Positions 1-64,000 of a stretch of 64,000 nt of DNA are shown here, one piece after another. The DNA lies in NCBI RefSeq assembly GCF_014349235.1, contig NZ_JACSOH010000005.1, positions 62,001 through 126,000 of the forward strand, written 5' to 3'. This DNA comes from Cytophaga sp. FL35 (GTDB lineage Bacteria > Bacteroidota > Bacteroidia > Flavobacteriales > Flavobacteriaceae). Under the pieces are notes generated by a model, which did no database searches, was not told the origin of the DNA, and saw only the letters and a list, made by a program, of their open reading frames with translations. How positions within the stretch are numbered: the stretch's first letter is position 1; each line of letters starts with the position of its first letter. The position numbers and the translations under genes were made by a program.

Positions 1-717
1 TTTGGTTATGAAGCCGCTTATTTTAACAATAGGGGTTTCTTCATCTACGGGCACCAGTTTTTCATTGGTACGGGACCCGAAAATATTTACAATTCTTTTA
101 CGGTAATTGTCCGCAGGAAGATTGAAAAGTTCACTTCCGTTATGATAAAAGTGAAAGGAAACTGTTGGGTGGGCCAAGGCTACCCTATGAAATTCATCGG
201 TAATGTGCCTTAATTCTACTTGGTTGGATTTAAGAAAGTTCCTTCTCGCTGGGATATTGAAAAATAGATTTTTCACCGCCATGGACGTGCCTTTGGGGGT
301 AACGGTCACTTCTTGAAATACAATTTTACTACCCTCCATTTTTAGGTGGGTGCCAACCTCTTCCTCTTCCGGTTTTGTTTGCATTTCAACATGGGCAATT
401 GCTCCAATGGAGGCCAATGCCTCTCCCCTAAACCCCTTGGTGTTAAGGTTGAAAAGGTCTTCTGCCTGTTGGATTTTACTTGTGGCATGGCGTTCAAAAC
501 TAAGTCGGGCATCGGTAGCGCTCATTCCAACCCCATCATCAACTACTTGGATCAAGGCTTTGCCACCATCCTTTACAATCAGCTTTATAGTAGTGGAACC
601 AGCATCCAAGGCATTTTCCAATAGTTCTTTAACCACTGATGCAGGGCGCTGTACTACCTCCCCAGCAGCAATTTGATTTGCAACGTGGTCCGGTAAAAGT
701 TTAATGATATCCGCCAT
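1..717 (-). CDS. mutL: DNA mismatch repair protein MutL, N-terminal part (runs off the window)
   Basis: The first 239 codons of MutL, the ATP-driven matchmaker that couples MutS mismatch recognition to strand incision. The reading frame is open to the window edge, so the C-terminal part lies outside. The GHKL ATPase motifs are all visible: the Asn-bearing [10 protein letters not shown] (about residue 31), DDGVGM (about 60), the TSKI segment and [12 protein letters not shown] (about 95). The start ATG overlaps the stop of the upstream small membrane-protein gene by one base (TAATG), so the two are probably translationally coupled. Family assignment is secure; whether the C-terminal endonuclease motif is present cannot be seen here. 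Confidence 0.95.
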
Positions 718-1016
718 TAGTTAGGGAAGAATATTGTAAGATCAAAATCTAGGATAAACAAAGCAATGAGAACTAAAATACCAATGATAATGGCCATTCT
801 TATTTTGAGATTGCGGTCTCCTTCCCGCTTCATATCGTCCATGGCACTACTGAACTTCCCTTTTAGACCACGAGGGGTATTGAGGGTAGTTCTGTACTTA
901 TCAAATTTAGCTTCCATTTTAAATGGGCTGCCCTTACCCTTATCGTCATAGTAACGAGGAGCGTATTCAAACTTCTTATTTCGCTTGAGTTTCGTGAATT
1001 TACTGAGCATTCCCAT
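717..1016 (-). CDS. Small conserved membrane protein (often misnamed riboflavin synthase subunit beta)
   Basis: About 99 residues: a basic, Arg/Lys/Tyr-rich N-terminal two thirds and one C-terminal membrane helix ([16 protein letters not shown]), followed by a few residues. It has no enzymatic motif. Proteins of this type beside ribH in Flavobacteriia often carry the name riboflavin synthase subunit beta, but it resembles neither lumazine synthase nor riboflavin synthase; the name probably comes from the neighbouring gene. A longer frame begins with TTG at 1025, but that TTG lies inside a TACCTTTG promoter box (1023-1030), so the ATG at 1016 (or the ATG at 1010) is the better start. It overlaps mutL by one base. 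Function unknown; a membrane-anchored accessory role is only a guess. Confidence 0.7.
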
Positions 1017-1022
1017 GATTTT

Positions 1023-1030
1023 CAAAGGTA
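1023..1030 (-). promoter_or_regulatory. Bacteroidota -7 promoter box TACCTTTG
   Basis: Read on the minus strand this is TACCTTTG, matching TAnnTTTG. It ends 6 bases before the ATG at 1016, so transcription would start at or next to the start codon. Confidence 0.5.
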
Positions 1031-1162
1031 CTTAAAATCAAAAAATATGCCCCATAGCCAACGCCAAAATTTGTTAAAACGTCGAGTGTGGGCAGCTCAA
1101 ATGGTAAGGTCTACTTAATTCTATATAAAATGAAAACAATAGAAGTAAGAAAAATTCAGGAA

Positions 1163-1645
1163 TTATTTCCCTAGGGTAGCCATTTTTATGGCAGCGATAG
1201 CGGCCTCCGTACCTTTGTTGCCGTGTTTTCCTCCACTGCGCTCACGTGACTGTTGTATGTTGTTGTCCGTTAAAACGCAAAAGATCACTGGAATATCCAA
1301 TTGCACGTTCAGGTCTTTAATTCCCTGTGCGGTGGCGCTACATACAAAATCAAAGTGTTTGGTCTCACCCTGAATGACACTTCCAATAGCTATAATGGCA
1401 TCCAGTTTTTTTGTAGCGGCCAATTTTTTACTCCCGAAGGTAAGTTCAAAACTGCCAGGTACATTCCATCTAACAATGTTTTTTTCCAAGGCTCCACAAT
1501 CCAATAGGGCTTCATGGGCACCATTGTAAAGGCCTTCGGTAATTTCATCGTTCCATTCAGAAACTACAATACCAAAGCGAAGGGCTTTGGCATTGGGTAT
1601 GGTTTCCTTATCGTAAACGGATAGGTTTTTATTTTCGGTGGCCAT
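1163..1645 (-). CDS. ribH: 6,7-dimethyl-8-ribityllumazine synthase
   Basis: Lumazine synthase, which condenses 5-amino-6-ribitylaminouracil with 3,4-dihydroxy-2-butanone 4-phosphate in the penultimate step of riboflavin synthesis; members assemble into icosahedral or pentameric shells in the cytoplasm. At 160 residues it has the usual length. Visible family motifs are the VSEWND substrate segment near residue 28, the VPGSFEL loop (about 63), the AIGSVIQGETKHFDF active-site stretch with the catalytic His (about 87-101) and a GNKGTEAA C-terminal segment. The start ATG overlaps the stop of the upstream TPR gene by one base (TAATG). No FMN riboswitch precedes it, and no other rib gene is in the window. 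Confidence 0.95.
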   Translation of the reverse strand: MATENKNLSVYDKETIPNAKALRFGIVVSEWNDEITEGLYNGAHEALLDCGALEKNIVRWNVPGSFELTFGSKKLAATKKLDAIIAIGSVIQGETKHFDFVCSATAQGIKDLNVQLDIPVIFCVLTDNNIQQSRERSGGKHGNKGTEAAIAAIKMATLGK

Positions 1646-2412
1646 TATTTAGAACTTTTAGCCATGCCTATGAAGGCATCTACAGTAGTTGCTTCCGCAG
1701 AAGAAGCGTATTTCTCCTTTATCTGTTCAAAATAGTTTAAAGCTTTTGATTTATCACCTAAATCAAGAGCAGTAACGCCTGCTTTATAAAGGAATTTTGG
1801 TGCCGTAAAGTTGTTGTCGCTATGGTTCAACGCTTTTTCATAATAATCCAAAGCATCTTCTGGTTGGCCCAATTGCATAAAAGCATCGCCCACACCACCT
1901 TTGGCTAATGCGCCCAAGATATCATCCTCAGATTTAAAATCCTCTAAATGAGTAATGGCCTCTTGGTACTTTTGCATGTTCAAGTAAGCCATGCCAGCAG
2001 AATAGTTGGCAAGGTTGGCCGCTTGGGTCCCACTATATTCATCAATAATATCCAGAAAGCCGTATTTTCCTTCGGCTCCGTTTAAAGCCAAATTATAGAG
2101 AGAATCTTTGGCGGTAGTGCTATTTATCGCTTGGTCAAAATACTGTTGTGGGTAGTACATTTCATTGGTAGCGCTTGCTTCCTTTGGTTTTTCTACAAAC
2201 TGTACGTAAGCTAGATAGCCCAATACGGCTACGGCAATTACACCAATGAAACCTAAAATATAGTTTTGGTTTGAGGCAACCCATTCCTCCGTTTTAGAGG
2301 CACTTTCATCTAACGTACTAAATACTTCTGCCGTTGCGCTTTCCTGTTCTTCAACAACTTGCTCTTCAACTTTGTTTTGAGGTTTAAATCCGCGCTTTTT
2401 ATATGTGGCCAT
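1645..2412 (-). CDS. Membrane-anchored tetratricopeptide repeat protein
   Basis: A 255-residue protein with a soluble acidic N-terminus of about 48 residues, one membrane helix (roughly residues 50-71, YILGFIGVIAVAVLGYLAYVQF), then a periplasmic domain of TPR-like helical pairs (for example YLNMQKYQEAITHLEDF, QLGQPEDALDYYEKAL and LDLGDKSKALNYFEQI). This resembles the YfgM/TPR_21 type of inner-membrane chaperone-associated proteins, but that is inference from architecture. It lies immediately upstream of ribH with a one-base overlap. A TATTTTTG box 22 bases before the start gives it its own promoter, back to back with recF. Confidence 0.8.
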   Translation of the reverse strand: MATYKKRGFKPQNKVEEQVVEEQESATAEVFSTLDESASKTEEWVASNQNYILGFIGVIAVAVLGYLAYVQFVEKPKEASATNEMYYPQQYFDQAINSTTAKDSLYNLALNGAEGKYGFLDIIDEYSGTQAANLANYSAGMAYLNMQKYQEAITHLEDFKSEDDILGALAKGGVGDAFMQLGQPEDALDYYEKALNHSDNNFTAPKFLYKAGVTALDLGDKSKALNYFEQIKEKYASSAEATTVDAFIGMAKSSK

Positions 2413-2433
2413 CTTCTTATTTTATAGGTCGCG

Positions 2434-2441
2434 CAAAAATA
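2434..2441 (-). promoter_or_regulatory. -7 promoter box TATTTTTG for the TPR-ribH operon
   Basis: Minus-strand TATTTTTG (TAnnTTTG consensus) 22 bases upstream of the ATG at 2412, divergent from the recF promoter box at 2478. Confidence 0.55.
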
Positions 2442-2477
2442 AAATTTTTATCTAAAACCTAAAGGGTATTTATTCGT

Positions 2478-2485
2478 TATTTTTG
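2478..2485 (+). promoter_or_regulatory. -7 promoter box TATTTTTG for recF
   Basis: Plus-strand TATTTTTG about 42 bases upstream of the recF ATG at 2528; no convincing -33 TTTG is seen, so support is moderate. Confidence 0.45.
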
Positions 2486-2527
2486 ATGTTTCGATAGATT
2501 CAAGCACTAAAACCCCCAAGTAGTTCC

Positions 2528-3616
2528 ATGATTTTAAAAAAACTTTTCCTTATCAATTACAAGAATTTTGATTCAAGAGATTTTCAGCTTGATGATAAAA
2601 TCAACTGTTTTGTAGGGGCCAATGGTATAGGTAAAACTAATGTGCTAGATGCCATTTACCATTTGGCTTTTGGAAAGAGTTATTTTAACCCTGTATCTTC
2701 CCAAAACATTAAACATGGAGAAGAGTTTTTTGTGATCAATGGAGAATTTGAAAAGGGTGAACGGGAGGAGAAAGTGGTCTGTAGTTTAAAAAAGGGTACC
2801 AAAAAGGTCATGAAAAGAAATGGTAAAATTTATGACCGATTGGCCGATCATATTGGTCTGTTGCCAATGGTCATGATTTCTCCCGCGGATAGGGACCTAA
2901 TCATCGAGGGAAGTGAAACCAGACGTAAATTTATGGATGGGGTCATTTCACAATCAGACAAGGCGTATCTGCAAAACTTATTGAAGTACAATAAAGTGCT
3001 GGCCCAAAGAAATTCGTTATTGAAGTATTTTGCAGCGAACCGTACCTTTGATTCTACTACACTAGCTGTATACAATGATCAGTTGAACGATTATGGTACA
3101 GAAATATTTAAAAAAAGAAAGCTGTTTCTAGAGCGCTTTGTCCCTATTTTTCAGGAGCAACATGAAATTATAACCGGAGGAAAGGAACAGGTTTCCTTAG
3201 TGTATGAAAGCAAATTACTTCATAGTGGATTGATACAGCTTTTGGAAGATAATCTTGAAAAGGATAAAGCTTTGCAGTACACTTCGGTGGGCATCCATAA
3301 GGATGATTTGAGTTTTGAGATTCATGGTCATCCTATTAAAAAATTCGGCAGTCAAGGGCAGCAAAAGTCTTTTTTGATCGCTCTAAAGTTTGCGCAATTT
3401 CAGTTTATAAAAGAACAGTCTAACAGTACACCTATATTACTTTTAGACGATATTTTTGATAAATTGGATGAATATCGGGTGGCGCATATTATCAATTTGG
3501 TGAACAACGATAATTTTGGTCAAATATTTATTAGTGATACGCATGCCGATCGCACGGAAACCATTGTAAAACAGATACACCAATCTTATAAAATGTTCCC
3601 CATTGGGGCGGCCTAA
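2528..3616 (+). CDS. recF: DNA replication and repair protein RecF
   Basis: RecF, the ABC/SMC-like ATPase that with RecO and RecR loads RecA at ssDNA-dsDNA junctions and gaps. At 362 residues it matches the family. The Walker A motif GANGIGKTN sits at residues 30-38, the ABC signature FGSQGQQKS at about 276, and Walker B plus D-loop [12 protein letters not shown] near 305. The gene is divergent from the TPR-ribH operon and is followed 10 bases later by a lipoprotein gene and dciA. The recF-lipoprotein-dciA order is common in Flavobacteriia, and a joint transcript to the terminator at 4361 is likely. Confidence 0.97.
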
Positions 3617-3626
3617 TAAATTATAA

Positions 3627-4061
3627 ATGATGTTGAAAAAATTGAGGCTTTTATTTTCGTTCCTGGTGTTCGTTCTAATTTTTGGTTGTTCTGAAGGAAT
3701 TAAAAAAGAAGAACTAAATCAATTGAACGGTTACTGGGAAATAGAAAAGGTGATCTTGCCAGATGGCAGCGTAAAGGAATATACTGCCAATACCAATGTA
3801 GACTTTATTCATTTGGAAGAATTAAAGGGATATAGAAAAAAAATGAGTCCCAATCTCCAAGGTAGTTACGTGACAACCAACGATTTGGAAAGCTTTGCCA
3901 TTTTGGAAAAAAACGGGGACTTTTGGATGCATTATGAAACGGACCTAACGCAATGGTCAGAAAAATTAATGACCCTTCAAAAAAATTCCTTTACTGTTAT
4001 AAATGAGGATGGCATTACCTATGATTACAAAAGATTTGAACCCATTTCAATACCCAAATAA
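3627..4061 (+). CDS. Small lipoprotein, lipocalin-like candidate
   Basis: A 144-residue predicted lipoprotein: hydrophobic signal segment, then a lipobox ending in Cys21 (LIFGCSEG). The mature part starts with a linker and the phrase LNGYWEIEKV, typical of small lipocalin-like beta-barrel proteins of Bacteroidota; no catalytic motif is visible. The stop codon overlaps the dciA start by one base (TAATG), tying it to the recF-dciA transcript, although a secreted lipoprotein has no obvious role in replication. Function not known. Confidence 0.75.
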   Translation: MMLKKLRLLFSFLVFVLIFGCSEGIKKEELNQLNGYWEIEKVILPDGSVKEYTANTNVDFIHLEELKGYRKKMSPNLQGSYVTTNDLESFAILEKNGDFWMHYETDLTQWSEKLMTLQKNSFTVINEDGITYDYKRFEPISIPK

Positions 4062-4357
4062 TGGCGAAAAGAAAAAATGACAACCTAAGTATGGGTGAAG
4101 CCTTAAACGAGTTTATTAAAGAAAACCGACTACAGCCTGGAATGGACAAAGTTGATGTACGTGAGGCTTGGAAAAATTTGATGGGCAACGGGGTAAATAA
4201 CTATACCAGTACAGTAGAACTTAGGGGAGACACCCTATTTGTTGGACTCTCCTCTTCCGTGCTCCGAGAAGAATTGAGTTTGGGCAAGTCCAAGATTATA
4301 ACTATGCTCAATGAAGATTTGGGGCGGGAATTGGTAAAGAAACTGGTGTTGAGATAA
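4061..4357 (+). CDS. DUF721 (DciA-type) protein, predicted replicative-helicase loader
   Basis: A 98-residue DUF721 protein. The family includes DciA, which helps load the DnaB helicase in bacteria lacking DnaC/DnaI. The sequence has the expected N-terminal helix (MGEALNEFIKENRL), the W-bearing VREAWKNLMG, and a KH-like alpha/beta C-terminal part ending in a basic helix (LGRELVKKLVLR). It overlaps the preceding lipoprotein stop by one base and is followed by a hairpin terminator. The recF neighbourhood agrees with a DNA-replication role, but the DciA function in this organism is inferred from the family. Confidence 0.85.
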   Translation: MAKRKNDNLSMGEALNEFIKENRLQPGMDKVDVREAWKNLMGNGVNNYTSTVELRGDTLFVGLSSSVLREELSLGKSKIITMLNEDLGRELVKKLVLR

Positions 4358-4360
4358 AAA

Positions 4361-4384
4361 AGCCTTCACATGTCGTGAAGGCTT
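4361..4384. terminator. Bidirectional intrinsic terminator between dciA and ndk
   Basis: A 9-bp perfect stem (AGCCTTCAC / GTGAAGGCT, 4361-4369 with 4375-4383) around a 5-base loop, preceded by six A residues and followed by T-containing sequence. It lies between convergent dciA and ndk and could serve both. Confidence 0.75.
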
Positions 4385-4411
4385 TGAAATTTATACCTCA
4401 GTTGGGGGCAA

Positions 4412-4831
4412 TTAGAATATTTCGCGACCTGAAAAGTGGAAAGCTCCTTCTATGGCAGCATTTTCATCACTATCCGATCCGTGTACCGCATTTTCAGCTA
4501 TGTCCGTAGCGAACATTTTTCTTATGGTTCCTTCCGCAGCCTCCGCCGGGTTGGTGGCACCAATAAGCGCTCTAAAATCCTCTACGGCATTGTCCTTTTC
4601 CAAGATGGCAGCTACAATGGGGCCTCTTGTCATGAATTCTACCAACTCGCCAAAAAATGGTCTTTCCTTATGTATGGCGTAAAACTCTTGGGCATCTCTT
4701 GTGCTCAATTGCGTATATTTCATTGCAACGATCTTGAAACCAGCAGCTGATATTTTTTCTAAAATAGCTCCAATATGCCCTTTTTCAACGGCATCTGGCT
4801 TGATCATTGTAAATGTTCTGTTTGTAGTCAT
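4412..4831 (-). CDS. ndk: Nucleoside-diphosphate kinase
   Basis: Transfers the gamma phosphate from ATP to NDPs through a phospho-histidine. It is 139 residues from the chosen start, the normal length. Visible are the N-terminal [10 protein letters not shown] strand, the KERPFF segment, the MTRGPIVA loop, the IRGT-like region around [18 protein letters not shown] and the active-site His in NAVHGSDS. A frame starting six codons earlier (4849) is rejected because it begins inside a TATTTTTG promoter box (4847-4854); the ATG at 4831 gives the canonical N-terminus. It is a single gene converging on dciA. Confidence 0.97.
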
Positions 4832-4846
4832 GTTTTTAATTTTTTG

Positions 4847-4854
4847 CAAAAATA
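4847..4854 (-). promoter_or_regulatory. -7 promoter box TATTTTTG for ndk
   Basis: Minus-strand TAnnTTTG match 16 bases before the ATG at 4831. It overlaps the longer reading frame and so supports the shorter start. Confidence 0.55.
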
Positions 4855-4879
4855 AGCTTTATTCAACAATGGGCAATAA

Positions 4880-5932
4880 TTAATAGGTTTGTTCCAGTTC
4901 TTGTAAAATAGTTCCGTTATCACCTTTGATTTGCATTTGCACTTGTCTGGTTTCAAAATTAAACCCAAGCAATCCAAAACTTTTTTTTGAAACCACGTTA
5001 CCGATGCGATATGGATTGGGTTCCCCATTAAAACCATCATAAGAGTGGGTTAGGCCGCTACTGGTAAAATCAATTAAGGGGTAGTTCAATTCTTCTAGAT
5101 CAATTTTAGAAAACTCTGAAATATGTCTGTCGCCGGAAAGAATGATTACGCCATTAGCTTTGGACGTTGCAATAACCTCCATTAATTTTTTGGCTTCCTC
5201 GGGAAAATTCCCCCAAGTTTCAAAACCATGTTCAGAAGACAAAACTTGAATACTGCTTACTATCACGTTAAAATCCGCTTCGGAATTGGTCAATTCATTC
5301 TCAAGCCATTTCCATTGCTGTGCGCCCAAGATGGTGGCATCTTTTTTATTATCGGCTTCGTATCTTTTGCCTGTTAGCTTACTAGGAGTAAGGGAAGTTC
5401 GAAAATAGCGGGTATCCAATACAATTATTTTAAGTGAGCCTTTAGCCATTTTGTATTCATGCGAGGAATAAATACCTTCTTGTTTTCTTCTGGGGCTATC
5501 TTCAGGTACCCCTAAAAAGTTGAGTAGTTCTTGCTGACTTTCGTTCTTTTTACTATAATCTGTGCCACTGTCGTTTACACCGTAATCATGGTCGTCCCAG
5601 GTGCCAATAACCGGAACTTTGCTTTTCAATGCTGCGTAGCCGGCAACGCTGTTTTGTTTGTTGTAAAGCCTTCTCAGCTTTTTCATATTATAGGTGTCCG
5701 AATAAACAATATCCCCACCCCAGATCCAAACATCGGGGTTTGAAACTAGAATATCGTCCCAAAGGTTATTGGGTTCATCATGCTTATTGCACGAACCAAA
5801 AGCCAAATTAAAATGGGATGGAAATTGAGTGCTTGTAGCCCTATTTGGTGCAACAGTCACCAATTCTTTTTTAGCGCTACAGGAAAAGAAAAGTGTTGTT
5901 AGGATGACAATAGAGAGTATGTGGTATTTCAT
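4880..5932 (-). CDS. PhoD-like metallophosphatase lipoprotein
   Basis: A 350-residue alkaline-phosphatase-D-like protein. From the ATG at 5932 it has a lipoprotein signal with Cys18 (TLFFSCSAKK). The metallophosphatase motifs are in order: FGSCNK, WGGDIVYSDT, TWDDHDYGVND, LDTRYFR and SGDRHISE. These suit a metal-dependent phosphodiesterase or phosphomonoesterase, probably exposed at the cell surface or in the periplasm; the substrate is not known. An in-frame ATG at 5965 would place a TATTTTTG promoter box (5952-5959) inside the gene and spoil the signal peptide, so 5932 is preferred. It is divergent from nrnA. Confidence 0.88.
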   Translation of the reverse strand: MKYHILSIVILTTLFFSCSAKKELVTVAPNRATSTQFPSHFNLAFGSCNKHDEPNNLWDDILVSNPDVWIWGGDIVYSDTYNMKKLRRLYNKQNSVAGYAALKSKVPVIGTWDDHDYGVNDSGTDYSKKNESQQELLNFLGVPEDSPRRKQEGIYSSHEYKMAKGSLKIIVLDTRYFRTSLTPSKLTGKRYEADNKKDATILGAQQWKWLENELTNSEADFNVIVSSIQVLSSEHGFETWGNFPEEAKKLMEVIATSKANGVIILSGDRHISEFSKIDLEELNYPLIDFTSSGLTHSYDGFNGEPNPYRIGNVVSKKSFGLLGFNFETRQVQMQIKGDNGTILQELEQTY

Positions 5933-5951
5933 TGGCCCATATTTACTACTG

Positions 5952-5959
5952 CAAAAATA
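5952..5959 (-). promoter_or_regulatory. -7 promoter box TATTTTTG for the PhoD-like gene
   Basis: Minus-strand TAnnTTTG match 20 bases before the ATG at 5932. Together with the box at 5994 it makes a compact divergent promoter region of 74 bases. Confidence 0.55.
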
Positions 5960-5993
5960 GCCCATTGTACATTTTCTCTATATTAATAAATTG

Positions 5994-6001
5994 TATCTTT
6001 G
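5994..6001 (+). promoter_or_regulatory. -7 promoter box TATCTTTG directly before nrnA
   Basis: Consensus TAnnTTTG match ending 5 bases before the ATG at 6007. A T-rich stretch at 5972-5975 sits at the expected -33 distance. The start site would fall at or near the A of the ATG. Confidence 0.6.
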
Positions 6002-6006
6002 CGCGC

Positions 6007-7029
6007 ATGAATTTGGAGACAGTACAAGCGGTTAAAGAACTACTTTCCACCCCGCAAAAAATGGTAATTATACCGCACAAAAATCCTGATGGCGATGCTA
6101 TTGGTTCTACATTGGCTCTATGGCATTTTTTGCAAAATAGAGGTCAGGATGCCACCGTCATAGTTCCAAATGACTACCCAAAGTTTTTAAAATGGATGCC
6201 AGGAAGTGACCAAATTTTGAATTTTGAGAAGGAAAATCATCAGTGTAGGAATAAAATAGAAAATGCTACAGTGGTCTTTACGTTGGATTTTAATCACTTG
6301 GGCAGGGTGGGTCAGTTGGAGGAGCCGCTTGCAGAAGCAGCAACGAAAATTCAGTTTGTGATGATCGATCACCATCAAGCTCCATCAGACTATGCAAAAA
6401 TAATGTACTCTGATGTAGAAATGAGCTCTACCTGCCAAATGGTCTATAACTTTATTGAGGCGATAGATGGTGTGGATAAGATTACCTCTGAGATGGCAAA
6501 TTGCCTTTACACGGGGATAATGACGGATACAGGGTCTTTTAAATTTAGGTCTACCACAGGAGAAACTCACCGAATTGTTGCCGATTTAATTGATCGGGGA
6601 GCAGAAAATACCGAGATTCATCATAGGGTCTTTGATACCAATACTCTCGCTAGGCTTAAATTGTTAGGAGTAGCCCTTAACAACATGAAAATTCTGGAGC
6701 AGTTTAAAACCGCCTACATCACACTAAGCCAAGATGAACTGGATGCCCATAATTATCAGAAGGGAGATACGGAAGGATTTGTCAATTATGGCCTCACCTT
6801 GGAGGGAATTAATTTTGCCGTCATTTTTATAGAAAACAAGGAAGAGGGCATTATAAAAATATCATTTCGGTCTATCGGAGATTTTTCAGTGAACGAATTT
6901 GCTAGAAGCCATTTTAACGGAGGAGGACATAATAATGCCGCTGGCGGAAGAAGTGAAAGATCTTTGCAAGAAACTGCATTGCATTTTGAATCTTTGTTGG
7001 AGGACTATAAAAATCAGCTTGCCGTATGA
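6007..7029 (+). CDS. nrnA: DHH/DHHA1 phosphoesterase, NrnA-like nanoRNase / pAp phosphatase
   Basis: A 340-residue DHH-family phosphoesterase. NrnA-type members degrade 2-5 nt RNAs from the 3' end and dephosphorylate pAp. Motifs seen are HKNPDGDAIGS near residue 20, TLDFNHLGRVG, the name-giving IDHHQAP, GIMTDTGSFKFRS, and the C-terminal DHHA1 glycine motif FNGGGHNNAAGG. The ATG at 6007 is chosen over one at 5932 because a TATCTTTG promoter box at 5994-6001 lies within the longer frame and because family members begin near the MNLETVQAVKELL helix. The stop overlaps the gldI start (ATGA), so the two are probably coupled. Confidence 0.92.
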   Translation: MNLETVQAVKELLSTPQKMVIIPHKNPDGDAIGSTLALWHFLQNRGQDATVIVPNDYPKFLKWMPGSDQILNFEKENHQCRNKIENATVVFTLDFNHLGRVGQLEEPLAEAATKIQFVMIDHHQAPSDYAKIMYSDVEMSSTCQMVYNFIEAIDGVDKITSEMANCLYTGIMTDTGSFKFRSTTGETHRIVADLIDRGAENTEIHHRVFDTNTLARLKLLGVALNNMKILEQFKTAYITLSQDELDAHNYQKGDTEGFVNYGLTLEGINFAVIFIENKEEGIIKISFRSIGDFSVNEFARSHFNGGGHNNAAGGRSERSLQETALHFESLLEDYKNQLAV

Positions 7030-7586
7030 GAAGTTTAACTCTTTTGACTTTGTTTGCACTACTACTCGCCGGTTGCGGTGGGCCTGAGCCTAGAAGACCT
7101 GTAGAGGTAAAGACCGGTAGTTTTTTTAAGGAATCGGTAGAAAGAAACAAAGAGCTTTTGGCACAGGAGGAAAAACATATTCAGTCTATCATAGCAAAGG
7201 ATTCCCTTCACGAGTATAAAAATTCTGCATCAGGTTCTTGGTATTATTACGAAGTGGAAAACGACCAAGACGTACCAACTCCCCGTCCAGATGATTTGGT
7301 CACCATGCAATTCGAAATTTACAGTTTTGAGAATGATACTATTTACAGTGCTCCGGAGATTGGCACAGTTACCTATAAGGTAGATAAGCAAGAGCTTTTC
7401 CCAGGATTAAGGAATAGTGTTAAACTGTTAAAGGAGGGCGAGACAGCTGTTTTCTTTTTTCCTTCTTCCTTAGGATTTGGCTATCATGGAGATAATAATA
7501 AAATAGGGGTGAACGTTCCCTTAAAGGTCAAGTTGTCAATTCTCAAAATTGAGCAGGAGCCTCAAGAATTATCAATTAATAAATAG
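7026..7586 (+). CDS. gldI: Gliding-motility-associated peptidyl-prolyl isomerase GldI
   Basis: A 186-residue FKBP-fold lipoprotein. The signal segment ends at Cys17 (LLLAGCGGP). The mature protein has a helical linker (residues about 35-60) and an FKBP-like domain (about 80-175) containing TYKVDKQELFPGL, LLKEGETAVFFFPSSLGFGYHG and the final VPLKVKLSILKI strand. In Flavobacterium johnsoniae GldI is needed for gliding and so for folding or stabilising components of the type IX secretion/gliding machinery. Its ATG overlaps the nrnA stop by four bases. It is followed 24 bases later by another PPIase lipoprotein. Confidence 0.92.
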   Translation: MRSLTLLTLFALLLAGCGGPEPRRPVEVKTGSFFKESVERNKELLAQEEKHIQSIIAKDSLHEYKNSASGSWYYYEVENDQDVPTPRPDDLVTMQFEIYSFENDTIYSAPEIGTVTYKVDKQELFPGLRNSVKLLKEGETAVFFFPSSLGFGYHGDNNKIGVNVPLKVKLSILKIEQEPQELSINK

Positions 7587-7610
7587 AATTAAAACCCAAA
7601 TTAGTAAGCA

Positions 7611-8726
7611 ATGAAAAAAGCGTATGCAATCGTACTTGTTCTAGGTGTTATTTTGGCAGGATGTAAAAGTCAATATGCAGAACTGGGCGATGGCCTTTTT
7701 GCAGATATTCAAACCAATAAAGGCGATATTATCGTTAAGCTGGAATACGAAAAAACACCGGTTACCGTAGCTAATTTTGTTTCTTTGGCAGAAGGCAAAA
7801 GCCCCTTTGTTACAGACAGTTTGAAGGATAAGCCCTATTATGATGGAATTATTTTTCACCGCGTAATCAAAGATTTTATGATTCAAGGTGGAGACCCAAC
7901 GGGGACAGGTAGGGGTAATCCTGGTTATAAATTTAAGGATGAATTTAATGATAGCCTTTTGCATAATAAAAAAGGTATTCTTTCTATGGCCAACAGTGGT
8001 CCCAAAACGAATGGTAGTCAGTTTTTCATTACCCACAAACCTACTCCTTTTCTAAACGGAAGACATACTGTTTTTGGGGAAGTGGTTGAAGGTTTGGATG
8101 TGGTAGATACCATTGCCAATGTAGAAACTTCGCAAGATCCAGTTTCGAAGGATAGACCTATTTCCGAAATTGTAATGAACAAGGTAGCGATCGTAAGAAA
8201 CGGAAAAGCAGCCAAAAAGTTTGATGCCGTTCAGGTAATGAGTGACTATTTTGCCGAGGAGGAAGCTAAAATTGCTGCCTTTGAAAAAATGAAGGCTGAT
8301 TTTGTAACCTCGCTTGAAAAAGAAAAAGCTGAAGCAGAGGAATTGCCATCCGGACTAAAAATCAAAACATTAAAAGAGGGTGAAGGCGAAAAACCTGTTA
8401 TAGGTAGTAAAGTTTTGGTTCACTATGCCGGGTATTTGGAAGATGGTACCTTGTTCGACAGTAATTATGAGGATGTGGCCGTTAAATACAACAAGTTTGA
8501 TGAAAGAAGAAAGTTGGGCGGCGGTTACAATCCGTTACCAATGGATTATAGTCCAGATGCAGGTCTTATAGCAGGATTTAAAGAAGGCCTTTTAAATATG
8601 AAGGTGGGAGATAAGAAACGTATTTTTATTCCTTCTCATTTAGGTTACGGCCCTCAGGGTTCTGGACCTATACCACCAAATGCCAGCTTGGTGTTCGACC
8701 TTGAAATTACCGGAATCGCAGAATAA
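7611..8726 (+). CDS. Cyclophilin-FKBP fusion peptidyl-prolyl isomerase lipoprotein
   Basis: A 371-residue lipoprotein (lipobox Cys18, VILAGCKS) carrying two different prolyl-isomerase folds. Residues about 25-200 are a cyclophilin domain with [19 protein letters not shown] and the [22 protein letters not shown] core. A charged helical linker (about 205-245, [20 protein letters not shown]) leads to an FKBP domain with [18 protein letters not shown] and [21 protein letters not shown]. It presumably assists folding of envelope proteins. Directly downstream of gldI, it ends the operon at a strong terminator (8755). Both domains look catalytically complete. Confidence 0.9.
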
Positions 8727-8754
8727 TATTTCTTGCATGTTATGATATAGTAAA

Positions 8755-8778
8755 ACCTCGCAGTCGCGAGGTTTTTTT
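8755..8778 (+). terminator. Intrinsic terminator of the nrnA-gldI-PPIase operon
   Basis: A 7-bp stem ACCTCGC / GCGAGGT (8755-8761 with 8766-8772) with a 4-base loop, followed by a run of T residues. Confidence 0.85.
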
Positions 8779-8890
8779 CGTTTTAAGACTTTACGGGATT
8801 TATGAAAATAATGCAGTTCATCTAAAAAAAATACTAGTACGGTATTAGTGCCGTTTATTCATTTCATTAAAACCCTAAATCTTAAATTTT

Positions 8891-9247
8891 ATGAATTGGT
8901 ACTTTAAAGTATGGCAGAACTACGTGAATTTTGAAGGAAGAGCGAGAAGAAAAGAATATTGGATGTTCTTTCTATTTAATATGTTGATTTCCTACGGACT
9001 ACAGATTTTGGCAGTGGTAGCTGAGGCTCCCATATTGTTTGTAGTATCATTGATCTATTCTTTTGCCGTTTTACTTCCGGCTATTGGGGTGGGTGTTAGA
9101 AGAATGCATGATGTAGGAAAAAGCGGATGGTTCATTTTAGTGCCTTTCTATAATCTCTATTTGGCATGTTGCGATAGCGAACCACATGAAAACAAATGGG
9201 GACCGAATCCAAAAGCGGATGAAGCTCCAAGTTTACAGAAAGTTTAA
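8891..9247 (+). CDS. DUF805 membrane protein
   Basis: A 118-residue DUF805 protein. It has the family opening NWYFKVWQNYVNFEGRARRKEYWMF, membrane segments at about 25-45 and 50-72, the GVGVRRMHDVGKSGWF motif and a third hydrophobic stretch ending in a cytoplasmic WGPNP tail. DUF805 proteins are small inner-membrane proteins of unknown function. It is a stand-alone gene with its own strong terminator; the 164 bases before it hold the upstream operon's terminator and an AT-rich leader, without a clear -7 box. Confidence 0.88.
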   Translation: MNWYFKVWQNYVNFEGRARRKEYWMFFLFNMLISYGLQILAVVAEAPILFVVSLIYSFAVLLPAIGVGVRRMHDVGKSGWFILVPFYNLYLACCDSEPHENKWGPNPKADEAPSLQKV

Positions 9248-9252
9248 ATAGG

Positions 9253-9281
9253 AGGGTCGGCCAATGGCCGACCCTTTTTTT
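9253..9281 (+). terminator. Strong intrinsic terminator after the DUF805 gene
   Basis: A perfect 10-bp stem AGGGTCGGCC / GGCCGACCCT (9253-9262 with 9266-9275), 3-base loop and a 7-T tail. The tail runs into the last codons of the convergent pepD. Confidence 0.9.
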
Positions 9282-10740
9282 ATTTCTTGGGCGTATCTTT
9301 TATAACCTCAAGCAAAAATTTCCAGAATTTCTGAACTGACATAATACTCACCCGCTCATCCGGAGAGTGTGCTCCTAAAATGGTAGGGCCAAAACTGATC
9401 ATATCCATTTCAGGATAATTTTGACCTAAAATTCCGCACTCGAGCCCCGCGTGACAAGCAATTACTTTAGGTTCCTTCTTAAACAACTCAGTATACTTAT
9501 TTTTAGCAACTTCCAATATTTTGGAATTTGGATTGGGTGACCAACCAGGGTAGGTACCACTGAAGTTTACATTGCACTTGGCCAATTCAAATGCACTTTT
9601 TAGAGCGTGAGCCAAATCCATTTTTGCCGAGTCTACCGATGAACGTGTTAAGCAGCCTATTTTTACTTTTCCGTTTTTAACTACCACTTTGGCCACATTA
9701 TTGGAGGTTTCCACTAAATCGGGTATAGCGGGACTCATGGCGTAAACTCCGTTATGCGCCGTATATAGGGCCTGTAGTAAGCGTTCTTGAGCACCTAAAC
9801 CCATCACTTGTTTGGGTAATTTGGTTTCTTTCAAACCTATCTCCAAGTTTGGTTCTATAAATTTAAGTTCCTCCTTTATAGTTTGTGCCCATGCTTCAAA
9901 ATCCTTCTTGAAAGCATCTAATTGAGATTTTAACAAGGCGACTACGGTAACACTTTCTCTTGGGATAGCATTGCGCAGACTTCCGCCTTCAATCTCAGCG
10001 ATACGCATCATAAATTGATTGGATGCGTTGTATAAAATACGGTTCATGATTTTATTGGCATTGCCCAGGCCTTTATGTATTTCAATACCGCTATGTCCAC
10101 CTTGCAAGCCTTTGACGGTAATTTCAAGCCCAACAGTGGCTCTTGGTGTAGGTTTTTGGCTATAGCTTCTAGTGGCGGTCACATCGATACCTCCAGCACA
10201 GCCAATATCGATTTCATCATCTTCTTCAGTATCCAGATTCAATAAGATTTCACCCTGTAAAACCCCACCTTTGAGTCCCATGGCACCGGTCATTCCGGTT
10301 TCTTCGTCAATGGTAAATAAGGCCTCCATTGGCGGATGCGCAATATCGGTACTTTCCAAAAGCGCCATGATAGCGGCAACTCCCATACCATTATCGGCAC
10401 CTAGTGTAGTTCCCTTAGCCTTTACCCAATCATCGGCAATGAACATTTCAATGCCCTGTTCGTCAAAATTGAAAACGGTATCGTTATTTTTTTGGTGCAC
10501 CATATCTAAATGTGATTGTAGGGTCACCATTTTTCTATCTTCCATTCCGGGTGTGGCAGGCTTTCTTATGATAACATTGCCTACTTCGTCCTTAAAGGTT
10601 TCCAACCCGAGAGAATTGCCAAAATTCATCATGAATTCAATTACGCGTTCCTCTTTTTTAGAGGGGCGCGGTACGGCATTTAAATCGGCAAATTTGTTCC
10701 AGACCGGTTTAGGGGATAATTCTCTTATTTCGTTGCTCAT
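9280..10740 (-). CDS. pepD: Aminoacyl-histidine dipeptidase (M20C, PepD)
   Basis: A cytoplasmic Zn-dependent dipeptidase of broad specificity (carnosinase-type Xaa-His). At 486 residues it matches E. coli PepD. Metal and catalytic residues are visible in order: LQSHLDMV (His ligand), LGADNGMG (bridging Asp), FTIDEETGMTGA (catalytic and ligand Glu), NLDTEEDDEIDIGCAGG and CHAGLECG near the C-terminus. The lid domain lies between about 200 and 390. The frame ends in the T-tail of the convergent DUF805 terminator. A TATTTTTG box 18 bases before the ATG is the likely promoter. Confidence 0.95.
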   Translation of the reverse strand: MSNEIRELSPKPVWNKFADLNAVPRPSKKEERVIEFMMNFGNSLGLETFKDEVGNVIIRKPATPGMEDRKMVTLQSHLDMVHQKNNDTVFNFDEQGIEMFIADDWVKAKGTTLGADNGMGVAAIMALLESTDIAHPPMEALFTIDEETGMTGAMGLKGGVLQGEILLNLDTEEDDEIDIGCAGGIDVTATRSYSQKPTPRATVGLEITVKGLQGGHSGIEIHKGLGNANKIMNRILYNASNQFMMRIAEIEGGSLRNAIPRESVTVVALLKSQLDAFKKDFEAWAQTIKEELKFIEPNLEIGLKETKLPKQVMGLGAQERLLQALYTAHNGVYAMSPAIPDLVETSNNVAKVVVKNGKVKIGCLTRSSVDSAKMDLAHALKSAFELAKCNVNFSGTYPGWSPNPNSKILEVAKNKYTELFKKEPKVIACHAGLECGILGQNYPEMDMISFGPTILGAHSPDERVSIMSVQKFWKFLLEVIKDTPKK

Positions 10741-10757
10741 AATCCAATTTTAGGGCA

Positions 10758-10765
10758 CAAAAATA
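10758..10765 (-). promoter_or_regulatory. -7 promoter box TATTTTTG for pepD
   Basis: Minus-strand TAnnTTTG match 18 bases before the pepD ATG. Confidence 0.55.
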
Positions 10766-10890
10766 CATACTCTCCAATTGGCATGCGTGCATTATTGGTT
10801 AATTTTGTTAGAGCTTTGTGTGGTCATCTAGAATTAGATGAATGCAAAATTTGAAATCGAATGTTAAAATAATAACCGATAAGTTTCACT

Positions 10891-11958
10891 TTGAACAATA
10901 AGTTAAAGAATTACATTGCCCTAAGTCTAATTCTTCAAATCATTTTGGTTATGTGGTTGGCAGGGCATTCTGAGTGGATTGAAACGTACTATAGCAATGG
11001 TATTTATCCGTATATAAGCCGGTTTTTTAGAGTGTTATTTGGTTGGTTGCCCTTTTCCATTGGCGATTTGATTTACGCCGCAATACTAATTCTAGGTCTG
11101 ACATACCTCGTACAGAACTTGAAACAAATTAAGTTGAAACCCTTATTTTTTTTGAGGGATATAATTTTGGTATTGTCCGTGTTCTATTTCACTTTCAATT
11201 TGGTGTGGGGGCTAAACTACTATCGCAAACCGTTAGCCAAAAATTTTGCTATTAAGGATTCCGTGCAAACCGCCGAAGTTCTGAAATTAAGTCGGCAACT
11301 GGTAAAGAAGGTGAACCTGCTCCAAGAGGAAATTACCGGCGATACCATCACCATGGTACAAGTGCCTTACACCCGAAACGAAATCTTTGAGAAAACAATT
11401 GCAGAATACCACCAAAACTCAGGTGAAACTACTTTCTTGCAGTATAAAAATGCAAGTTTAAAAAAGTCTGTTTTTAGTTTGCTTTCTTGTTATTTGGGCA
11501 TTGGTGGCTATTTGAATCCTTTTACCAATGAGGCCCAAGTGAACGCTAAAACTCCCGTTTTTAGATTTCCAGTGGTAGCCGCGCACGAGGTAGGACACCA
11601 AGTTGGTTACGCCAAGGAGAATGAAACCAATTTTATTGGCTACTATATGACCATGAAAAGTGAAGATATTTACTTTCAATATTCTGCCTACGCTTATGGA
11701 TTAAGCCACTGCTTAAGTGCTGTAAAACGATATGATGAAGCTGTGTTCAATGAGATTTTTGACGGGGTAAATCAGGGAGTGAGAGAGAATTATAGGGAGT
11801 TATACGAGTTTAATCAAAAGTACCAAAACCCTTTTGAGCCCATATTCAAGTCAATTTTCAATACCTTTTTAAAAGCCAATCAGCAAAAAGATGGCATAGA
11901 AAGCTACAGTAAAATTGTAGAGTTGATGGTGGGCTATCATGAAAAACATCCGCTTTAA
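10891..11958 (+). CDS. DUF3810 membrane protein with HExxH metalloprotease motif
   Basis: A 355-residue DUF3810 protein. Three N-terminal hydrophobic segments (about 8-25, 50-70 and 90-105) precede a soluble domain containing AAHEVGHQVGYAKENETNF, a zincin-like HEVGH signature with a possible third ligand Glu. The family is common in Bacteroidota and probably contains membrane-bound zinc peptidases; no substrate is known. The only start that keeps the first membrane segment is TTG at 10891: an in-frame stop precedes it, and the first ATG (10951) would cut into the first helix. It is divergent from pepD. Confidence 0.82.
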   Translation: MNNKLKNYIALSLILQIILVMWLAGHSEWIETYYSNGIYPYISRFFRVLFGWLPFSIGDLIYAAILILGLTYLVQNLKQIKLKPLFFLRDIILVLSVFYFTFNLVWGLNYYRKPLAKNFAIKDSVQTAEVLKLSRQLVKKVNLLQEEITGDTITMVQVPYTRNEIFEKTIAEYHQNSGETTFLQYKNASLKKSVFSLLSCYLGIGGYLNPFTNEAQVNAKTPVFRFPVVAAHEVGHQVGYAKENETNFIGYYMTMKSEDIYFQYSAYAYGLSHCLSAVKRYDEAVFNEIFDGVNQGVRENYRELYEFNQKYQNPFEPIFKSIFNTFLKANQQKDGIESYSKIVELMVGYHEKHPL

Positions 11959-12116
11959 AAATGGATTTCTTGAAATTGTATTCAAGTACTTTTGGTATCA
12001 GCAGTTCAGCTTGTCTGTTTTTACCAATTGAGAAAAAGTCATCTTAGCCTCTTAAAACATTTCCTGTTTCCTTGGCCTTTCTTTATTTTTAGAGCTTTCT
12101 TTTTAGAATCAACTAT

Positions 12117-15086
12117 ATGAACAAATCCTTTGCTTTTGTAATCCTTCTCATTCTAGGTTTGAGCAGGCTCTCATCTCAAGAATATTTTCCTGATAACACC
12201 CAGGTAAAATCACAAAACAATAATTATACGGCCATAGTCAATGCTAAAATTTATGTCTCACCTTCCAATGTCATTGAGAATGGTACTCTTTTGATAAAGA
12301 AAGGAAAGGTTGTGCAAGTGGGAAAATCGGTAAAAATCCCCGCCAATACCGTTCAGGTTGATGTTGCCGGAAAATGGATTTACCCTTCATTCATAGATGT
12401 TTTCTCAGAATTTGGTGTTGCCAAACCGGAAAAAAGCAAAGAAGGAGGTCGCTCTGCCGAATATGAGCCTTCACGCCAAGGTTATTACTGGAACGACCAT
12501 ATAATGCCAGAATTTGATGCGGTCAATTCCTTTGTTTACGATGAATCTACTGCCAAAAATTTACGGGAGGTTGGTTTCGGCGTTGTCAACACCCACCGCC
12601 ATGATGGTATTGCCCGCGGAACCGGTGTATTGGTTGCACTCAATGGAAAAGAAGGAGATGCAGAGCGCATTTTGGATGACCGTTCTGCCCAATATTTTTC
12701 CTTCAATAAAAGTATCGCCCACAGGCAGGCCTATCCTACCTCATTGATGGGAAGTATGGCTCTATTGCGTCAAATGTACTATGATGCAGATTGGTACGCC
12801 CAGGGCAAGAGTGAGACCAAAGACCGTTCCCTAGAAGCTCTTAACAGCAACAATTCTTTGGTACAAATTTTTGAGGCAGGTGATAAGGGCAATGTTCTAA
12901 GAGCTGACGGAATCGGAGATAAATTCGGTATACAATACATTGCTTTAGGAGGCGGTGACGAATATGAAAGAGTGGCCGATATAAAGGCTGCGAATACAAC
13001 CTTGGTGTTGCCTTTGAATTTTCCGGATGCCTATGATGTTTCTGACCCATATACGACCAAATATGTTTCTTTAGCCGATATGCGAAATTGGAATCAAGCG
13101 CCTGCCAATCCAAAAATTATGGCGGAAAATGGAATTCCGTTTTCACTTACCCTGCACGGACTAAAATCGACCGTAGATTTTAAGGATAAAATTAAGAGGG
13201 CCATTGCTTATGGACTATCAAAGGAAAAAGCCCTCGAGGCATTGACTGTCATTCCAGCTCAGATTTTAGGGAAAACCGAAAGTTTGGGAACTTTGGAAGC
13301 GGGTCGTTACGCTAATTTTTTGATTACTTCAGGGGATATTTTTGAAGATGGAACTTTGTTATACGAAAATTGGGTACAAGGCCAAAAGCACGTGGTCAAT
13401 GATATCAACCAAAAAGACCTTCGTGGCGATTATGATTTGGCCATTGGAACCGATTCATTTCAGTTAAGTATTTCGGGTGAAGTATTACAGCCAAAGGCAG
13501 AAGTAAAAAAAGATACGCTAAAACTGAACACCAAGCTGGATTATAAAAATGATTGGCTAGTAATGTCGTTGGTAAACAATGAAAATGGAGCTACCTATCG
13601 TTTAAGCGGAGCAATTAGTGGAGATAGCAATAATTTAGAAGGTAAGGCAGTTATTTCCAATGGTAAAGAAACCACTTTTAAGGCAGTAAGAACGAAAGCT
13701 TTCGCGGGCAAAGAAAAAGACCAGCCGGAAGTTCCGGAAATGGTTCCCGTCACATTTCCCAATATTGCCTATGGAAATACTTCCTTGCCAAAACAACAAA
13801 CCATGTTGTTTAAAAATGCCACCGTGTGGACCAGTGAAGATGCCGGTATTTTGGAGCATACCGATGTTTTGGTCAAGAACGGCAAAATAGAAAAAATTGG
13901 AAAGGATCTCAAGGCCGGTGGAGCTAAGGTCATCGATGCTACCGGAAAGCACCTAAGTGCCGGTATTATTGATGAACACAGTCATATCGCGGCTCTCGCC
14001 GTGAATGAGGCAGGTCAAAACTCTTCGGCAGAGGTAAAAATGGAAGATTTGGTGGACTATGAAGACAAAGGTATTTATCACGCCCTTGCTGGTGGCGTTA
14101 CCAGTTTACAGTTACTTCACGGGTCCGCGAACCCTATCGGTGGTCAGTCTGCCATCATGAAATTGAAATGGGGAGAACGTCCTGAAAAAATGGTTTATAG
14201 CAATACCCCCAAATTCATCAAATTCGCTTTGGGGGAAAACGTTAAACAGAGTAATTGGGGTAGTTACAGCCGTTTTCCTCAAACTAGAATGGGGGTGGAG
14301 CAGGTTTTTGACAATTACTTTCAACGGGCTAAGGAGTACATGGATGCCAAGGCCAGAGGAGAATCCGTACGATACGATGTGGAAATGGAAACCTTGGCCG
14401 AAATTATAAGAGGCGAACGATTTATAAGTTGTCACAGTTACGTACAGAGTGAAATTAATATGATGATGAAGGTGGCCGAAAAATTCGGTTTTAGGGTCAA
14501 TACCTTCACCCATATTTTAGAAGGGTACAAAGTAGCCGATAAGATGAAGGAACATGGTGTAGGTGGTGGAACTTTTTCAGATTGGTGGGCTTATAAGTTT
14601 GAGGTGAACGATGCTATTCCCTATAACGCGGCCATTATGCAAGAGCAGGGGGTAACAGTCGCAATCAACAGTGATGATGCAGAAATGATCCGTAGACTTA
14701 ATCAAGAAGCGGCCAAGACCATTAAGTATGGTGGGATGACAGAACTGGAAGCTTGGAAGATGGTAACTATCAATCCGGCAAAACTACTGCATTTGGAGGA
14801 TAGAACAGGTAGTATCAAGGAAGGTAAAGATGCCGATTTGGTACTGTGGTCCCATAATCCCTTATCTATATATGCAAAAGCGGAAAAAACCATAATTGAT
14901 GGTGCTGTTTATTTTGATTTGGAAACCGATAGAAAGATGCGAGAGGCAGTAGAAAAAGAGCGGGCCAAACTAATAAACCAGATGCTGTTGGAAAAACAAG
15001 GAGGTAAAAAAACACAACAACCTGCTTTAAAGAAAAAAGTATTAATGCATTGTGATACCGGAAGTTTGAACGACCATCACGAGTAG
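12117..15086 (+). CDS. Secreted two-domain amidohydrolase-family protein
   Basis: A 989-residue exported protein (signal peptide about 1-20, SFAFVILLILGLSRLSSQ) with two amidohydrolase-like modules. The N-terminal module (about 45-430) has the beta-sandwich opening and the final EKALEALTVIPAQILG part but, where HxH should follow KWIYPSFID, reads VFSEFG, so it is probably metal-free. The C-terminal module (about 560-955) is complete: DEHSHIA, ISCHSYVQSE, TFTHILEGYK and the catalytic-Asp segment INSDDAEM. The family includes imidazolonepropionase- and dipeptidase-like periplasmic hydrolases; the substrate cannot be read here. It is followed 22 bases later by a second family member, probably co-transcribed. 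Confidence 0.85.
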   Translation: MNKSFAFVILLILGLSRLSSQEYFPDNTQVKSQNNNYTAIVNAKIYVSPSNVIENGTLLIKKGKVVQVGKSVKIPANTVQVDVAGKWIYPSFIDVFSEFGVAKPEKSKEGGRSAEYEPSRQGYYWNDHIMPEFDAVNSFVYDESTAKNLREVGFGVVNTHRHDGIARGTGVLVALNGKEGDAERILDDRSAQYFSFNKSIAHRQAYPTSLMGSMALLRQMYYDADWYAQGKSETKDRSLEALNSNNSLVQIFEAGDKGNVLRADGIGDKFGIQYIALGGGDEYERVADIKAANTTLVLPLNFPDAYDVSDPYTTKYVSLADMRNWNQAPANPKIMAENGIPFSLTLHGLKSTVDFKDKIKRAIAYGLSKEKALEALTVIPAQILGKTESLGTLEAGRYANFLITSGDIFEDGTLLYENWVQGQKHVVNDINQKDLRGDYDLAIGTDSFQLSISGEVLQPKAEVKKDTLKLNTKLDYKNDWLVMSLVNNENGATYRLSGAISGDSNNLEGKAVISNGKETTFKAVRTKAFAGKEKDQPEVPEMVPVTFPNIAYGNTSLPKQQTMLFKNATVWTSEDAGILEHTDVLVKNGKIEKIGKDLKAGGAKVIDATGKHLSAGIIDEHSHIAALAVNEAGQNSSAEVKMEDLVDYEDKGIYHALAGGVTSLQLLHGSANPIGGQSAIMKLKWGERPEKMVYSNTPKFIKFALGENVKQSNWGSYSRFPQTRMGVEQVFDNYFQRAKEYMDAKARGESVRYDVEMETLAEIIRGERFISCHSYVQSEINMMMKVAEKFGFRVNTFTHILEGYKVADKMKEHGVGGGTFSDWWAYKFEVNDAIPYNAAIMQEQGVTVAINSDDAEMIRRLNQEAAKTIKYGGMTELEAWKMVTINPAKLLHLEDRTGSIKEGKDADLVLWSHNPLSIYAKAEKTIIDGAVYFDLETDRKMREAVEKERAKLINQMLLEKQGGKKTQQPALKKKVLMHCDTGSLNDHHE

Positions 15087-15108
15087 GCAGGTTTCAGGTA
15101 ACCAAAAA

Positions 15109-16389
15109 ATGAAAAATCAAAAGGACATGAAATTAGGAATAAAAATATGGGTAGCGCTTCTGGTAGTTCAGTTTTCGGTAGGTCAGCAAACGCCGGGTGA
15201 TAAGCAGGACGAGGCCATTTATATAGAAGGTGCTACCGCGCATTTGGGTACTGGGGAAGTTATAGAAAACTCACTGATTATGTTTCAAGAAGGCAAGCTG
15301 ACATTTGTGGGAAGTGCCATGACTAAAATTGCTCGTAGGGGAAGAAAAATCAAAGGCGATGGAAAACACGTCTATCCCGGCTTTATTGCACCAAGCACCT
15401 CTTTGGGGTTGGTAGAAATCGATGCGGTAAGGGCAAGCAGGGACCAGGATGAGATTGGAGAAATGATTCCCCATATAAGAAGCTTGATTGCCTATAATGC
15501 CGAATCAAAAGTGGTGGAGAGTATGAGGCCCAATGGTATTCTTATTGGGCAAATTACACCCCAGGGGGGTAGAATTTCCGGGACCTCCTCCATCGTACAA
15601 TTTGATGCTTGGAATTGGGAGGATGCCGCAGTAAAAACTGATGACGGCATCCACTTAAATTGGCCCTCTAGCTACCATCGTGGCAAGCCAAACGAAAATT
15701 ACGCAGAGCAAATTGCTGAGGTGAAAGAATTTCTGAAAAACGCCCTTGCTTATGGAAAGGCTGCTTCCAATGAGCTTAATCCTGCTTTTGAGTCCCTGCA
15801 AGGGATTTTTAAAGGTGCCCAAAAACTATATTTGAATGCCAGTGGCGAAAAGGAGATTTTGGATGGAGTAAAAGTTTTAAAAGAAAATGGCGTAAAGGAT
15901 ATTGTACTGGTGGGTGGATATGAGGCCTACAAAACCATTGATTTTTTAAAGTTAAACGAAGTTCCTGTATTGTTGAGGCATACGCACATGTTGCCCCATT
16001 CTGATGATGAGGATTATGATTTACCATATAAGTTACCGGGAATTTTGGTGGAAGCAGGGCTCCTTGTGGGGCTACAGAATTCGGAAACTTCCAATTTTCA
16101 GACAAGGAATTTGCCCTTTTTTGCGGGGCAAACCGTAGTTCATGGTTTGAGTAAAGAGCAAGCTTTGCAGCTGATTACCGGCAACACGGCCAAAATTTTG
16201 GGTATTGATGAGAGCTATGGTACCCTTGAAAATGGTAAAAGCGCTACTTTGTTTATCTCCGAAGGCGATGCATTGGACATGAAGGGAAACCGATTGATTC
16301 ACGCCTTTATTGATGGACGGGAAATTTCTTTAGAAACCCATCAAACTGAGCTTTGGAAACGGTATTCGGAGAAGTACGAAGGCAAGTAG
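15109..16389 (+). CDS. Secreted amidohydrolase-like protein lacking HxH
   Basis: A 426-residue exported protein (hydrophobic signal at about 8-25, ending VGQQ; starts at 15109 or 15127 are both possible). It has the beta-sandwich start (YIEGATAHLGTGEVIENSLIMF) and end (LGIDESYGTLENGKSATLFI) of metal-dependent amidohydrolases, but the segment after KHVYPGFI is APSTSLG instead of HxH. Overall it resembles the degenerate N-terminal module of the preceding protein. It is probably a catalytically inactive partner or scaffold; hetero-oligomer formation with its neighbour is inference. It ends 3 bases from the convergent moeA with no room for a terminator. Confidence 0.82.
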   Translation: MKNQKDMKLGIKIWVALLVVQFSVGQQTPGDKQDEAIYIEGATAHLGTGEVIENSLIMFQEGKLTFVGSAMTKIARRGRKIKGDGKHVYPGFIAPSTSLGLVEIDAVRASRDQDEIGEMIPHIRSLIAYNAESKVVESMRPNGILIGQITPQGGRISGTSSIVQFDAWNWEDAAVKTDDGIHLNWPSSYHRGKPNENYAEQIAEVKEFLKNALAYGKAASNELNPAFESLQGIFKGAQKLYLNASGEKEILDGVKVLKENGVKDIVLVGGYEAYKTIDFLKLNEVPVLLRHTHMLPHSDDEDYDLPYKLPGILVEAGLLVGLQNSETSNFQTRNLPFFAGQTVVHGLSKEQALQLITGNTAKILGIDESYGTLENGKSATLFISEGDALDMKGNRLIHAFIDGREISLETHQTELWKRYSEKYEGK

Positions 16390-16392
16390 TTA

Positions 16393-17583
16393 TTAACTTG
16401 CAGGGTAAAATGTAAAAGTTTGTCCTTTTTCGAAGACTTTTTCTCCTGTAGGCACTTTTATAAATCCGTGGGCTTGGGCCAAGCTAACCAAATCTCCCGA
16501 GCCATTGCCTTTTAATAAGGTAGCATGTAGTTGAGAACCGTTCCAGAAGGTTTGTACTTGTAAAAATAGGGTCAATGTAGGGTGCGGATTCACTTCTTCT
16601 TGCAAAGTCACTTCTATATGGGTAGAAATATCCCCATTCATAACCTTTAACCAAGATAGAAAATAGACGTGGTAATTGGCAAATGTGGAAACGGGATTTC
16701 CTGGGAATGAAAATACCACGCTGCCTGATTTTTCATGGCGACCAAACCAAAATGGCTTCCCCGGTCTTTGAGCTACCCGGTGAAAAATCTTTTCTACACC
16801 CAAACTATCCAATACTTCTGGGATGTAATCAAATTTTCCTTTGGAAACACCACCGCTTAACATCAACACATCAAAATCCTCTAAAACTTGTTTTAGCTTG
16901 CTTTCTATGGCTTCTTTAACATCGGGGAGATGTACCAATTCATGTGCTATCCTTTGGTTGGATAAGGCTGCAGAAAGCGAAATAACGTTCGATTTTCTAA
17001 TTTGATGTGGTTCTGGGGTATCTTGTACCTCCACAAGTTCGTTTCCGGTAGAGATGACACAGATTCTGGGAGCTTTTTGAACCAATACCTGATGCTTGCC
17101 GACCGACGCCAAAACACCAATTACGGCTGCGGTAATCTGCGTCCCTTTTTTCAGGATAATCTCCCCATTTTCAATATCACTTCCTCTTGAATGTATATTC
17201 TGCCCTTTTTTGGGGATGGAGGTAATCTTGGCGATGCCTTTTGAAATTTCGGTCTCCTCGTACATGATAATTGTGTCGGCATCATGGGGTAACACGGCAC
17301 CGGTCATTATTTCCAAACAATGAAGACCATTCTCCAATCGCTGTTGGGGCATGCCAGCACTAAGAATTCCCTGTATAGGAAACTCGGTAATTCCGTTCTC
17401 AATTGCCCTGTAGTTAATGGCGATGCCATCTTTGGTAGAACGATTAAAGGGAGGAAAATCCCTATCAGCCATGATGTCTTCGGCCAAAATTCTATGGGTT
17501 GAAGAGAGTAGGGGAAGGGTTTCGGTGCCTAAGTTGATGGTATGGCTCAGAATCTTTTCAAACGCTTCCTCAAAAGAAATCAT
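16393..17583 (-). CDS. moeA: Molybdopterin molybdenumtransferase MoeA
   Basis: Inserts molybdate into adenylylated molybdopterin in the last step of Mo-cofactor synthesis. It is 396 residues, standard for the family. Visible features are the N-terminal SFEEAFEKIL helix, the STKDGIAINY motif, TGAVLPHDADTIIMYEE, the MoCF-domain SGGVSKGKFDYI and the FSFPGNPVSTFANYHVYF segment. No other moa/mob/mod gene is within the window, so the rest of the pathway must be elsewhere. It starts 18 bases downstream of lepB and may be read from the lepB transcript. Confidence 0.95.
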   Translation of the reverse strand: MISFEEAFEKILSHTINLGTETLPLLSSTHRILAEDIMADRDFPPFNRSTKDGIAINYRAIENGITEFPIQGILSAGMPQQRLENGLHCLEIMTGAVLPHDADTIIMYEETEISKGIAKITSIPKKGQNIHSRGSDIENGEIILKKGTQITAAVIGVLASVGKHQVLVQKAPRICVISTGNELVEVQDTPEPHQIRKSNVISLSAALSNQRIAHELVHLPDVKEAIESKLKQVLEDFDVLMLSGGVSKGKFDYIPEVLDSLGVEKIFHRVAQRPGKPFWFGRHEKSGSVVFSFPGNPVSTFANYHVYFLSWLKVMNGDISTHIEVTLQEEVNPHPTLTLFLQVQTFWNGSQLHATLLKGNGSGDLVSLAQAHGFIKVPTGEKVFEKGQTFTFYPAS

Positions 17584-17601
17584 AGCTTGTGAATATGGCG
17601 A

Positions 17602-19302
17602 TTAGGCATTTGATTTTTTACGCTTCCAAAGCCAGCTACCTACAAAGTAAGCGACCAAGGCAATGATAAAATATTTGAAGTAGGACACGGGTTCCCCTTC
17701 GCCATTAACCGTCGTAAAAATTCGGTCCCAACGGGGCTTCCAATTAAAAATTCCCTCATTGAAATTATCAACGCTCATCCAGATAAAAATAGGTGTACCC
17801 ACAATGTGATTTTCGGGAACATAGCCCCAAGCACGGCTATCTTCTGAATGATCACGGTTATCGCCCATCATCCAATAATAATCTTGCTGAAAAGTGTAAG
17901 AATCGGTTACTTGTCCGTTTACCTTGATTTGATTGCCGGAAACACTCAAGGTGTTGCCTTCATACTCGGTAATGATTTTTTTGTATAGCGGAAGCGATTT
18001 TAAATCGAGTTTAACCGTTGCTCCTTCCTCTGGAATATAAATAGGACCCATCTGATCATAATTCCAAGGATACATTGGGTTCTGAGGGAAATTGTTATAG
18101 CCCGCCACTCCTTTATCGTCCAATTCCTTGACCACGGAATCAATAGAGTTGTTCTTTTTTAGTTCGGCAACCATTTCATCGGTTAGTGCTGCGATACGTT
18201 CCCTTGGTGTTTCTTCGGTCATGGCCAAGCCTTGGCTTCTAATGACATTGACGGGAATACCACCAGCTTTCGTATAAAGTGCGATTTTACCATCCGTTGT
18301 GCGGTCAGAACCAATAAGGTACTTTCTTATGGCATCAAATTGGGTTTGATTGATAGCTCCGGTCAAGTATTTTCGTTGAAAATCCATAACCCCAATTTCC
18401 TGCAGTACTTTGGAAGAAACCCCTTTGTTGGCATAAACCGTGTAATCATACTGGGGCTTGGCACGATCCGGTAATTGCAACTGTTTACCGTCTATATAAA
18501 CGTAACCATCAATGATTTCAAGGGAATCACCAGGTATACCAACACAGCGCTTAACATAATTAGACTTCTTGTCAATAGGTTTTATGACCCCGGCCTCTTT
18601 TTTGAAAAACTGCCTTACGGTATCTGCTGGCCAACTAAAGACCACAATATCGTTTCTATCGACCTTTGTAAATCCAGGGAGCCTAAAATAAGGTAGTTGA
18701 GGCTTTTTAAGGTATGATTTGGTTCTAACAATAGGTAATGTATCATGAACCATAGGTGCGGCCACAGTGGTCATTGGTGTTCGCGCCCCATAATGGAACT
18801 TACTTACGAACAAGAGGTCTCCCACGCGTAACGTACGCTCCAAAGAGGGGGTGGGTATAACGTAGGGTTGAATAAAATAAGTATGCACTAAGGTAGCTGC
18901 TATAACTGCAAAAGCAATGGAGCTTACCCATTCCCCCGTGGCAGTGGTAGGGTGCAAACTTCGGTTTTCAATATATTTTATATCTAGGGCATAATTTACA
19001 TAGTAGATATAGAAACCAATGGTTAGTATCACAATCCACGTTTCAGCTGTACTGTTTCTGCCAAAACTTCTAATGGTCTCAATCCATATGATGGGAAACA
19101 TTAAAAGGTTGATAATGGGTATGAACAATAAGACCGTCCACCAAGTGGGCCTATTGATAATTTTCATCAGAACGATGGCGTTGTATACGGGAACTGCCGC
19201 TTCCCATGCCTTTCTACCGGCTTTTACATACAATTTCCAAGTGCCTAAAAAATGGATAACCTGAACGATGAGAATAAATAGTAACCACTGTGTAGCGTTC
19301 AT
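17602..19302 (-). CDS. lepB: Signal peptidase I with large insertion
   Basis: Inner-membrane type I signal peptidase, releasing exported proteins from their leader peptides. At 566 residues it is far longer than the about 324 of E. coli LepB. The N-terminal about 110 residues form several membrane helices, a further helix is at about 127-142, then the catalytic region: nucleophile Ser153 in IPTPSLERTL, general base Lys251 in SNYVKRCVGIPGDS and the GDNRDHSEDSRAWG box near 480. About 200 residues separate the Lys box from the GDNRD box, a long insertion also seen in other Bacteroidota. One C-terminal helix and a basic tail follow. It lies downstream of dapB. Confidence 0.93.
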   Translation of the reverse strand: MNATQWLLFILIVQVIHFLGTWKLYVKAGRKAWEAAVPVYNAIVLMKIINRPTWWTVLLFIPIINLLMFPIIWIETIRSFGRNSTAETWIVILTIGFYIYYVNYALDIKYIENRSLHPTTATGEWVSSIAFAVIAATLVHTYFIQPYVIPTPSLERTLRVGDLLFVSKFHYGARTPMTTVAAPMVHDTLPIVRTKSYLKKPQLPYFRLPGFTKVDRNDIVVFSWPADTVRQFFKKEAGVIKPIDKKSNYVKRCVGIPGDSLEIIDGYVYIDGKQLQLPDRAKPQYDYTVYANKGVSSKVLQEIGVMDFQRKYLTGAINQTQFDAIRKYLIGSDRTTDGKIALYTKAGGIPVNVIRSQGLAMTEETPRERIAALTDEMVAELKKNNSIDSVVKELDDKGVAGYNNFPQNPMYPWNYDQMGPIYIPEEGATVKLDLKSLPLYKKIITEYEGNTLSVSGNQIKVNGQVTDSYTFQQDYYWMMGDNRDHSEDSRAWGYVPENHIVGTPIFIWMSVDNFNEGIFNWKPRWDRIFTTVNGEGEPVSYFKYFIIALVAYFVGSWLWKRKKSNA

Positions 19303-19367
19303 TTTGAGAGTATTATATCGATTGGTTTAACGCAAATAAGTTCTTTCTTCGGATAATCAATAACAGC

Positions 19368-20069
19368 TTAACCTAGGTTTAACACATCTTTCATGGTGAA
19401 AATGCCTTTTTTTCCCTTGATCCATTCCGCTGCGATAACGGCACCCAATGCAAAACCTTCCCTATTGTGGGCCGTATGTTTTATTTCAATGGAATCTACC
19501 TTGCTAGTGTAATCAATAGAATGCGTACCGGGAGTCATTCCTATTCTTTTGGCGGTAATTGGAATTTCATTTTCCGCGGCATTTTCCAATTTCCATCCTT
19601 TGTAATCACTATTGTTTATGATACCCTCCGCCAAGGTAATGGCTGTACCACTGGGTTCATCCAATTTTTGGGTATGATGAATTTCTTCCATGGAAACCTT
19701 ATATTGATCTAAGGACTTCATCATTTTTGCCAAATATTGATTGAGCTCAAAGAATATATTTACCCCCAAACTGAAGTTGGAAGCGTAAATAAAGGCGCTG
19801 TCATTATCGTTGCATATTTTCTTGGCTTCCTCAAATTTATCAAGCCAACCAGTAGTACCGGAAATTACGGGAACCTTATGTTCAAAGCATTTGGTGATAT
19901 TACCGTAAGCGGCACTTGGCATGCTAAAATCGATAGCAACATCCATTTGAGAAAAATCGATCTCTTTCGTGTCTACCTCAATTTTTGCAACTATTTTATG
20001 GCCTCTATCTAGAGCGATTTGCTCTATCATTTTTCCCATTTTTCCGTATCCGAAGAGTGCTATATTCAC
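19368..20069 (-). CDS. dapB: 4-hydroxy-tetrahydrodipicolinate reductase
   Basis: Reduces hydroxytetrahydrodipicolinate with NAD(P)H in lysine and meso-diaminopimelate synthesis, feeding peptidoglycan. The 233-residue product has an N-terminal nucleotide-binding motif GYGKMGKM, the ISGTTGW loop, SNFSLGVNIFF, and the catalytic EIHHTQKLDEPSGTA segment with its His-His and Lys. It is slightly shorter than E. coli DapB (273), as usual in this phylum. It is part of the parA-parB-DUF5683-dapB-lepB gene order conserved in Flavobacteriia, but a -7 box at 20104-20111 may give it separate expression. Confidence 0.95.
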   Translation of the reverse strand: MNIALFGYGKMGKMIEQIALDRGHKIVAKIEVDTKEIDFSQMDVAIDFSMPSAAYGNITKCFEHKVPVISGTTGWLDKFEEAKKICNDNDSAFIYASNFSLGVNIFFELNQYLAKMMKSLDQYKVSMEEIHHTQKLDEPSGTAITLAEGIINNSDYKGWKLENAAENEIPITAKRIGMTPGTHSIDYTSKVDSIEIKHTAHNREGFALGAVIAAEWIKGKKGIFTMKDVLNLG

Positions 20070-20103
20070 CTTTGATGTAGTATTATAATTTTATTGAATG
20101 GCC

Positions 20104-20111
20104 CAAAAATA
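20104..20111 (-). promoter_or_regulatory. -7 promoter box TATTTTTG for dapB
   Basis: Minus-strand TAnnTTTG match 35 bases before the dapB ATG, in the 109-base gap after the DUF5683 gene. Confidence 0.45.
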
Positions 20112-20178
20112 AGATTTGAAACCCATTTTATAGGCTAATTGTATGTTTTTGTGCAAAGTGGACGCCATTCCCCCCTCC

Positions 20179-20823
20179 CTAAAATTTAATAGTCATCGTC
20201 ATACCGTAGTGTGGTACATTGGCTACGGGGTCTAGGTCAATGTAAGGTTGCATATCAAAACTAAGGTCATCATCTACATTGAATTGCTTTAAATGTGCGT
20301 CTACGTTGGCATCAACAATATTGAGGGCATATAATGCAACAGAGACCAATAGGAGTAAATCCCGATCTCTTTGATATCTTTCTTGCTGGCTTTGAAGGTC
20401 GTCCGTTTCCAAATCCGGACCGGAGCCATCACCATTTAAATCATAAAACTCATCGTCTGCAAAACCGGCTTGTCTTCTTTTAAAAGCGGTTCGAAAACGG
20501 TCATACCTACTATCGTTCCATGTATATCCATAAACGGCTGCACCAATGGCTCCGTAGACCAAAGGAACTTTCCAGTAACGTTTGTTGTAAACCTGACCGA
20601 GTCCGGGCAAAACAGCGGAGTAAAATGCAGCTTTGCTGGGCGCCAATGGGTTAATGGACCTGTTCTTTTTAGTTTTTACAGTATCTACAACCACGATACC
20701 CTCTTCTTTCATAGAGGTTTGAAGAGAGTCTATTTCTTTTGTAGGGGTATCTTGTTCTTGGGCAAATGTGCTGCAAACAACCAATGCCCATAAGAACCAT
20801 ATCATTAAGGATTTATTCACCAA
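20179..20823 (-). CDS. DUF5683 exported protein
   Basis: A 214-residue DUF5683 protein. It has an N-terminal signal-like segment (MIWFLWALVVCSTFA), a Ser/Lys-rich linker, then the family core APSKAAFYSAVLPGLGQVYNKRYWKVPLVYGAIGAAVYGY with two hydrophobic hairpin segments and a later LLLVSVALYALNIVDANVDAHL helix. The C-terminal part is strand-rich (GMTMTIKF). Its role is unknown; the gene is regularly found between parB and dapB in this family. The start overlaps the end of parB by 11 bases, implying coupled translation. Confidence 0.85.
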   Translation of the reverse strand: MVNKSLMIWFLWALVVCSTFAQEQDTPTKEIDSLQTSMKEEGIVVVDTVKTKKNRSINPLAPSKAAFYSAVLPGLGQVYNKRYWKVPLVYGAIGAAVYGYTWNDSRYDRFRTAFKRRQAGFADDEFYDLNGDGSGPDLETDDLQSQQERYQRDRDLLLLVSVALYALNIVDANVDAHLKQFNVDDDLSFDMQPYIDLDPVANVPHYGMTMTIKF

Positions 20824-21712
20824 GTATCAATTTTTTGATTCTTTTGAATTCTTCTTCGGAGTGAAATGGTATGGTTATTTTGCCTTTGCCTTTATCCGTT
20901 GCAGAAACGGCAACTTTTACGGATAAACGGTCCGTAAACGTATCTGCTCCTTTTTTAACAAAGTCCGGGATGCGTTTTGTCTTTTTGCCTTTGGTATCTT
21001 CTGGAGCTGAATGGTATTCCTTTACTCTTTTTTCTGTTTCGCGTACGCTTAGGTTCTCACCAACAATTTTTTCGTAGAGAGCAATCTGGTCGGATTTCTT
21101 TTCAATATTAACCAACGCCCTGCCATGGCCCATACTTAAAAAACCGTCTCTCATACCGGTCTGTATAATAGGGTCTAAGCGTAAAAGTCTTAAATAATTG
21201 GTAATGGTGGACCTTTTTTTACCTACACGCTCACTCAATTTTTCTTGGGTAAGTTCAATTTCATCCATAAGACGTTGGTAGGACAAGGCAATTTCAATGG
21301 GGTCTAAATCTTGGCGCTGAATATTCTCGACCAAGGCCATTTCCAAGGATTCTTGGTCGTTGGCTATACGAATGTATGCAGGAATGGTCTCGAGTCCGAT
21401 CAATTTAGAGGCTCGGTACCTTCGCTCACCGGAAACCAACTGGTATTTGTTAAAATCCAGTTTTCTTACGGTAATAGGTTGGATAACGCCCAGTTCCCTA
21501 ATGGAGATGGCCAATTCCTGTAACGCCTCGTCATTGAAGTTGGAACGTGGTTGAAATGGATTGACCTCAATGGCTTCAACATCCAATTCTACAATGTTTC
21601 CCACTACCTTATCGGCATTTTTGTCCGATGCAGATTTAATATCGTTGTCCGGGTCCTTCAATAAAGCCGAAAGTCCGCGGCCCAATGCTTGTTTCTTTGT
21701 TGCTCTCGCCAT
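20813..21712 (-). CDS. parB: Chromosome-partitioning protein ParB
   Basis: A 299-residue ParB CTPase that spreads from parS and recruits ParA and SMC for origin segregation. The N-terminal basic segment (RATKKQALGRGLSALLKD) is the ParA-interacting region; the ParB/Srx CTP-binding domain shows NPFQPRSNF and VSGERRYRASKLIG; the HTH follows (LTQEKLSERVGKKRSTITNYLRLL), then a C-terminal dimerisation part. Start and stop overlap parA and the DUF5683 gene, forming one operon. I did not find a convincing parS palindrome (TGTTTCACGTGAAACA type) in the window. Confidence 0.97.
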   Translation of the reverse strand: MARATKKQALGRGLSALLKDPDNDIKSASDKNADKVVGNIVELDVEAIEVNPFQPRSNFNDEALQELAISIRELGVIQPITVRKLDFNKYQLVSGERRYRASKLIGLETIPAYIRIANDQESLEMALVENIQRQDLDPIEIALSYQRLMDEIELTQEKLSERVGKKRSTITNYLRLLRLDPIIQTGMRDGFLSMGHGRALVNIEKKSDQIALYEKIVGENLSVRETEKRVKEYHSAPEDTKGKKTKRIPDFVKKGADTFTDRLSVKVAVSATDKGKGKITIPFHSEEEFKRIKKLILGE

Positions 21713-22485
21713 TAAGCTATTTCTTTATTTTTCTTGACCACTTCATTGGCCAAGTTGAGATAATTGGTAGCTCCCTTACTACTGGCATCATACTTTATAA
21801 TGCTCTCCCCATAACTTGGGGCTTCGCTTAAACGTACATTTCTTTGAATAATAGTGTCAAAAACCATATCCGCAAAATGTTTACGAACTTCTTCGACTAC
21901 TTGGTTGGACAACCGTAAACGTTGGTCGTACATGGTCAACAACATACCTTCAATATCTAAATTGGGGTTGTGAACTTTCTGTACGCTCTTGATCGTATTC
22001 AATAATTTGCCCAAACCTTCCAAAGCAAAATATTCACATTGAATAGGAATAATGACGGAATCTGCCGCTGTTAGAGCATTTAAGGTCAATAAGCCTAAAG
22101 AAGGTGCGCAATCTATTAGTATATAGTCATAGGAATCACGAAGTTCGGAAATAGCCTTTTTCATCATATATTCCCTGTCGTCCTTGTCAACGAGCTCAAT
22201 TTCAATGGCCACCAAATCTATATGTGCCGGTATCAAGTCTAGATTAGGGGAATCTGTTTTTATGATGGTTTCCTCTGCTTTTTGGGTCAATTCCAAGAGC
22301 TGGTATGTTCCCAATTCAACCTCTTCCACATCAATTCCTAAGCCCGAGGTTGCATTGGCCTGTGGGTCTGCATCAATAAGTAGAACCTTTTTTTCCAATA
22401 CTCCAAGGGAGGCCGCTAGGTTAACGGTAGTAGTGGTTTTGCCTACTCCACCTTTCTGGTTTGCAATAGCAATTATCTTGCCCAT
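21712..22485 (-). CDS. parA: Chromosome-partitioning ATPase ParA (Soj)
   Basis: A 257-residue Walker-type ATPase driving chromosome-origin movement with ParB. Deviant Walker A KGGVGKTTTTVNLAA at about residues 11-25 with the signature Lys, Walker A' DADPQANAT and Walker B IDCAPSLGLLTLNA are all present. There is no N-terminal HTH, so this is the chromosomal (Soj) type, not a plasmid type. Its stop overlaps the parB start by one base. The 154 bases upstream separate it from divIC and carry no other recognisable element. Confidence 0.97.
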   Translation of the reverse strand: MGKIIAIANQKGGVGKTTTTVNLAASLGVLEKKVLLIDADPQANATSGLGIDVEEVELGTYQLLELTQKAEETIIKTDSPNLDLIPAHIDLVAIEIELVDKDDREYMMKKAISELRDSYDYILIDCAPSLGLLTLNALTAADSVIIPIQCEYFALEGLGKLLNTIKSVQKVHNPNLDIEGMLLTMYDQRLRLSNQVVEEVRKHFADMVFDTIIQRNVRLSEAPSYGESIIKYDASSKGATNYLNLANEVVKKNKEIA

Positions 22486-22639
22486 TATTCGTGATTGTTA
22501 GAGGGTAAAAATACGATTATTTACAATGTGATTGAAACCATTTTGTTAACACAAGGTGAATAACCAAGGTATTTTGCGTTAAAGTTGGTTAAGTAGAAAA
22601 GATATTCGATGAAGTGCAGACGAGTAGTTTATTAAAACC

Positions 22640-22972
22640 TTACTCTTCGTTTTTTACGTGTAAACTATCTTCATACTCAATTAGGTAAATTTCCTCGTTT
22701 TTTTTCTTGAGATAGTATTTTTCCCTAGCAAATTTTTCCAATTCATCAGGATCCGATAGTTTTTCCAGTATTTGCTTGTCCTTTGCAATTTCTTGCTTCA
22801 GGAATTCCTGTTGCTTTTCAAGCTTGTTGATTTCTTTTTTGAGTTCTAGGTGAATTAATAAGGAATTGGTATCAAAAAAAAGCATCCATATAACAAAAAC
22901 CGTTGCCACCAAGATGTATATATTGGTAAGCAGGCTAAACCATTTCTTTTGTCTTAGTTCTTTAATGCCCAT
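22640..22972 (-). CDS. FtsB/DivIC-type septum formation initiator
   Basis: A 110-residue bitopic protein: short basic cytoplasmic N-terminus (GIKELRQKKWFS), one membrane helix (about 14-31), a heptad-rich coiled coil (about 38-72, HLELKKEINKLEKQQEFLKQEI) and the typical DPDELEKFAREKYYLKKKNEEIYLI segment. FtsB/DivIC proteins join FtsL and FtsQ/DivIB in the divisome and activate septal peptidoglycan synthesis. It starts 5 bases after the udk stop, so it is co-transcribed with udk. Confidence 0.92.
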   Translation of the reverse strand: MGIKELRQKKWFSLLTNIYILVATVFVIWMLFFDTNSLLIHLELKKEINKLEKQQEFLKQEIAKDKQILEKLSDPDELEKFAREKYYLKKKNEEIYLIEYEDSLHVKNEE

Positions 22973-22977
22973 TTAAA

Positions 22978-23586
22978 CTAGGTTAATTTGTCATTGATGA
23001 TGGTTTTAACAATGTCTATGGCTACGGTATTGTATTTGTTGTTGGGTATGATGATGTCCGCGTATTCTTTACTGGGTTCAATAAATTGAATATGCATTGG
23101 CTTGATACTGGTTTGGTATTTTTCTAGGGTTTCATCCAAATTCCAGCCGCGTTCATTTACATCGCGTTTTAATCGTCTAATGAGACGTTCGTCAGAATCA
23201 GCATGAACAAAAATCTTGATGTCCATCATTTTACGTAATCGGGAATTAGTCAAAATCAAGATTCCCTCCACAATCAAAACCTTAGTTGGGTGAACCGGTA
23301 CGGTTTTGTCCGTACGATTGCATTCTAGAAACGAATACACAGGTTGTTTTACGGAATGCCCATTTTTAAGTTTTACCAGATGTTTTTCCAGTAGTTCAAA
23401 ATCTATGGAATGAGGATGGTCAAAATTGGTCTTTCTTCGTTCTTCCAAAGGTAAGTGTGACAAGTCGTTATAGTAAGAATCTTGTGAAATAACGCCCACC
23501 TCCCCTTCTGGTAGTTCATCTATAATTTGATTGACCACTGTGGTTTTTCCACAACCGGTTCCTCCAGCAATCCCTATAATCAGCAT
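22978..23586 (-). CDS. udk: Uridine kinase
   Basis: Phosphorylates uridine and cytidine with ATP or GTP in pyrimidine salvage. From the ATG at 23586 it is 202 residues, the normal length. The P-loop GIAGGTGCGKTT lies within the first 16 residues, followed by SQDSYYNDL, the FDHPHSIDF motif (nucleoside binding) and VIEGILIL-like VLIVEGILIL. An earlier ATG at 23637 is rejected because it would place a TATTTTTG promoter box (23604-23611) inside the gene and add a non-family extension. It is in an operon with the FtsB/DivIC gene and divergent from the MFS exporter. Confidence 0.95.
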   Translation of the reverse strand: MLIIGIAGGTGCGKTTVVNQIIDELPEGEVGVISQDSYYNDLSHLPLEERRKTNFDHPHSIDFELLEKHLVKLKNGHSVKQPVYSFLECNRTDKTVPVHPTKVLIVEGILILTNSRLRKMMDIKIFVHADSDERLIRRLKRDVNERGWNLDETLEKYQTSIKPMHIQFIEPSKEYADIIIPNNKYNTVAIDIVKTIINDKLT

Positions 23587-23603
23587 TCCAAGTAATTTTT
23601 TGA

Positions 23604-23611
23604 CAAAAATA
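23604..23611 (-). promoter_or_regulatory. -7 promoter box TATTTTTG for udk
   Basis: Minus-strand TAnnTTTG match 18 bases before the ATG at 23586; it decides the udk start. Confidence 0.55.
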
Positions 23612-23683
23612 CATATTTGAAGTGCAATTGGGCACAATTCTGTAAAACGTTGTTGGCATACCCATGCTTCGTACTTATATGCC

Positions 23684-23691
23684 TAATTTTG
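23684..23691 (+). promoter_or_regulatory. -7 promoter box TAATTTTG directly before the MFS exporter
   Basis: TAnnTTTG match that ends 4 bases before the ATG at 23696, so the transcript may be leaderless. Confidence 0.5.
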
Positions 23692-23695
23692 TACC

Positions 23696-24913
23696 ATGCA
23701 AAATAAGAATGTAAAGCCTAATTTTGAGTTCATTGCGTTAATGGCATCATTAATGTCCATTGTGGCGTTGGCCTTAGATGCTCTTTTACCAGCTTTGTCT
23801 CAGGTAGGTGAAACTATCAACAGTTTTGATGCCACAGAAAACCAGATGCTCATTACCATGATTTTTTTGGGATTGGGCATTGGTCAACTCTTTTTTGGTC
23901 CGCTTTCGGATAGTTACGGCAGAAAACCCATTGTTTATGCAGGTTTTATACTTTTTGCCTTGGGCAGTGCTGTTTGTCTGTTAGCACCCAATTTGACCGT
24001 CATGATTGTTGGTAGAATGATTCAGGGAGTAGGTCTTTCGGCACCCAGAAGTATCGCAATTAGCATTATAAGAGACACCTACAAAGGGGATTATATGGCC
24101 CGAATTATGTCTTTTGTGACCGCCTTTTTTATATTGGTTCCTGTAATTGCACCCGCTACAGGAATGTGGATTATGGATGCTTTTAACTGGCAGGCCATAT
24201 TTTATGTGCAGCTGTTCTTTGCCGTGATTATATGTATTTGGTTTTGGAAGCGACAACCGGAAACCCTAAAACCAATTTATAAAATTCCGTTTTCTTTAAA
24301 AGTCTTTAAAAACGGCACCTTGGAATTTATCAAACATCGGGAAACCGTAGCTTTTACCTTTACTTCCGGATTTATTACCGGGGCTTTTTTGGTCTACCTA
24401 AGCGGCTCGCAACAGGTATTTGAAGAACAGTATGGTCTGGTGGAGTCCTTTCCCTATATTTTTGCCGGGCTGGCGGTTTCCATTGGTCTGTCCACCCTTT
24501 TAAACGGAACTTTGGTCATGCGTTTTGGAATGCGACGGTTGGCGCTTATGGCCTTGACCGCCTTTTGTGCCATAGCGGTGTTGTACGTTTTTCTTTTTTG
24601 GAACCAACCTAACCCATCGGTATTTGTTTTGGTATCCTTTCTTTCGCTGCAATTTTTCTGCCTAGGTTTTCTTTGGGGAAATTTTAGGTCCATCGCTATG
24701 GAACCCATAGGTCATATTGCAGGAATAGGAGCAGCTATCAATGGCTTTGTTTCCACAGTGATTGCAGTGCCCATCGCCAGTTTTATCAGTCAATATGTAA
24801 TAGATAGTGTTTGGCCTATGTTTTTAGGTTTGGCCATTTGCGGACTTATATCCTTGGCTATCATGTTGGCGGTTACCAAAAAGAAAGTCGCTGCGAGATT
24901 CTCTAGGGGATAA
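23696..24913 (+). CDS. Bcr/CflA-family MFS drug exporter
   Basis: A 405-residue major facilitator with about 12 membrane helices. The MFS motif A between helices 2 and 3 reads FGPLSDSYGRKPIVY. The RMIQGVGLSAPRSIAISIIRD segment and DAFNWQAIFY (helix 6) match the DHA1 Bcr/CflA group, which exports drugs such as bicyclomycin and chloramphenicol or small metabolites by proton antiport. Substrate unknown. It is a single-gene unit ending at a hairpin terminator (24917) that also faces acs. Confidence 0.9.
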   Translation: MQNKNVKPNFEFIALMASLMSIVALALDALLPALSQVGETINSFDATENQMLITMIFLGLGIGQLFFGPLSDSYGRKPIVYAGFILFALGSAVCLLAPNLTVMIVGRMIQGVGLSAPRSIAISIIRDTYKGDYMARIMSFVTAFFILVPVIAPATGMWIMDAFNWQAIFYVQLFFAVIICIWFWKRQPETLKPIYKIPFSLKVFKNGTLEFIKHRETVAFTFTSGFITGAFLVYLSGSQQVFEEQYGLVESFPYIFAGLAVSIGLSTLLNGTLVMRFGMRRLALMALTAFCAIAVLYVFLFWNQPNPSVFVLVSFLSLQFFCLGFLWGNFRSIAMEPIGHIAGIGAAINGFVSTVIAVPIASFISQYVIDSVWPMFLGLAICGLISLAIMLAVTKKKVAARFSRG

Positions 24914-24916
24914 TAA

Positions 24917-24949
24917 AAAAGGTTCTCGCCTTAAAGACAAGAACCTTTT
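24917..24949. terminator. Hairpin terminator between the MFS exporter and acs
   Basis: Arms AAAAGGTTCT and AGAACCTTTT enclose a 13-base loop; A-run on one side and T-run on the other suit both convergent genes. Confidence 0.75.
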
Positions 24950-24969
24950 AATTTGTTGGTCACGTTAAT

Positions 24970-26877
24970 TTAAAGCGCTCCGTTAATAATTTCTTCTACC
25001 ACTTCCGGATTAAGAAGGGTTGAGGTATCGCCTAGGTTAGAAGTGTCCTTAGAAGCGATTTTACGTAAAATACGTCTCATAATTTTACCACTTCGGGTTT
25101 TTGGCAATCCAGATACAAATTGAATTTTATCCAGTTTGGCAATAGGACCAATATGTTCCGTGATTTGCTGATTGATTTCCTTTGCCAGATTTTCCCTGTT
25201 TCTGCTTTCCCCAACTTCCTTGAGAATAACATAACCATAAAGAGCATTTCCTTTGATATCATGGGGGAAACCAACAATGGCACTTTCCGCCACGGCCGGA
25301 TGTTCGTTAATGGAATCTTCTATAGGAGCAGTACCCAAGTTATGACCTGAAACGATGACCACATCGTCTACACGGCCTGTTATTCGATAATATCCAACAG
25401 CATCCCTAAAGGCGCCATCCCCTGAAAAATACATGTCTTTATAAGCGGAAAAATACGTATCTCGGTAGCGATCGTGGTCTCCCCAGATTGTTCTGGCTAT
25501 CGATGGCCATGGATATTTGATGCAAAGCCTACCGGAAACCTGTTTACCTTTTAGTTCTTTCCCTTCTTCGTCCATTAAAGCTGGTTGAATACCAATAAAG
25601 GGCAAGGTCGCGTAGGTAGGGGTCGTTGGTGTCACATAGGGGATAGGTGTAATCATAATACCTCCTGTTTCGGTTTGCCACCAAGTATCTACGATAGGAC
25701 TGTTTTTCTTTCCAACATTGGTATTGTACCAGTGCCAGGCTTCCTCGTTAATGGGTTCCCCAACGGAGCCTAACACTTTTAATGAAGATAGGTCGTATTT
25801 ATCAATAAACTCTAGATTTTCTTTTGCCAAAGCCCTGATTGCCGTTGGTGCGGTGTAAAACTGGGTGACCTTGTGTTTTTCTACAACTTCCCAAAATCTT
25901 CCAAAATCAGGGTAGGAGGGCACACCTTCAAACATGACGGTTGTGGCACCGTTGGCCAAGGGTCCGTAAACAATATACGAGTGTCCTGTAATCCAACCAA
26001 TATCGGCCGTGCACCAGTATACATCTTCCTCACGGTATTGAAAAACATTTTTAAATGTATAGGCCGAATAAACCATATAGCCGCCAGTGGTATGTACCAT
26101 TCCTTTAGGTTTTCCGGTAGACCCGGAAGTGTAAAGAATAAAGAGCGGGTCTTCGGCGTCCATAATTTCAGCGACACAATCGGCGTAAGCTTCATCTAAA
26201 AGAGGTTGCAACCAATGGTCGCGTCCTTCTTTCATAGGAATATCTGTGTTGATTCTTTTAGCGACCAATACACTTTCTACGCCAGGGCAATTATCCAATG
26301 CTTTATCTACAATGCCTTTTAAATCAATAGTTTTAGATCCGCGGTACGAACCATCAGAAGTAAGTACAATTTTACAGTCACTATCATTGATTCTTGCGGC
26401 CAACGCACTAGAGGAGAATCCTGCAAAAACTACAGAATGTATAGCTCCAATACGCGCACAGGCCAACACGGCCACCGCGAGTTCAGGAATCATGGGAAGG
26501 TAGATACAGACCCTATCTCCTTTTTTTACGCCTTGGTCCAAAAGCACATTGGCCATTCTACAGACTCTTTCGTGTAGATCACGGTAAGTGATGTGCTGTG
26601 CTTCTTCATTTGGGTCATTAGGCTCAAATAAAATAGCCGTCTTATCGCCTCGGGTTGGTAAGTGCCGATCGATACAGTTCTCGGTGATATTTAGTTTTGC
26701 GCCTTCAAACCACTTTATTTCCGGTTTAGAAAAATCCCAACTAAGAACATTGTCCCATTTTTTTCTCCATACAAAATGCTCTTCGGCAATTTCTTCCCAA
26801 AAAGCCTCTGGATTTCTAACGGACTTTCGGTAAACTTGAAAATACTCTTCTAGGTGTTTGATGTGGTAATTACTCAT
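24970..26877 (-). CDS. acs: Acetyl-CoA synthetase
   Basis: AMP-forming acetate-CoA ligase, 635 residues. The adenylation motifs are complete: YTSGSTGKPKGMVHTTGGY (A3), the TWWQTETGG substrate motif, YFSGDGAFRD, RITGRVDDVV hinge, SGHNLGTAPIE and the C-terminal LPKTRSGKIMRRILR with the Lys that is acetylated for control in other bacteria. It is third in a minus-strand operon after a DUF4212 gene and a sodium/solute symporter, giving uptake plus activation of acetate. Terminates at the shared hairpin. Confidence 0.97.
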   Translation of the reverse strand: MSNYHIKHLEEYFQVYRKSVRNPEAFWEEIAEEHFVWRKKWDNVLSWDFSKPEIKWFEGAKLNITENCIDRHLPTRGDKTAILFEPNDPNEEAQHITYRDLHERVCRMANVLLDQGVKKGDRVCIYLPMIPELAVAVLACARIGAIHSVVFAGFSSSALAARINDSDCKIVLTSDGSYRGSKTIDLKGIVDKALDNCPGVESVLVAKRINTDIPMKEGRDHWLQPLLDEAYADCVAEIMDAEDPLFILYTSGSTGKPKGMVHTTGGYMVYSAYTFKNVFQYREEDVYWCTADIGWITGHSYIVYGPLANGATTVMFEGVPSYPDFGRFWEVVEKHKVTQFYTAPTAIRALAKENLEFIDKYDLSSLKVLGSVGEPINEEAWHWYNTNVGKKNSPIVDTWWQTETGGIMITPIPYVTPTTPTYATLPFIGIQPALMDEEGKELKGKQVSGRLCIKYPWPSIARTIWGDHDRYRDTYFSAYKDMYFSGDGAFRDAVGYYRITGRVDDVVIVSGHNLGTAPIEDSINEHPAVAESAIVGFPHDIKGNALYGYVILKEVGESRNRENLAKEINQQITEHIGPIAKLDKIQFVSGLPKTRSGKIMRRILRKIASKDTSNLGDTSTLLNPEVVEEIINGAL

Positions 26878-26912
26878 TCGTGTGCTCTATTTCTCTAAAA
26901 TTAAATAAAAAA

Positions 26913-28625
26913 TTAATGTGATGCCGCCTCTCCAGCACCACTTGGTATTCTTATATCTTCAACTATTTCTTGTACATCTTCCGGTGGTGGGGGAGTAAAT
27001 TTCATGATGACGATGGAAACTATAAAATTCACCAGCATAGCAACGCTTCCAAAGCCCTCCGGAGAAATTCCGAACCACCAGTCTTTTTCAAGGTTTGCAA
27101 CGGCTTCTTTACCTCCGTCGAAAATTCCAAACTTGAATTTAAGCATGTAAAAAATCATCAGTGAGATACCGATGACCATTCCCGCAATAGCCCCTTCCTT
27201 GTTCATTCTTTTATAAAATATACCCAGAACAATGGCCGGAAAAAAAGAGGCTGCGGCCAGACCAAAAGCCAAGGCGACAACTGCGGCTACAAATCCGGGT
27301 GGATTGATGCCAAAATAACCGGCAATTACCACAGCTACCGTTGCGGCGCCTCTTGCGGCCCAAAGTTCTCCTTTTTCGGAAATAGTGGGGACAAATACTT
27401 TTTTTATCAAATCATGGGATACCGATGCGGAAATCACTAAAAGTAAGCCTGCAGCGGTAGATAGAGCAGCCGCCAATCCTCCAGCAGCCACCAAAGCTAT
27501 AACCCAAGGGGGCAGATCCGCTATCTCCGGATTGGCCAATACCATGATATCACGGTCTACGGTCAACTCATTTATGGTAGCATCTGCCACATATTGGATT
27601 TTACCATCCCCATTTTTGTCATCAAACGCTAGCAAACCTGTTGTTTCCCAATTTTTAAACCATTGGGGCATGGAGGCATACTCCTTATTGCTCACCGTAT
27701 TGATCATATTGGTTCTGGCAAAAACAGAGACCGCAGGCGCGGTGGTATATAAAATGGCAATTAGTAAAAGAGCCAAACCGGCCGATTTTCGGGCATCTTT
27801 GACCTTCTTAACGGTAAAAAACCGAACAATCACATGTGGTAAGCCTGCGGTACCAACCATTAAAGCCAACGTAATCATAAAAACATCGATGGTAGATTTT
27901 TTGCCATCGGTATATTCGGCAAAACCTAGTTCGGTCGAGAGTCCGTTTAACTTGTCCAATAAATACATGCCCGAGCCATCATTTAATCGTGATCCCATAC
28001 CCAATTGGGGAATAGGATTTCCGGTCATTTGAATAGAGATAAAGATGGCAGGAACCATAAAGGCAAAAATCAATACACAATACTGCGCCACTTGGGTATA
28101 GGTGATGCCCTTCATTCCGCCTAAAACGGCATAAAAAAGTACGATGACCATACCTATGATCACTCCGGTATTGATATCCACTTCTAAAAATCGTGAAAAA
28201 ACGACGCCTACACCACGCATTTGTCCTGCAACATAGGTAAAGGACACTATAAGGGCACAGATAACCGCAACAATACGTGCAGTTTTGGAGTAATACCGGT
28301 CCCCAATAAAATCAGGAACAGTGAACTTCCCAAACTTACGTAGGTAGGGGGCTAAAAGCAAAGCCAATAAAACATAACCACCTGTCCACCCCATAAGGTA
28401 TACAGAGCCGTCATAACCGGCAAAGGAGATGATTCCGGCCATGGAAATAAAAGATGCCGCGGACATCCAGTCAGCAGCGGTGGCCATCCCATTCGCAAGG
28501 GGAGAAACGCCTCCACCTGCCACATAAAAGTCATTTGTGGAACCGGCTCTTGACCAAATGGCAATGCCAATGTATAGTGTAAATGTAATACCTACGAGAA
28601 GGTACGTCCAGGTTTGAACATCCAT
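26913..28625 (-). CDS. Sodium:solute symporter (ActP/VC_2705-like), probable acetate uptake
   Basis: A 570-residue SSS-family transporter with about 13 membrane helices. Family landmarks include DFYVAGGGVSPLANGMATAADWMSAASF near residue 32 and the SAGLALLLIAILYTTAPAV helix. An extracytoplasmic loop near residue 330-345 carries FDDKNGDGKIQY, an EF-hand-like calcium loop. It lies between the DUF4212 small subunit and acs, which with family knowledge of ActP and the VC_2705 subfamily points to acetate or another short monocarboxylate as substrate. Substrate identity is inferred from context. Confidence 0.9.
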   Translation of the reverse strand: MDVQTWTYLLVGITFTLYIGIAIWSRAGSTNDFYVAGGGVSPLANGMATAADWMSAASFISMAGIISFAGYDGSVYLMGWTGGYVLLALLLAPYLRKFGKFTVPDFIGDRYYSKTARIVAVICALIVSFTYVAGQMRGVGVVFSRFLEVDINTGVIIGMVIVLFYAVLGGMKGITYTQVAQYCVLIFAFMVPAIFISIQMTGNPIPQLGMGSRLNDGSGMYLLDKLNGLSTELGFAEYTDGKKSTIDVFMITLALMVGTAGLPHVIVRFFTVKKVKDARKSAGLALLLIAILYTTAPAVSVFARTNMINTVSNKEYASMPQWFKNWETTGLLAFDDKNGDGKIQYVADATINELTVDRDIMVLANPEIADLPPWVIALVAAGGLAAALSTAAGLLLVISASVSHDLIKKVFVPTISEKGELWAARGAATVAVVIAGYFGINPPGFVAAVVALAFGLAAASFFPAIVLGIFYKRMNKEGAIAGMVIGISLMIFYMLKFKFGIFDGGKEAVANLEKDWWFGISPEGFGSVAMLVNFIVSIVIMKFTPPPPEDVQEIVEDIRIPSGAGEAASH

Positions 28626-28672
28626 AGTTTAAGTTTTTGGTTACCCTTTTAAAAAAAAGGTGGTTGGTGTGG

Positions 28673-28933
28673 TTATTCGTTGTAGCCGTATTTTTTGTCC
28701 AAAGAGTTCATCAGGCGCACGTAGACGAAAATAAGTACAACAAAAACATAAATGGAACCCTGTTGGGCGAACCAAAACCCTAATTCAAAGCCTCCCATTT
28801 TAATCTGGTTGAGGGCGTCTTTAAAGAGAATACCCGCAGCATAGGAAACCGCGAACCATATAGCCAGAAGAATGAATAAATATCTAACGTTCTCGCGCCA
28901 GTAGGCACTGGCCTTTTTTTGTTTGTCGGACAT
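28673..28933 (-). CDS. DUF4212 small subunit of the sodium:solute symporter
   Basis: An 86-residue membrane protein with two helices (about 18-38 and 50-70) and a charged C-terminus (NSLDKKYGYNE). It carries the DUF4212 features YWRENVRYLFILLAIWF and FWFAQQGSIYVFVVLIFVYV. DUF4212 proteins regularly precede VC_2705-type symporters and are thought to be their small subunit. It is the first gene of the operon leading to acs; an inverted repeat (28939-28965) lies immediately upstream of its ATG. Confidence 0.9.
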   Translation of the reverse strand: MSDKQKKASAYWRENVRYLFILLAIWFAVSYAAGILFKDALNQIKMGGFELGFWFAQQGSIYVFVVLIFVYVRLMNSLDKKYGYNE

Positions 28934-28938
28934 TGAGA

Positions 28939-28965
28939 TAGTAGCGTTTAAGTTGTAAGCTACTA
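28939..28965. repeat. Inverted repeat upstream of the DUF4212-symporter-acs operon
   Basis: Arms TAGTAGC (28939-28945) and GCTACTA (28959-28965) with a 13-base spacer, beginning 6 bases upstream of the ATG of the DUF4212 gene. No T-run follows on either strand, so it is not a standard terminator; an operator or leader hairpin is possible. Confidence 0.4.
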
Positions 28966-28985
28966 ATATAACGATTTCGAATGTT

Positions 28986-30077
28986 TTAATTTGGTGAAAA
29001 CACCACTCCGCTCGAAGAATCTCTTTTTGCCCCGGTGACGGAACTAAGAACGTTTATCTTATTTTCTAATCGTAGAGCGCCCATCAATGCAAAAACAAGG
29101 GCTTCTTTAAACTCGATGAGTTTTTTTTCCGGAACCACCGCCTTGGTCGTATTGCCCAATTTTTCTTGTAATACTTCCACCAAATAATCATTGAGCGCCC
29201 CACCGCCCGTAACAAATAGGGTTTGATTGGCGGACACTGAATTTTGTTTTATTTGAATGGCTACTTGCTCGCATACATGGTGGACACTGGTACAAAGCAA
29301 ATTGGCCATGCTATCATTGGTCTGGTCTACAATTGGAACCACTTTGTCAACAAACCATTCAAAACCGATGGATTTAGGATAGGGTAGGCCGTAAAATTCT
29401 AAAGCGTTCAATTGCTGTAACATACGAGGATTGACCACTCCGCTACGAGCGAGCATACCGCCTTTATCATACTCCAAATCTTCCTTGTGGGTGATGTGGT
29501 TGAGAATCATGTTGGCTAAGCCAATATCGTAGGCAATTCTTTTTCCATTTTTTTCAAAGGACACATTGCTGATGCCTCCCAAATTGAGGCAGAAATCATA
29601 ATCGCCAAAAAACAATTGGTCCCCAATAGGTACGAGCGGAGCTCCTTGGCCATTAAGCGCGACATCATTGGTACGAAAGTCACAGACCGTTTTCACCCCT
29701 GCGGCATTGGCCAAATGTTGCCCCGAACCAATTTGAAAAGTCAGTCCGTTTTCAGGTTGATGATGGGTGGTATGCCCATGACTGGCAATGGCATCAACTA
29801 CTAGTTGCTTATCCTGAATAAATTGCAAGGTTTGTTCGCCCAGCCAAGTACCATATTCATTATGGAAAATTAGAAGTTCATCGGCCTTCAGATAAATGGA
29901 ATTTTTTAGTTTTTCCTTCATTTCCTTGGAGTAGGATATGCTTCTGGTTTCCGCTATTTCAAAATTATAGGCGTCTTCTTTTTCTTGAATGATGCAATAC
30001 GCTAAATCGAGACCATCTAAAGAGGTACCGGACATTAAACCGATTATCTTGTGAGTTTTCATCATTTTATTTTTCAA
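28986..30077 (-). CDS. anmK: Anhydro-N-acetylmuramic acid kinase
   Basis: Cleaves the 1,6-anhydro ring and phosphorylates anhydroMurNAc to MurNAc-6-P in peptidoglycan recycling. It is 363 residues. The ATP-binding GLMSGTSLDGLD is at residues about 14-25, followed by HGHTTHHQP, VCDFRTNDVALNGQGAPLVP with the catalytic Asp, LNLGGISN and the VTGGGALN motif. The longest frame overlaps nagZ by 11 bases; the ATG at 30062 would leave a 4-base gap and a more typical N-terminus, so the start is uncertain by five codons. Last gene of the nagB-digH-ampG-nagZ-anmK series. Confidence 0.95.
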   Translation of the reverse strand: MKNKMMKTHKIIGLMSGTSLDGLDLAYCIIQEKEDAYNFEIAETRSISYSKEMKEKLKNSIYLKADELLIFHNEYGTWLGEQTLQFIQDKQLVVDAIASHGHTTHHQPENGLTFQIGSGQHLANAAGVKTVCDFRTNDVALNGQGAPLVPIGDQLFFGDYDFCLNLGGISNVSFEKNGKRIAYDIGLANMILNHITHKEDLEYDKGGMLARSGVVNPRMLQQLNALEFYGLPYPKSIGFEWFVDKVVPIVDQTNDSMANLLCTSVHHVCEQVAIQIKQNSVSANQTLFVTGGGALNDYLVEVLQEKLGNTTKAVVPEKKLIEFKEALVFALMGALRLENKINVLSSVTGAKRDSSSGVVFSPN

Positions 30078-31623
30078 TAGTTACCGGAAGTTTCCCAATC
30101 GCTTGGAGATTTCCTAAAAAATGTTGTTGTGCTACCTCTTGAAACTCCTTAAAATCTTGGTAGGCTATTACCACTGCTTTTGCCTTGTCCACTTGCAGAT
30201 GGTTCAGGACATAGGGGTTGCCAAAAAGATATAAAACGGTATTTTCTGAAGCTAAAAGGACATTGATTTTCTCTAATTCCTCCAACGTAAAACCAAAATT
30301 GTTACTGGGTTTTATTTGTGGCGGAAATAGTGCCAGCAAATGGTTTGTACCCTTGGAGGCTTTAAATTCAATTACGTTACTACAATTATTAAAAGACAAT
30401 CCGTTTAAAAAAGAGGCTGCCTTTTCAGGGCTGTTGCAAACTATCTGAAAGCCTTCTTTTCTAAATTGCTCGATATCAGAAGCGTTTCCCTGATAAAGAG
30501 TGATACTTTTTTTGGCAATAGCGGTGTTGAGGGGAGAGGCATCAGTTAAGAAAGCTTTGTTATCAGCATGGTTAATAAACTTTTCCTTCAATTTATAAAC
30601 CCTTTGAAAACTCTCTTCAATTTGTTCCTCGGAAGCATTTTTTACGATTTTTTCAATGCCTTCCATGGTGTTTTCGGCAAAACAGAGAATATCGTTTCCG
30701 GCGTCGAAAGCCAGCCATTCCAATTCTCCTTTTTCAGGAAAGTTTTTAGAAACGGCATGCATGTTCAAGGCATCTGAAATAACCACGCCCTCAAAGCCCA
30801 TTTCGTTTCTAAGCACACCTTTAATAATTTCCTTTGAAATGCTACTAGGTACGTTTTTATTCCCTGCCAAAGCAGGAACGGAAAGATGTCCTACCATAAC
30901 CGCTTCAGCACCTTCATCAATTAATTTTTGAAAGGGATAAAGTTCATTTTGAATCAACTCAGCCTTGCTTTTATCAATTTGTGGTAGCCCTAAATGGGAA
31001 TCCGTGGCCGTATCCCCATGCCCCGGGAAGTGTTTAATACTTACGGGAACACCTTCACTTTGGGCTCCCTTTACATAAGCCAAAGCTTTTTGGGCAACCA
31101 AATTTCTGTCCTCCCCAAAGGAACGATAGCCAATGACAGGATTGTTGGGATTATTGTTAATGTCCGCAACAGGGGAGAGGTTCCAATGGATACCGGCCGC
31201 TTTGCAGTCTTTTGCAATGTTTTTACCTACTTGAAATATAAGTTCATCATCTTGAATGGCGCCCAAAGTAATAGCATAAGGGTATTGTGGCGTATTTTCT
31301 ATTCGCATGGCCAGGCCCCATTCGGCGTCAATGGCAATCAGTAAGGGTGTTTTTGCAACTTTTTGATACCGTTGGATGAGATTTTTCAGGGTATTGAAAC
31401 TCTGCTCGTTTTTAACTATTTTTTTCTTTCCTTCAAAATTGGTAGCGGCACTGGCCCTGCTGTGAAAAAAACAGATACCTCCAACATTACCTTCGGTAAT
31501 CAATTTTTCCAAAGCTTGAATTTCTTCTTCGGAATCGTTGATAAAGGCAGCGGGCATAAAAAGCTGGCCTACTTTTTCTCTTAGCGTCAAATTTTTGAAA
31601 TTTATGATAGCTACATCAGTCAT
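30067..31623 (-). CDS. nagZ: Beta-N-acetylglucosaminidase NagZ-like (GH3) with C-terminal extension
   Basis: Glycoside hydrolase family 3 enzyme, expected to split GlcNAc-1,6-anhydroMurNAc (with or without peptide) in the cytoplasm. The NagZ-type signature KHFPGHGDTATDSHLGLPQ with the His/Asp acid-base dyad is near residue 200, and the nucleophile Asp lies in VVISDALNMHA near 290. There is no signal peptide, as for a cytoplasmic recycling enzyme. At 518 residues it carries about 170 residues beyond E. coli NagZ (341), probably a GH3 C-terminal alpha/beta domain. It overlaps ampG by 8 bases and anmK by 11. Confidence 0.92.
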   Translation of the reverse strand: MTDVAIINFKNLTLREKVGQLFMPAAFINDSEEEIQALEKLITEGNVGGICFFHSRASAATNFEGKKKIVKNEQSFNTLKNLIQRYQKVAKTPLLIAIDAEWGLAMRIENTPQYPYAITLGAIQDDELIFQVGKNIAKDCKAAGIHWNLSPVADINNNPNNPVIGYRSFGEDRNLVAQKALAYVKGAQSEGVPVSIKHFPGHGDTATDSHLGLPQIDKSKAELIQNELYPFQKLIDEGAEAVMVGHLSVPALAGNKNVPSSISKEIIKGVLRNEMGFEGVVISDALNMHAVSKNFPEKGELEWLAFDAGNDILCFAENTMEGIEKIVKNASEEQIEESFQRVYKLKEKFINHADNKAFLTDASPLNTAIAKKSITLYQGNASDIEQFRKEGFQIVCNSPEKAASFLNGLSFNNCSNVIEFKASKGTNHLLALFPPQIKPSNNFGFTLEELEKINVLLASENTVLYLFGNPYVLNHLQVDKAKAVVIAYQDFKEFQEVAQQHFLGNLQAIGKLPVTIEK

Positions 31624-32890
31624 TGGAAGTAGATGATTTTTTCCCGAAATCTGGGGGATATTGTAAATATTTTAATAGTAAAAAGGCGGGTAGGGCAGAA
31701 ATGACCACCCAAATGAAAAAACCGTCATAACCCAACCAGTTTTGAACGGCGCCACTGATCATGCCTGGTAGCATGGCACCCAGCGCCATAAATCCGGTAG
31801 CAATGGCATAATGAGATGTCTTTGAGGCTCCTTCGGCTATGTAGATGAGGTACATCAAAAATGCCGCAAATCCAAAACCGTAGCCAAATTGTTCAAAAGC
31901 CACGGTAGCAACTACAAAAGCAAGACTTTTTGTTTGGGTAATCGCCATGATGGCATAAAGAACATTGGGAACGTTTAAGGAGAGCATCATAGGGAGCATC
32001 CATTTTTTGAGACCATCCCTTGAAATGAGAATTCCACCTAAAATACCTCCTGCCGAAAGGGTAATCAGACCCACGACCCCATAAATAATACCTACGTTTT
32101 CTGTGGAAATGGCCAAACCACCTTCTGAAAGGTCGTCCAACATAAAAAGCTGTGCCACCTTTGCCAGTTGAGATTCGCCTAACCTATAAGTCAAAATGAA
32201 GGCTAAAGCCACGGCGATGTTCGGTTTTTTAAAAAAGGAGGTGAAAACTTCCAAAAAGGCTTTGGGTTTTTCTGTTTCTATTTCTAATGATGATTCGAAT
32301 TTTGGGGTGGTAAAAAAGTTGATGACCGTTAATAATAGCATCAACAGACCGGTGATGATCATGGTATAGCTCCATGCCTTGGTATTGTCCCCATACATTT
32401 CTTCCAAATAGCCGGCCAAAACAACGATGAGTCCGCTACCGGTAACCATGGCCAACCGATAGAAGGTACTTCTGATTCCCACGAAAAAGGACTGTTTTTT
32501 TTCGGAAAGCCCTATCATGTAATAGCCATCGGAGGCAATATCGTTCGTAGCGGAAGCAAAGGCCGCTACCCAAAAACAGGCCAGGGTGGTTACAAAAAAC
32601 ATTTGAGTAGGAACTGTGAACCCAACGGCCAAAAACATGACGGCAATAAGTAGTTGCATAACCAAAAACCAATTTCTCTTGGTACTTTTTAGGTCCACCA
32701 CAGGGCTCCAAATAGGTTTTAGCACCCAAGGCAGGTATAAAAGACCGGTGTAAAGGGTAATATCTGTATTGTTGATGCCCAACTGCTTGTACATGATTAC
32801 GGAAACCGATGCAATAATAACATTGGGAAGTCCTTCCGCGAAATATAACGGAGGAACCCAGCCCCAAGCCCATTTGTCTTTTTTGATCAT
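31616..32890 (-). CDS. ampG: AmpG-like muropeptide permease (MFS)
   Basis: A 424-residue MFS transporter with 12 predicted helices, resembling AmpG, which imports GlcNAc-anhydroMurNAc (peptides) into the cytoplasm. Characteristic segments include PLYFAEGLPNVIIASVSVIMYKQLG at the N-terminus, LPWVLKPIWSPVVDL, and DIASDGYYMIGLSEKKQSFFVGIRSTFYR. The position between a digH-like lipoprotein and nagZ-anmK makes the muropeptide assignment strong. It overlaps nagZ by 8 bases and starts 10 bases after the digH-like stop, so all four genes are one translational chain. Confidence 0.92.
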   Translation of the reverse strand: MIKKDKWAWGWVPPLYFAEGLPNVIIASVSVIMYKQLGINNTDITLYTGLLYLPWVLKPIWSPVVDLKSTKRNWFLVMQLLIAVMFLAVGFTVPTQMFFVTTLACFWVAAFASATNDIASDGYYMIGLSEKKQSFFVGIRSTFYRLAMVTGSGLIVVLAGYLEEMYGDNTKAWSYTMIITGLLMLLLTVINFFTTPKFESSLEIETEKPKAFLEVFTSFFKKPNIAVALAFILTYRLGESQLAKVAQLFMLDDLSEGGLAISTENVGIIYGVVGLITLSAGGILGGILISRDGLKKWMLPMMLSLNVPNVLYAIMAITQTKSLAFVVATVAFEQFGYGFGFAAFLMYLIYIAEGASKTSHYAIATGFMALGAMLPGMISGAVQNWLGYDGFFIWVVISALPAFLLLKYLQYPPDFGKKSSTSND

Positions 32891-32900
32891 GTAAAATGCT

Positions 32901-34406
32901 TTAGTTTAAAAGTAGGGTTTTAGGTTCACTTTCCTTTCCATACTTATCTAAAAAAGTATAGCTAATCTTCTTTCTACCCTTTAAATCAGCAATTGGAATC
33001 TCAATATATTCGGGATTGGTAATAAAGGGCTTCGTTATAATATTTTTAGGGAGGATGGTTTCCTCTTGGCTTTTTTCTGATTTGTAAACCACCCATTGCT
33101 TTGCAATGCTGAGGTCTTTAAAATAAAACCTGATTCTATCGCCCACCGTTGCTTTTGAAATATATTCCGGATAATCATTCGTGCTTGCACCCGTACTGGC
33201 GATTGGTATTAAGGCATCTTGAGCATAGAAGTTTCTCTTTAAGAAGCGTTGGTGCTTTTTCTTTTTTTCCTGAAGGCTTTTTGCGCTAAAAAAGACGTTA
33301 CCATCTACATTTTTGGTTTTACGGGCATACAGTATTTGATTTGGTAGTTCTTTTTTGCTGTTCCAAGCCTCATCACTGTTATTTTCAATTTTGTAAGGCC
33401 CGTTTCCAATATAAAGTTGGGTGTTCTTGCTATTTTCACTCCACCAATCCACTAACTTTTTATGAGAGGCAACATTGTGTTCCATACTCCAATATAGCTG
33501 CGGCACTACGTAATCTAACCAGCCTTTTTCCATCCACAACAGGGGATCGGCGTAAAGATTTTCATATGTGGTTTGTCCAGCTTGGGTATCGGAACCTTTG
33601 GGGTCCGTACTTTTGTTTTTCCATACCCCGAATGGACTCACGCCAAACTGTACCCAAGGCTTGTTCTTTTTAGTGGCTTGGAAGCTTTTTTTAATTAGCG
33701 AATCCATATTGCCTCGGCGCCAATCATCTAAATCCTGACCGGGGTGTTGGTATTGTTGATAGGCGAGGGAGTCATTGAAAATTTCGTCTTTAATAGTGTA
33801 GGGATAAAAATAATCATCGTAGTGAATGCCGTCAATATTGTAGTTGTTGACCAATTCGGTAATGATGGAGGCCATGTGTTCTTGAACTTCTGGCAGACCG
33901 GGGTTGTAATAATATTTTTTACCATATTTGATCATCCAGTCAGGATGTTGATAAAAATCATGGTCAGCAGCAAGGCTTACAGTATCTAGATTAAAGGTGG
34001 CCCTATACGGATTGAGCCATGCGTGAAACTCCATTCCACGTTTATGGGTTTCTTGAACCATCCAAGTTAGGATATCCTCGGAGCTATCTTTGGGAGCCTT
34101 TCCTTCCTCGCCTGTTAGGTAGCGCGACCACGGGGCAAAGTCCGATTTATAAAATGCGTCCCCGGCAGTTCTAACTTGAACAATGGCCGCATTAAATTTT
34201 AATTCTTCATAGTAATCCAAAAGGTCTAAATAATCACTCTTTTTTTTGGCGATTTCATCATTTGGATTTTTTGGCCAATCGATATTGACAACGGTAGCCA
34301 CCCAAAACCCTCTAAATTCTCGCTTGGGCTGGGGACCTTTTTTGTATACGGAGCAGGAGGTAATTAAGCCTGCTAGAAAAAAATATGTAAGTAGTCTTGA
34401 AATCAT
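32901..34406 (-). CDS. GHL10-family (DigH/YngK-like) glycosyl hydrolase lipoprotein
   Basis: A 501-residue lipoprotein from the ATG at 34406 (lipobox FLAGLITSC). The GHL10 (DUF187) domain covers about residues 25-330: EFRGFWVATVVNIDWP, FNAAIVQVRTAGDAFY, MEFHAWLNPYRATF, NYNIDGIHYDDYFYP with the likely catalytic acids, and VQFGVSPFGVWKN; a C-terminal beta-sandwich follows. E. coli DigH (YddW) of this family cleaves denuded peptidoglycan glycans, which fits the recycling genes downstream. An upstream ATG (34433) lies inside the nagB terminator hairpin and is rejected. CAZyme class is clear; the glycan target is inferred from context. Confidence 0.87.
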   Translation of the reverse strand: MISRLLTYFFLAGLITSCSVYKKGPQPKREFRGFWVATVVNIDWPKNPNDEIAKKKSDYLDLLDYYEELKFNAAIVQVRTAGDAFYKSDFAPWSRYLTGEEGKAPKDSSEDILTWMVQETHKRGMEFHAWLNPYRATFNLDTVSLAADHDFYQHPDWMIKYGKKYYYNPGLPEVQEHMASIITELVNNYNIDGIHYDDYFYPYTIKDEIFNDSLAYQQYQHPGQDLDDWRRGNMDSLIKKSFQATKKNKPWVQFGVSPFGVWKNKSTDPKGSDTQAGQTTYENLYADPLLWMEKGWLDYVVPQLYWSMEHNVASHKKLVDWWSENSKNTQLYIGNGPYKIENNSDEAWNSKKELPNQILYARKTKNVDGNVFFSAKSLQEKKKKHQRFLKRNFYAQDALIPIASTGASTNDYPEYISKATVGDRIRFYFKDLSIAKQWVVYKSEKSQEETILPKNIITKPFITNPEYIEIPIADLKGRKKISYTFLDKYGKESEPKTLLLN

Positions 34407-34412
34407 AAAAAT

Positions 34413-34444
34413 AAAGAGGCCTATTTTAAACAATAGGCCTCTTT
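34413..34444 (-). terminator. Intercistronic terminator-like hairpin between nagB and the digH-like gene
   Basis: A perfect 13-bp stem AAAGAGGCCTATT / AATAGGCCTCTTT (34413-34425 with 34432-34444) and a 6-base loop, followed on the minus strand by a T-rich tail. It begins 17 bases after the nagB stop and ends 7 bases before the next ATG. Confidence 0.85.
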
Positions 34445-34460
34445 TGATATAGGTGGTTGT

Positions 34461-36392
34461 TTAGTTTACTTCATAGCGAACAAAGGCTTCGATTGCAGCA
34501 TAATCAGAAAGCCCTAAAGCCCTATATTTTTGTGCAGTATACTTGTTTCTTTCTTCGGCTCTCATCCAAAACTCCCTAGCATCATCCCCTTGAAACATTA
34601 CCCCGTCCTTTTGGGATTGGTGGCAGAAAATGGCATAACGCTTTTTCAATACTTGGTCCGGACTCATAGGAACGGCCATTTCGATCTCATGAATATCCCA
34701 TTCGTGCCAAGCACCACGGTATAACCATAACCAACAATCTTTCATAAAAGGTTCCGGTTTTAATCTTCGCATGGCTTCAAATACCGCATCCAAACAAACC
34801 TTATGGGTTCCGTGAGGGTCAGCTAAGTCACCCGCGGCGTATATTTGATGTGGTTCTACCTCTTTGATGATATTCATCATTATTTCGATATCGGCATCAG
34901 AAAGATTATTCTTCTTAATAGTTCCCGTTTCATAAAAAGGAAGGTCCAAGAAATGTACGTTTTCATCTGGAAGACCCAAGTAACGGGTTGCCGCATAAGA
35001 CTCTCCTCTTCTAATATTACCTTTTAGTTTTCTTACTTCAAGGGTGTCAAAACTACTCTCTTTTTTAGCCTTAATATCGTCTATCAATTTTTGGGCTTCA
35101 TCAGAATAATTAATTCTTTTGGCTATACCGGCGTAACGTAGGGCATCGGCATCGGAAACGGCAATATTTCCAGAAGTCTGGTAGACCACATGAACCTCAT
35201 GACCTTGCTCTATTAACCTATCAAAGGTTCCTCCCATAGAAATGACATCATCATCTGGGTGTGGGCTAAATAGTATCACCCTTTTCTTTGCAGGTTCCGC
35301 TCTTTCCGGTCTGTTGGTATCATCTGCATTTGGCTTTCCACCAGGCCATCCCGTAATGGTGCGTTGTAACCTATTGAACATGTTTATATTCAAGTCGTAA
35401 GAATCTTGGGTTGCCAATAATCCGGACATACCGTTATCATTATAATCTTTGTCCGTTAGGCTAAGAATTGACTTATTGGTCTGTTCACATAGCCAAACAA
35501 TGGCCTTGGATGTAAGGCTTTCTGTCCAATCCAAGGACTCATCTACAAGCCAAGGAGTCTTGTTTCTGGTCAATTGGCTGCCGGCTCCCGTATCCAACAC
35601 AAACGTACAGTTTTTATGCTCCTGTAAATAGGTAGCGGGAACTTGAGAAGATATTTCGCCTTCTACCGTCTTCTTGATGATATCGGCCTTGTTTTCGCCC
35701 CATCCCAATAAAACGATTCTTTTGGCGCTACGTACGGTGGCTATACCCATTGTAATAGCTTTTCTAGGCACGTTGTCTATACCTAAAAAAGCAGGGGCGG
35801 CATCTACTCTGGTGATATGGTCAAGTGTAATCACCCTAGTCCCGGAATTATAGTGAGAACCAGGTTCGTTAAATCCAACGTGTCCGGTACGGCCAATTCC
35901 CAATAGTTGAAAATCAAGGCCACCGGCCTTCTTTATTGCTTTTTCGTATGCCAAACAATAGTCGATAACGTCATCACCTTGAATGGTACCCTCCGGAATG
36001 TGAATGTTTTCCTCTGGTATGTCTATATGATTGAATAGATGTTCGTGCATAAAGTACCAGTAGCTCTGGCGATTGTCTTTTTCCATGGGAAGGTACTCGT
36101 CCAAGTTAAAAGTGATAACATTGGAGAATGTCAACCCTTCTTCTTTGTGCATGCGAACCAACTCCTCATAAACTCTAATAGGAGAAGAACCTGTAGCAAG
36201 TCCTAAAACACAGTTTTTGTTTTCCTTTTGCTTTTTTCTGATGAGAGCAGCAATCTCCTCGGCAACCTTTATCGAAGCTCTGTTGGAGTCCGAAAAAATA
36301 ACATTGTGAATTTTTTCAAATCGAGTCTCTTCAAATTGACCTACAGGCCTGTATTCAATTGAAGATCCGTTTTTTTCGAGAATTGTTTTCAT
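34461..36392 (-). CDS. nagB: Glucosamine-6-phosphate deaminase fused to a PIG-L/LmbE deacetylase domain
   Basis: A 643-residue fusion. The N-terminal about 270 residues are NagB, converting GlcN-6-P to Fru-6-P plus ammonia: LGLATGSSPIRVYEEL, VITFNLDEYLPM (catalytic Asp) and LGIGRTGHVGFNEPGS with the catalytic His and Glu (E. coli has Asp where this reads Thr). After a linker, about residues 365-640 form a PIG-L/LmbE-like Zn deacetylase with FSPHPDDD and DPHGTH, so the metal ligands look intact. This architecture is recurrent in Bacteroidota. The ATG at 36428 is rejected because a TATATTTG promoter box ends one base before it. No separate nagA is in the window. Confidence 0.92.
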   Translation of the reverse strand: MKTILEKNGSSIEYRPVGQFEETRFEKIHNVIFSDSNRASIKVAEEIAALIRKKQKENKNCVLGLATGSSPIRVYEELVRMHKEEGLTFSNVITFNLDEYLPMEKDNRQSYWYFMHEHLFNHIDIPEENIHIPEGTIQGDDVIDYCLAYEKAIKKAGGLDFQLLGIGRTGHVGFNEPGSHYNSGTRVITLDHITRVDAAPAFLGIDNVPRKAITMGIATVRSAKRIVLLGWGENKADIIKKTVEGEISSQVPATYLQEHKNCTFVLDTGAGSQLTRNKTPWLVDESLDWTESLTSKAIVWLCEQTNKSILSLTDKDYNDNGMSGLLATQDSYDLNINMFNRLQRTITGWPGGKPNADDTNRPERAEPAKKRVILFSPHPDDDVISMGGTFDRLIEQGHEVHVVYQTSGNIAVSDADALRYAGIAKRINYSDEAQKLIDDIKAKKESSFDTLEVRKLKGNIRRGESYAATRYLGLPDENVHFLDLPFYETGTIKKNNLSDADIEIMMNIIKEVEPHQIYAAGDLADPHGTHKVCLDAVFEAMRRLKPEPFMKDCWLWLYRGAWHEWDIHEIEMAVPMSPDQVLKKRYAIFCHQSQKDGVMFQGDDAREFWMRAEERNKYTAQKYRALGLSDYAAIEAFVRYEVN

Positions 36393-36429
36393 TTTAAGAT
36401 AGTTCTTTTGGTAGAGGTTTAAATCCATG

Positions 36430-36437
36430 CAAATATA
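36430..36437 (-). promoter_or_regulatory. -7 promoter box TATATTTG for nagB
   Basis: Minus-strand TAnnTTTG match ending at 36430, 38 bases before the ATG at 36392; it rules out the ATG at 36428. The repeat at 36457-36469 covers the expected -33 region. Confidence 0.6.
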
Positions 36438-36456
36438 GGCATGAAAATTTACATTT

Positions 36457-36491
36457 TGCTGTTTTTTGCTTTTTAAAATGCTGTTTTTTGC
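36457..36491. promoter_or_regulatory. Candidate DeoR-family operator: 13-bp direct repeats, 22-bp period
   Basis: TGCTGTTTTTTGC occurs at 36457-36469 and again exactly at 36479-36491, a period of 22 bases (two helical turns). An imperfect copy in inverse orientation (GAAAAAAACGGCAT, 36521-36534, two mismatches to GCAAAAAACAGCAT) lies before the deoR-type gene. The repeats sit between divergent nagB and the regulator, overlapping the -33 zones. Function as operator is inferred. Confidence 0.6.
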
Positions 36492-36548
36492 ATTTTTAAT
36501 GATTTGTTAACTTTAAGGTAGAAAAAAACGGCATTCAATATAATTACC

Positions 36549-36556
36549 TATATTTG
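36549..36556 (+). promoter_or_regulatory. -7 promoter box TATATTTG for the DeoR-type regulator
   Basis: TAnnTTTG match 30 bases before the ATG at 36587; the inverse repeat copy at 36521-36534 lies in its -33 region. Confidence 0.6.
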
Positions 36557-36586
36557 TCCCCGAAAAATTAAGAATTCCATGACGCT

Positions 36587-37336
36587 ATGTTAAAGGAAGA
36601 GCGGCAACAGACCATACTCAACGAGGTTGAACTTCATAACCGGATCCTGCTTACGGATATTGCCGAAGCGCTTGACGTCTCAATTGACACCGTTAGAAGG
36701 GATGTAAAAGAGTTGGATTCTGAAAATAAACTGCGAAAAGTACATGGCGGTGCTATTTCCTTGGGATTTACGGTCAATAGTACACGGAACCAGAACGTCT
36801 ATAAGCTTGAGGAAAAAAATATTATTGCGCAAAAGGCTTTGAGTTTAATAAAACCGGGCTCGGTAATTTTTATTGATGGTGGTACCACCTGCTCCGAGCT
36901 CGCAAGGCTTATACCCCATAACCTCGAAATCACCTGTTTCACCCATAGCTTGCCGGTAGCATCGGAACTACTTAGCAAGCCCAATGTAAACGTCATCATT
37001 GTTGGGGGACAGGTATCCAGTGAATCACAGACCACCATTGGGGCCAACGCTATTCATAACCTGTCCGAAATCCGGGTTGATTTTAGTTTTATTGGCACAG
37101 GTTATGTAGATTCCTTTTACGGACTCACAGAATTTGATTGGGACATTGTACAGGTAAAAAAAGCAGTGATAAAAAGCTCTAAAAAAACGGTACTTTTATC
37201 CATTTCGGAAAAACTGAATTCGCAACACCGTTATAAAACTTGTGATATAAACGCCATCAATACGATGATTACCGAGTTGAATCCCACGGATGCGTTATTG
37301 AACTCATTTAGAAACCACGATATACATATTTTATAA
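36587..37336 (+). CDS. DeoR-family transcriptional regulator
   Basis: A 249-residue DeoR-type regulator. The N-terminal winged HTH reads KEERQQTILNEVELHNRI then LTDIAEALDVSIDTVRRDVKEL with the DeoR recognition-helix signature TVRRD. The DeoRC sugar-phosphate sensor domain follows, with FIDGGTTCSELARLIP (phosphosugar loop) and the later FIGTGYVDSFYGLTEFDWD. It is divergent from the nagB operon and 6 bases before murQ, so it most likely controls the recycling genes in response to an amino-sugar phosphate such as GlcNAc-6-P or GlcN-6-P. The ligand is inferred. Confidence 0.9.
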   Translation: MLKEERQQTILNEVELHNRILLTDIAEALDVSIDTVRRDVKELDSENKLRKVHGGAISLGFTVNSTRNQNVYKLEEKNIIAQKALSLIKPGSVIFIDGGTTCSELARLIPHNLEITCFTHSLPVASELLSKPNVNVIIVGGQVSSESQTTIGANAIHNLSEIRVDFSFIGTGYVDSFYGLTEFDWDIVQVKKAVIKSSKKTVLLSISEKLNSQHRYKTCDINAINTMITELNPTDALLNSFRNHDIHIL

Positions 37337-37342
37337 ATAGCC

Positions 37343-38152
37343 ATGACTTATACCAAAATTACCGAATCTCCTTCCAATCATGATCATTTGGAGCAATTGG
37401 ATACCTTGTCCATCCTTACCAAAATGAATGAGGAAGATCAAAAAGTGGCCACAGCTGTAGCAGAGGCAATTCCCCACATTACCCAATTAGTTGATGGCCT
37501 TGCCGAACGCTTTGAAAAAGGGGGTAGGTTGTTTTATATTGGTGCGGGAACCAGTGGCAGATTGGGTGTTTTGGATGCTTCTGAAATACCGCCAACCTAT
37601 GGTTTGCCGCATACTAGGGTCATTGGTATCATAGCTGGAGGTGATAAAGCCATTAGGAAATCTGTGGAAAACGCAGAGGACGATACGGACCAAGCTTGGA
37701 AAGACTTAATGGTGCATAATGTAAACGAGTTGGATGTGGTCGTGGGAATTGCGGCTTCCGGTACAACCCCTTATGTTCTTGGTGGAATAGCCGAAGCTAA
37801 AAAGAATGGTCTTTTGACCGCGGGAATCACCAATAACCCAGGTTCGCCATTGGCCACTTCTGCCGATATTCCTATTGAGATGAATGTTGGACCGGAGTTT
37901 GTAACTGGGAGTACGAGAATGAAAAGTGGCACTTCGCAAAAACTTGCCCTCAATATGATTTCAACTGCCTTGATGATCCGTATCGGTAGGGTAAAAGGCA
38001 ATAAAATGGTCAACATGCAATTAAGTAATAACAAACTTGTGGACAGAGGAGCAAGGTATGTGGCCGAAGGTCTTCAAATACCTTATGAACAAGCAGAAGT
38101 ATTACTTAAAAAGCACGGTTCTGTAAAAGCGGCTATTGACGCAGGAGCATAA
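37343..38152 (+). CDS. murQ: N-acetylmuramic acid 6-phosphate etherase
   Basis: Removes D-lactate from MurNAc-6-P, giving GlcNAc-6-P. It is 269 residues, shorter than E. coli MurQ (298) because the C-terminal helices are trimmed. The SIS domain shows the phosphosugar loop FYIGAGTSGRLGVLDASEIPPTYG with a catalytic Glu, the ENAEDDTDQAW segment with the second acid, GIAASGTTPYVLGGI and VGPEFVTGSTRMKSGTSQK. It is co-transcribed with the DeoR-type gene. It ends 3 bases from the convergent cytochrome gene, with no terminator between. Confidence 0.96.
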   Translation: MTYTKITESPSNHDHLEQLDTLSILTKMNEEDQKVATAVAEAIPHITQLVDGLAERFEKGGRLFYIGAGTSGRLGVLDASEIPPTYGLPHTRVIGIIAGGDKAIRKSVENAEDDTDQAWKDLMVHNVNELDVVVGIAASGTTPYVLGGIAEAKKNGLLTAGITNNPGSPLATSADIPIEMNVGPEFVTGSTRMKSGTSQKLALNMISTALMIRIGRVKGNKMVNMQLSNNKLVDRGARYVAEGLQIPYEQAEVLLKKHGSVKAAIDAGA

Positions 38153-38155
38153 ATT

Positions 38156-38563
38156 TTACTTTTCTACTCCCGCAACTTCATCCGTAGTGACAAAATGGTT
38201 TGACCAATTGCCCCATGAATTCAAAATATAATTCATGACATCCGCAATTTCCGCATCGTCCAATCCCATGGGGGCCATCACGTTGTTATAGGTAACGCCG
38301 TTGACAACCATTTCTCCCTGCTGTCCATACTTAATCCCTCTAATGCTTGCCTCTCTATTATTTTTAAGATAATCGGACTGTGCCAAGGGAGGGAAAGTAT
38401 TGGTAACGCCTTTTCCATCCTCAAGATGACAGGTAACGCAAAAATCCATATAAATCATCTCTCCTCTAAGCATACTTTCTTCTAAATCAGCTTCTTGCGA
38501 AAATATTGAAACTGTGCCTATACAGAAGAAAAGAAAAATCAAGGGGAATACTCTTCTAACCAT
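38156..38563 (-). CDS. Exported class I cytochrome c
   Basis: A 135-residue secreted cytochrome c: signal peptide about residues 1-22, heme attachment MDFCVTCHLEDGKG (CxxCH near residue 40), and distal Met ligand in VMAPMGLDDAEIADVMNYI. It lies 20 bases downstream of a lipoprotein sugar dehydrogenase on the same strand, so it is the probable electron acceptor of that enzyme. Confidence 0.9.
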   Translation of the reverse strand: MVRRVFPLIFLFFCIGTVSIFSQEADLEESMLRGEMIYMDFCVTCHLEDGKGVTNTFPPLAQSDYLKNNREASIRGIKYGQQGEMVVNGVTYNNVMAPMGLDDAEIADVMNYILNSWGNWSNHFVTTDEVAGVEK

Positions 38564-38583
38564 TATTACAGAATAACTACTTC

Positions 38584-39705
38584 TTAATTCTTAGGAACCA
38601 ATTTATAAATTCCTTTACCCTCTACCGCAACATAAATATGACCATCAGGGCCTTCCTTTACATCTCTAACACGACCGATTTCGGGCATTAACTTTTCTCT
38701 TTTCGTAACCTTGTTTCCGTTCAAAACCAACCTTTCCAAATATTGAAACTTCAATGATCCCACTAGGACACTTCCCTTGTAGCCTTTATAAGTATCCGTA
38801 GAAACAAATGCCATGCCGCTAGGTGCTATGCTTGGTAACCAATAATGAATGGGTTGCTCCATTCCTTCTTTTTCTGTTTCATCGGTTATGGGAGTGCCAG
38901 AATAATTGATTCCGTAGGTAATTACGGGCCATCCATAATTGGCACCGGGCTTAACTATATTTATTTCATCCCCGCCTCTAGGGCCATGTTCATTGTCCCA
39001 TATCTCTCCTGTTTCTGGATGTTTGGCCAATCCCTGCGGGTTTCTGTGCCCGTAACTATAAATGGCAGTTTTTGCTCCAGATTCATTGACAAACGGGTTG
39101 TCCTTTGGAATGCTTCCATCTGCATTAAAACGATAAATCTTTCCACCGTCCCTAGTTATGTCTTGCGGGTTTGTGTCTCGATCACCTCTTTCACCAATGG
39201 ACAGAAACAAATAACCTTCATTATCAAATACAATTCGAGAACCAAAATGTTGTCCTTTTGTTGTGTTAGGTGTTGCCTTGTAAAGGACTTCACTATCCAC
39301 TAAAGAGTTGCCTTGGAGTTTCGCCCTCATAAGCGCGGTATTCCCTCCTTTTTCGTCACCTTCTTCTGAAGCGTAGGAAATATAAATCCAACCATTTTCA
39401 CTATAGTTTGGGTGTACCTCAATGTCCAATAATCCACCCTGTCCGCGTGCATAAACTTTTGGTACGCCCTCTATTTGTGTTTTAGTTCCATTTTTAAAGT
39501 GAATGATTTCTCCAGATTTTTCAGTTACGAGCATACTTCCATCTGGTAAAAAAGTCATTCCCCACGGAATTTGCATTTCATCGATCAGTAGTTCTGCCTG
39601 AAACGGTGTATTTGTTACATCATCAACTTGGTTTTCAGGGTCTTGAGCGCAAGATGAGTAAAAGAAAATGAGGGAGGAGAAGATTAGAAATACACTATTT
39701 TTCAT
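38584..39705 (-). CDS. PQQ-dependent glucose/sorbosone-type sugar dehydrogenase lipoprotein
   Basis: A 373-residue lipoprotein (lipobox Cys19, FFYSSCAQ) with the six-bladed propeller of soluble aldose dehydrogenases (YliI/Asd, GSDH family). Landmarks: MQIPWGMTFLPDGSMLVTEKSG, GQGGLLDIEVHPNY, KGQHFGSRIVF (His near the cofactor), SIGERGDRDTNPQD, YSYGHRNPQGL, WDNEHGPRGGDEIN and APSGMAFV. Such enzymes oxidise aldoses with PQQ at the periplasmic face. A pqq biosynthesis gene is not in the window; the cofactor could be taken up. The cytochrome c gene follows at once. Confidence 0.9.
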   Translation of the reverse strand: MKNSVFLIFSSLIFFYSSCAQDPENQVDDVTNTPFQAELLIDEMQIPWGMTFLPDGSMLVTEKSGEIIHFKNGTKTQIEGVPKVYARGQGGLLDIEVHPNYSENGWIYISYASEEGDEKGGNTALMRAKLQGNSLVDSEVLYKATPNTTKGQHFGSRIVFDNEGYLFLSIGERGDRDTNPQDITRDGGKIYRFNADGSIPKDNPFVNESGAKTAIYSYGHRNPQGLAKHPETGEIWDNEHGPRGGDEINIVKPGANYGWPVITYGINYSGTPITDETEKEGMEQPIHYWLPSIAPSGMAFVSTDTYKGYKGSVLVGSLKFQYLERLVLNGNKVTKREKLMPEIGRVRDVKEGPDGHIYVAVEGKGIYKLVPKN

Positions 39706-39837
39706 GGTTCTACGTTAAAAATAATATTATAGTATGCTTAGCTGATAAATATAAAGAGAATTTATAAGTATAAATAATTACATCTGAAGAATAAATGCTC
39801 CCCAAAGGCTGCTATTCTTTTAACCAAGACTTAACCT

Positions 39838-42800
39838 ATGTTCCCAACAAAAAAGAGGCATATTCTTATTGCCCTAATATTACTGATATCCTCAGTAGTA
39901 GGCACTACGGCAATAGCCAATCCCAAAGTCTATACCCTAATTACCGAAGTTGCCGAGGTAGTCAAGGAAGTAGTTTCTACTGTTAAGAAAGAAAGCCACA
40001 AGAAGGATAATATGTTTTTGAGGAATACCCAAAAAAACAAAGCGGTAAAGAATTCTGTTGCGGCTCCCATGTTTATGACTATCATACAAGGGGCAGATGA
40101 AACCGTAAGTTGTGCCAATGATGGGGCAACCATAGCGCGTTTTATACTTTGTGGGGATTCTGATGACAGAAATATCACCTTATCCGGAGGGCCTTATTCA
40201 ACGGTTTCTTGGCAGCAACTGGCCGGTACCCCAAATACCAATGTAGAATGTCCTGACTATGCCGGAACCTACAATGAAGTACATAATGGGCCATCCTTTA
40301 ATTTGGATGCCAGTACCATTTCTGCGGCCAATGGTGCGGAATTTAGGGTTCAGGTAAATGGGGGGCAGTATTATTATATTGAAGTAGTTAAGAGTACCAT
40401 TACCCAGACCTATACCAAAAAAGATTATGTATGTAACAATCCAGGTCGGATTGAAATTACAGGACTACCTAACAGTTATCAATTTAGAATTAGGGAAGGG
40501 GCCAACCCTTTTGGTCCTTACCAATCTTCTTCCATTTTTGATAATTTGACTCCGGGCTCCTATCAGGTACAGGCCCGTTTGAACATTTCTGGTCAGGTAT
40601 GTGAGTACTTATATGAAGTAATCGAAATTGAAGAGGTTGATATTGAAATAGACGTTACGTTTACGAATCCGGTATGTAGTGGTGAAACAGGAAGTATTGA
40701 TGTTACCGTTAATCCAGAAGTACCTGGGCCGTACGTGTATACCTTATTGGATGAGAACGGCGCCGAAATTGAATTTACTTCTACCATTAGTAGTAACACC
40801 TATACTTTTGGGGCTGTGAGCGAAGGTACATATGCCGTAAAGGTTGAAACCAATGATTGTCGTGAGGACATTCCCAACGGAATTCCTGCACCGATCCAAT
40901 ATACGGATACCAGCGGAAATCCAATTACGGTTGGTGAGGGGTTAAGCCCCATTTCTGTGGTTACTGATACCAATGGTATGAGTTTTGGTTGTTCTACGAT
41001 ATCAAGTGTGGATATTGACGTAACCCCTTCTGGAGGCTCCGGCTCTTATAGTTATACCGTAAGTGATGGAGGTAATTCAGGCGGATTTTTCACAGGAACC
41101 AGTTCCTATACGGTAACTTCTCCTGGTACTTATACATTTTTTATTACGGATGATCAAGGTTGTACAGCTGAAAAGTCTGAATATGTTGCAGAACTAGATC
41201 CACCCGATGTAACAGCGTCCGATATTATCGGTACGTGTACCAATGGAGGAGGAAAGGTAGATTTCACAATTAACGATCCAAGAGGATTCAATCTGGAATT
41301 CAGGGCTACGAACAATGCAGGTGATCCATTTACAAGCTCATCAACCATTCCTGTTGCCGATGGTACTTATAATATAGTAGAAGTAAGATATTCTCAAGGA
41401 GCTTTTTCATGTGTTCTTTCACTTCCGGCGGTTACCGTGACCTCAGAAGGTGGTTTAAACGGTTCTGCCAACTTAACCCAAGATTATACCTGTAATAATA
41501 GCGGGGCTATTATCGATTTTGCTCCGGCGACGGGCGGTTCCGGTTCCGGTTATGAATATAGTATTGATAACACCAATTACCAGGCAGGTACCAGTTTTAC
41601 TGGGCTGGCACCCGGTACCTACATCCCTTATATTAGGGACGATGCTGGGTGTTATCAAGCATTGGCTCCAATTACGGTCTCAGAACCCGTTCCGCCAACG
41701 GCTATCAATTTTGTACAGGACAATTTAGATTGTGCTACCGGAACTAGCAGGGTTACCATAGATGTCCAACCTGCTACATTTACCGTAGCTCAGTATGAAA
41801 TCATTTCTTCCAATCCCGCAACAGCATTGCCACCAGCACAGGCAAGCAACGTTTTTAACGGATTGGATTTGGATACTTCCTATCAATTTGAAATAACCGA
41901 TACCGATGGTTGTACGTACAATGCCAGTTTTACAACGGGAGGAATCAGCACTATTCGAGCCAGAGTACAGTCAGGTGGTGATCGTAGGGTTTGTCCTGGG
42001 GCTACGGACGGTGACGGCGGTTTTTTGGTCGATGGCTTTGCAACGGATTATGATTATATAGTAAATAGAACTGCTCCTTCAGCTGCTGTTATTACAAGCG
42101 GTAGTAATAGTACGGCATTAAATATTCCTATTTCAGGTTTAGGTGCAGGAACGTATGAAATAACGGTGACCGATAACGATACGAATTGTGTTTCTACGGC
42201 CTCTTTTGATGTAGAAGAAGCAGCCACTCCTTTGGGTATAACAGCCGATGTAACCGATATGAGTTGTCAAAACAACAATATTGGTAGGGTAAGGGCGAAT
42301 GCTTCCGGAGGATTTGGAAGCTATAGATATGAACTGTTGTGGCCACCTACAGATGGAAGGACTCAAGGGCCAAGAACGGGAAGAAATTTTGGAAATTTAA
42401 CCGAGGAAGGTACCTATACCTTAACTGTCATTGATTCCGAAGGATGTAGGGAGTCCACAACCTTTACACTTACCAGTGTAACGGCGCCAACGATTGCTTT
42501 GGATAGTGGGGACTTTTGTTATTCGCCAACCAATAACGGTCAACTTACGGTTACTTCAACCGCAGGCTCAGCACCTCTGGCATCCCATAGATATCGTATA
42601 AACGGAGGTTCCTTGCAAACGCCTGGAACAGCCGGAACCTATACTTTTACGGGATTGGTGCCAGGTAATTATACTATTGAGGTTGTTGATGGGAACGATT
42701 GTATCGCTTCCACCTCAAGTATTAGAATACCTCCCCAAGTTCAGGTGAATTTAGATGTAGTTTCTGAAATACCTTGTGGTGGTGACGGGGAAATGGAAAT

Positions 42801-45800
42801 CACGGTTTCCGGAGGCGATGTGAGCAATTTGGCTTCCACGTCTTATACCATTTATTTAGACGGAACTCCTGTAGCAGGTCATACGGGTAATCCTTTACCT
42901 TCTAACCCATTTAACTATACAGTTCCTTTCGGTTCTCATGGAGATTATACCGTAGAAGTTACGGATAACAACAGTTGTAACAATACTTCTGAAATATTGA
43001 CTTTTGCCGAGCCTACCAATATAGCGGCAACCCATAGAATTGTAGGCCCAAGTTGCGGTGATCCAAACAGTGGTTTTGTGGAGGTAATACCAACGGTATC
43101 TTCGGGTGTTCCACCTTTTGAGGTAATTTTTGCCCCTGTAGGCACTTTGGTTCCAGATCCAAATAACCCGGATCCAACGAGCACGTACTCTTTCTCCGAT
43201 CAAACCATTTACTCTGGATTGGCAGCTGGAGATTATGAGTATATGGTAAAAGATGCCAGAAACTGTATTACGGGTATAGTGGCTATTACGGTTGCCCCGG
43301 ATCCCAACCCTGCACCAGATGCTACGGTAACGCCCATTGACGCTAGCTGTAATGCTGGGGACTTGTCCGGTGGGGTAACGGTAAATTTACCAACGGCCGG
43401 GGTGGAAACCTATACCATCATTATTGAGGATAATTTTGGAAATGAGTTTGTATCGCAAAATAACGTGGCGGATGCAGATTTTCCAGTGAATATTTCTGAT
43501 CCAAGTCTGGTTCCTGGAAATTATCAGATGATAATAATCGATTCTAGAGGATGTAACGATATTGAACCTTTTACAATTAACACTGCAGCCTTGGATATAA
43601 TCCCCACTTATCCACCACCACCAGCTATCTGTAGTCCTGGAGGAACAACAGTTTGTGTGGAAATCGTGAATGGAACAGGTCCGTATGAAATTCGATTGGC
43701 GGACCCGGATCCATTAGTAGGTTGGACGGCTCCTAATAATACAGCTACCAATCACTGTTTTGCCGGTCTTCTTTGGGGCGTTTCTTATACCGTTGAGGTT
43801 CGTGATACGGCTACAGGTTGTACTTATCAAGAAGTGATTACATTGCCCGATGGACCGGGTCCTACGGTTACAATAACTGTTGACGGTGCAACTTGTAGAA
43901 ATGGTGATGTGGGTGTAAATTATACTATCATAGGTGGTACGGCTCCTTTCGATGTAATCATAACAAATTTAGATACAGGCGCTGAAGTTTATAATGTAAC
44001 CAATTCTTCTTTGACCACTCTCGGTACCGATTTGACCGTTCCACAGGGAAGATATGGTATTTCTGTACTGGATGCAGGTGATTGTTCTGGCGGTGATGAA
44101 GATGAAGCAACCGTAAATATGCCCCGTGTAGATATTATTGACAACCAAAACGCTAACTGTAACGCCTTAGGGCAATTGACCGTACGTGGAAGTGGTGGTA
44201 CACCGTTTGGCACGGGTAGCCCATATCTATATGCCTATATGCCGGCAGGTACTCCTCCCGCTATAGGTGATTTTACCGATGCTTCCACCGTGGCACTTCC
44301 AGGGTCATTGGCGCCTGGTACCGATTATGATATTTGGGTAAGGGATGCCAATAATTGTTCCTTTATGGTTACGGCTGCTGTGATTCAGTTAAATCCTGAT
44401 TTACCAGCTCCATCTATTGATGTGAATAATCAATGTAGTCCGACTCCCCCAGTTGGTGGTTTTACGGTTAATTTGACAATGCCAGGCGATATTGATACAC
44501 CTACATTCACCTTTAATGGGGTGAGTCAAACTCCGGCTTATACTCCTGGAACTCCTACTGTTGCAACATTTAACGTAGGAAGCGCTGGTTCTTATCCTGT
44601 ATATATTATTGATGCCAATGGCTGTGAGGTCAATGATTCTGTGGAAGTTTTTCAAGTGCTTACAGCATCAGGCGATTTTACATTTGAACCAACTTGTGAA
44701 GACTCTGATGGCACGGTAACAATAACATCAAATGGCGGTAGTGGGGATTTTTCTTATGTTCTTAGTGGTACCGATTTCGATGGTAATCCAATAACTGTGA
44801 ATTTGCCAAATCAGGGTAGTGTTGTCAATTTTACGAACATCCCTTCTGGAAATTATCAGGTAGATGTGACCGATAATGTTGCAAGGGCTGGAGGTGTATT
44901 TTGTACTTACACCATCAACAATATAAGTAGATCTAATCCTACCCAACCAAATATTGATGATACCGGTGCCTCAGATATAAGCTGTAATGGTGCGAATGAT
45001 GGTAGTATTTCTGCTTCTATACAATCAGGAACTGATATAGACGGTATTCAAGAATACAACCTCTACAATTCTACATTGGCCAGTATGCCTGCCAATCTAG
45101 ATACTTCAGGTAGAGCAGGAACAAATGCCTCAGGAACATTCTTGAATTTAACGCCGGGTACCTATGTGATTGAGGTGGTGACCGATAGAAATTGTTTTGA
45201 TAGGGAAGAAGTGGTTATTAATGAACCACCTCCATTTGAAATTGATGTGACTGCGGGAACTTTAGTTTGTAACCCTGCGGCGAATCAATATAGCACGACT
45301 AATGTAACAGCAAGTATCGTTGGTACGAACGTTGGTAATGGCGGTCCATATGGTTATAAATTAGACCCGGCGGATAGTTACCAAACGAGTCCAACTTTTG
45401 AAATAGTTGATACGGGTGTGGATCAAACGATTACCATTTACGCGATTGATTCCAATGGCTGCGAGTTTTTTGATTCCGTGACTGTATTGGCACCCAATAA
45501 TGTGTCGGCCATAATTACCCAAATTCGACCAATGGATTGTGAAAATCCGGAAAGGATACGGGTTGAGGTTACTGGTTCTACCAATTTTATCATTGAAGAC
45601 CAGGGCTTTAGTGTAGCTAATGTAAGCAGTGTTTCGCAACCTAGTGGTACGTTCGTAGAATTTGACCTGCCCATGGTTTCTGGAGAGTATAATTTACAGG
45701 TAAACGATGTGGGTGGTTGTACTTACCCGATAGCCGCTTACACAGTTTTAGAACCTGTTTTACCTACGGTAACCATATCACAAAATGACCCAGTAGGATG

Positions 45801-48588
45801 CTTTAATGCTTTGGATGGAGAATTGACTATTGATGTTTCTGGCTTTAACGGCGTTTATGAATATACGGTTTATGAATCAAATGACCCTGGTTTTACCGGC
45901 GGAGCTTTTGGAGCACCGGTAGGAGGTAATTCTACCGGAACCATAGATACTGCAGTAGATGGAAATCCATTCGTGATTACCGGTCTCGAGGGCGGTAATC
46001 TTCGTGTGGTCATCCGAGAAATGGGTATGACCGCAGTTGCTTGTAACGTATATAGTAACGCAAGTACGATTGAAATGCCCAGTGAGCAATTGGTGATTAC
46101 TACCATGGATGAGGTAGGCCGTGTGGGTTGTAATGATGACCTTGGTGAGATTTTTGTTACTACCCAAGGAGGTTGGACCACTGCGCCTTATGAATATATG
46201 TTGGAATATGAGAATCCTGTGGGTAGCGGTTTTGCGCCACATTCCAACGCGGCTTATGCCACTTTTGGGGCCAATGGTACCAATGATAGGTTTACTGGCC
46301 TTTCCGCAGGAAATTATAGGGTAACCGTTAGAGATGCCGAAGGATGTACGCATACCGAAGAATTGGAACTTTTACCAGTTCCACCAATCGATGCCGAAGC
46401 TATTATTACTCGAGAATTAGAATGTCCTCAAGGTAATGACGCCGTAATTGTGGCGGTAGAACCCGGTACAACAACCCCAGGTGCCATAGGAGGTGTTCCA
46501 GGAGGCGGATATCAGTATAGGTTACTTCACTTGGGTAGTAACAACAATACAGATGTTATTTCCTCAACAGGATATCAAACAGACCCAGAATTCGTAGGAA
46601 CTGCTGGAACAGGTGTGATCCCTGGTGGCTGGTACGCTGTGGAAGTTGTTTCTACATTGGATTGTAGTTTTGTAACCCCTCCCGTACAGGTAATTCCACC
46701 ACCACCGATCAATCCTGTATTGATTCAGACATCGGTGCCGGCCTGTGGTAATATTGCCACCATGATGATAAGAGTAAATAATCCGGATCCAGATCCTAGT
46801 GTAACCTATGAATACAGTGTAAATGGTTCGGGTGGACCCTGGTCTGCAATTAGTGGAATCGATTCAAATGGCCTACCTGTTGAAACCAATATTCCTGGTA
46901 CGATTGGTAACTCCTATAGGTATGAGGTTAGAAAAGTTGGAGGTTTAAGTTCTTGTTTGGCAAGAAAGACCAATGGTATCACAATAACGGATGCTGAACC
47001 CTTAAGTTTAGACCCAGCCTCGCCTACTTTTGATGTATCATGTGCTTATGAAGTTGATGGTAGAATTGAGGCCGTAGCCAATGGTGGTACCGGTATTTAC
47101 GAATTTAGAATTTATGATACAGATCCAGGTGCAGACGCCTTTGCTGCGGAATCTTTACCTACCTACAATAATTTGCCAATGCAGGACTTTGGTACTTTTG
47201 AGAACTTGGATTCTGGAGATTACTGGATTTCGGTTATTAGTAGAGCGAATTGTGGCGTAGTTCAAGGTCCATTTACCATTGCTCCGGCAGAACCTGTAAC
47301 TATTGATTATAGTAGCACCCCTACCACTTGCTTTGGAGAAGCGGACGGGACCATTACCATGGAGGTTACCAGTGCAACTCCTGGGCTTGTAAAATTTGCA
47401 ATAGAACCAAATCTAAGTGAGTTTTTCTCTGACCCGGACAATCCATTGGTATATACCTTTACAGATTTGCCGGCGAATACGCCAAGCAATCCGTCCTATA
47501 CGGTATTGGCACAAGATGCGGAAGGTTGTCCTCAGACTTTTGAGATTGTGGTAACGGAGCCTAGTGAATTGGAAATTACTGATGTTGAGACCACTCCTGA
47601 AACCTGTATCGGTTTTGCAGATGGTACGGCCCAATTAACAATTTCTGGAGGAACACCATTTGTAGACCCTATTACCTCGGCGACTTACTATGAAACTAGA
47701 ATTATAGGTCCAAATTCAGATGGAACAGAGGTATTTGAGAGAAATGATGATTTATTATTGGAAAATTTGATAGGGGGAGAAACCTATATCGTATTTGTCC
47801 AGGATGCCAATATGTGCGGTACGGATGTGCTTATCCCAATTGAAATTGGGGTAGACCTTACGGCAGAACCAATTGTTCAATATGGATGTGAGGGAATCTT
47901 CCCAAACAGTACAGCTAGGGTTGAGATGCAAGATTCAAGTTTAATTCCTGAATTATTGTTCGCAATAAACCCAGTAGACCCAACGGATGCCATCACCTCT
48001 TTAGCAACAACAGAAAGGGAATGGGGTGATCTTCCTGCCGGTGATTATACGGTATTCATATACCATGAGAATGGCTGTACCAATTCGGTTGAATTTACTA
48101 TAGATTCGTATGACCCTTTAACCCTTGCCGCAGAAAAGACGGGTCCTAATGAAATTACGGCAACGGCAGAAGGTGGTTTTGGGGGCTATGAGTTCTTCTT
48201 TAATGGAACATCGTACGGGGACGAAGGTTTGTATACCACAACGGATAGTGGTACGGTTGAAATACGAGTAGTAGATCAAAATGGTTGTGTAGCAGTTGCA
48301 GCAATACCGTTTGAGTTTACTGGAATGTTGGAAATTCCTAATTTCTTTTCACCTAACGGAGATAACGAAAATGATTTTTGGGCACCGGGCAATAGAGATT
48401 TCTTCCCTAATATAGAGGTAATTATTTACGACCGTTATGGCCGTGTGGTTGCTGAACTTGACCAAGTAAGCAAATGGGACGGTACGTATGAAGGTAAGGA
48501 GTTGCCAACCGGTGATTACTGGTACGTTGTTAACCAAAATGATGATAGGGATATACGCTATGTAGGTCATTTTACATTATACCGATAA
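39838..48588 (+). CDS. Giant repeat adhesin with T9SS type B sorting domain (SprB-like)
   Basis: A 2916-residue exported protein. Signal segment at about residues 8-28, then a Lys-rich linker, then roughly 25-30 beta-sandwich repeats of about 90 residues. Each repeat has the pattern Cys, Asp/Asn-Gly, strand, Tyr-x-Tyr, L-x-x-G-x-Y, D-x-x-GC, as in SprB/PKD-like repeat adhesins. The last about 85 residues are the gliding-motility C-terminal domain (NFFSPNGDNENDFW, IYDRYGRVV, WDGTYEGKELPTGDYWYVV), the type B signal for type IX secretion. It is very acidic, Thr/Asn-rich and probably surface-displayed, with calcium-binding potential. No sprF/porP-like gene follows. Ends at a strong terminator. 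Confidence 0.93.
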   Translation: MFPTKKRHILIALILLISSVVGTTAIANPKVYTLITEVAEVVKEVVSTVKKESHKKDNMFLRNTQKNKAVKNSVAAPMFMTIIQGADETVSCANDGATIARFILCGDSDDRNITLSGGPYSTVSWQQLAGTPNTNVECPDYAGTYNEVHNGPSFNLDASTISAANGAEFRVQVNGGQYYYIEVVKSTITQTYTKKDYVCNNPGRIEITGLPNSYQFRIREGANPFGPYQSSSIFDNLTPGSYQVQARLNISGQVCEYLYEVIEIEEVDIEIDVTFTNPVCSGETGSIDVTVNPEVPGPYVYTLLDENGAEIEFTSTISSNTYTFGAVSEGTYAVKVETNDCREDIPNGIPAPIQYTDTSGNPITVGEGLSPISVVTDTNGMSFGCSTISSVDIDVTPSGGSGSYSYTVSDGGNSGGFFTGTSSYTVTSPGTYTFFITDDQGCTAEKSEYVAELDPPDVTASDIIGTCTNGGGKVDFTINDPRGFNLEFRATNNAGDPFTSSSTIPVADGTYNIVEVRYSQGAFSCVLSLPAVTVTSEGGLNGSANLTQDYTCNNSGAIIDFAPATGGSGSGYEYSIDNTNYQAGTSFTGLAPGTYIPYIRDDAGCYQALAPITVSEPVPPTAINFVQDNLDCATGTSRVTIDVQPATFTVAQYEIISSNPATALPPAQASNVFNGLDLDTSYQFEITDTDGCTYNASFTTGGISTIRARVQSGGDRRVCPGATDGDGGFLVDGFATDYDYIVNRTAPSAAVITSGSNSTALNIPISGLGAGTYEITVTDNDTNCVSTASFDVEEAATPLGITADVTDMSCQNNNIGRVRANASGGFGSYRYELLWPPTDGRTQGPRTGRNFGNLTEEGTYTLTVIDSEGCRESTTFTLTSVTAPTIALDSGDFCYSPTNNGQLTVTSTAGSAPLASHRYRINGGSLQTPGTAGTYTFTGLVPGNYTIEVVDGNDCIASTSSIRIPPQVQVNLDVVSEIPCGGDGEMEITVSGGDVSNLASTSYTIYLDGTPVAGHTGNPLPSNPFNYTVPFGSHGDYTVEVTDNNSCNNTSEILTFAEPTNIAATHRIVGPSCGDPNSGFVEVIPTVSSGVPPFEVIFAPVGTLVPDPNNPDPTSTYSFSDQTIYSGLAAGDYEYMVKDARNCITGIVAITVAPDPNPAPDATVTPIDASCNAGDLSGGVTVNLPTAGVETYTIIIEDNFGNEFVSQNNVADADFPVNISDPSLVPGNYQMIIIDSRGCNDIEPFTINTAALDIIPTYPPPPAICSPGGTTVCVEIVNGTGPYEIRLADPDPLVGWTAPNNTATNHCFAGLLWGVSYTVEVRDTATGCTYQEVITLPDGPGPTVTITVDGATCRNGDVGVNYTIIGGTAPFDVIITNLDTGAEVYNVTNSSLTTLGTDLTVPQGRYGISVLDAGDCSGGDEDEATVNMPRVDIIDNQNANCNALGQLTVRGSGGTPFGTGSPYLYAYMPAGTPPAIGDFTDASTVALPGSLAPGTDYDIWVRDANNCSFMVTAAVIQLNPDLPAPSIDVNNQCSPTPPVGGFTVNLTMPGDIDTPTFTFNGVSQTPAYTPGTPTVATFNVGSAGSYPVYIIDANGCEVNDSVEVFQVLTASGDFTFEPTCEDSDGTVTITSNGGSGDFSYVLSGTDFDGNPITVNLPNQGSVVNFTNIPSGNYQVDVTDNVARAGGVFCTYTINNISRSNPTQPNIDDTGASDISCNGANDGSISASIQSGTDIDGIQEYNLYNSTLASMPANLDTSGRAGTNASGTFLNLTPGTYVIEVVTDRNCFDREEVVINEPPPFEIDVTAGTLVCNPAANQYSTTNVTASIVGTNVGNGGPYGYKLDPADSYQTSPTFEIVDTGVDQTITIYAIDSNGCEFFDSVTVLAPNNVSAIITQIRPMDCENPERIRVEVTGSTNFIIEDQGFSVANVSSVSQPSGTFVEFDLPMVSGEYNLQVNDVGGCTYPIAAYTVLEPVLPTVTISQNDPVGCFNALDGELTIDVSGFNGVYEYTVYESNDPGFTGGAFGAPVGGNSTGTIDTAVDGNPFVITGLEGGNLRVVIREMGMTAVACNVYSNASTIEMPSEQLVITTMDEVGRVGCNDDLGEIFVTTQGGWTTAPYEYMLEYENPVGSGFAPHSNAAYATFGANGTNDRFTGLSAGNYRVTVRDAEGCTHTEELELLPVPPIDAEAIITRELECPQGNDAVIVAVEPGTTTPGAIGGVPGGGYQYRLLHLGSNNNTDVISSTGYQTDPEFVGTAGTGVIPGGWYAVEVVSTLDCSFVTPPVQVIPPPPINPVLIQTSVPACGNIATMMIRVNNPDPDPSVTYEYSVNGSGGPWSAISGIDSNGLPVETNIPGTIGNSYRYEVRKVGGLSSCLARKTNGITITDAEPLSLDPASPTFDVSCAYEVDGRIEAVANGGTGIYEFRIYDTDPGADAFAAESLPTYNNLPMQDFGTFENLDSGDYWISVISRANCGVVQGPFTIAPAEPVTIDYSSTPTTCFGEADGTITMEVTSATPGLVKFAIEPNLSEFFSDPDNPLVYTFTDLPANTPSNPSYTVLAQDAEGCPQTFEIVVTEPSELEITDVETTPETCIGFADGTAQLTISGGTPFVDPITSATYYETRIIGPNSDGTEVFERNDDLLLENLIGGETYIVFVQDANMCGTDVLIPIEIGVDLTAEPIVQYGCEGIFPNSTARVEMQDSSLIPELLFAINPVDPTDAITSLATTEREWGDLPAGDYTVFIYHENGCTNSVEFTIDSYDPLTLAAEKTGPNEITATAEGGFGGYEFFFNGTSYGDEGLYTTTDSGTVEIRVVDQNGCVAVAAIPFEFTGMLEIPNFFSPNGDNENDFWAPGNRDFFPNIEVIIYDRYGRVVAELDQVSKWDGTYEGKELPTGDYWYVVNQNDDRDIRYVGHFTLYR

Positions 48589-48609
48589 ACAAGGATACAT
48601 TTAAGAATA

Positions 48610-48643
48610 GAAACGGATACCGAAAGGTGTCCGTTTCTTTTTT
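48610..48643 (+). terminator. Strong intrinsic terminator of the giant adhesin gene
   Basis: A 12-bp stem GAAACGGATACC / GGTGTCCGTTTC (48610-48621 with 48626-48637, one G-T pair) capped by a GAAA loop and followed by T residues. Confidence 0.9.
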
Positions 48644-48707
48644 GTAACCGTTCACATTTATTTGTAATTTAATCTCTTTCAAAATTAGTAACCCAAATCA
48701 ACTTTGT

Positions 48708-49427
48708 ATGCCCAAATTTACTTGGATGCTTGTCCTTTGTTTTGCTTTTCAAGGATGTGCGTCTCAATCATCAAGATTAATAGATGATAGTTATGAAACA
48801 GTAACCAAGGAAAAGTTAGATTACTATTTATATTATCCAGAGGGCTACGATGAAAAATCAAATGAGAAATTTCCACTACTTCTTTTTCTACATGGAGGAG
48901 GAGAATCTGGGGATAGTTTGGTTGCTGTAAAAAGAAATGGACCTCCAAAATTAATAGCCAGAGGCAAAAAATTTCCTTTTCTCATTTTGGCTCCCCAGAA
49001 TCCCCATAGAAAACAGTGGTGGAACACCAGGGCGGTGAACCAATTATTGGAAACTGTTGTGGAAAACAATAATGTGGATAAAAATCGTATTTACTTAACA
49101 GGTTTGAGTAGGGGAGGTGGAGCTGCTTGGGAGATGGTGGTTCAGTATCCGGAGAAATTTGCCGCTTTGGCCGTTGTTTGTGGTATGGCTCCTTTGCCGT
49201 ATGCCTCTTGGATTGATAAAAAGCTGGGTATTTGGGTGTTTCACGGAGAGGAAGATGAATCTATTCCTTTTAGTGAATCGGAAAATATGGTGAACAGATT
49301 AAGGTCCATGGGATACGAGGTCCGTTTTACCAATTATCCAGGGGTGGGCCATGACTCTTGGGTGCAGGCTTACAATACAGAAGAGCTCTATGAATGGCTT
49401 ATGGACCAGTCTAGGTCACCAAAATAA
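48708..49427 (+). CDS. Alpha/beta-hydrolase esterase lipoprotein (CE1-like / dienelactone-hydrolase type)
   Basis: A 239-residue lipoprotein (lipobox Cys17, AFQGCASQ) with an alpha/beta hydrolase fold. Oxyanion region LLLFLHGGGESGDS, nucleophile Ser in YLTGLSRGGGAAWEM, acid Asp in HGEEDESIPF and catalytic His in GVGHDSWVQAY form a complete triad. Relatives include feruloyl or acetyl esterases acting on plant and algal polysaccharides and predicted peptidases. Next to a sulfatase remnant and opposite a SusC/SusD operon, a carbohydrate-esterase role is plausible but not shown. A CAACTTTG box-like sequence ends one base before the ATG. Confidence 0.85.
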   Translation: MPKFTWMLVLCFAFQGCASQSSRLIDDSYETVTKEKLDYYLYYPEGYDEKSNEKFPLLLFLHGGGESGDSLVAVKRNGPPKLIARGKKFPFLILAPQNPHRKQWWNTRAVNQLLETVVENNNVDKNRIYLTGLSRGGGAAWEMVVQYPEKFAALAVVCGMAPLPYASWIDKKLGIWVFHGEEDESIPFSESENMVNRLRSMGYEVRFTNYPGVGHDSWVQAYNTEELYEWLMDQSRSPK

Positions 49428-49453
49428 CCTCGAACAATTTCAACTTCAACACG

Positions 49454-50384
49454 ATGAAAAAACTAAAATTAGTAGTTATTTGCTTTTTGGCAGTTAGTTA
49501 TGCTGTTAGATCTAATACCGACCCCGTCGGTAAAAAAGGTAAAAAAAAACCTAGAAATGTGGTTTTTATCTTAACGGATGATCACAGATATGATTATATG
49601 GGATTTACTGGCAAGGTTCCTTGGTTAAAAACACTGTCTATGGATAAACTTGCTGTAGAAGGAGCCTATTTCTCCAGTCCATTTGTGACCTGATAATAGG
49701 GATATACATGAGATGGCGGTGGATTATTGCGAAACCCTTCTGGGGGTTGACGAAAGTGTTGGTGTCGTTATGCAATATTTAAAGGAAGAAGGTTTGGATG
49801 AGTCCACTCTAGTCATTTATATGGGAGACAATGGCTTTGGCTGGGGAGAACACGGCCTAATAGATAAACGTCATTTTTATGAAGAGTCCGTAAAAGTTCC
49901 TTTATTGCTCAGGTGTCCTAAAATTTTTGAAGGGGGCGTACAACCAGAGGCTATGGTACAGAATATTGATATTGGTCCAACCGTTTTAGCTGAGGCGGGA
50001 GTAAAGCAACCGGAACAAATGCCAGGGGTATCTTTTATTCCTGTTTTGTCCGGAGACCAGAACGCATCAAGAAGAACTGAGGTTTTTTACGAATACTTTT
50101 GGGAATATGATTTTCCAATGACCCCAACTGTTTTTGGTATGCGAACGGATAAATACAAATACATGAAATTTCAAGGTATCTGGGACCGTAATGAGCTTTA
50201 TGATTTGCAGAATGACCCAGATGAAATGTACAATTTAATTGCAGATCCAGATAAACAGGAAATCGTTAAATCCATGTCCACTGCCATTTATGATTGGTTG
50301 GAAGAAACCAAAGGAATGCAAATTCCCTTAAAAAGAACTATTAAATATAGGTATGGGGATTATAAACATCCTAATGAGTATTGA
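49454..50384 (+). pseudogene. S1-family sulfatase broken by an internal deletion and frameshift
   Basis: The 5' part (49454-49693) encodes a signal peptide and the sulfatase opening VVFILTDDHRYDYMG, ending LAVEGAYFSSPFVT, just where the C/S-x-P-S-R formylglycine motif should follow. A stop comes at once. Sulfatase sequence resumes in another frame from about 49692 (DNRDIHEMAVDYCETLLG) and runs to 50384 with MGDNGFGWGEHGLIDKRHFYEE and the usual C-terminal part. Roughly 200 residues, including the catalytic motif, are missing and the frame is shifted, so no active sulfatase can be made. It follows the esterase by 26 bases. S1 subfamily cannot be assigned. Confidence 0.88.
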
Positions 50385-50393
50385 AAAAAAATT

Positions 50394-50418
50394 CCCCAGA
50401 TTTTCTGGGGCATTTTTT
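50394..50418. terminator. Hairpin terminator between the sulfatase remnant and the FG-GAP gene
   Basis: A 7-bp stem CCCCAGA / TCTGGGG (50394-50400 with 50404-50410), 3-base loop, A-run before and T-run after; it can serve both convergent units. Confidence 0.8.
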
Positions 50419-50428
50419 AATACAAAAT

Positions 50429-53400
50429 TTAATTACCTATTGTTCTGCTTAGCTCTCCCTCATTGGTAAATAGGTCAATTTTTTCAATATGCTCATTAAA
50501 TTGTATAGCTCTGGTTGATTGAGATTGGAAGGTGTTTCCATAATAGAACTCTATTAATCTTTTGCTGCCATTTTTGTATGCTACCTTAGCCTTAACTTCA
50601 TTGGGCTTAACTCTCAGGCTCTTAATTATATTATTTCTGTTGGCCTTGAAAATCTTTAAGGAGTCGTTGTTTTGAGAAGCAATAATAATGTTATTATCAT
50701 TTTTGGTGTTCAAGTGAACGAGACTTTTACCATCACCGGGAACAAAAAATTGCGATTCTGCAAGAGAAACGGTTTTAAATTGTCCTTGCCCTTTGTTTAT
50801 TAAAACAACTCCTACCAAGGCATCTGCCGGACCTTGTTGTACTTCCATACCATAATCATTGCCAATTAACATCAAGTCCATTAGTGTGTCCTCATTCACA
50901 TCATAGGGTAGAATACCAAAAATTGGTGCGAGTTGTGCAGATACTGGAAGGGAATGCATTTTAAATTTACCATCACCCAAGTTTTCTATCCAAGAGCTCT
51001 TCATGTAATTCAATGAAAGTACTTTGGCATCATTAAGTAATCCATCTGAAAACATTTCCGGAAGGGTTGATTCTCCAAACTCCCCAAAGGAATTGAATTT
51101 TTTCCTAATTCCTACGTATTGCTTGGTCACGTCTTGCCACGGATGGTACAGATACTCCTTTTTTGTACCTAAGCTATCTCTCAAAAAATATGAAATAAGA
51201 GGGTCTATGGATCCATTATTGTCCAAATCCTTCGCATAGACTTTAACGGGTTCTTGAGGTGTGGCCTTAAAGTTGATATTTTCTCCAACATTTCCGGCTA
51301 TGTAATCCATATCTCCGTCATTATCCAAATCCACAGCAGCAATACTGTTCCACCAACCAGAATAATCAGCTATACCGGTGTCTTTGGTAATTTCAATAAG
51401 TATACCTTTTTCATTTCTAAAAAACCTTAAAGGAGCCCACTCAGATGCAAGAATTAAATCTGGCCAATTATCATTGTTAAAATCTGTCCATAAGGCATCG
51501 CTGATCAAACCTGGTCTAACTAGTTGCTTTGATACTTCGGCAGTGGCATCAACAAATTTGGGTGTACCATTGGTGCTTTCGTTTTTTAGAATATAAGATC
51601 GATCGGCCATTGGATAAGCAAAGGGAAGTACCCGGCTTCCAATAAATAAATCCAAATCTCCGTCCTTATCGTAATCAGCAGCCTTTACTGAAGAAGCGTT
51701 GCTTGTAAGTGTTGGTAGTGCAGTATTTGTTTGTTCAAAATTGCCCTTTCCATCGTTTATCAATAAAACATCTTGATAATATATATGTTTTTCAGGGTAC
51801 TGTGCACAGCCCCTCGCTATATACAAGTCTAAATCCCCGTCATTATCAGCATCGAACAAAAGGGTTCCCGCATCCTCCTCCTCAAGATTTTCCGAAGTTT
51901 TGTAGGCTACTTCTTGTTGAAGAAAAGTGCCATTGTCTTGCTGGATAAACCATTTTTCCTTATAATTTCTACTTGAAGCGACAAACATATCATCCAACCC
52001 ATCGCCATTAATATCCCCTACGGACAATGCAGGACCATATTGCGAAAATTTATGGGGCAAGGTTCTCTGAAAGTTAAAGTCAATAAAATCAATATCCCTA
52101 CTAAAGTGTTTAAGGTTTACAGTATCCGAAACTTTGGTGAATAGTGGGGTTGACTTTGGAATACTGGTTTTTCGGTTTTGTATATTTTTAGGAGTATATG
52201 TGATTTGATTGGTACTGTCAGGTTCTATTTCATAAAAAGTTTGTTTTTCTGTGTTGGGCCAAGTTATAATAACACTATCTATTTTTTGTCTCTGGCCTAA
52301 ACCAAAGTGCAAATTACTCTCCGGTTGCGAAAGATAGCCTCTACCCGATAGCAGTGTTTTTTTCTGCCTAATGCTATCCATAAAAATCTCAACAGTAGAG
52401 CCTATGGCTTGCCTATTAATTTTTTCTCCAATCAGCTTTATTCTTACATAATGATTGATGTTCTCCGTTGAATTGGATTTATTTTCTAATAATAGTGCAT
52501 TACTATTAATGTTGTTGACAACAAGGTCAAGATCCCCATCATTATCCAAATCTCCATAAGCGGCACCACTGGAATACGTAGGGAAGTTGAGACCCCAAGA
52601 ATCAGTTACATCGGTAAATTCTAAATTTCCCTTGTTCTGAAACATAAAGTTGGGTATCTTAATTTCAGGAATTGCCTCAATTAATTTTTCCTTACTTACA
52701 AGCCTGCTAGCTGTTGATCTAAAATCTCCAAAATCACGGTCGGTTACATCTTTTGGGAACCCATTGGTAATGAACAAATCTTGTAGACCATCATTATCAT
52801 AATCGGCGAACAGGGGAGTCCAGCTCCAATCTGTCTCTTTTACGTTGCTATGCATTGCAATTTCTCCAAAAATAGGGAGGCCAGTTTCGGGGTTAATACC
52901 ATGGCTTGTTTGCAAGGTATTGCGAGTATATTGCTTTTCGTAATCGTATTTTTTGGTAAAAATTTCTTTCTGGTAACTACTTGGACCTTGAAAGAGCTTT
53001 TTTCTCTTATTGTAGTACGGCTGCATTTCTGTAGTGTACAGTTCTAATGACCCATTGTTGTCAATGTCTGCAATATCGCTACCCATAGAGGAAAGGCTAA
53101 AATGTTTGAACATATCCCTGGCTCTATTTGTGAAGGTCCCATCTTGATTATTGATGTACAATAGATCATTACTTAAAAAATCGTTGGCAACATAGATGTC
53201 TGGCCAGCCGTCCTCATTAAAATCATTAATTACCGTACTATGGCTATATCCATGATACCTAATTCCTGCTTTGTCCGATACATTGATGAAAACTTGTTGT
53301 TGAAGGCTATCATTATACGTATTTTCATATAATCTATCCTTGCTCATGGAGGTGCCATCATCTTCAAGAGGTCTAAATTCAGTGGGGTCGATACCTTCTA

Positions 53401-54001
53401 TCCTGTTAACGCCTATGAACAAGTCTAAATCACCATCCCTATCGTAATCAAAAAACTGGGCGTGGGAAGAATATGTATCATCGTCAAGACCGTATGATTT
53501 AGATAATTCTTTAAATACCGGTATGCCACTATCGTTATTTCCCTGATTGATGTACAACAAGTTTTTACGTCTGGAATCTCGCTTTCTAAAGGTATTACAA
53601 ACATAAATATCCAATTTTCCATCAGCGTTAACATCTACCAAAGTAACACCGGAAGACCATTGTAGGGTATCAGTTTTCTGAATTTTTGAAATAGTTGAAA
53701 TATCTTCAAACTTTAAATTTCCCTTATTTAGAAATAATTTGTTTGCTACCTGATTTCCAGAAAAAAATATATCATCATGCCCATCACCATTTAAATCACC
53801 TAAGGCCACACCTGCGCCATTATAAACAAATTCGTTGTCGATTATATTAATAGAATCATTTTCAGTCAATTGATTATTGAAAAGTAAACCTGACACTTGG
53901 GAATCAACTTGTACAAATTTGGATATTGCTTTTTTTTCCTGGCAATTAGTGAGCAAAAGAGCAAATAGACCAAGAGCCGGAAAATAGCTGATATATTTCA
54001 T
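50429..54001 (-). CDS. FG-GAP/VCBS repeat lipoprotein with ASPIC/UnbV domain
   Basis: A 1190-residue lipoprotein (lipobox Cys20, LLLTNCQEK) built from beta-propeller FG-GAP repeats. About fourteen DxDxDG-type calcium loops are visible, for example DLNGDGHDD, DYDRDGDLD, DLDNDGDLD, DINGDGLDD and DYDKDGDLD. In the middle (about residues 500-600) lies an ASPIC/UnbV segment with VRIKLIGEKINRQAIGSTVEIF, SGRGYLSQ and LHFGLGQ. Such CRTAC1-like proteins often accompany SusC/SusD in Bacteroidota and probably bind a glycan or protein at the cell surface. It is third in a susC-susD-FG-GAP order, 118 bases after susD with a hairpin between. Confidence 0.9.
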   Translation of the reverse strand: MKYISYFPALGLFALLLTNCQEKKAISKFVQVDSQVSGLLFNNQLTENDSINIIDNEFVYNGAGVALGDLNGDGHDDIFFSGNQVANKLFLNKGNLKFEDISTISKIQKTDTLQWSSGVTLVDVNADGKLDIYVCNTFRKRDSRRKNLLYINQGNNDSGIPVFKELSKSYGLDDDTYSSHAQFFDYDRDGDLDLFIGVNRIEGIDPTEFRPLEDDGTSMSKDRLYENTYNDSLQQQVFINVSDKAGIRYHGYSHSTVINDFNEDGWPDIYVANDFLSNDLLYINNQDGTFTNRARDMFKHFSLSSMGSDIADIDNNGSLELYTTEMQPYYNKRKKLFQGPSSYQKEIFTKKYDYEKQYTRNTLQTSHGINPETGLPIFGEIAMHSNVKETDWSWTPLFADYDNDGLQDLFITNGFPKDVTDRDFGDFRSTASRLVSKEKLIEAIPEIKIPNFMFQNKGNLEFTDVTDSWGLNFPTYSSGAAYGDLDNDGDLDLVVNNINSNALLLENKSNSTENINHYVRIKLIGEKINRQAIGSTVEIFMDSIRQKKTLLSGRGYLSQPESNLHFGLGQRQKIDSVIITWPNTEKQTFYEIEPDSTNQITYTPKNIQNRKTSIPKSTPLFTKVSDTVNLKHFSRDIDFIDFNFQRTLPHKFSQYGPALSVGDINGDGLDDMFVASSRNYKEKWFIQQDNGTFLQQEVAYKTSENLEEEDAGTLLFDADNDGDLDLYIARGCAQYPEKHIYYQDVLLINDGKGNFEQTNTALPTLTSNASSVKAADYDKDGDLDLFIGSRVLPFAYPMADRSYILKNESTNGTPKFVDATAEVSKQLVRPGLISDALWTDFNNDNWPDLILASEWAPLRFFRNEKGILIEITKDTGIADYSGWWNSIAAVDLDNDGDMDYIAGNVGENINFKATPQEPVKVYAKDLDNNGSIDPLISYFLRDSLGTKKEYLYHPWQDVTKQYVGIRKKFNSFGEFGESTLPEMFSDGLLNDAKVLSLNYMKSSWIENLGDGKFKMHSLPVSAQLAPIFGILPYDVNEDTLMDLMLIGNDYGMEVQQGPADALVGVVLINKGQGQFKTVSLAESQFFVPGDGKSLVHLNTKNDNNIIIASQNNDSLKIFKANRNNIIKSLRVKPNEVKAKVAYKNGSKRLIEFYYGNTFQSQSTRAIQFNEHIEKIDLFTNEGELSRTIGN

Positions 54002-54074
54002 GTAATTGAAATTAAATTATTAGGTAGATAGTACTTTTGGACAAATATGAAAGAACTAGGGTTAAGAAACAAAA

Positions 54075-54100
54075 AAAGCCGCTCTCAAGAGAGCAGCTTT
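54075..54100 (-). terminator. Hairpin downstream of susD
   Basis: Arms AAAGC-GCTCTC / GAGAGC-GCTTT interrupted by one mismatched base, with a 2-base spacer, and a T-run on the minus strand after the stem. It separates susD from the FG-GAP gene and may reduce read-through. Confidence 0.7.
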
Positions 54101-54119
54101 AGTTGATTTAAGAATTATT

Positions 54120-55889
54120 TTAATACCCTGGATTCTGAGTTAAGGCATCAGATAAATCAATCTGAGTTTGAGGGATTGGGAAATACTCATTTTTGCCTGG
54201 ATTAAATGAGGCGCCTCCAAATTTCGTTACCAAATATTGAGATTCATAATCCAAATACTTGTTTAACTCTTCTGCCGCAATACCCCAGCGTACCAAATCA
54301 AAGAACCTATGTCCTTCTCCTGACAGTTCTAATTTACGTTCGAATCTTACAGCGTCACGGGCAAAATCTTGACTTGAAAATGAAGTATATTCGGCTATTA
54401 CATAATTGGCCTCATCTTCGCCGGTTTCCAAATTCTTGACCCAATGTTCAGACTTAGCTGCCCGGGCCCTTACCATGTTTACATACTCCATGGCTTGATC
54501 CAAGTTATTCAGTTCAACTTCCGCTTCTGCCGCCATTAAAAGAACATCGGCATAGCGTATTATCGTATAATTCATTGTTGCATATCCACGAGTCCAAGAG
54601 CTACCATCAGTAAAACTGTTTTCTTGTGATTTGTAATAAATGTATTTTTTCGGGGAATATGGGCCCGCATAAGGCTGGCTACGAATCCAAGCTTTGCCAG
54701 GATGTTCGATCCAGTCTAGGTATTGAATACCCCTTCTTCCGATTGAATGGTCAATTCGGGGATCAAGTGGACCTGCATCTTCAGTGAATGGATCATCTGA
54801 CTCGATATTGAAATCATTAGCCACTTCATTTGCCGGATCGTTATAAGAACCGTCAAGGAGAGGAAGGCCTTCTGCCGTTACCCTAAATGAATTGGCCATT
54901 TCAAAACTTGGTTGAAAAAATCCACAACAGTTTCCGGGACCGTCAGGACCAGTGTTGTAAGGGTAATTCAAATCATCAAAATAGTTGGCGTTGTTGGTAC
55001 TTCCTGTATTATTTGCGGACTCAACATCCATAACCGCTTCGGCGTGATTATCATTTTCCGCGTTATAAATTTCGGCATAGTCATCTAAAAGGGCATATTT
55101 AAGACCGTTAGAGGTTACCCCGTTATCAATCACATCATCAAACCAATCTTTAGCTTCGGCAAAGCTTTGCTGATATAATTTGGCTTTCCCCATGTACGCA
55201 GCGGCAGCCCATTTATTAACTCTACCAGGACCAGTTTCAGCGGGTAGATTGTCATAAGCATACTGAAAATCAGCTTCAATTTGTCCCCAAACATCTGGGC
55301 TATTAGGTAAGGCCGCCAAAGCCGCTTGCTTTTGACCTTCATCTAAGGTTTCATCTAGATAGATGCTTTCATCAATATAAGGAATACTGTTAAAGTGTTT
55401 TTTAAGATCAAAATGAAAATGTCCTCTCAATAGTCTAGCTTCACCCGATATTCTTTTGTAAACATCAGGTTTGGAGCTTTCTAAACCTAGAAGGGTCAAT
55501 TTTTCTAGGGTTTGATTACACCTCTTAATTCCTTCATATCTTCCTAACCAAAAGTTATTGATGTCACCATTGGTTGGGTCAATCTCATATCGCTGGATTG
55601 GATTTATGGAGGAATAATCTCCCGCATCCGTTCCTTTATTGGCCTCACCACCAACAACAGAGCCTGTAACCCAATGGTTGGGTCCTTCAAACCTATTCCC
55701 GAAAACTCCATTTAATGCGGCATAGGCACCAATTAATAATCCTTCAACGCCATCTTCAGAAACAACGAGGTCTCCCGAAACCTGTCCTGTAGGGGCTACT
55801 TCCAGAAATTCGTCACTACAGGAGATGCCAATCGTGAGAAAGGCCATCAGCAGTGCCGATCCAGTTCTAAATTTATTTAATGTTTTCAT
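54120..55889 (-). CDS. SusD/RagB-type glycan-binding outer-membrane lipoprotein
   Basis: A 589-residue lipoprotein (lipobox Cys24, LTIGISCSDEF) of the SusD/RagB family, the lid that captures substrate for the SusC porin. SusD landmarks include LLIGAYAALNGVFG, RYEGIKRCNQTLEKL, ISGEARLLRGHFHFDLKKHF in the TPR region, the YTIIRYADVLLMAAEAEVELN helix and the C-terminal FARDAVRFERKLELSGEGHRFFDLVRWG followed by NPGKNEYFPIPQTQID. It begins 66 bases after susC. The substrate cannot be told from sequence; the nearby esterase and sulfatase remnant hint at a modified polysaccharide. Confidence 0.95.
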   Translation of the reverse strand: MKTLNKFRTGSALLMAFLTIGISCSDEFLEVAPTGQVSGDLVVSEDGVEGLLIGAYAALNGVFGNRFEGPNHWVTGSVVGGEANKGTDAGDYSSINPIQRYEIDPTNGDINNFWLGRYEGIKRCNQTLEKLTLLGLESSKPDVYKRISGEARLLRGHFHFDLKKHFNSIPYIDESIYLDETLDEGQKQAALAALPNSPDVWGQIEADFQYAYDNLPAETGPGRVNKWAAAAYMGKAKLYQQSFAEAKDWFDDVIDNGVTSNGLKYALLDDYAEIYNAENDNHAEAVMDVESANNTGSTNNANYFDDLNYPYNTGPDGPGNCCGFFQPSFEMANSFRVTAEGLPLLDGSYNDPANEVANDFNIESDDPFTEDAGPLDPRIDHSIGRRGIQYLDWIEHPGKAWIRSQPYAGPYSPKKYIYYKSQENSFTDGSSWTRGYATMNYTIIRYADVLLMAAEAEVELNNLDQAMEYVNMVRARAAKSEHWVKNLETGEDEANYVIAEYTSFSSQDFARDAVRFERKLELSGEGHRFFDLVRWGIAAEELNKYLDYESQYLVTKFGGASFNPGKNEYFPIPQTQIDLSDALTQNPGY

Positions 55890-55955
55890 AGTTAAATTTT
55901 TATATAAAAATATCGTTTTTTATTGACTTAAGTATCACAGTATTATTGTTTTACG

Positions 55956-58900
55956 TTATAGGCCAAGCTCTACGCTAAACAAATAACTAGGAGTTGCTGG
56001 ATAATTTCCTACATCTATACCAAAGTTGGTGTCCGCACCGGCAACTACTGGGTCTAAGCCACTATAATCTGTTATTGTCCAAATGTTATTGGCTGCAAGT
56101 CCTACTTTAAGTTTTCCCAAGCCCATTTTTGAAACCAATTGAGAATCAAAACTGTAGGTGAGGGCCAAGCGTTGCAATCTAACGAAACTACCATCTTCTA
56201 CATACCATGAGTTGGCTGCACCACTTGTACTTAGGTTGGAAGCACTTTCCCAAATGGGAGCACCTGCATTATTACCTAATTGAGGAGTCCATGAGTTTTT
56301 GGCGTTTTCGCCCTTTGCAGATCCTTCGAAAGTTCCAAAGAAATCTGTAAACCATTTGGATTGGTTAAAGATTTCATTTCCAAAAGAGGCATACCAGTAG
56401 GTTTCAAACTCCAAGTTCTTATACTTTAAGTTGAGGGTAGCACCACCGGTATAGTCTGGAACTGGACTTCCAATAAAAGTTCTGTCATCAGGAGTAATGG
56501 CACCATCACCATTAACATCTTCATATCTAAAGCGACCAAGGCCTTTTCCATCTTGAGATGGGGAGTTAGCAACTTCTTCCTCAGTATTAAAATAACCAAT
56601 TACATTATATCCAAAGAAAGAAGAAAGTGATTGTCCTACGGCATTTCTAACAGGATTGATACCTCTATACCCAGGACCGTCAAAGAAGTCGATACCAGGG
56701 GCCAAGGCAGTAATCTCGTTCTTTAAAAATGAGTTGTTCAATGTAAGTTCAAAAGACAAATCATCTGTTAGGTCACCGCGGCCAACAATTTGAAAATCAA
56801 GACCTTTGTTGGACATACTTGCTATATTAACTGCTGGTGCGTTTGCTGAATTACCGGTAACACCGGCAAGTTGAAGTTCATATAATAAATCATCATTGGT
56901 TTTTTCCCACCAATCTAGGATGACTTCAAGTTTATTGTTGAATAAAGAAAGGTCAAAACCAACATTAACCGTGGTACTGGTTTCCCATTTTGCATCTGGG
57001 TTACCTATACGGCTTTGGAAGAAACCTTCATCCGCGCCACTATTCTGTCCGCCAATTGGATAAAATGATGTACCTCTTCCTGAAGCAAATAGGGAATATT
57101 GGTTATTAGGATCTACGTTGTTCGAGTTACCCATTTGTCCCCAACCACCTCTAATTTTAAGATCGGAAATAATATCCTGATTTTGCATAAACGGTTCTGC
57201 GATAACCCTCCAAGCGGCAGATACAGCAGGAAATGTACCATATCTATTATTACCTCCAAAACGAGAAGAACCATCTCTACGGATAACCCCAGTGAGGTAA
57301 TATTTCTCATCAAAGTTATAGTCTAACTTTCCAAAGAAAGATGCAAAGTTAACACCGTTGAAAAGTCCGCTGTTTACCACTGGGCTTTGTACCACACTTA
57401 AGTTTTGGAAATCTAAGCTAGTAGAGAAAGGATTGATACCACTACCACTTATAAATCTTCCAACACCCGTGTTCAATGCTTCATACCCGGCAAGGACCTT
57501 CAATTTGTGCACACCAAACAGCTGCTCATAGGTAAGGGTATTGGTAAAAGTCCAATTGAAGTTATAATTACTTCCTTCTGAGAAGGAGTTACTTGCCTCT
57601 GGTTCAGAATCACCAAGGTATCTAAAGTTGTAATCAACAAAATGACTGTTATTATAGGCTCCCCCTAAACTAGATCTAAACGTTAGGGACTCTATAGGTT
57701 TTATTACTACATAGAGGTTACCAAAACCACCAATATTGTAAGCTTTGTCGCTACCGGCGTTCAAGGTTTGCTGCCTAACAGGGTTTCTTGGGTTGTTAAA
57801 TCCAGCTGCTCTGGTACTGGCAAAGCTTCCGAACTCATCGTAAACAGGTATAATCGTTGGCATTCTATAGGCAGAAAGGATTACCGATTCATCATCAGCT
57901 CCGCTAACACCTCCGTCACCACCAAAACCACCTGTAACCGACCTATAGGTAACTTGGAAGTTTTCACCAATACTCATCCATGGGGCAATATCCCATTCAG
58001 AATTAAATCTGGCCGTATACCTTTCGAAGTCATTATTGAGAAGGATACCCGCTTGATTTTGGGCGGAAATACCCATATAATAACGTCCACTTTCATTTCC
58101 TCCGTCAAACCCTAAAGAAAACCTACTTAGAGGAGCTATACGGGTTAGTTCTTTGTACCAATTTGTACCGCGAAGGTTTGGTCTTATAAGGAATACGTTT
58201 TGAGGATCGGCCAAATAATTTGCCCTTACCTGAGCTAGATTTACATCGGAAGCAGAGACTCCGTTTTGACCATCTGCATGCAAATAATCTGGAAATGTAG
58301 GAGTAGGGTTAGAGCCGTACTGCGGATGGGTGTATTGAGGTGCCTCCCCGTTTGCACGAGCATTGTTCTCATACCCCAAATGCGTATAAAAAGCCATATC
58401 CTGCGGATTCAAGTTCTGAGGTGCCCCACTGGAATTAGGGTCGGTAACACCACTTGAGATATTCAAGGACATAGTGGTTCTACGTTTGGTCTTAGATCCT
58501 TGTTTGGTGGAATATACCACCACCCCGTTCGCCGCTCTTGCTCCATAGATAGAGGCAGCGGCCGCATCTTTGAGGACCGTGGTAGTTTCAATATCATCCG
58601 GGTTTAAAAATTCCGTATTGTTAACGGGAACCCCATCAACGACATACAGAGGTTCATTTCCTCCAAATGCACCGAATCCACGAACCCTGATTTGGGAAGT
58701 TGTACCGGGTTGTCCATTTGACAAAACAGTTACACCTGCTACCCTACCTTGTAATTGTTGTTCTACGTTACCAGAGGGTATAGCTGCAAGTTCTTCAGAT
58801 TTAACTATGGAAACCGCAGCAGTAGTTTCCCTTTTTGTTTCTGTTTGATAACCAGTTACAATTACTTCATCAAGTTGGGCCGAATCTTCGGCCAGAGTTA

Positions 58901-59255
58901 CGCTAATGGAGGAGCGACCATTAACCGCTACCTCTTGGGCGACAAAACCTAAATAGCTAATAACTAAAGTTGCCCCATCTTCTACATTTAGGGTAAAGTT
59001 TCCGTCAAAATCTGTTTGTGTACCGTTGGTAGTTCCTTTTTCAATTACGTTAGCACCCGGTAAAGGAACACCTTCACTGTCTAGAATGGTACCACTAACG
59101 GTAGATTGAACTACGTTGACGGTCGTAGAGGTAGTTGGTTCTGGATTTGCTAGAGCCACGTGTGACCCTAACGTCAACATCGATAAAAGTCCTAATCCAG
59201 CTAGGGAGTTTTTTCCCTTGGACTTTAACGAATCATAAACGAGTTTTTGATTCAT
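55956..59255 (-). CDS. SusC/RagA-type TonB-dependent outer-membrane transporter
   Basis: A 1099-residue SusC-family transporter. Signal peptide to about residue 37 (LTLGSHVALA), a carboxypeptidase-regulatory-like domain (VSGTILDSEGVPLPGANVIE to about 130), the TonB-box region DEVIVTGYQTETKRE, plug domain with LQGRVAGVTVLSNGQPG, IRVRGFGAFGGNEPLYVVDGVP and DAAAASIYGARAANGVV, then a 22-stranded barrel ending in SYLFSVELGL. There is no N-terminal STN domain, so it is not directly tied to an anti-sigma/ECF signalling pair, and no such pair is adjacent. First gene of the susC-susD-FG-GAP operon, preceded by a long AT-rich leader. Confidence 0.95.
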   Translation of the reverse strand: MNQKLVYDSLKSKGKNSLAGLGLLSMLTLGSHVALANPEPTTSTTVNVVQSTVSGTILDSEGVPLPGANVIEKGTTNGTQTDFDGNFTLNVEDGATLVISYLGFVAQEVAVNGRSSISVTLAEDSAQLDEVIVTGYQTETKRETTAAVSIVKSEELAAIPSGNVEQQLQGRVAGVTVLSNGQPGTTSQIRVRGFGAFGGNEPLYVVDGVPVNNTEFLNPDDIETTTVLKDAAAASIYGARAANGVVVYSTKQGSKTKRRTTMSLNISSGVTDPNSSGAPQNLNPQDMAFYTHLGYENNARANGEAPQYTHPQYGSNPTPTFPDYLHADGQNGVSASDVNLAQVRANYLADPQNVFLIRPNLRGTNWYKELTRIAPLSRFSLGFDGGNESGRYYMGISAQNQAGILLNNDFERYTARFNSEWDIAPWMSIGENFQVTYRSVTGGFGGDGGVSGADDESVILSAYRMPTIIPVYDEFGSFASTRAAGFNNPRNPVRQQTLNAGSDKAYNIGGFGNLYVVIKPIESLTFRSSLGGAYNNSHFVDYNFRYLGDSEPEASNSFSEGSNYNFNWTFTNTLTYEQLFGVHKLKVLAGYEALNTGVGRFISGSGINPFSTSLDFQNLSVVQSPVVNSGLFNGVNFASFFGKLDYNFDEKYYLTGVIRRDGSSRFGGNNRYGTFPAVSAAWRVIAEPFMQNQDIISDLKIRGGWGQMGNSNNVDPNNQYSLFASGRGTSFYPIGGQNSGADEGFFQSRIGNPDAKWETSTTVNVGFDLSLFNNKLEVILDWWEKTNDDLLYELQLAGVTGNSANAPAVNIASMSNKGLDFQIVGRGDLTDDLSFELTLNNSFLKNEITALAPGIDFFDGPGYRGINPVRNAVGQSLSSFFGYNVIGYFNTEEEVANSPSQDGKGLGRFRYEDVNGDGAITPDDRTFIGSPVPDYTGGATLNLKYKNLEFETYWYASFGNEIFNQSKWFTDFFGTFEGSAKGENAKNSWTPQLGNNAGAPIWESASNLSTSGAANSWYVEDGSFVRLQRLALTYSFDSQLVSKMGLGKLKVGLAANNIWTITDYSGLDPVVAGADTNFGIDVGNYPATPSYLFSVELGL

Positions 59256-59622
59256 AATAATTGTTGTTTGTTAGTTTTAATTGACTTGAGTTTTTACTGG
59301 TTTTTTCAAATTCTAGACGATAGCAAGAGTTAAGAAAACCATAAAACAAGTGTAATGATAACAAAATTTTATGAAAATTTTAAGGTCGTTAATGTGAAAA
59401 TGTAAATTTTTAAAAGTGTATAATTTACTATTATAAATTATGTTATTCTTTGAAATACCTTAATTTATTACGATTCTCACAGTATATAGTATTCCTAATT
59501 ATTAATTTGAAATTTAGGTTGATTCAGTCTGCGGTTTATATTTAAAACATATTTTCCTACATTTTTTAAATTTCTCACTTGTTGTTTTTGAGCCTAACTT
59601 TTTAAATGGAAGAAGGATGATT
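59256..59622. other. AT-rich intergenic region upstream of susC (367 bases)
   Basis: This is the only gene-free stretch above 300 bases. It must hold the susC promoter and leader, but I find no exact TAnnTTTG box on the minus strand and no clear hairpin. It consists mainly of A/T runs (59380-59580). No RNA gene or open frame is seen. Confidence 0.5.
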
Positions 59623-60804
59623 TTAGGGAATCTTAGAGCAAATTAAGAAGGAAGTGGTAGCGTCCATTAGTTTAGTAAAGAAGATATAGCGGGAGCCTCC
59701 GTCCTGTATTTTGTGTTTGCTCTTTATTTCTTGAACTGATAGAGGAAAGTTTCTTGTGCTAATGTTGGCTTTTATTCCTTTTAGCTCTCTCTGAGACTTT
59801 CTGTTGTATGGTAAGGACTTTTCAATTCTAAATCTTCTTCCTGGAAAGTGTATGATGTTTTCTGAAGTATAGAGGTGGCTATTCTCATGTAATTTGTGAA
59901 TACCCAGTTGTTGACTGATGATTTTGAAAGCACCGGATTTTAGAATTGCAGAATTTGGTTCATACAGATATTGTAACGGATTTGAAAATGTCGCCGTTGC
60001 TTCCTGTTCATCCTTGTAGTCAAATTGAAATTGTAGTACGCCTTTTTTGTGAATGTTTACAGTCTCAATGGTGAGTGCATTTGACGCTTCTTTTTTAATT
60101 AACCATAAGAGTTCTTTGACCTCATTTTCCACAGCCACGATATGAATCCCATGAACATTGGTGAGTTCTTTTAGTCCTAAACTAATATCTAAAAGCGGAG
60201 ATGTCTTTATTAGTACTTGATTTGATTTATTTAAAAGTAACTCTAGGTTTTCGATCATATCAGGAGTGCAATCCTGTAACATAAAAACCTTCTTTTTTAA
60301 AGAATCTCTTCTGGAAGGGTCAACGAAAATGGCATCAAATCGTTCTGGAGTCTCCCTCAAAAACTCTATTCCGTTTTTGTTTAGTGCAATGATGTTGTTT
60401 GCTCCAAGTTCCTGAAAATTATGACGTGCAATTTCCGATAGATTTTTATTGATTTCGCAATGGATAATTTTCTCAAATTTTTTACTGAAAAAGTAACTGT
60501 CTACACCCAATCCTCCGGTAAGGTCAACAAGTGATTTTCCGTTGACCAAACTAGACTTGTATTTGGCCGTTGTTTCAGAAGATGTTTGTTCAATATTGAG
60601 TTTGTTGGGGTAGAATATATTGGCAGATTCAAACCAATGGGGAAGCTTTTTTTTGGTCTTGTGATATGCTTCAATTTGCTCGGCTAGCTCTTTATTGGAA
60701 ATATCCTCAAATATGGGCTTTTTTAGCAAAACTGACACAGTGTCAGTGTGTTTTGAATTTTTTATAAAATTCTGTACACCAGACTTTAAAATATTCTTAT
60801 TCAA
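59623..60804 (-). CDS. Class I SAM-dependent methyltransferase with THUMP-like domain
   Basis: A 393-residue predicted RNA methyltransferase. The N-terminal helical part (about 1-95) is followed by a Rossmann methyltransferase core: VDLTGGLGVDSYFFSKKF (SAM motif I), HCEINKNLSEIARHN (motif II), FDAIFVDPSRRD (motif IV, DPxRR) and QVLIKTSPLLDI. The C-terminal about 90 residues are the THUMP-like part with FPGRRFRIEKSLPYNRKSQRELKGIKANISTRNFPL. Proteins of this type are widespread in Bacteroidota but the modified RNA is not known to me. It lies 7 bases after the AI-2E permease stop, in one operon. Confidence 0.85.
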   Translation of the reverse strand: MNKNILKSGVQNFIKNSKHTDTVSVLLKKPIFEDISNKELAEQIEAYHKTKKKLPHWFESANIFYPNKLNIEQTSSETTAKYKSSLVNGKSLVDLTGGLGVDSYFFSKKFEKIIHCEINKNLSEIARHNFQELGANNIIALNKNGIEFLRETPERFDAIFVDPSRRDSLKKKVFMLQDCTPDMIENLELLLNKSNQVLIKTSPLLDISLGLKELTNVHGIHIVAVENEVKELLWLIKKEASNALTIETVNIHKKGVLQFQFDYKDEQEATATFSNPLQYLYEPNSAILKSGAFKIISQQLGIHKLHENSHLYTSENIIHFPGRRFRIEKSLPYNRKSQRELKGIKANISTRNFPLSVQEIKSKHKIQDGGSRYIFFTKLMDATTSFLICSKIP

Positions 60805-60811
60805 ATCTTAA

Positions 60812-61936
60812 CTATAAAGTTTTGGTAAGTGATTTTACCAACTTGTTTTCTGCTAAAAATTCTTTTAAAATGACCTTTATGGCCGTATATCCCGGTACAG
60901 CAATAATCATTCCTACGACTCCAAAAAGCAATCCGGCGATAATGATTATTAAGAAAATTTCCAGAGGGTGAGACTTTACACTATTGGAAAAAATAAATGG
61001 TTGGGAGAAAAAATTATCTACTAACTGGCCTACCACCAAACCAATTAAAACATAGCCGGTTTTAGGTAGTATTACGGTGCTAAAGTCCATGCCCAAATTG
61101 CTGGTCATGGTAAGGACGATCATTATTGCTCCGCCAATGATTGGGCCAACATATGGAATAATGTTAAATAGGGCGCACAAAAAGGCAATTACAATAGCGT
61201 TTTCGATGCCTACAATTAGCAGGGTAATGGTGTAAATGACAAAGAGGATGAATATTTGTAAAAGGAGCCCTACAAAGTACCTTGAAAGTAGGTTGTTAAT
61301 TTTGTCTATAGAGTTTACAGTGCGAGTTTCCTTGTTCTGTGGTACAAATGCCAAAATTCCCCTTTGAAAGAGGTTGCTGTCCTTTAGAAAGAAAAAAGAA
61401 ATGAATAGAACGGAAAACAAACCTATGCTCGCTGAGCTAAGCACATTTAGGAAGGAATTTAGAAAATTAGGGATGAACCCAATATCCAGTCTGTCCACTA
61501 ATGTCTTTTCCAGTTCGCTTTCTTGTAAAATTTCGCCGACCACCTCCGGAGATGCGCCAATAAACTCGGTAATTTCCTTGTAAAGGGTATTGATATTTCC
61601 TTGAAGTTTATCAATATCCAAAAGCGCCAGGTTCTTACCCTGTTCAGATATTAATGGTACGAAAAGTGAGATGATGCCGGCCAATATGGCTACCATGAAA
61701 ATCATGGTAAGGATAACTGCCAAGGTGTTGGGCAGTTTGAGCTTTCGCCTCAAAAAAAGAACGATGGGTCTACCTATCAAAGCAATTACCGCTGCTATTG
61801 CCAAATATGCGATAACCGATTGAATTTGCCATAAAAAATAAAGAACTAGTGCAACTCCCAAGATAATTCCTACGGCCCTCAAAATTCCTTGGGAAATCAT
61901 TTTAGAATTTATTTTTCTTTCCGGTACCTTACTCAT
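60812..61936 (-). CDS. AI-2E family (PerM/YdiK-like) permease
   Basis: A 374-residue membrane protein with about eight helices: two N-terminal hydrophobic pairs (about 18-60 and 70-95), a soluble insertion of about 60 residues (EQGKNLALLDIDKLQGNI), then the C-terminal group including IVIAFLCALFNIIPYVGPIIGG, the most conserved family motif, and FGVVGMIIAVPGYTAIKVIL. Despite the family name, members have varied roles including Na+/H+ antiport; no AI-2 function is implied. It is between the DUF4159 gene (24-base gap) and the THUMP-like methyltransferase. Confidence 0.88.
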   Translation of the reverse strand: MSKVPERKINSKMISQGILRAVGIILGVALVLYFLWQIQSVIAYLAIAAVIALIGRPIVLFLRRKLKLPNTLAVILTMIFMVAILAGIISLFVPLISEQGKNLALLDIDKLQGNINTLYKEITEFIGASPEVVGEILQESELEKTLVDRLDIGFIPNFLNSFLNVLSSASIGLFSVLFISFFFLKDSNLFQRGILAFVPQNKETRTVNSIDKINNLLSRYFVGLLLQIFILFVIYTITLLIVGIENAIVIAFLCALFNIIPYVGPIIGGAIMIVLTMTSNLGMDFSTVILPKTGYVLIGLVVGQLVDNFFSQPFIFSNSVKSHPLEIFLIIIIAGLLFGVVGMIIAVPGYTAIKVILKEFLAENKLVKSLTKTL

Positions 61937-61960
61937 CTTGTTTCTCGCTTTTATAGACTT

Positions 61961-62611
61961 TTAGTTTTTGAAAACGTATGAAATGATATTTGCTCCCATT
62001 TGCAATGCTTTTTGTCTAATATCTTCTGGGTCATTATGAACAGACGGGTCTTCCCATCCATCACCCAGGTCACTTTCTGTTGTGAATAACAAAACCAACC
62101 TGTTTTCGTGAAAAATACCCATAGCTTGTGGGCGTTTTCCGTCGTGCTCGTGAATTTTCGGTAATCCATTTGGGAATGGAAAGGAACTGTTGAAAATGGG
62201 GTGGTCGCGACCAATTTCTTCTAATTGTTGGTTGGGAAAAACTTGTTGCAGCGCTTTTTTTAAATAAGGGGCCATTCCATAATTGTCGTCTATGTGCAAA
62301 AAACCTCCCGAAAAAAGATAGTCCCTTAGATTGGCGGCTTCTTCCTCTGAAAAAACGACATTTCCATGTCCCGTCATATGTAGAAAAGGGTATTGAAAAA
62401 TAAGCGGGCTTCCTACTTCAACGGTTTGAGGTTTTTCATCCAGAGCGGTTTGTATTTTGGTGTTGCAGAATTTTATAAGATTGGGAAGTGCGGTAGGGTT
62501 GGCATACCAATCACCACCACCTTTGTACTTTAAAATAGCAACTTCCTGTGCTGTAAGAGGGAGAAAAGAAAAAGAGGTCAATATAAGGCTGGTTAACAAC
62601 AGTTTTTTCAT
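61961..62611 (-). CDS. DUF4159 exported protein
   Basis: A 216-residue secreted protein with a signal peptide (about 1-21, LLTSLILTSFSFLPLTAQ) and a DUF4159 domain: AILKYKGGGDWYANPTALPNLIKFCN, FLHMTGHGNVVFSEEEAANLRDYLFSGGFLHIDDNYGM, and EIGRDHPIFNSSFPFPNGLPKI. The fold resembles a ThuA/glutamine-amidotransferase-like domain, but no catalytic function is established. A TACATTTG box lies 28 bases upstream. First gene of a three-gene run with the AI-2E permease and the methyltransferase. Confidence 0.87.
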   Translation of the reverse strand: MKKLLLTSLILTSFSFLPLTAQEVAILKYKGGGDWYANPTALPNLIKFCNTKIQTALDEKPQTVEVGSPLIFQYPFLHMTGHGNVVFSEEEAANLRDYLFSGGFLHIDDNYGMAPYLKKALQQVFPNQQLEEIGRDHPIFNSSFPFPNGLPKIHEHDGKRPQAMGIFHENRLVLLFTTESDLGDGWEDPSVHNDPEDIRQKALQMGANIISYVFKN

Positions 62612-62639
62612 AGCGTTTTGACCCTTTGGTTGAATACTT

Positions 62640-62647
62640 CAAATGTA
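62640..62647 (-). promoter_or_regulatory. -7 promoter box TACATTTG for the DUF4159 operon
   Basis: Minus-strand TAnnTTTG match 28 bases before the ATG at 62611. The remaining 240 bases up to rsmE are AT-rich without other visible features. Confidence 0.5.
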
Positions 62648-62887
62648 TGAATAGTGTCCTTAAAAATCATCCTTCAACAGGAAACATTTAAAAAGGTTGT
62701 AGCAATATAATTTAATTGGTTGAATTCTCTCTTTGCAGGTTTTTGACGATTTGGACTAATTAAAATTTAACTATAAATTTCAGATTTTAAGAATGTTAAT
62801 TAGGGTCTTTGAAAGTGATACTTTCCGTGTATATTGTCTTAATTCAATCTTTGTAATTTCACGAAATAGATTGGCTAAATCTGATTT

Positions 62888-63595
62888 TTAGCCATTATTG
62901 ATGAGGTTGACCGTTGTGCAAGCGACTAAAGCCGCTGTTTCCGTTCTCAACCTGCTATCCCCTAAGGAAACCGGCAAAAAGCCTTTCGCCTTAGCGGTTT
63001 TTATCTCCTGCATACTAAAATCCCCCTCGGGTCCAATTAAGATAGTGATATCTTTGTCCGGAGCCACTCTACGTTTTAGTTCAACTTTTTCATCTTCCTC
63101 ACAATGTGCGATAAATAAAAGCCCACTTTGTTCTTTTTCTAGGAAATCACTATAGCTAACGGCATCATTAAGTTTAGGAAGGTAGGTGCGTAAACTTTGC
63201 TTCATAGCGGAAAGTAACACTTTTTCCAAGCGTTCTTTTTTAACCGTTTTTCTTTCGGAGTGTTCGCAAAAAATAGGGGTGATTTCATTGATACCTATCT
63301 CCGTTGCTTTTTCTAAGAACCATTCAAATCGGTCATTGGTTTTGGTTGGTGCCACGGCCATATGGAACCAATGCATTTTTTGATGTTTTTTTTGTGCGTT
63401 AAGCACTTGTGCTTTACACCTTTTGGATTCGGAAGAAATAATTTCTGTAGTGAACAGAAAGCCTTTTCCGTTAGTTACCATAAGTTGGTCGCCAACCTTC
63501 TTTCGTAATACGCGTACTATATGCTTGCTCTCTTCTTCGGGAAAAGTAAATTGATTTACGCTTTGGTCTAATTGCGGATGGTAAAACAGCTGCAT
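62888..63595 (-). CDS. rsmE: 16S rRNA (uracil-1498-N3)-methyltransferase
   Basis: SPOUT-class enzyme that methylates U1498 of 16S rRNA in the 30S subunit. From the ATG at 63595 it is 235 residues, as expected. N-terminal PUA-like domain with FTFPEEESKHIVRVLRKKVGDQLMV; the trefoil-knot SAM site reads ILIGPEGDFSMQEI and LGDSRLRTETAALVA. A longer frame to 63703 overlaps tsaD and adds 36 residues unrelated to the family, so it is rejected. It starts 13 bases after the tsaD stop. Confidence 0.96.
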   Translation of the reverse strand: MQLFYHPQLDQSVNQFTFPEEESKHIVRVLRKKVGDQLMVTNGKGFLFTTEIISSESKRCKAQVLNAQKKHQKMHWFHMAVAPTKTNDRFEWFLEKATEIGINEITPIFCEHSERKTVKKERLEKVLLSAMKQSLRTYLPKLNDAVSYSDFLEKEQSGLLFIAHCEEDEKVELKRRVAPDKDITILIGPEGDFSMQEIKTAKAKGFLPVSLGDSRLRTETAALVACTTVNLINNG

Positions 63596-63608
63596 GGAAA
63601 TAGGTTTT

Positions 63609-64000
63609 TCAAATGGGTTGCTCTGCTTGGGTAATAGTATATCTAGCCTTGGCGCTAACGGATGAATTGGTGAAATTGCCTTTTTCGTATTTGAGCTGGC
63701 CAACGATACCGATCATAGCGGCATTATCCGTACAATATTCAAATTTTGGAATAAAGGTTTTCCATCCTTTGTTTTTCTCGGCTTTTTTCAAAGCTTCCCT
63801 AATACCGGAATTTGCAGAAACACCTCCTCCTATGGCAATTTGCTTTATGCCGGTTTCTTTGACCGCTTTTTTAAGCTTGTCCATCAGAATATTAATAATA
63901 GTAAATTGTATGGAGGCACAAATATCCGCAATGTTCTCTTCTATGAATTTGGGGTTTTTGGCCGTTTCCTTTTGTATGAAATAAAGAATGCTTGTTTTAA
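63609..64000 (-). CDS. tsaD: tRNA threonylcarbamoyladenosine biosynthesis protein TsaD, C-terminal part
   Basis: The last 130 codons of TsaD (Kae1/Gcp), which transfers the threonylcarbamoyl group to A37 of ANN-decoding tRNAs. The frame is open to the window edge; the N-terminal metal-binding HxxxH part lies outside. Visible are the helix IADICASIQFTIINILMDKLKKAV, IAIGGGVSANSGIREAL and the metal-ligand segment EYCTDNAAMIGIVG. It is probably co-transcribed with rsmE. Confidence 0.95.
   Translation of the reverse strand, partial: KTSILYFIQKETAKNPKFIEENIADICASIQFTIINILMDKLKKAVKETGIKQIAIGGGVSANSGIREALKKAEKNKGWKTFIPKFEYCTDNAAMIGIVGQLKYEKGNFTNSSVSAKARYTITQAEQPI

What the first reader, a model, noticed from the sequence alone, without database searches (positions are those of the whole stretch)
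34461..36392. NagB fused to a PIG-L deacetylase: a candidate in-built replacement for NagA
The sequence shows a full NagB domain followed by a PIG-L/LmbE domain with both metal motifs (HPDDD and DPHGTH). The surrounding locus makes GlcNAc-6-P (MurQ) and would use GlcN-6-P (NagB), but no nagA-type deacetylase is present in the window. PIG-L enzymes (MshB, BshB, PIG-L) deacetylate GlcNAc-containing compounds. The inference is that the fused domain performs or channels the GlcNAc-6-P to GlcN-6-P step. The architecture is known in Bacteroidota; its function as a two-step enzyme is, as far as I know, not established.
Basis: partly seen in the sequence, partly recalled or inferred. Interest (0 to 1): 0.72.

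Follow-up and report, generated by a model that had tools for sequence, protein, structure and literature searches.

The report
Deaminase-deacetylase fusion, likely NagA substitute
This gene joins the enzyme that deaminates glucosamine-6-phosphate to a second, intact enzyme domain that probably removes the acetyl group just before it, so that bacteria could recycle cell-wall sugar without the classical deacetylase NagA; the fusion is a known but, as far as found here, untested protein family.

Summary
It is a full NagB domain plus a PIG-L domain with the recalled catalytic residues present, and belongs to NCBIfam NF002557 ("glucosamine-6-phosphate deaminase-like", 1052 bits). It heads fusion–GHL10–ampG–nagZ–anmK, divergent from deoR–murQ.

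"No nagA" holds only for the window: the genome carries a NagA-like gene with its own NagB in another locus. Comparative data nevertheless favour the idea. Of 296 genomes of the phylum, 160 have NagB. Of the 110 without NagA, 109 carry a NagB-linked PIG-L; of the 50 with NagA, 40 do. In 8 of 86 fusions (two lineages) the NagB half lost its catalytic aspartate while the PIG-L half stayed intact; all eight genomes have a separate NagB and no NagA. The window's operon recurs in three genomes without NagA. A split NagB/PIG-L pair and a second fusion family without Pfam match, never found with the first in one genome, also turned up.

Best reading: the PIG-L half is a GlcNAc-6-phosphate deacetylase (about 0.72). 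I found no biochemistry. Against it: one genome has nagA beside the fusion, and three genomes have NagB without either deacetylase.

The parts
34461..36392 (-). NagB–PIG-L fusion (643 aa; 655 aa if the ATG at 36428 is used)
35607..36287 (-). NagB (Glucosamine_iso) domain; E. coli D72, H143, E148, R172, K208 equivalents present, D141 equivalent is Thr (E. coli numbering recalled)
34773..35273 (-). PIG-L domain, HPDDD and DPHGTH motifs
32901..34433 (-). GHL10 glycosyl hydrolase-like protein
   Evidence: Pfam PF02638 235 bits; no NCBIfam match
31616..32890 (-). AmpG-type muropeptide transporter
   Evidence: TIGR00901 183 bits, under its cut-off of 350
30067..31623 (-). NagZ-like GH3 beta-N-acetylhexosaminidase
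   Evidence: NF003740 155 bits, under its cut-off of 207; Pfam GH3 269 bits
28986..30077 (-). AnmK, anhydro-N-acetylmuramic acid kinase
   Evidence: NF007144 518 bits over cut-off
36587..37336 (+). DeoR-family regulator
37343..38152 (+). MurQ, MurNAc-6-phosphate etherase (makes GlcNAc-6-P)
   Evidence: TIGR00274 308 bits over cut-off 302
36430..36437 (-). TATATTTG box in front of the fusion (possible Bacteroidota -7 box, consensus recalled; TANNTTTG is not enriched in the window, 82 found against 77 expected)
36549..36556 (+). TATATTTG box in front of deoR–murQ (same caveat)

Best explanation
The protein is a two-domain enzyme of peptidoglycan-sugar recycling. AmpG imports muropeptides, NagZ and AnmK yield MurNAc-6-P, and MurQ turns that into GlcNAc-6-P (roles from established knowledge of these families). 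The C-terminal PIG-L domain, a metal-dependent hydrolase unrelated to NagA, then removes the acetyl group from GlcNAc-6-P, and the N-terminal NagB domain converts the GlcN-6-P to fructose-6-P and ammonia. It is a non-orthologous replacement of NagA, fused to its successor enzyme. Shown: domain content, intact active-site residues, operon, co-occurrence. Inferred: the substrate, the direction of flux, and any channelling. In this genome a NagA-like gene in another locus probably serves imported amino sugars together with its own NagB (inference).
For: 1. PIG-L metal/catalytic residues (MshB H13, D15, D16, H147 equivalents, recalled) intact in 86 of 86 distinct fusions. 2. 296 genomes: NagB in 160; without NagA 110, of which 109 have a NagB-linked PIG-L (91 type I, 17 type II, 1 split pair); with NagA 50, of which 40 do (Fisher p 3.8e-5, no phylogenetic correction). 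New genomes from one class: 6 of 8 without NagA, 3 of 14 with NagA (p 0.026). 3. In 8 of 86 fusions the NagB half lost D72 (two lineages; two of the eight also lost H143) but kept the PIG-L residues; all 8 genomes lack NagA and have a separate NagB. 4. In 60 of 80 NagA-less type I genomes tested (of 91) the fusions are the only NagB hits at E up to 1e-20. 5. anmK–nagZ–ampG–(GHL10)–fusion / deoR–murQ recurs in 4 of 20 further loci (L251, L253, L254, L263); three of these genomes lack NagA, and in two of those the fusion is the only NagB. 6. Adjacent separate NagB and PIG-L genes in G219. 7. Closest solved PIG-L relatives are diacetylchitobiose deacetylases.
Against: No activity data. This genome has a NagA-like gene. 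In G068 a good NagA (288 bits) lies directly beside a fusion in a sialic-acid-type locus. 30 of 121 type I genomes also have NagA. Within MurQ-positive genomes NagA and the type I fusion are not anti-correlated (odds ratio 1.1, p 0.87). G148, G298 and G307 have NagB but neither NagA nor a linked PIG-L. The D141 equivalent of the NagB half is Thr or Ser in 78 of 86. In Flavobacterium johnsoniae deletion of a NagB in a chitin locus had no effect, which the authors explain by three further nagB-like genes, and they predict a separate NagA for this step (PMC5127042, passages).
Confidence: 0.72

Rival explanations
1. The PIG-L half deacetylates free GlcNAc (or a small chito-oligosaccharide), as archaeal Dac does; a sugar kinase then makes GlcN-6-P for the NagB half.
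For: Nearest solved relatives are Dac enzymes. Some fusions sit in SusCD/GH18/GH20 loci that should yield free GlcNAc (L065).
Against: The window operon makes GlcNAc-6-P through AnmK and MurQ, which this route would not use without a phosphatase.
Confidence: 0.13
2. Only the NagB half works on this pathway; the PIG-L half deacetylates something unrelated or is a regulatory sensor.
For: PIG-L proteins have varied substrates; E. coli NagB is activated by GlcNAc-6-P (both recalled; no call), so a sensor is conceivable.
Against: Catalytic residues intact in 86 of 86, kept even where the NagB half lost D72; association with absence of NagA.
Confidence: 0.08
3. In this genome the NagA-like enzyme of contig C40 supplies GlcN-6-P for all pathways and the PIG-L half is redundant or vestigial.
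For: NagA-like gene with its own NagB in the same genome; its sequence keeps the E, H, H and D positions of NagA as I read it by eye against the NagA of L035.
Against: It is a divergent NagA (216 bits, under the cut-off) in a separate SusCD/GH20 locus; the same recycling operon occurs in G130 and G234, in which no NagA and no other NagB was found.
Confidence: 0.07

Closest known systems
PRK02122 / NCBIfam NF002557, glucosamine-6-phosphate deaminase-like protein
   Same: Same full-length architecture, 1052 bits
   Different: Nothing; it is a member. The family name ignores the PIG-L half, and I found no tested function in print (searches named in Tried and rejected).
NagA, GlcNAc-6-phosphate deacetylase (TIGR00221)
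   Same: Proposed reaction
   Different: Unrelated amidohydrolase family; the fusion gives no TIGR00221 match
Diacetylchitobiose deacetylase Dac (Pyrococcus, 3we7, 8bgo)
   Same: PIG-L fold and HPDD block
   Different: Stand-alone; acts on the GlcNAc disaccharide (names of the PDB entries); identity in the structural match about 20%
MshB / BshB (mycothiol, bacillithiol deacetylases)
   Same: PIG-L superfamily
   Different: BshB1 model only 28.5 bits against a cut-off of 182.5; MshB chains only at E about 0.4 with the PIG-L profile
NagB of the F. johnsoniae chitin utilisation locus (Fjoh_4557, PMC5127042, passages)
   Same: Locus type (SusCD, GH18, GH20 and a NagB) like L065 here
   Different: Described there as NagB only, could not be expressed; whether it carries a PIG-L half I did not check

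Membership tests
NF002557 (PRK02122) NagB–PIG-L fusion | score over curated cut-off over the whole length | tested here: met
   1052 bits, residues 23-653 on model 12-651 of 653
NagB (TIGR00502) | score over cut-off and NagB fold | tested here: met
   252 bits, cut-off 236.9; 2bkv, TM to target 0.96
NagB (TIGR00502) | E. coli D72, H143, E148 and phosphate ligands R172, K208 (roles recalled) | tested here: met
   present in the window protein
NagB (TIGR00502) | D141 of the ring-opening triad (recalled) | tested here: not met
   Thr169 in the window protein; T 57, S 21, N 6, V 2 of 86; whether D is required was not tested
NagB (TIGR00502) | GlcN-6-P deaminase activity | not testable with these tools
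   needs assay
PIG-L / LmbE deacetylases | HPDD and second-His motif, PIG-L fold | tested here: met
PIG-L / LmbE deacetylases | deacetylase activity on an N-acetylglucosamine compound | not testable with these tools
   needs assay
NagA (TIGR00221) | amidohydrolase-type NagA sequence | tested here: not met
   no match for the fusion
BshB1 (TIGR04001) | score over cut-off | tested here: not met
   28.5 bits, cut-off 182.5

The most novel reading that the evidence does not exclude
A NagA-independent amino-sugar route based on NagB-linked PIG-L deacetylases is the commoner arrangement among NagB-bearing Bacteroidota and reaches other phyla. It exists in three forms: the type I fusion (this gene), an adjacent gene pair, and a type II fusion of about 760-790 aa without Pfam match that did not occur with type I in any genome sampled. 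The deacetylase half is the part under steadiest selection, since the NagB half can decay once a separate NagB takes over.
Probability: 0.6. Interest if true: 0.72.

Novelty: new variant of a known kind. Interest (0 to 1): 0.62.

Why it matters
NagA is the textbook deacetylation step of GlcNAc use and cell-wall recycling. If PIG-L domains do this step in the 109 of 160 NagB-bearing genomes that have no NagA (and perhaps beside NagA in 40 more), pathway reconstructions that call GlcNAc use incomplete for lack of NagA are wrong for much of a large phylum. The two halves can be tested separately, and the natural fusions with a decayed NagB half are ready-made controls.

Tried and rejected
Simple anti-correlation of NagA with the type I fusion among MurQ-positive genomes: not found (odds ratio 1.1). 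It became interpretable only after counting NagB itself, because 55 MurQ-positive genomes have no NagB hit. "Fusion clusters with recycling genes everywhere": rejected; of 20 loci from 20 genomes of different families, MurQ was near in one, AmpG in one, GHL10 in two (one of them weak). acs next to the operon as an acetate sink: beside the operon in one of the four other genomes that have it (G182), so not pursued. Literature: no paper holds both "glucosamine-6-phosphate deaminase" and "PIG-L"; none holds "N-acetylglucosamine-6-phosphate deacetylase", "PIG-L" and "Bacteroidetes". Of the papers listed (25 of 73) none holds PIG-L; of those listed (20 of 208; 15 of 47) none holds LmbE; the unlisted ones I did not see. 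Only open-licence PMC papers were searched. Searches were seen as listings; passages were read in PMC8369159 (nothing on residue roles, so E. coli and MshB residue roles are recalled), PMC5790795 (names neither NagA nor NagB), PMC9007349 (NagA and NagX in glucosamine use, nothing on this fusion in the passages), PMC5583593 (lists non-orthologous pairs for the deaminase and the kinase, none for NagA in the passages) and PMC5127042. The type II model is of low confidence (pLDDT 72); its matches to large-toxin structures at E 6e-3 and above are chance and were ignored.

Full report
What is there. The gene is an ORF on the minus strand, 34461..36428 (655 aa) or from the ATG at 36392 (643 aa). Pfam gives a NagB domain followed by a PIG-L domain, and NCBIfam places the whole protein in NF002557/PRK02122, "glucosamine-6-phosphate deaminase-like protein", with 1052 bits. 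The model (pLDDT 85) matches B. subtilis NagB and archaeal diacetylchitobiose deacetylase; by sequence profile the PIG-L half's best solved relatives are again the latter (E 2e-9). So the architecture is an annotated family, not a discovery; its function is the question.

Surroundings. On the minus strand follow GHL10, AmpG, NagZ and AnmK, with gaps of 27 and 10 bases and then two overlaps. On the plus strand DeoR starts 194 bases from the ATG at 36392, and MurQ follows DeoR after 6 bases. Two TATATTTG boxes point outward from the shared intergenic stretch, but TANNTTTG as such is not enriched in the window (82 found, 77 expected). If the minus-strand box is the promoter, the ATG at 36392 is the likelier start (inference).

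NagA in this genome. TIGR00221 finds a 380-aa NagA-like protein on contig C40 (216 bits, cut-off 225.65). It lies among two GH20-type genes, an SSS symporter, SusCD-like genes and a 262-aa stand-alone NagB (Pfam confirms the NagB and the amidohydrolase; the other names are mine from the sequences). A similar locus occurs in G182 and G107. The substrate of this NagA-like protein is untested.

Phylum survey. The same 296 genomes were searched for the fusion (type I, over cut-off in 121), NagA (42 over cut-off plus 9 between 168 and 224 bits, 51 in all), MurQ (211, taking E below 1e-45) and NagB (160 at E up to 1e-15).

Resolving the 'neither' genomes. Searching the 70 (with 5 further genomes) with a profile of the PIG-L half found a split pair in G219: a 263-aa NagB gene directly upstream of a 286-aa PIG-L gene. 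It also found a second kind of protein of about 760-790 aa, here called type II: a NagB-like half followed by a half with PHHDD and GPDTH motifs, present in 12 of 12 aligned members. The two type II members scanned have no Pfam match and reach 227 and 205 bits on NF002557, under its cut-off of 384. The C half aligns with the PIG-L profile over the region of the second motif (hhalign 99.1%, E 5e-19; the stretch does not include HPDD), and the model matches PIG-L enzymes weakly (E 9e-4 and above). Type II is in 27 of the 296 genomes, none of which has type I. The 70 thus divide into 54 without NagB, 14 with type II, the split pair of G219, and G148, which has NagB and nothing else.

The informative table. 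Of 160 NagB genomes, 110 lack NagA; 109 of these have type I (91), type II (17) or the split pair (1), and one (G148) has nothing. Of 50 with NagA, 40 also have type I (30) or II (10) and ten do not; those ten have only stand-alone NagB (Fisher p 3.8e-5). The ten, and G240 and G148, show no PIG-L of this family at E up to 1e-6. A later sample, 99 genomes of the class of G236 (52 of them new), gave 23 new genomes with a NagB hit. I dropped G319 (60 bits, 240 aa, more like a phosphogluconolactonase). Of the 22 left, 8 lack NagA and 6 of these carry a linked PIG-L: G313, G332 and G339 type I (G339 cut by the contig end), G306 and G338 type II, and G297 as a type II fragment cut by the contig start. 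G306 has a weak 142-bit NagA-like match and was counted as lacking NagA. G298 and G307 have neither. Of 14 with NagA, 3 have type II (p 0.026). Pooled: 115 of 118 without NagA against 43 of 64 with it (p 2e-8). Genomes are treated as independent, which overstates the p-values, and the class was my choice; the type II profile itself was not run on the new genomes.

Which NagB goes with NagA. Among type I genomes a separate stand-alone NagB was found in 20 of 30 with NagA and in 20 of 80 (of 91) without (p 1e-4). It lies beside NagA in, for example, G171, G203, G190, G158 and G162. In 60 of the 80 the fusions are the only NagB hits at E up to 1e-20.

Natural mutants. I aligned 86 distinct type I fusions from 83 genomes; one truncated locus (G246) was dropped and identical copies were collapsed. 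The four PIG-L residues equivalent to MshB H13, D15, D16 and H147 are intact in 86 of 86; one sequence (G146) changes the other motif histidine. The NagB base equivalent to E. coli D72 is lost in 8, in families f11 (G230, G238, which also change H143 to Asn) and f37 (G215, G207, G167, G270, G258, G278). All eight genomes lack NagA and have a separate NagB. Among 66 examined NagA-less genomes with D72 intact, 14 do. These are two lineages, so about two events. The simplest reading is that the PIG-L half has a task of its own, needed next to NagB and in the absence of NagA. Residue numbering and roles are recalled.

Operon and locus context. AnmK–NagZ–AmpG–(GHL10)–fusion with divergent DeoR–MurQ recurs in 4 of 20 further loci, most of them from the window's own family: G182 (without GHL10), G130, G134 and G234. 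Flanking genes are partly conserved too, so this is shared ancestry. G130, G134 and G234 lack NagA; G130 and G234 have no other NagB. There the pathway up to GlcNAc-6-P is encoded and the fusion is the only exit I found. In G206, without NagA and with NagB only in fusions, one fusion sits between SusCD and GH20 near a GH18 gene. That locus type is described in F. johnsoniae, with its NagB named as deaminase only (PMC5127042, passages). Type II lies next to a stand-alone NagB in NagA-less G120 and G338, and about 2.5 kb from one in NagA-less G078. In 80 named type II loci, many with short flanks, a stand-alone NagB is within the fetched stretch in 9, MurQ in 6 and an MR_MLE-family epimerase-like gene in 7.

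Counter-evidence. In G068 a 288-bit NagA abuts a fusion in a locus with a GlcNAc 2-epimerase, a sialic-acid-type esterase, a mutarotase and a lyase (read as 227 aa). Redundancy, or a fusion used there only for its NagB half, would explain it, but it is not what strict replacement predicts. The F. johnsoniae paper predicts NagA for this step and saw no effect on deleting one of several nagB-like genes.

Verdict. The PIG-L half most likely deacetylates GlcNAc-6-P (0.72). Free GlcNAc as substrate (0.13) is the main rival. Channelling is untested. I found no statement of this function in print in the searches named under Tried and rejected.

Noticed in passing
   Followed up: partly
L004:8120-19889 (contig C40 of the same genome): Second amino-sugar locus with divergent NagA-like protein, stand-alone NagB, two GH20-type genes, SSS symporter and SusCD; the NagA-like protein lacks the REPG motif seen in the NagAs of L035 and L106 (read by eye), so its substrate may differ.
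   Followed up: partly
L106:6641-18889 (G068): Sialic-acid-type locus in which NagA and a NagB–PIG-L fusion are neighbours.
   Followed up: partly
window 24970-28625 (-): Acetyl-CoA synthetase and SSS symporter downstream of anmK; would suit reuse of released acetate, but of the four other genomes with the operon only G182 has them beside it.
   Followed up: partly
window 39838-48588 (+): 2916-aa repetitive protein with a C-terminal stretch like a gliding/T9SS adhesin (recalled resemblance); relatives of its first 600 residues stand at the same place in four other genomes.
   Followed up: no
G148, G298, G307: NagB without NagA or a linked PIG-L found: either another deacetylase, use of GlcN only, or assembly gaps.
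   Followed up: no
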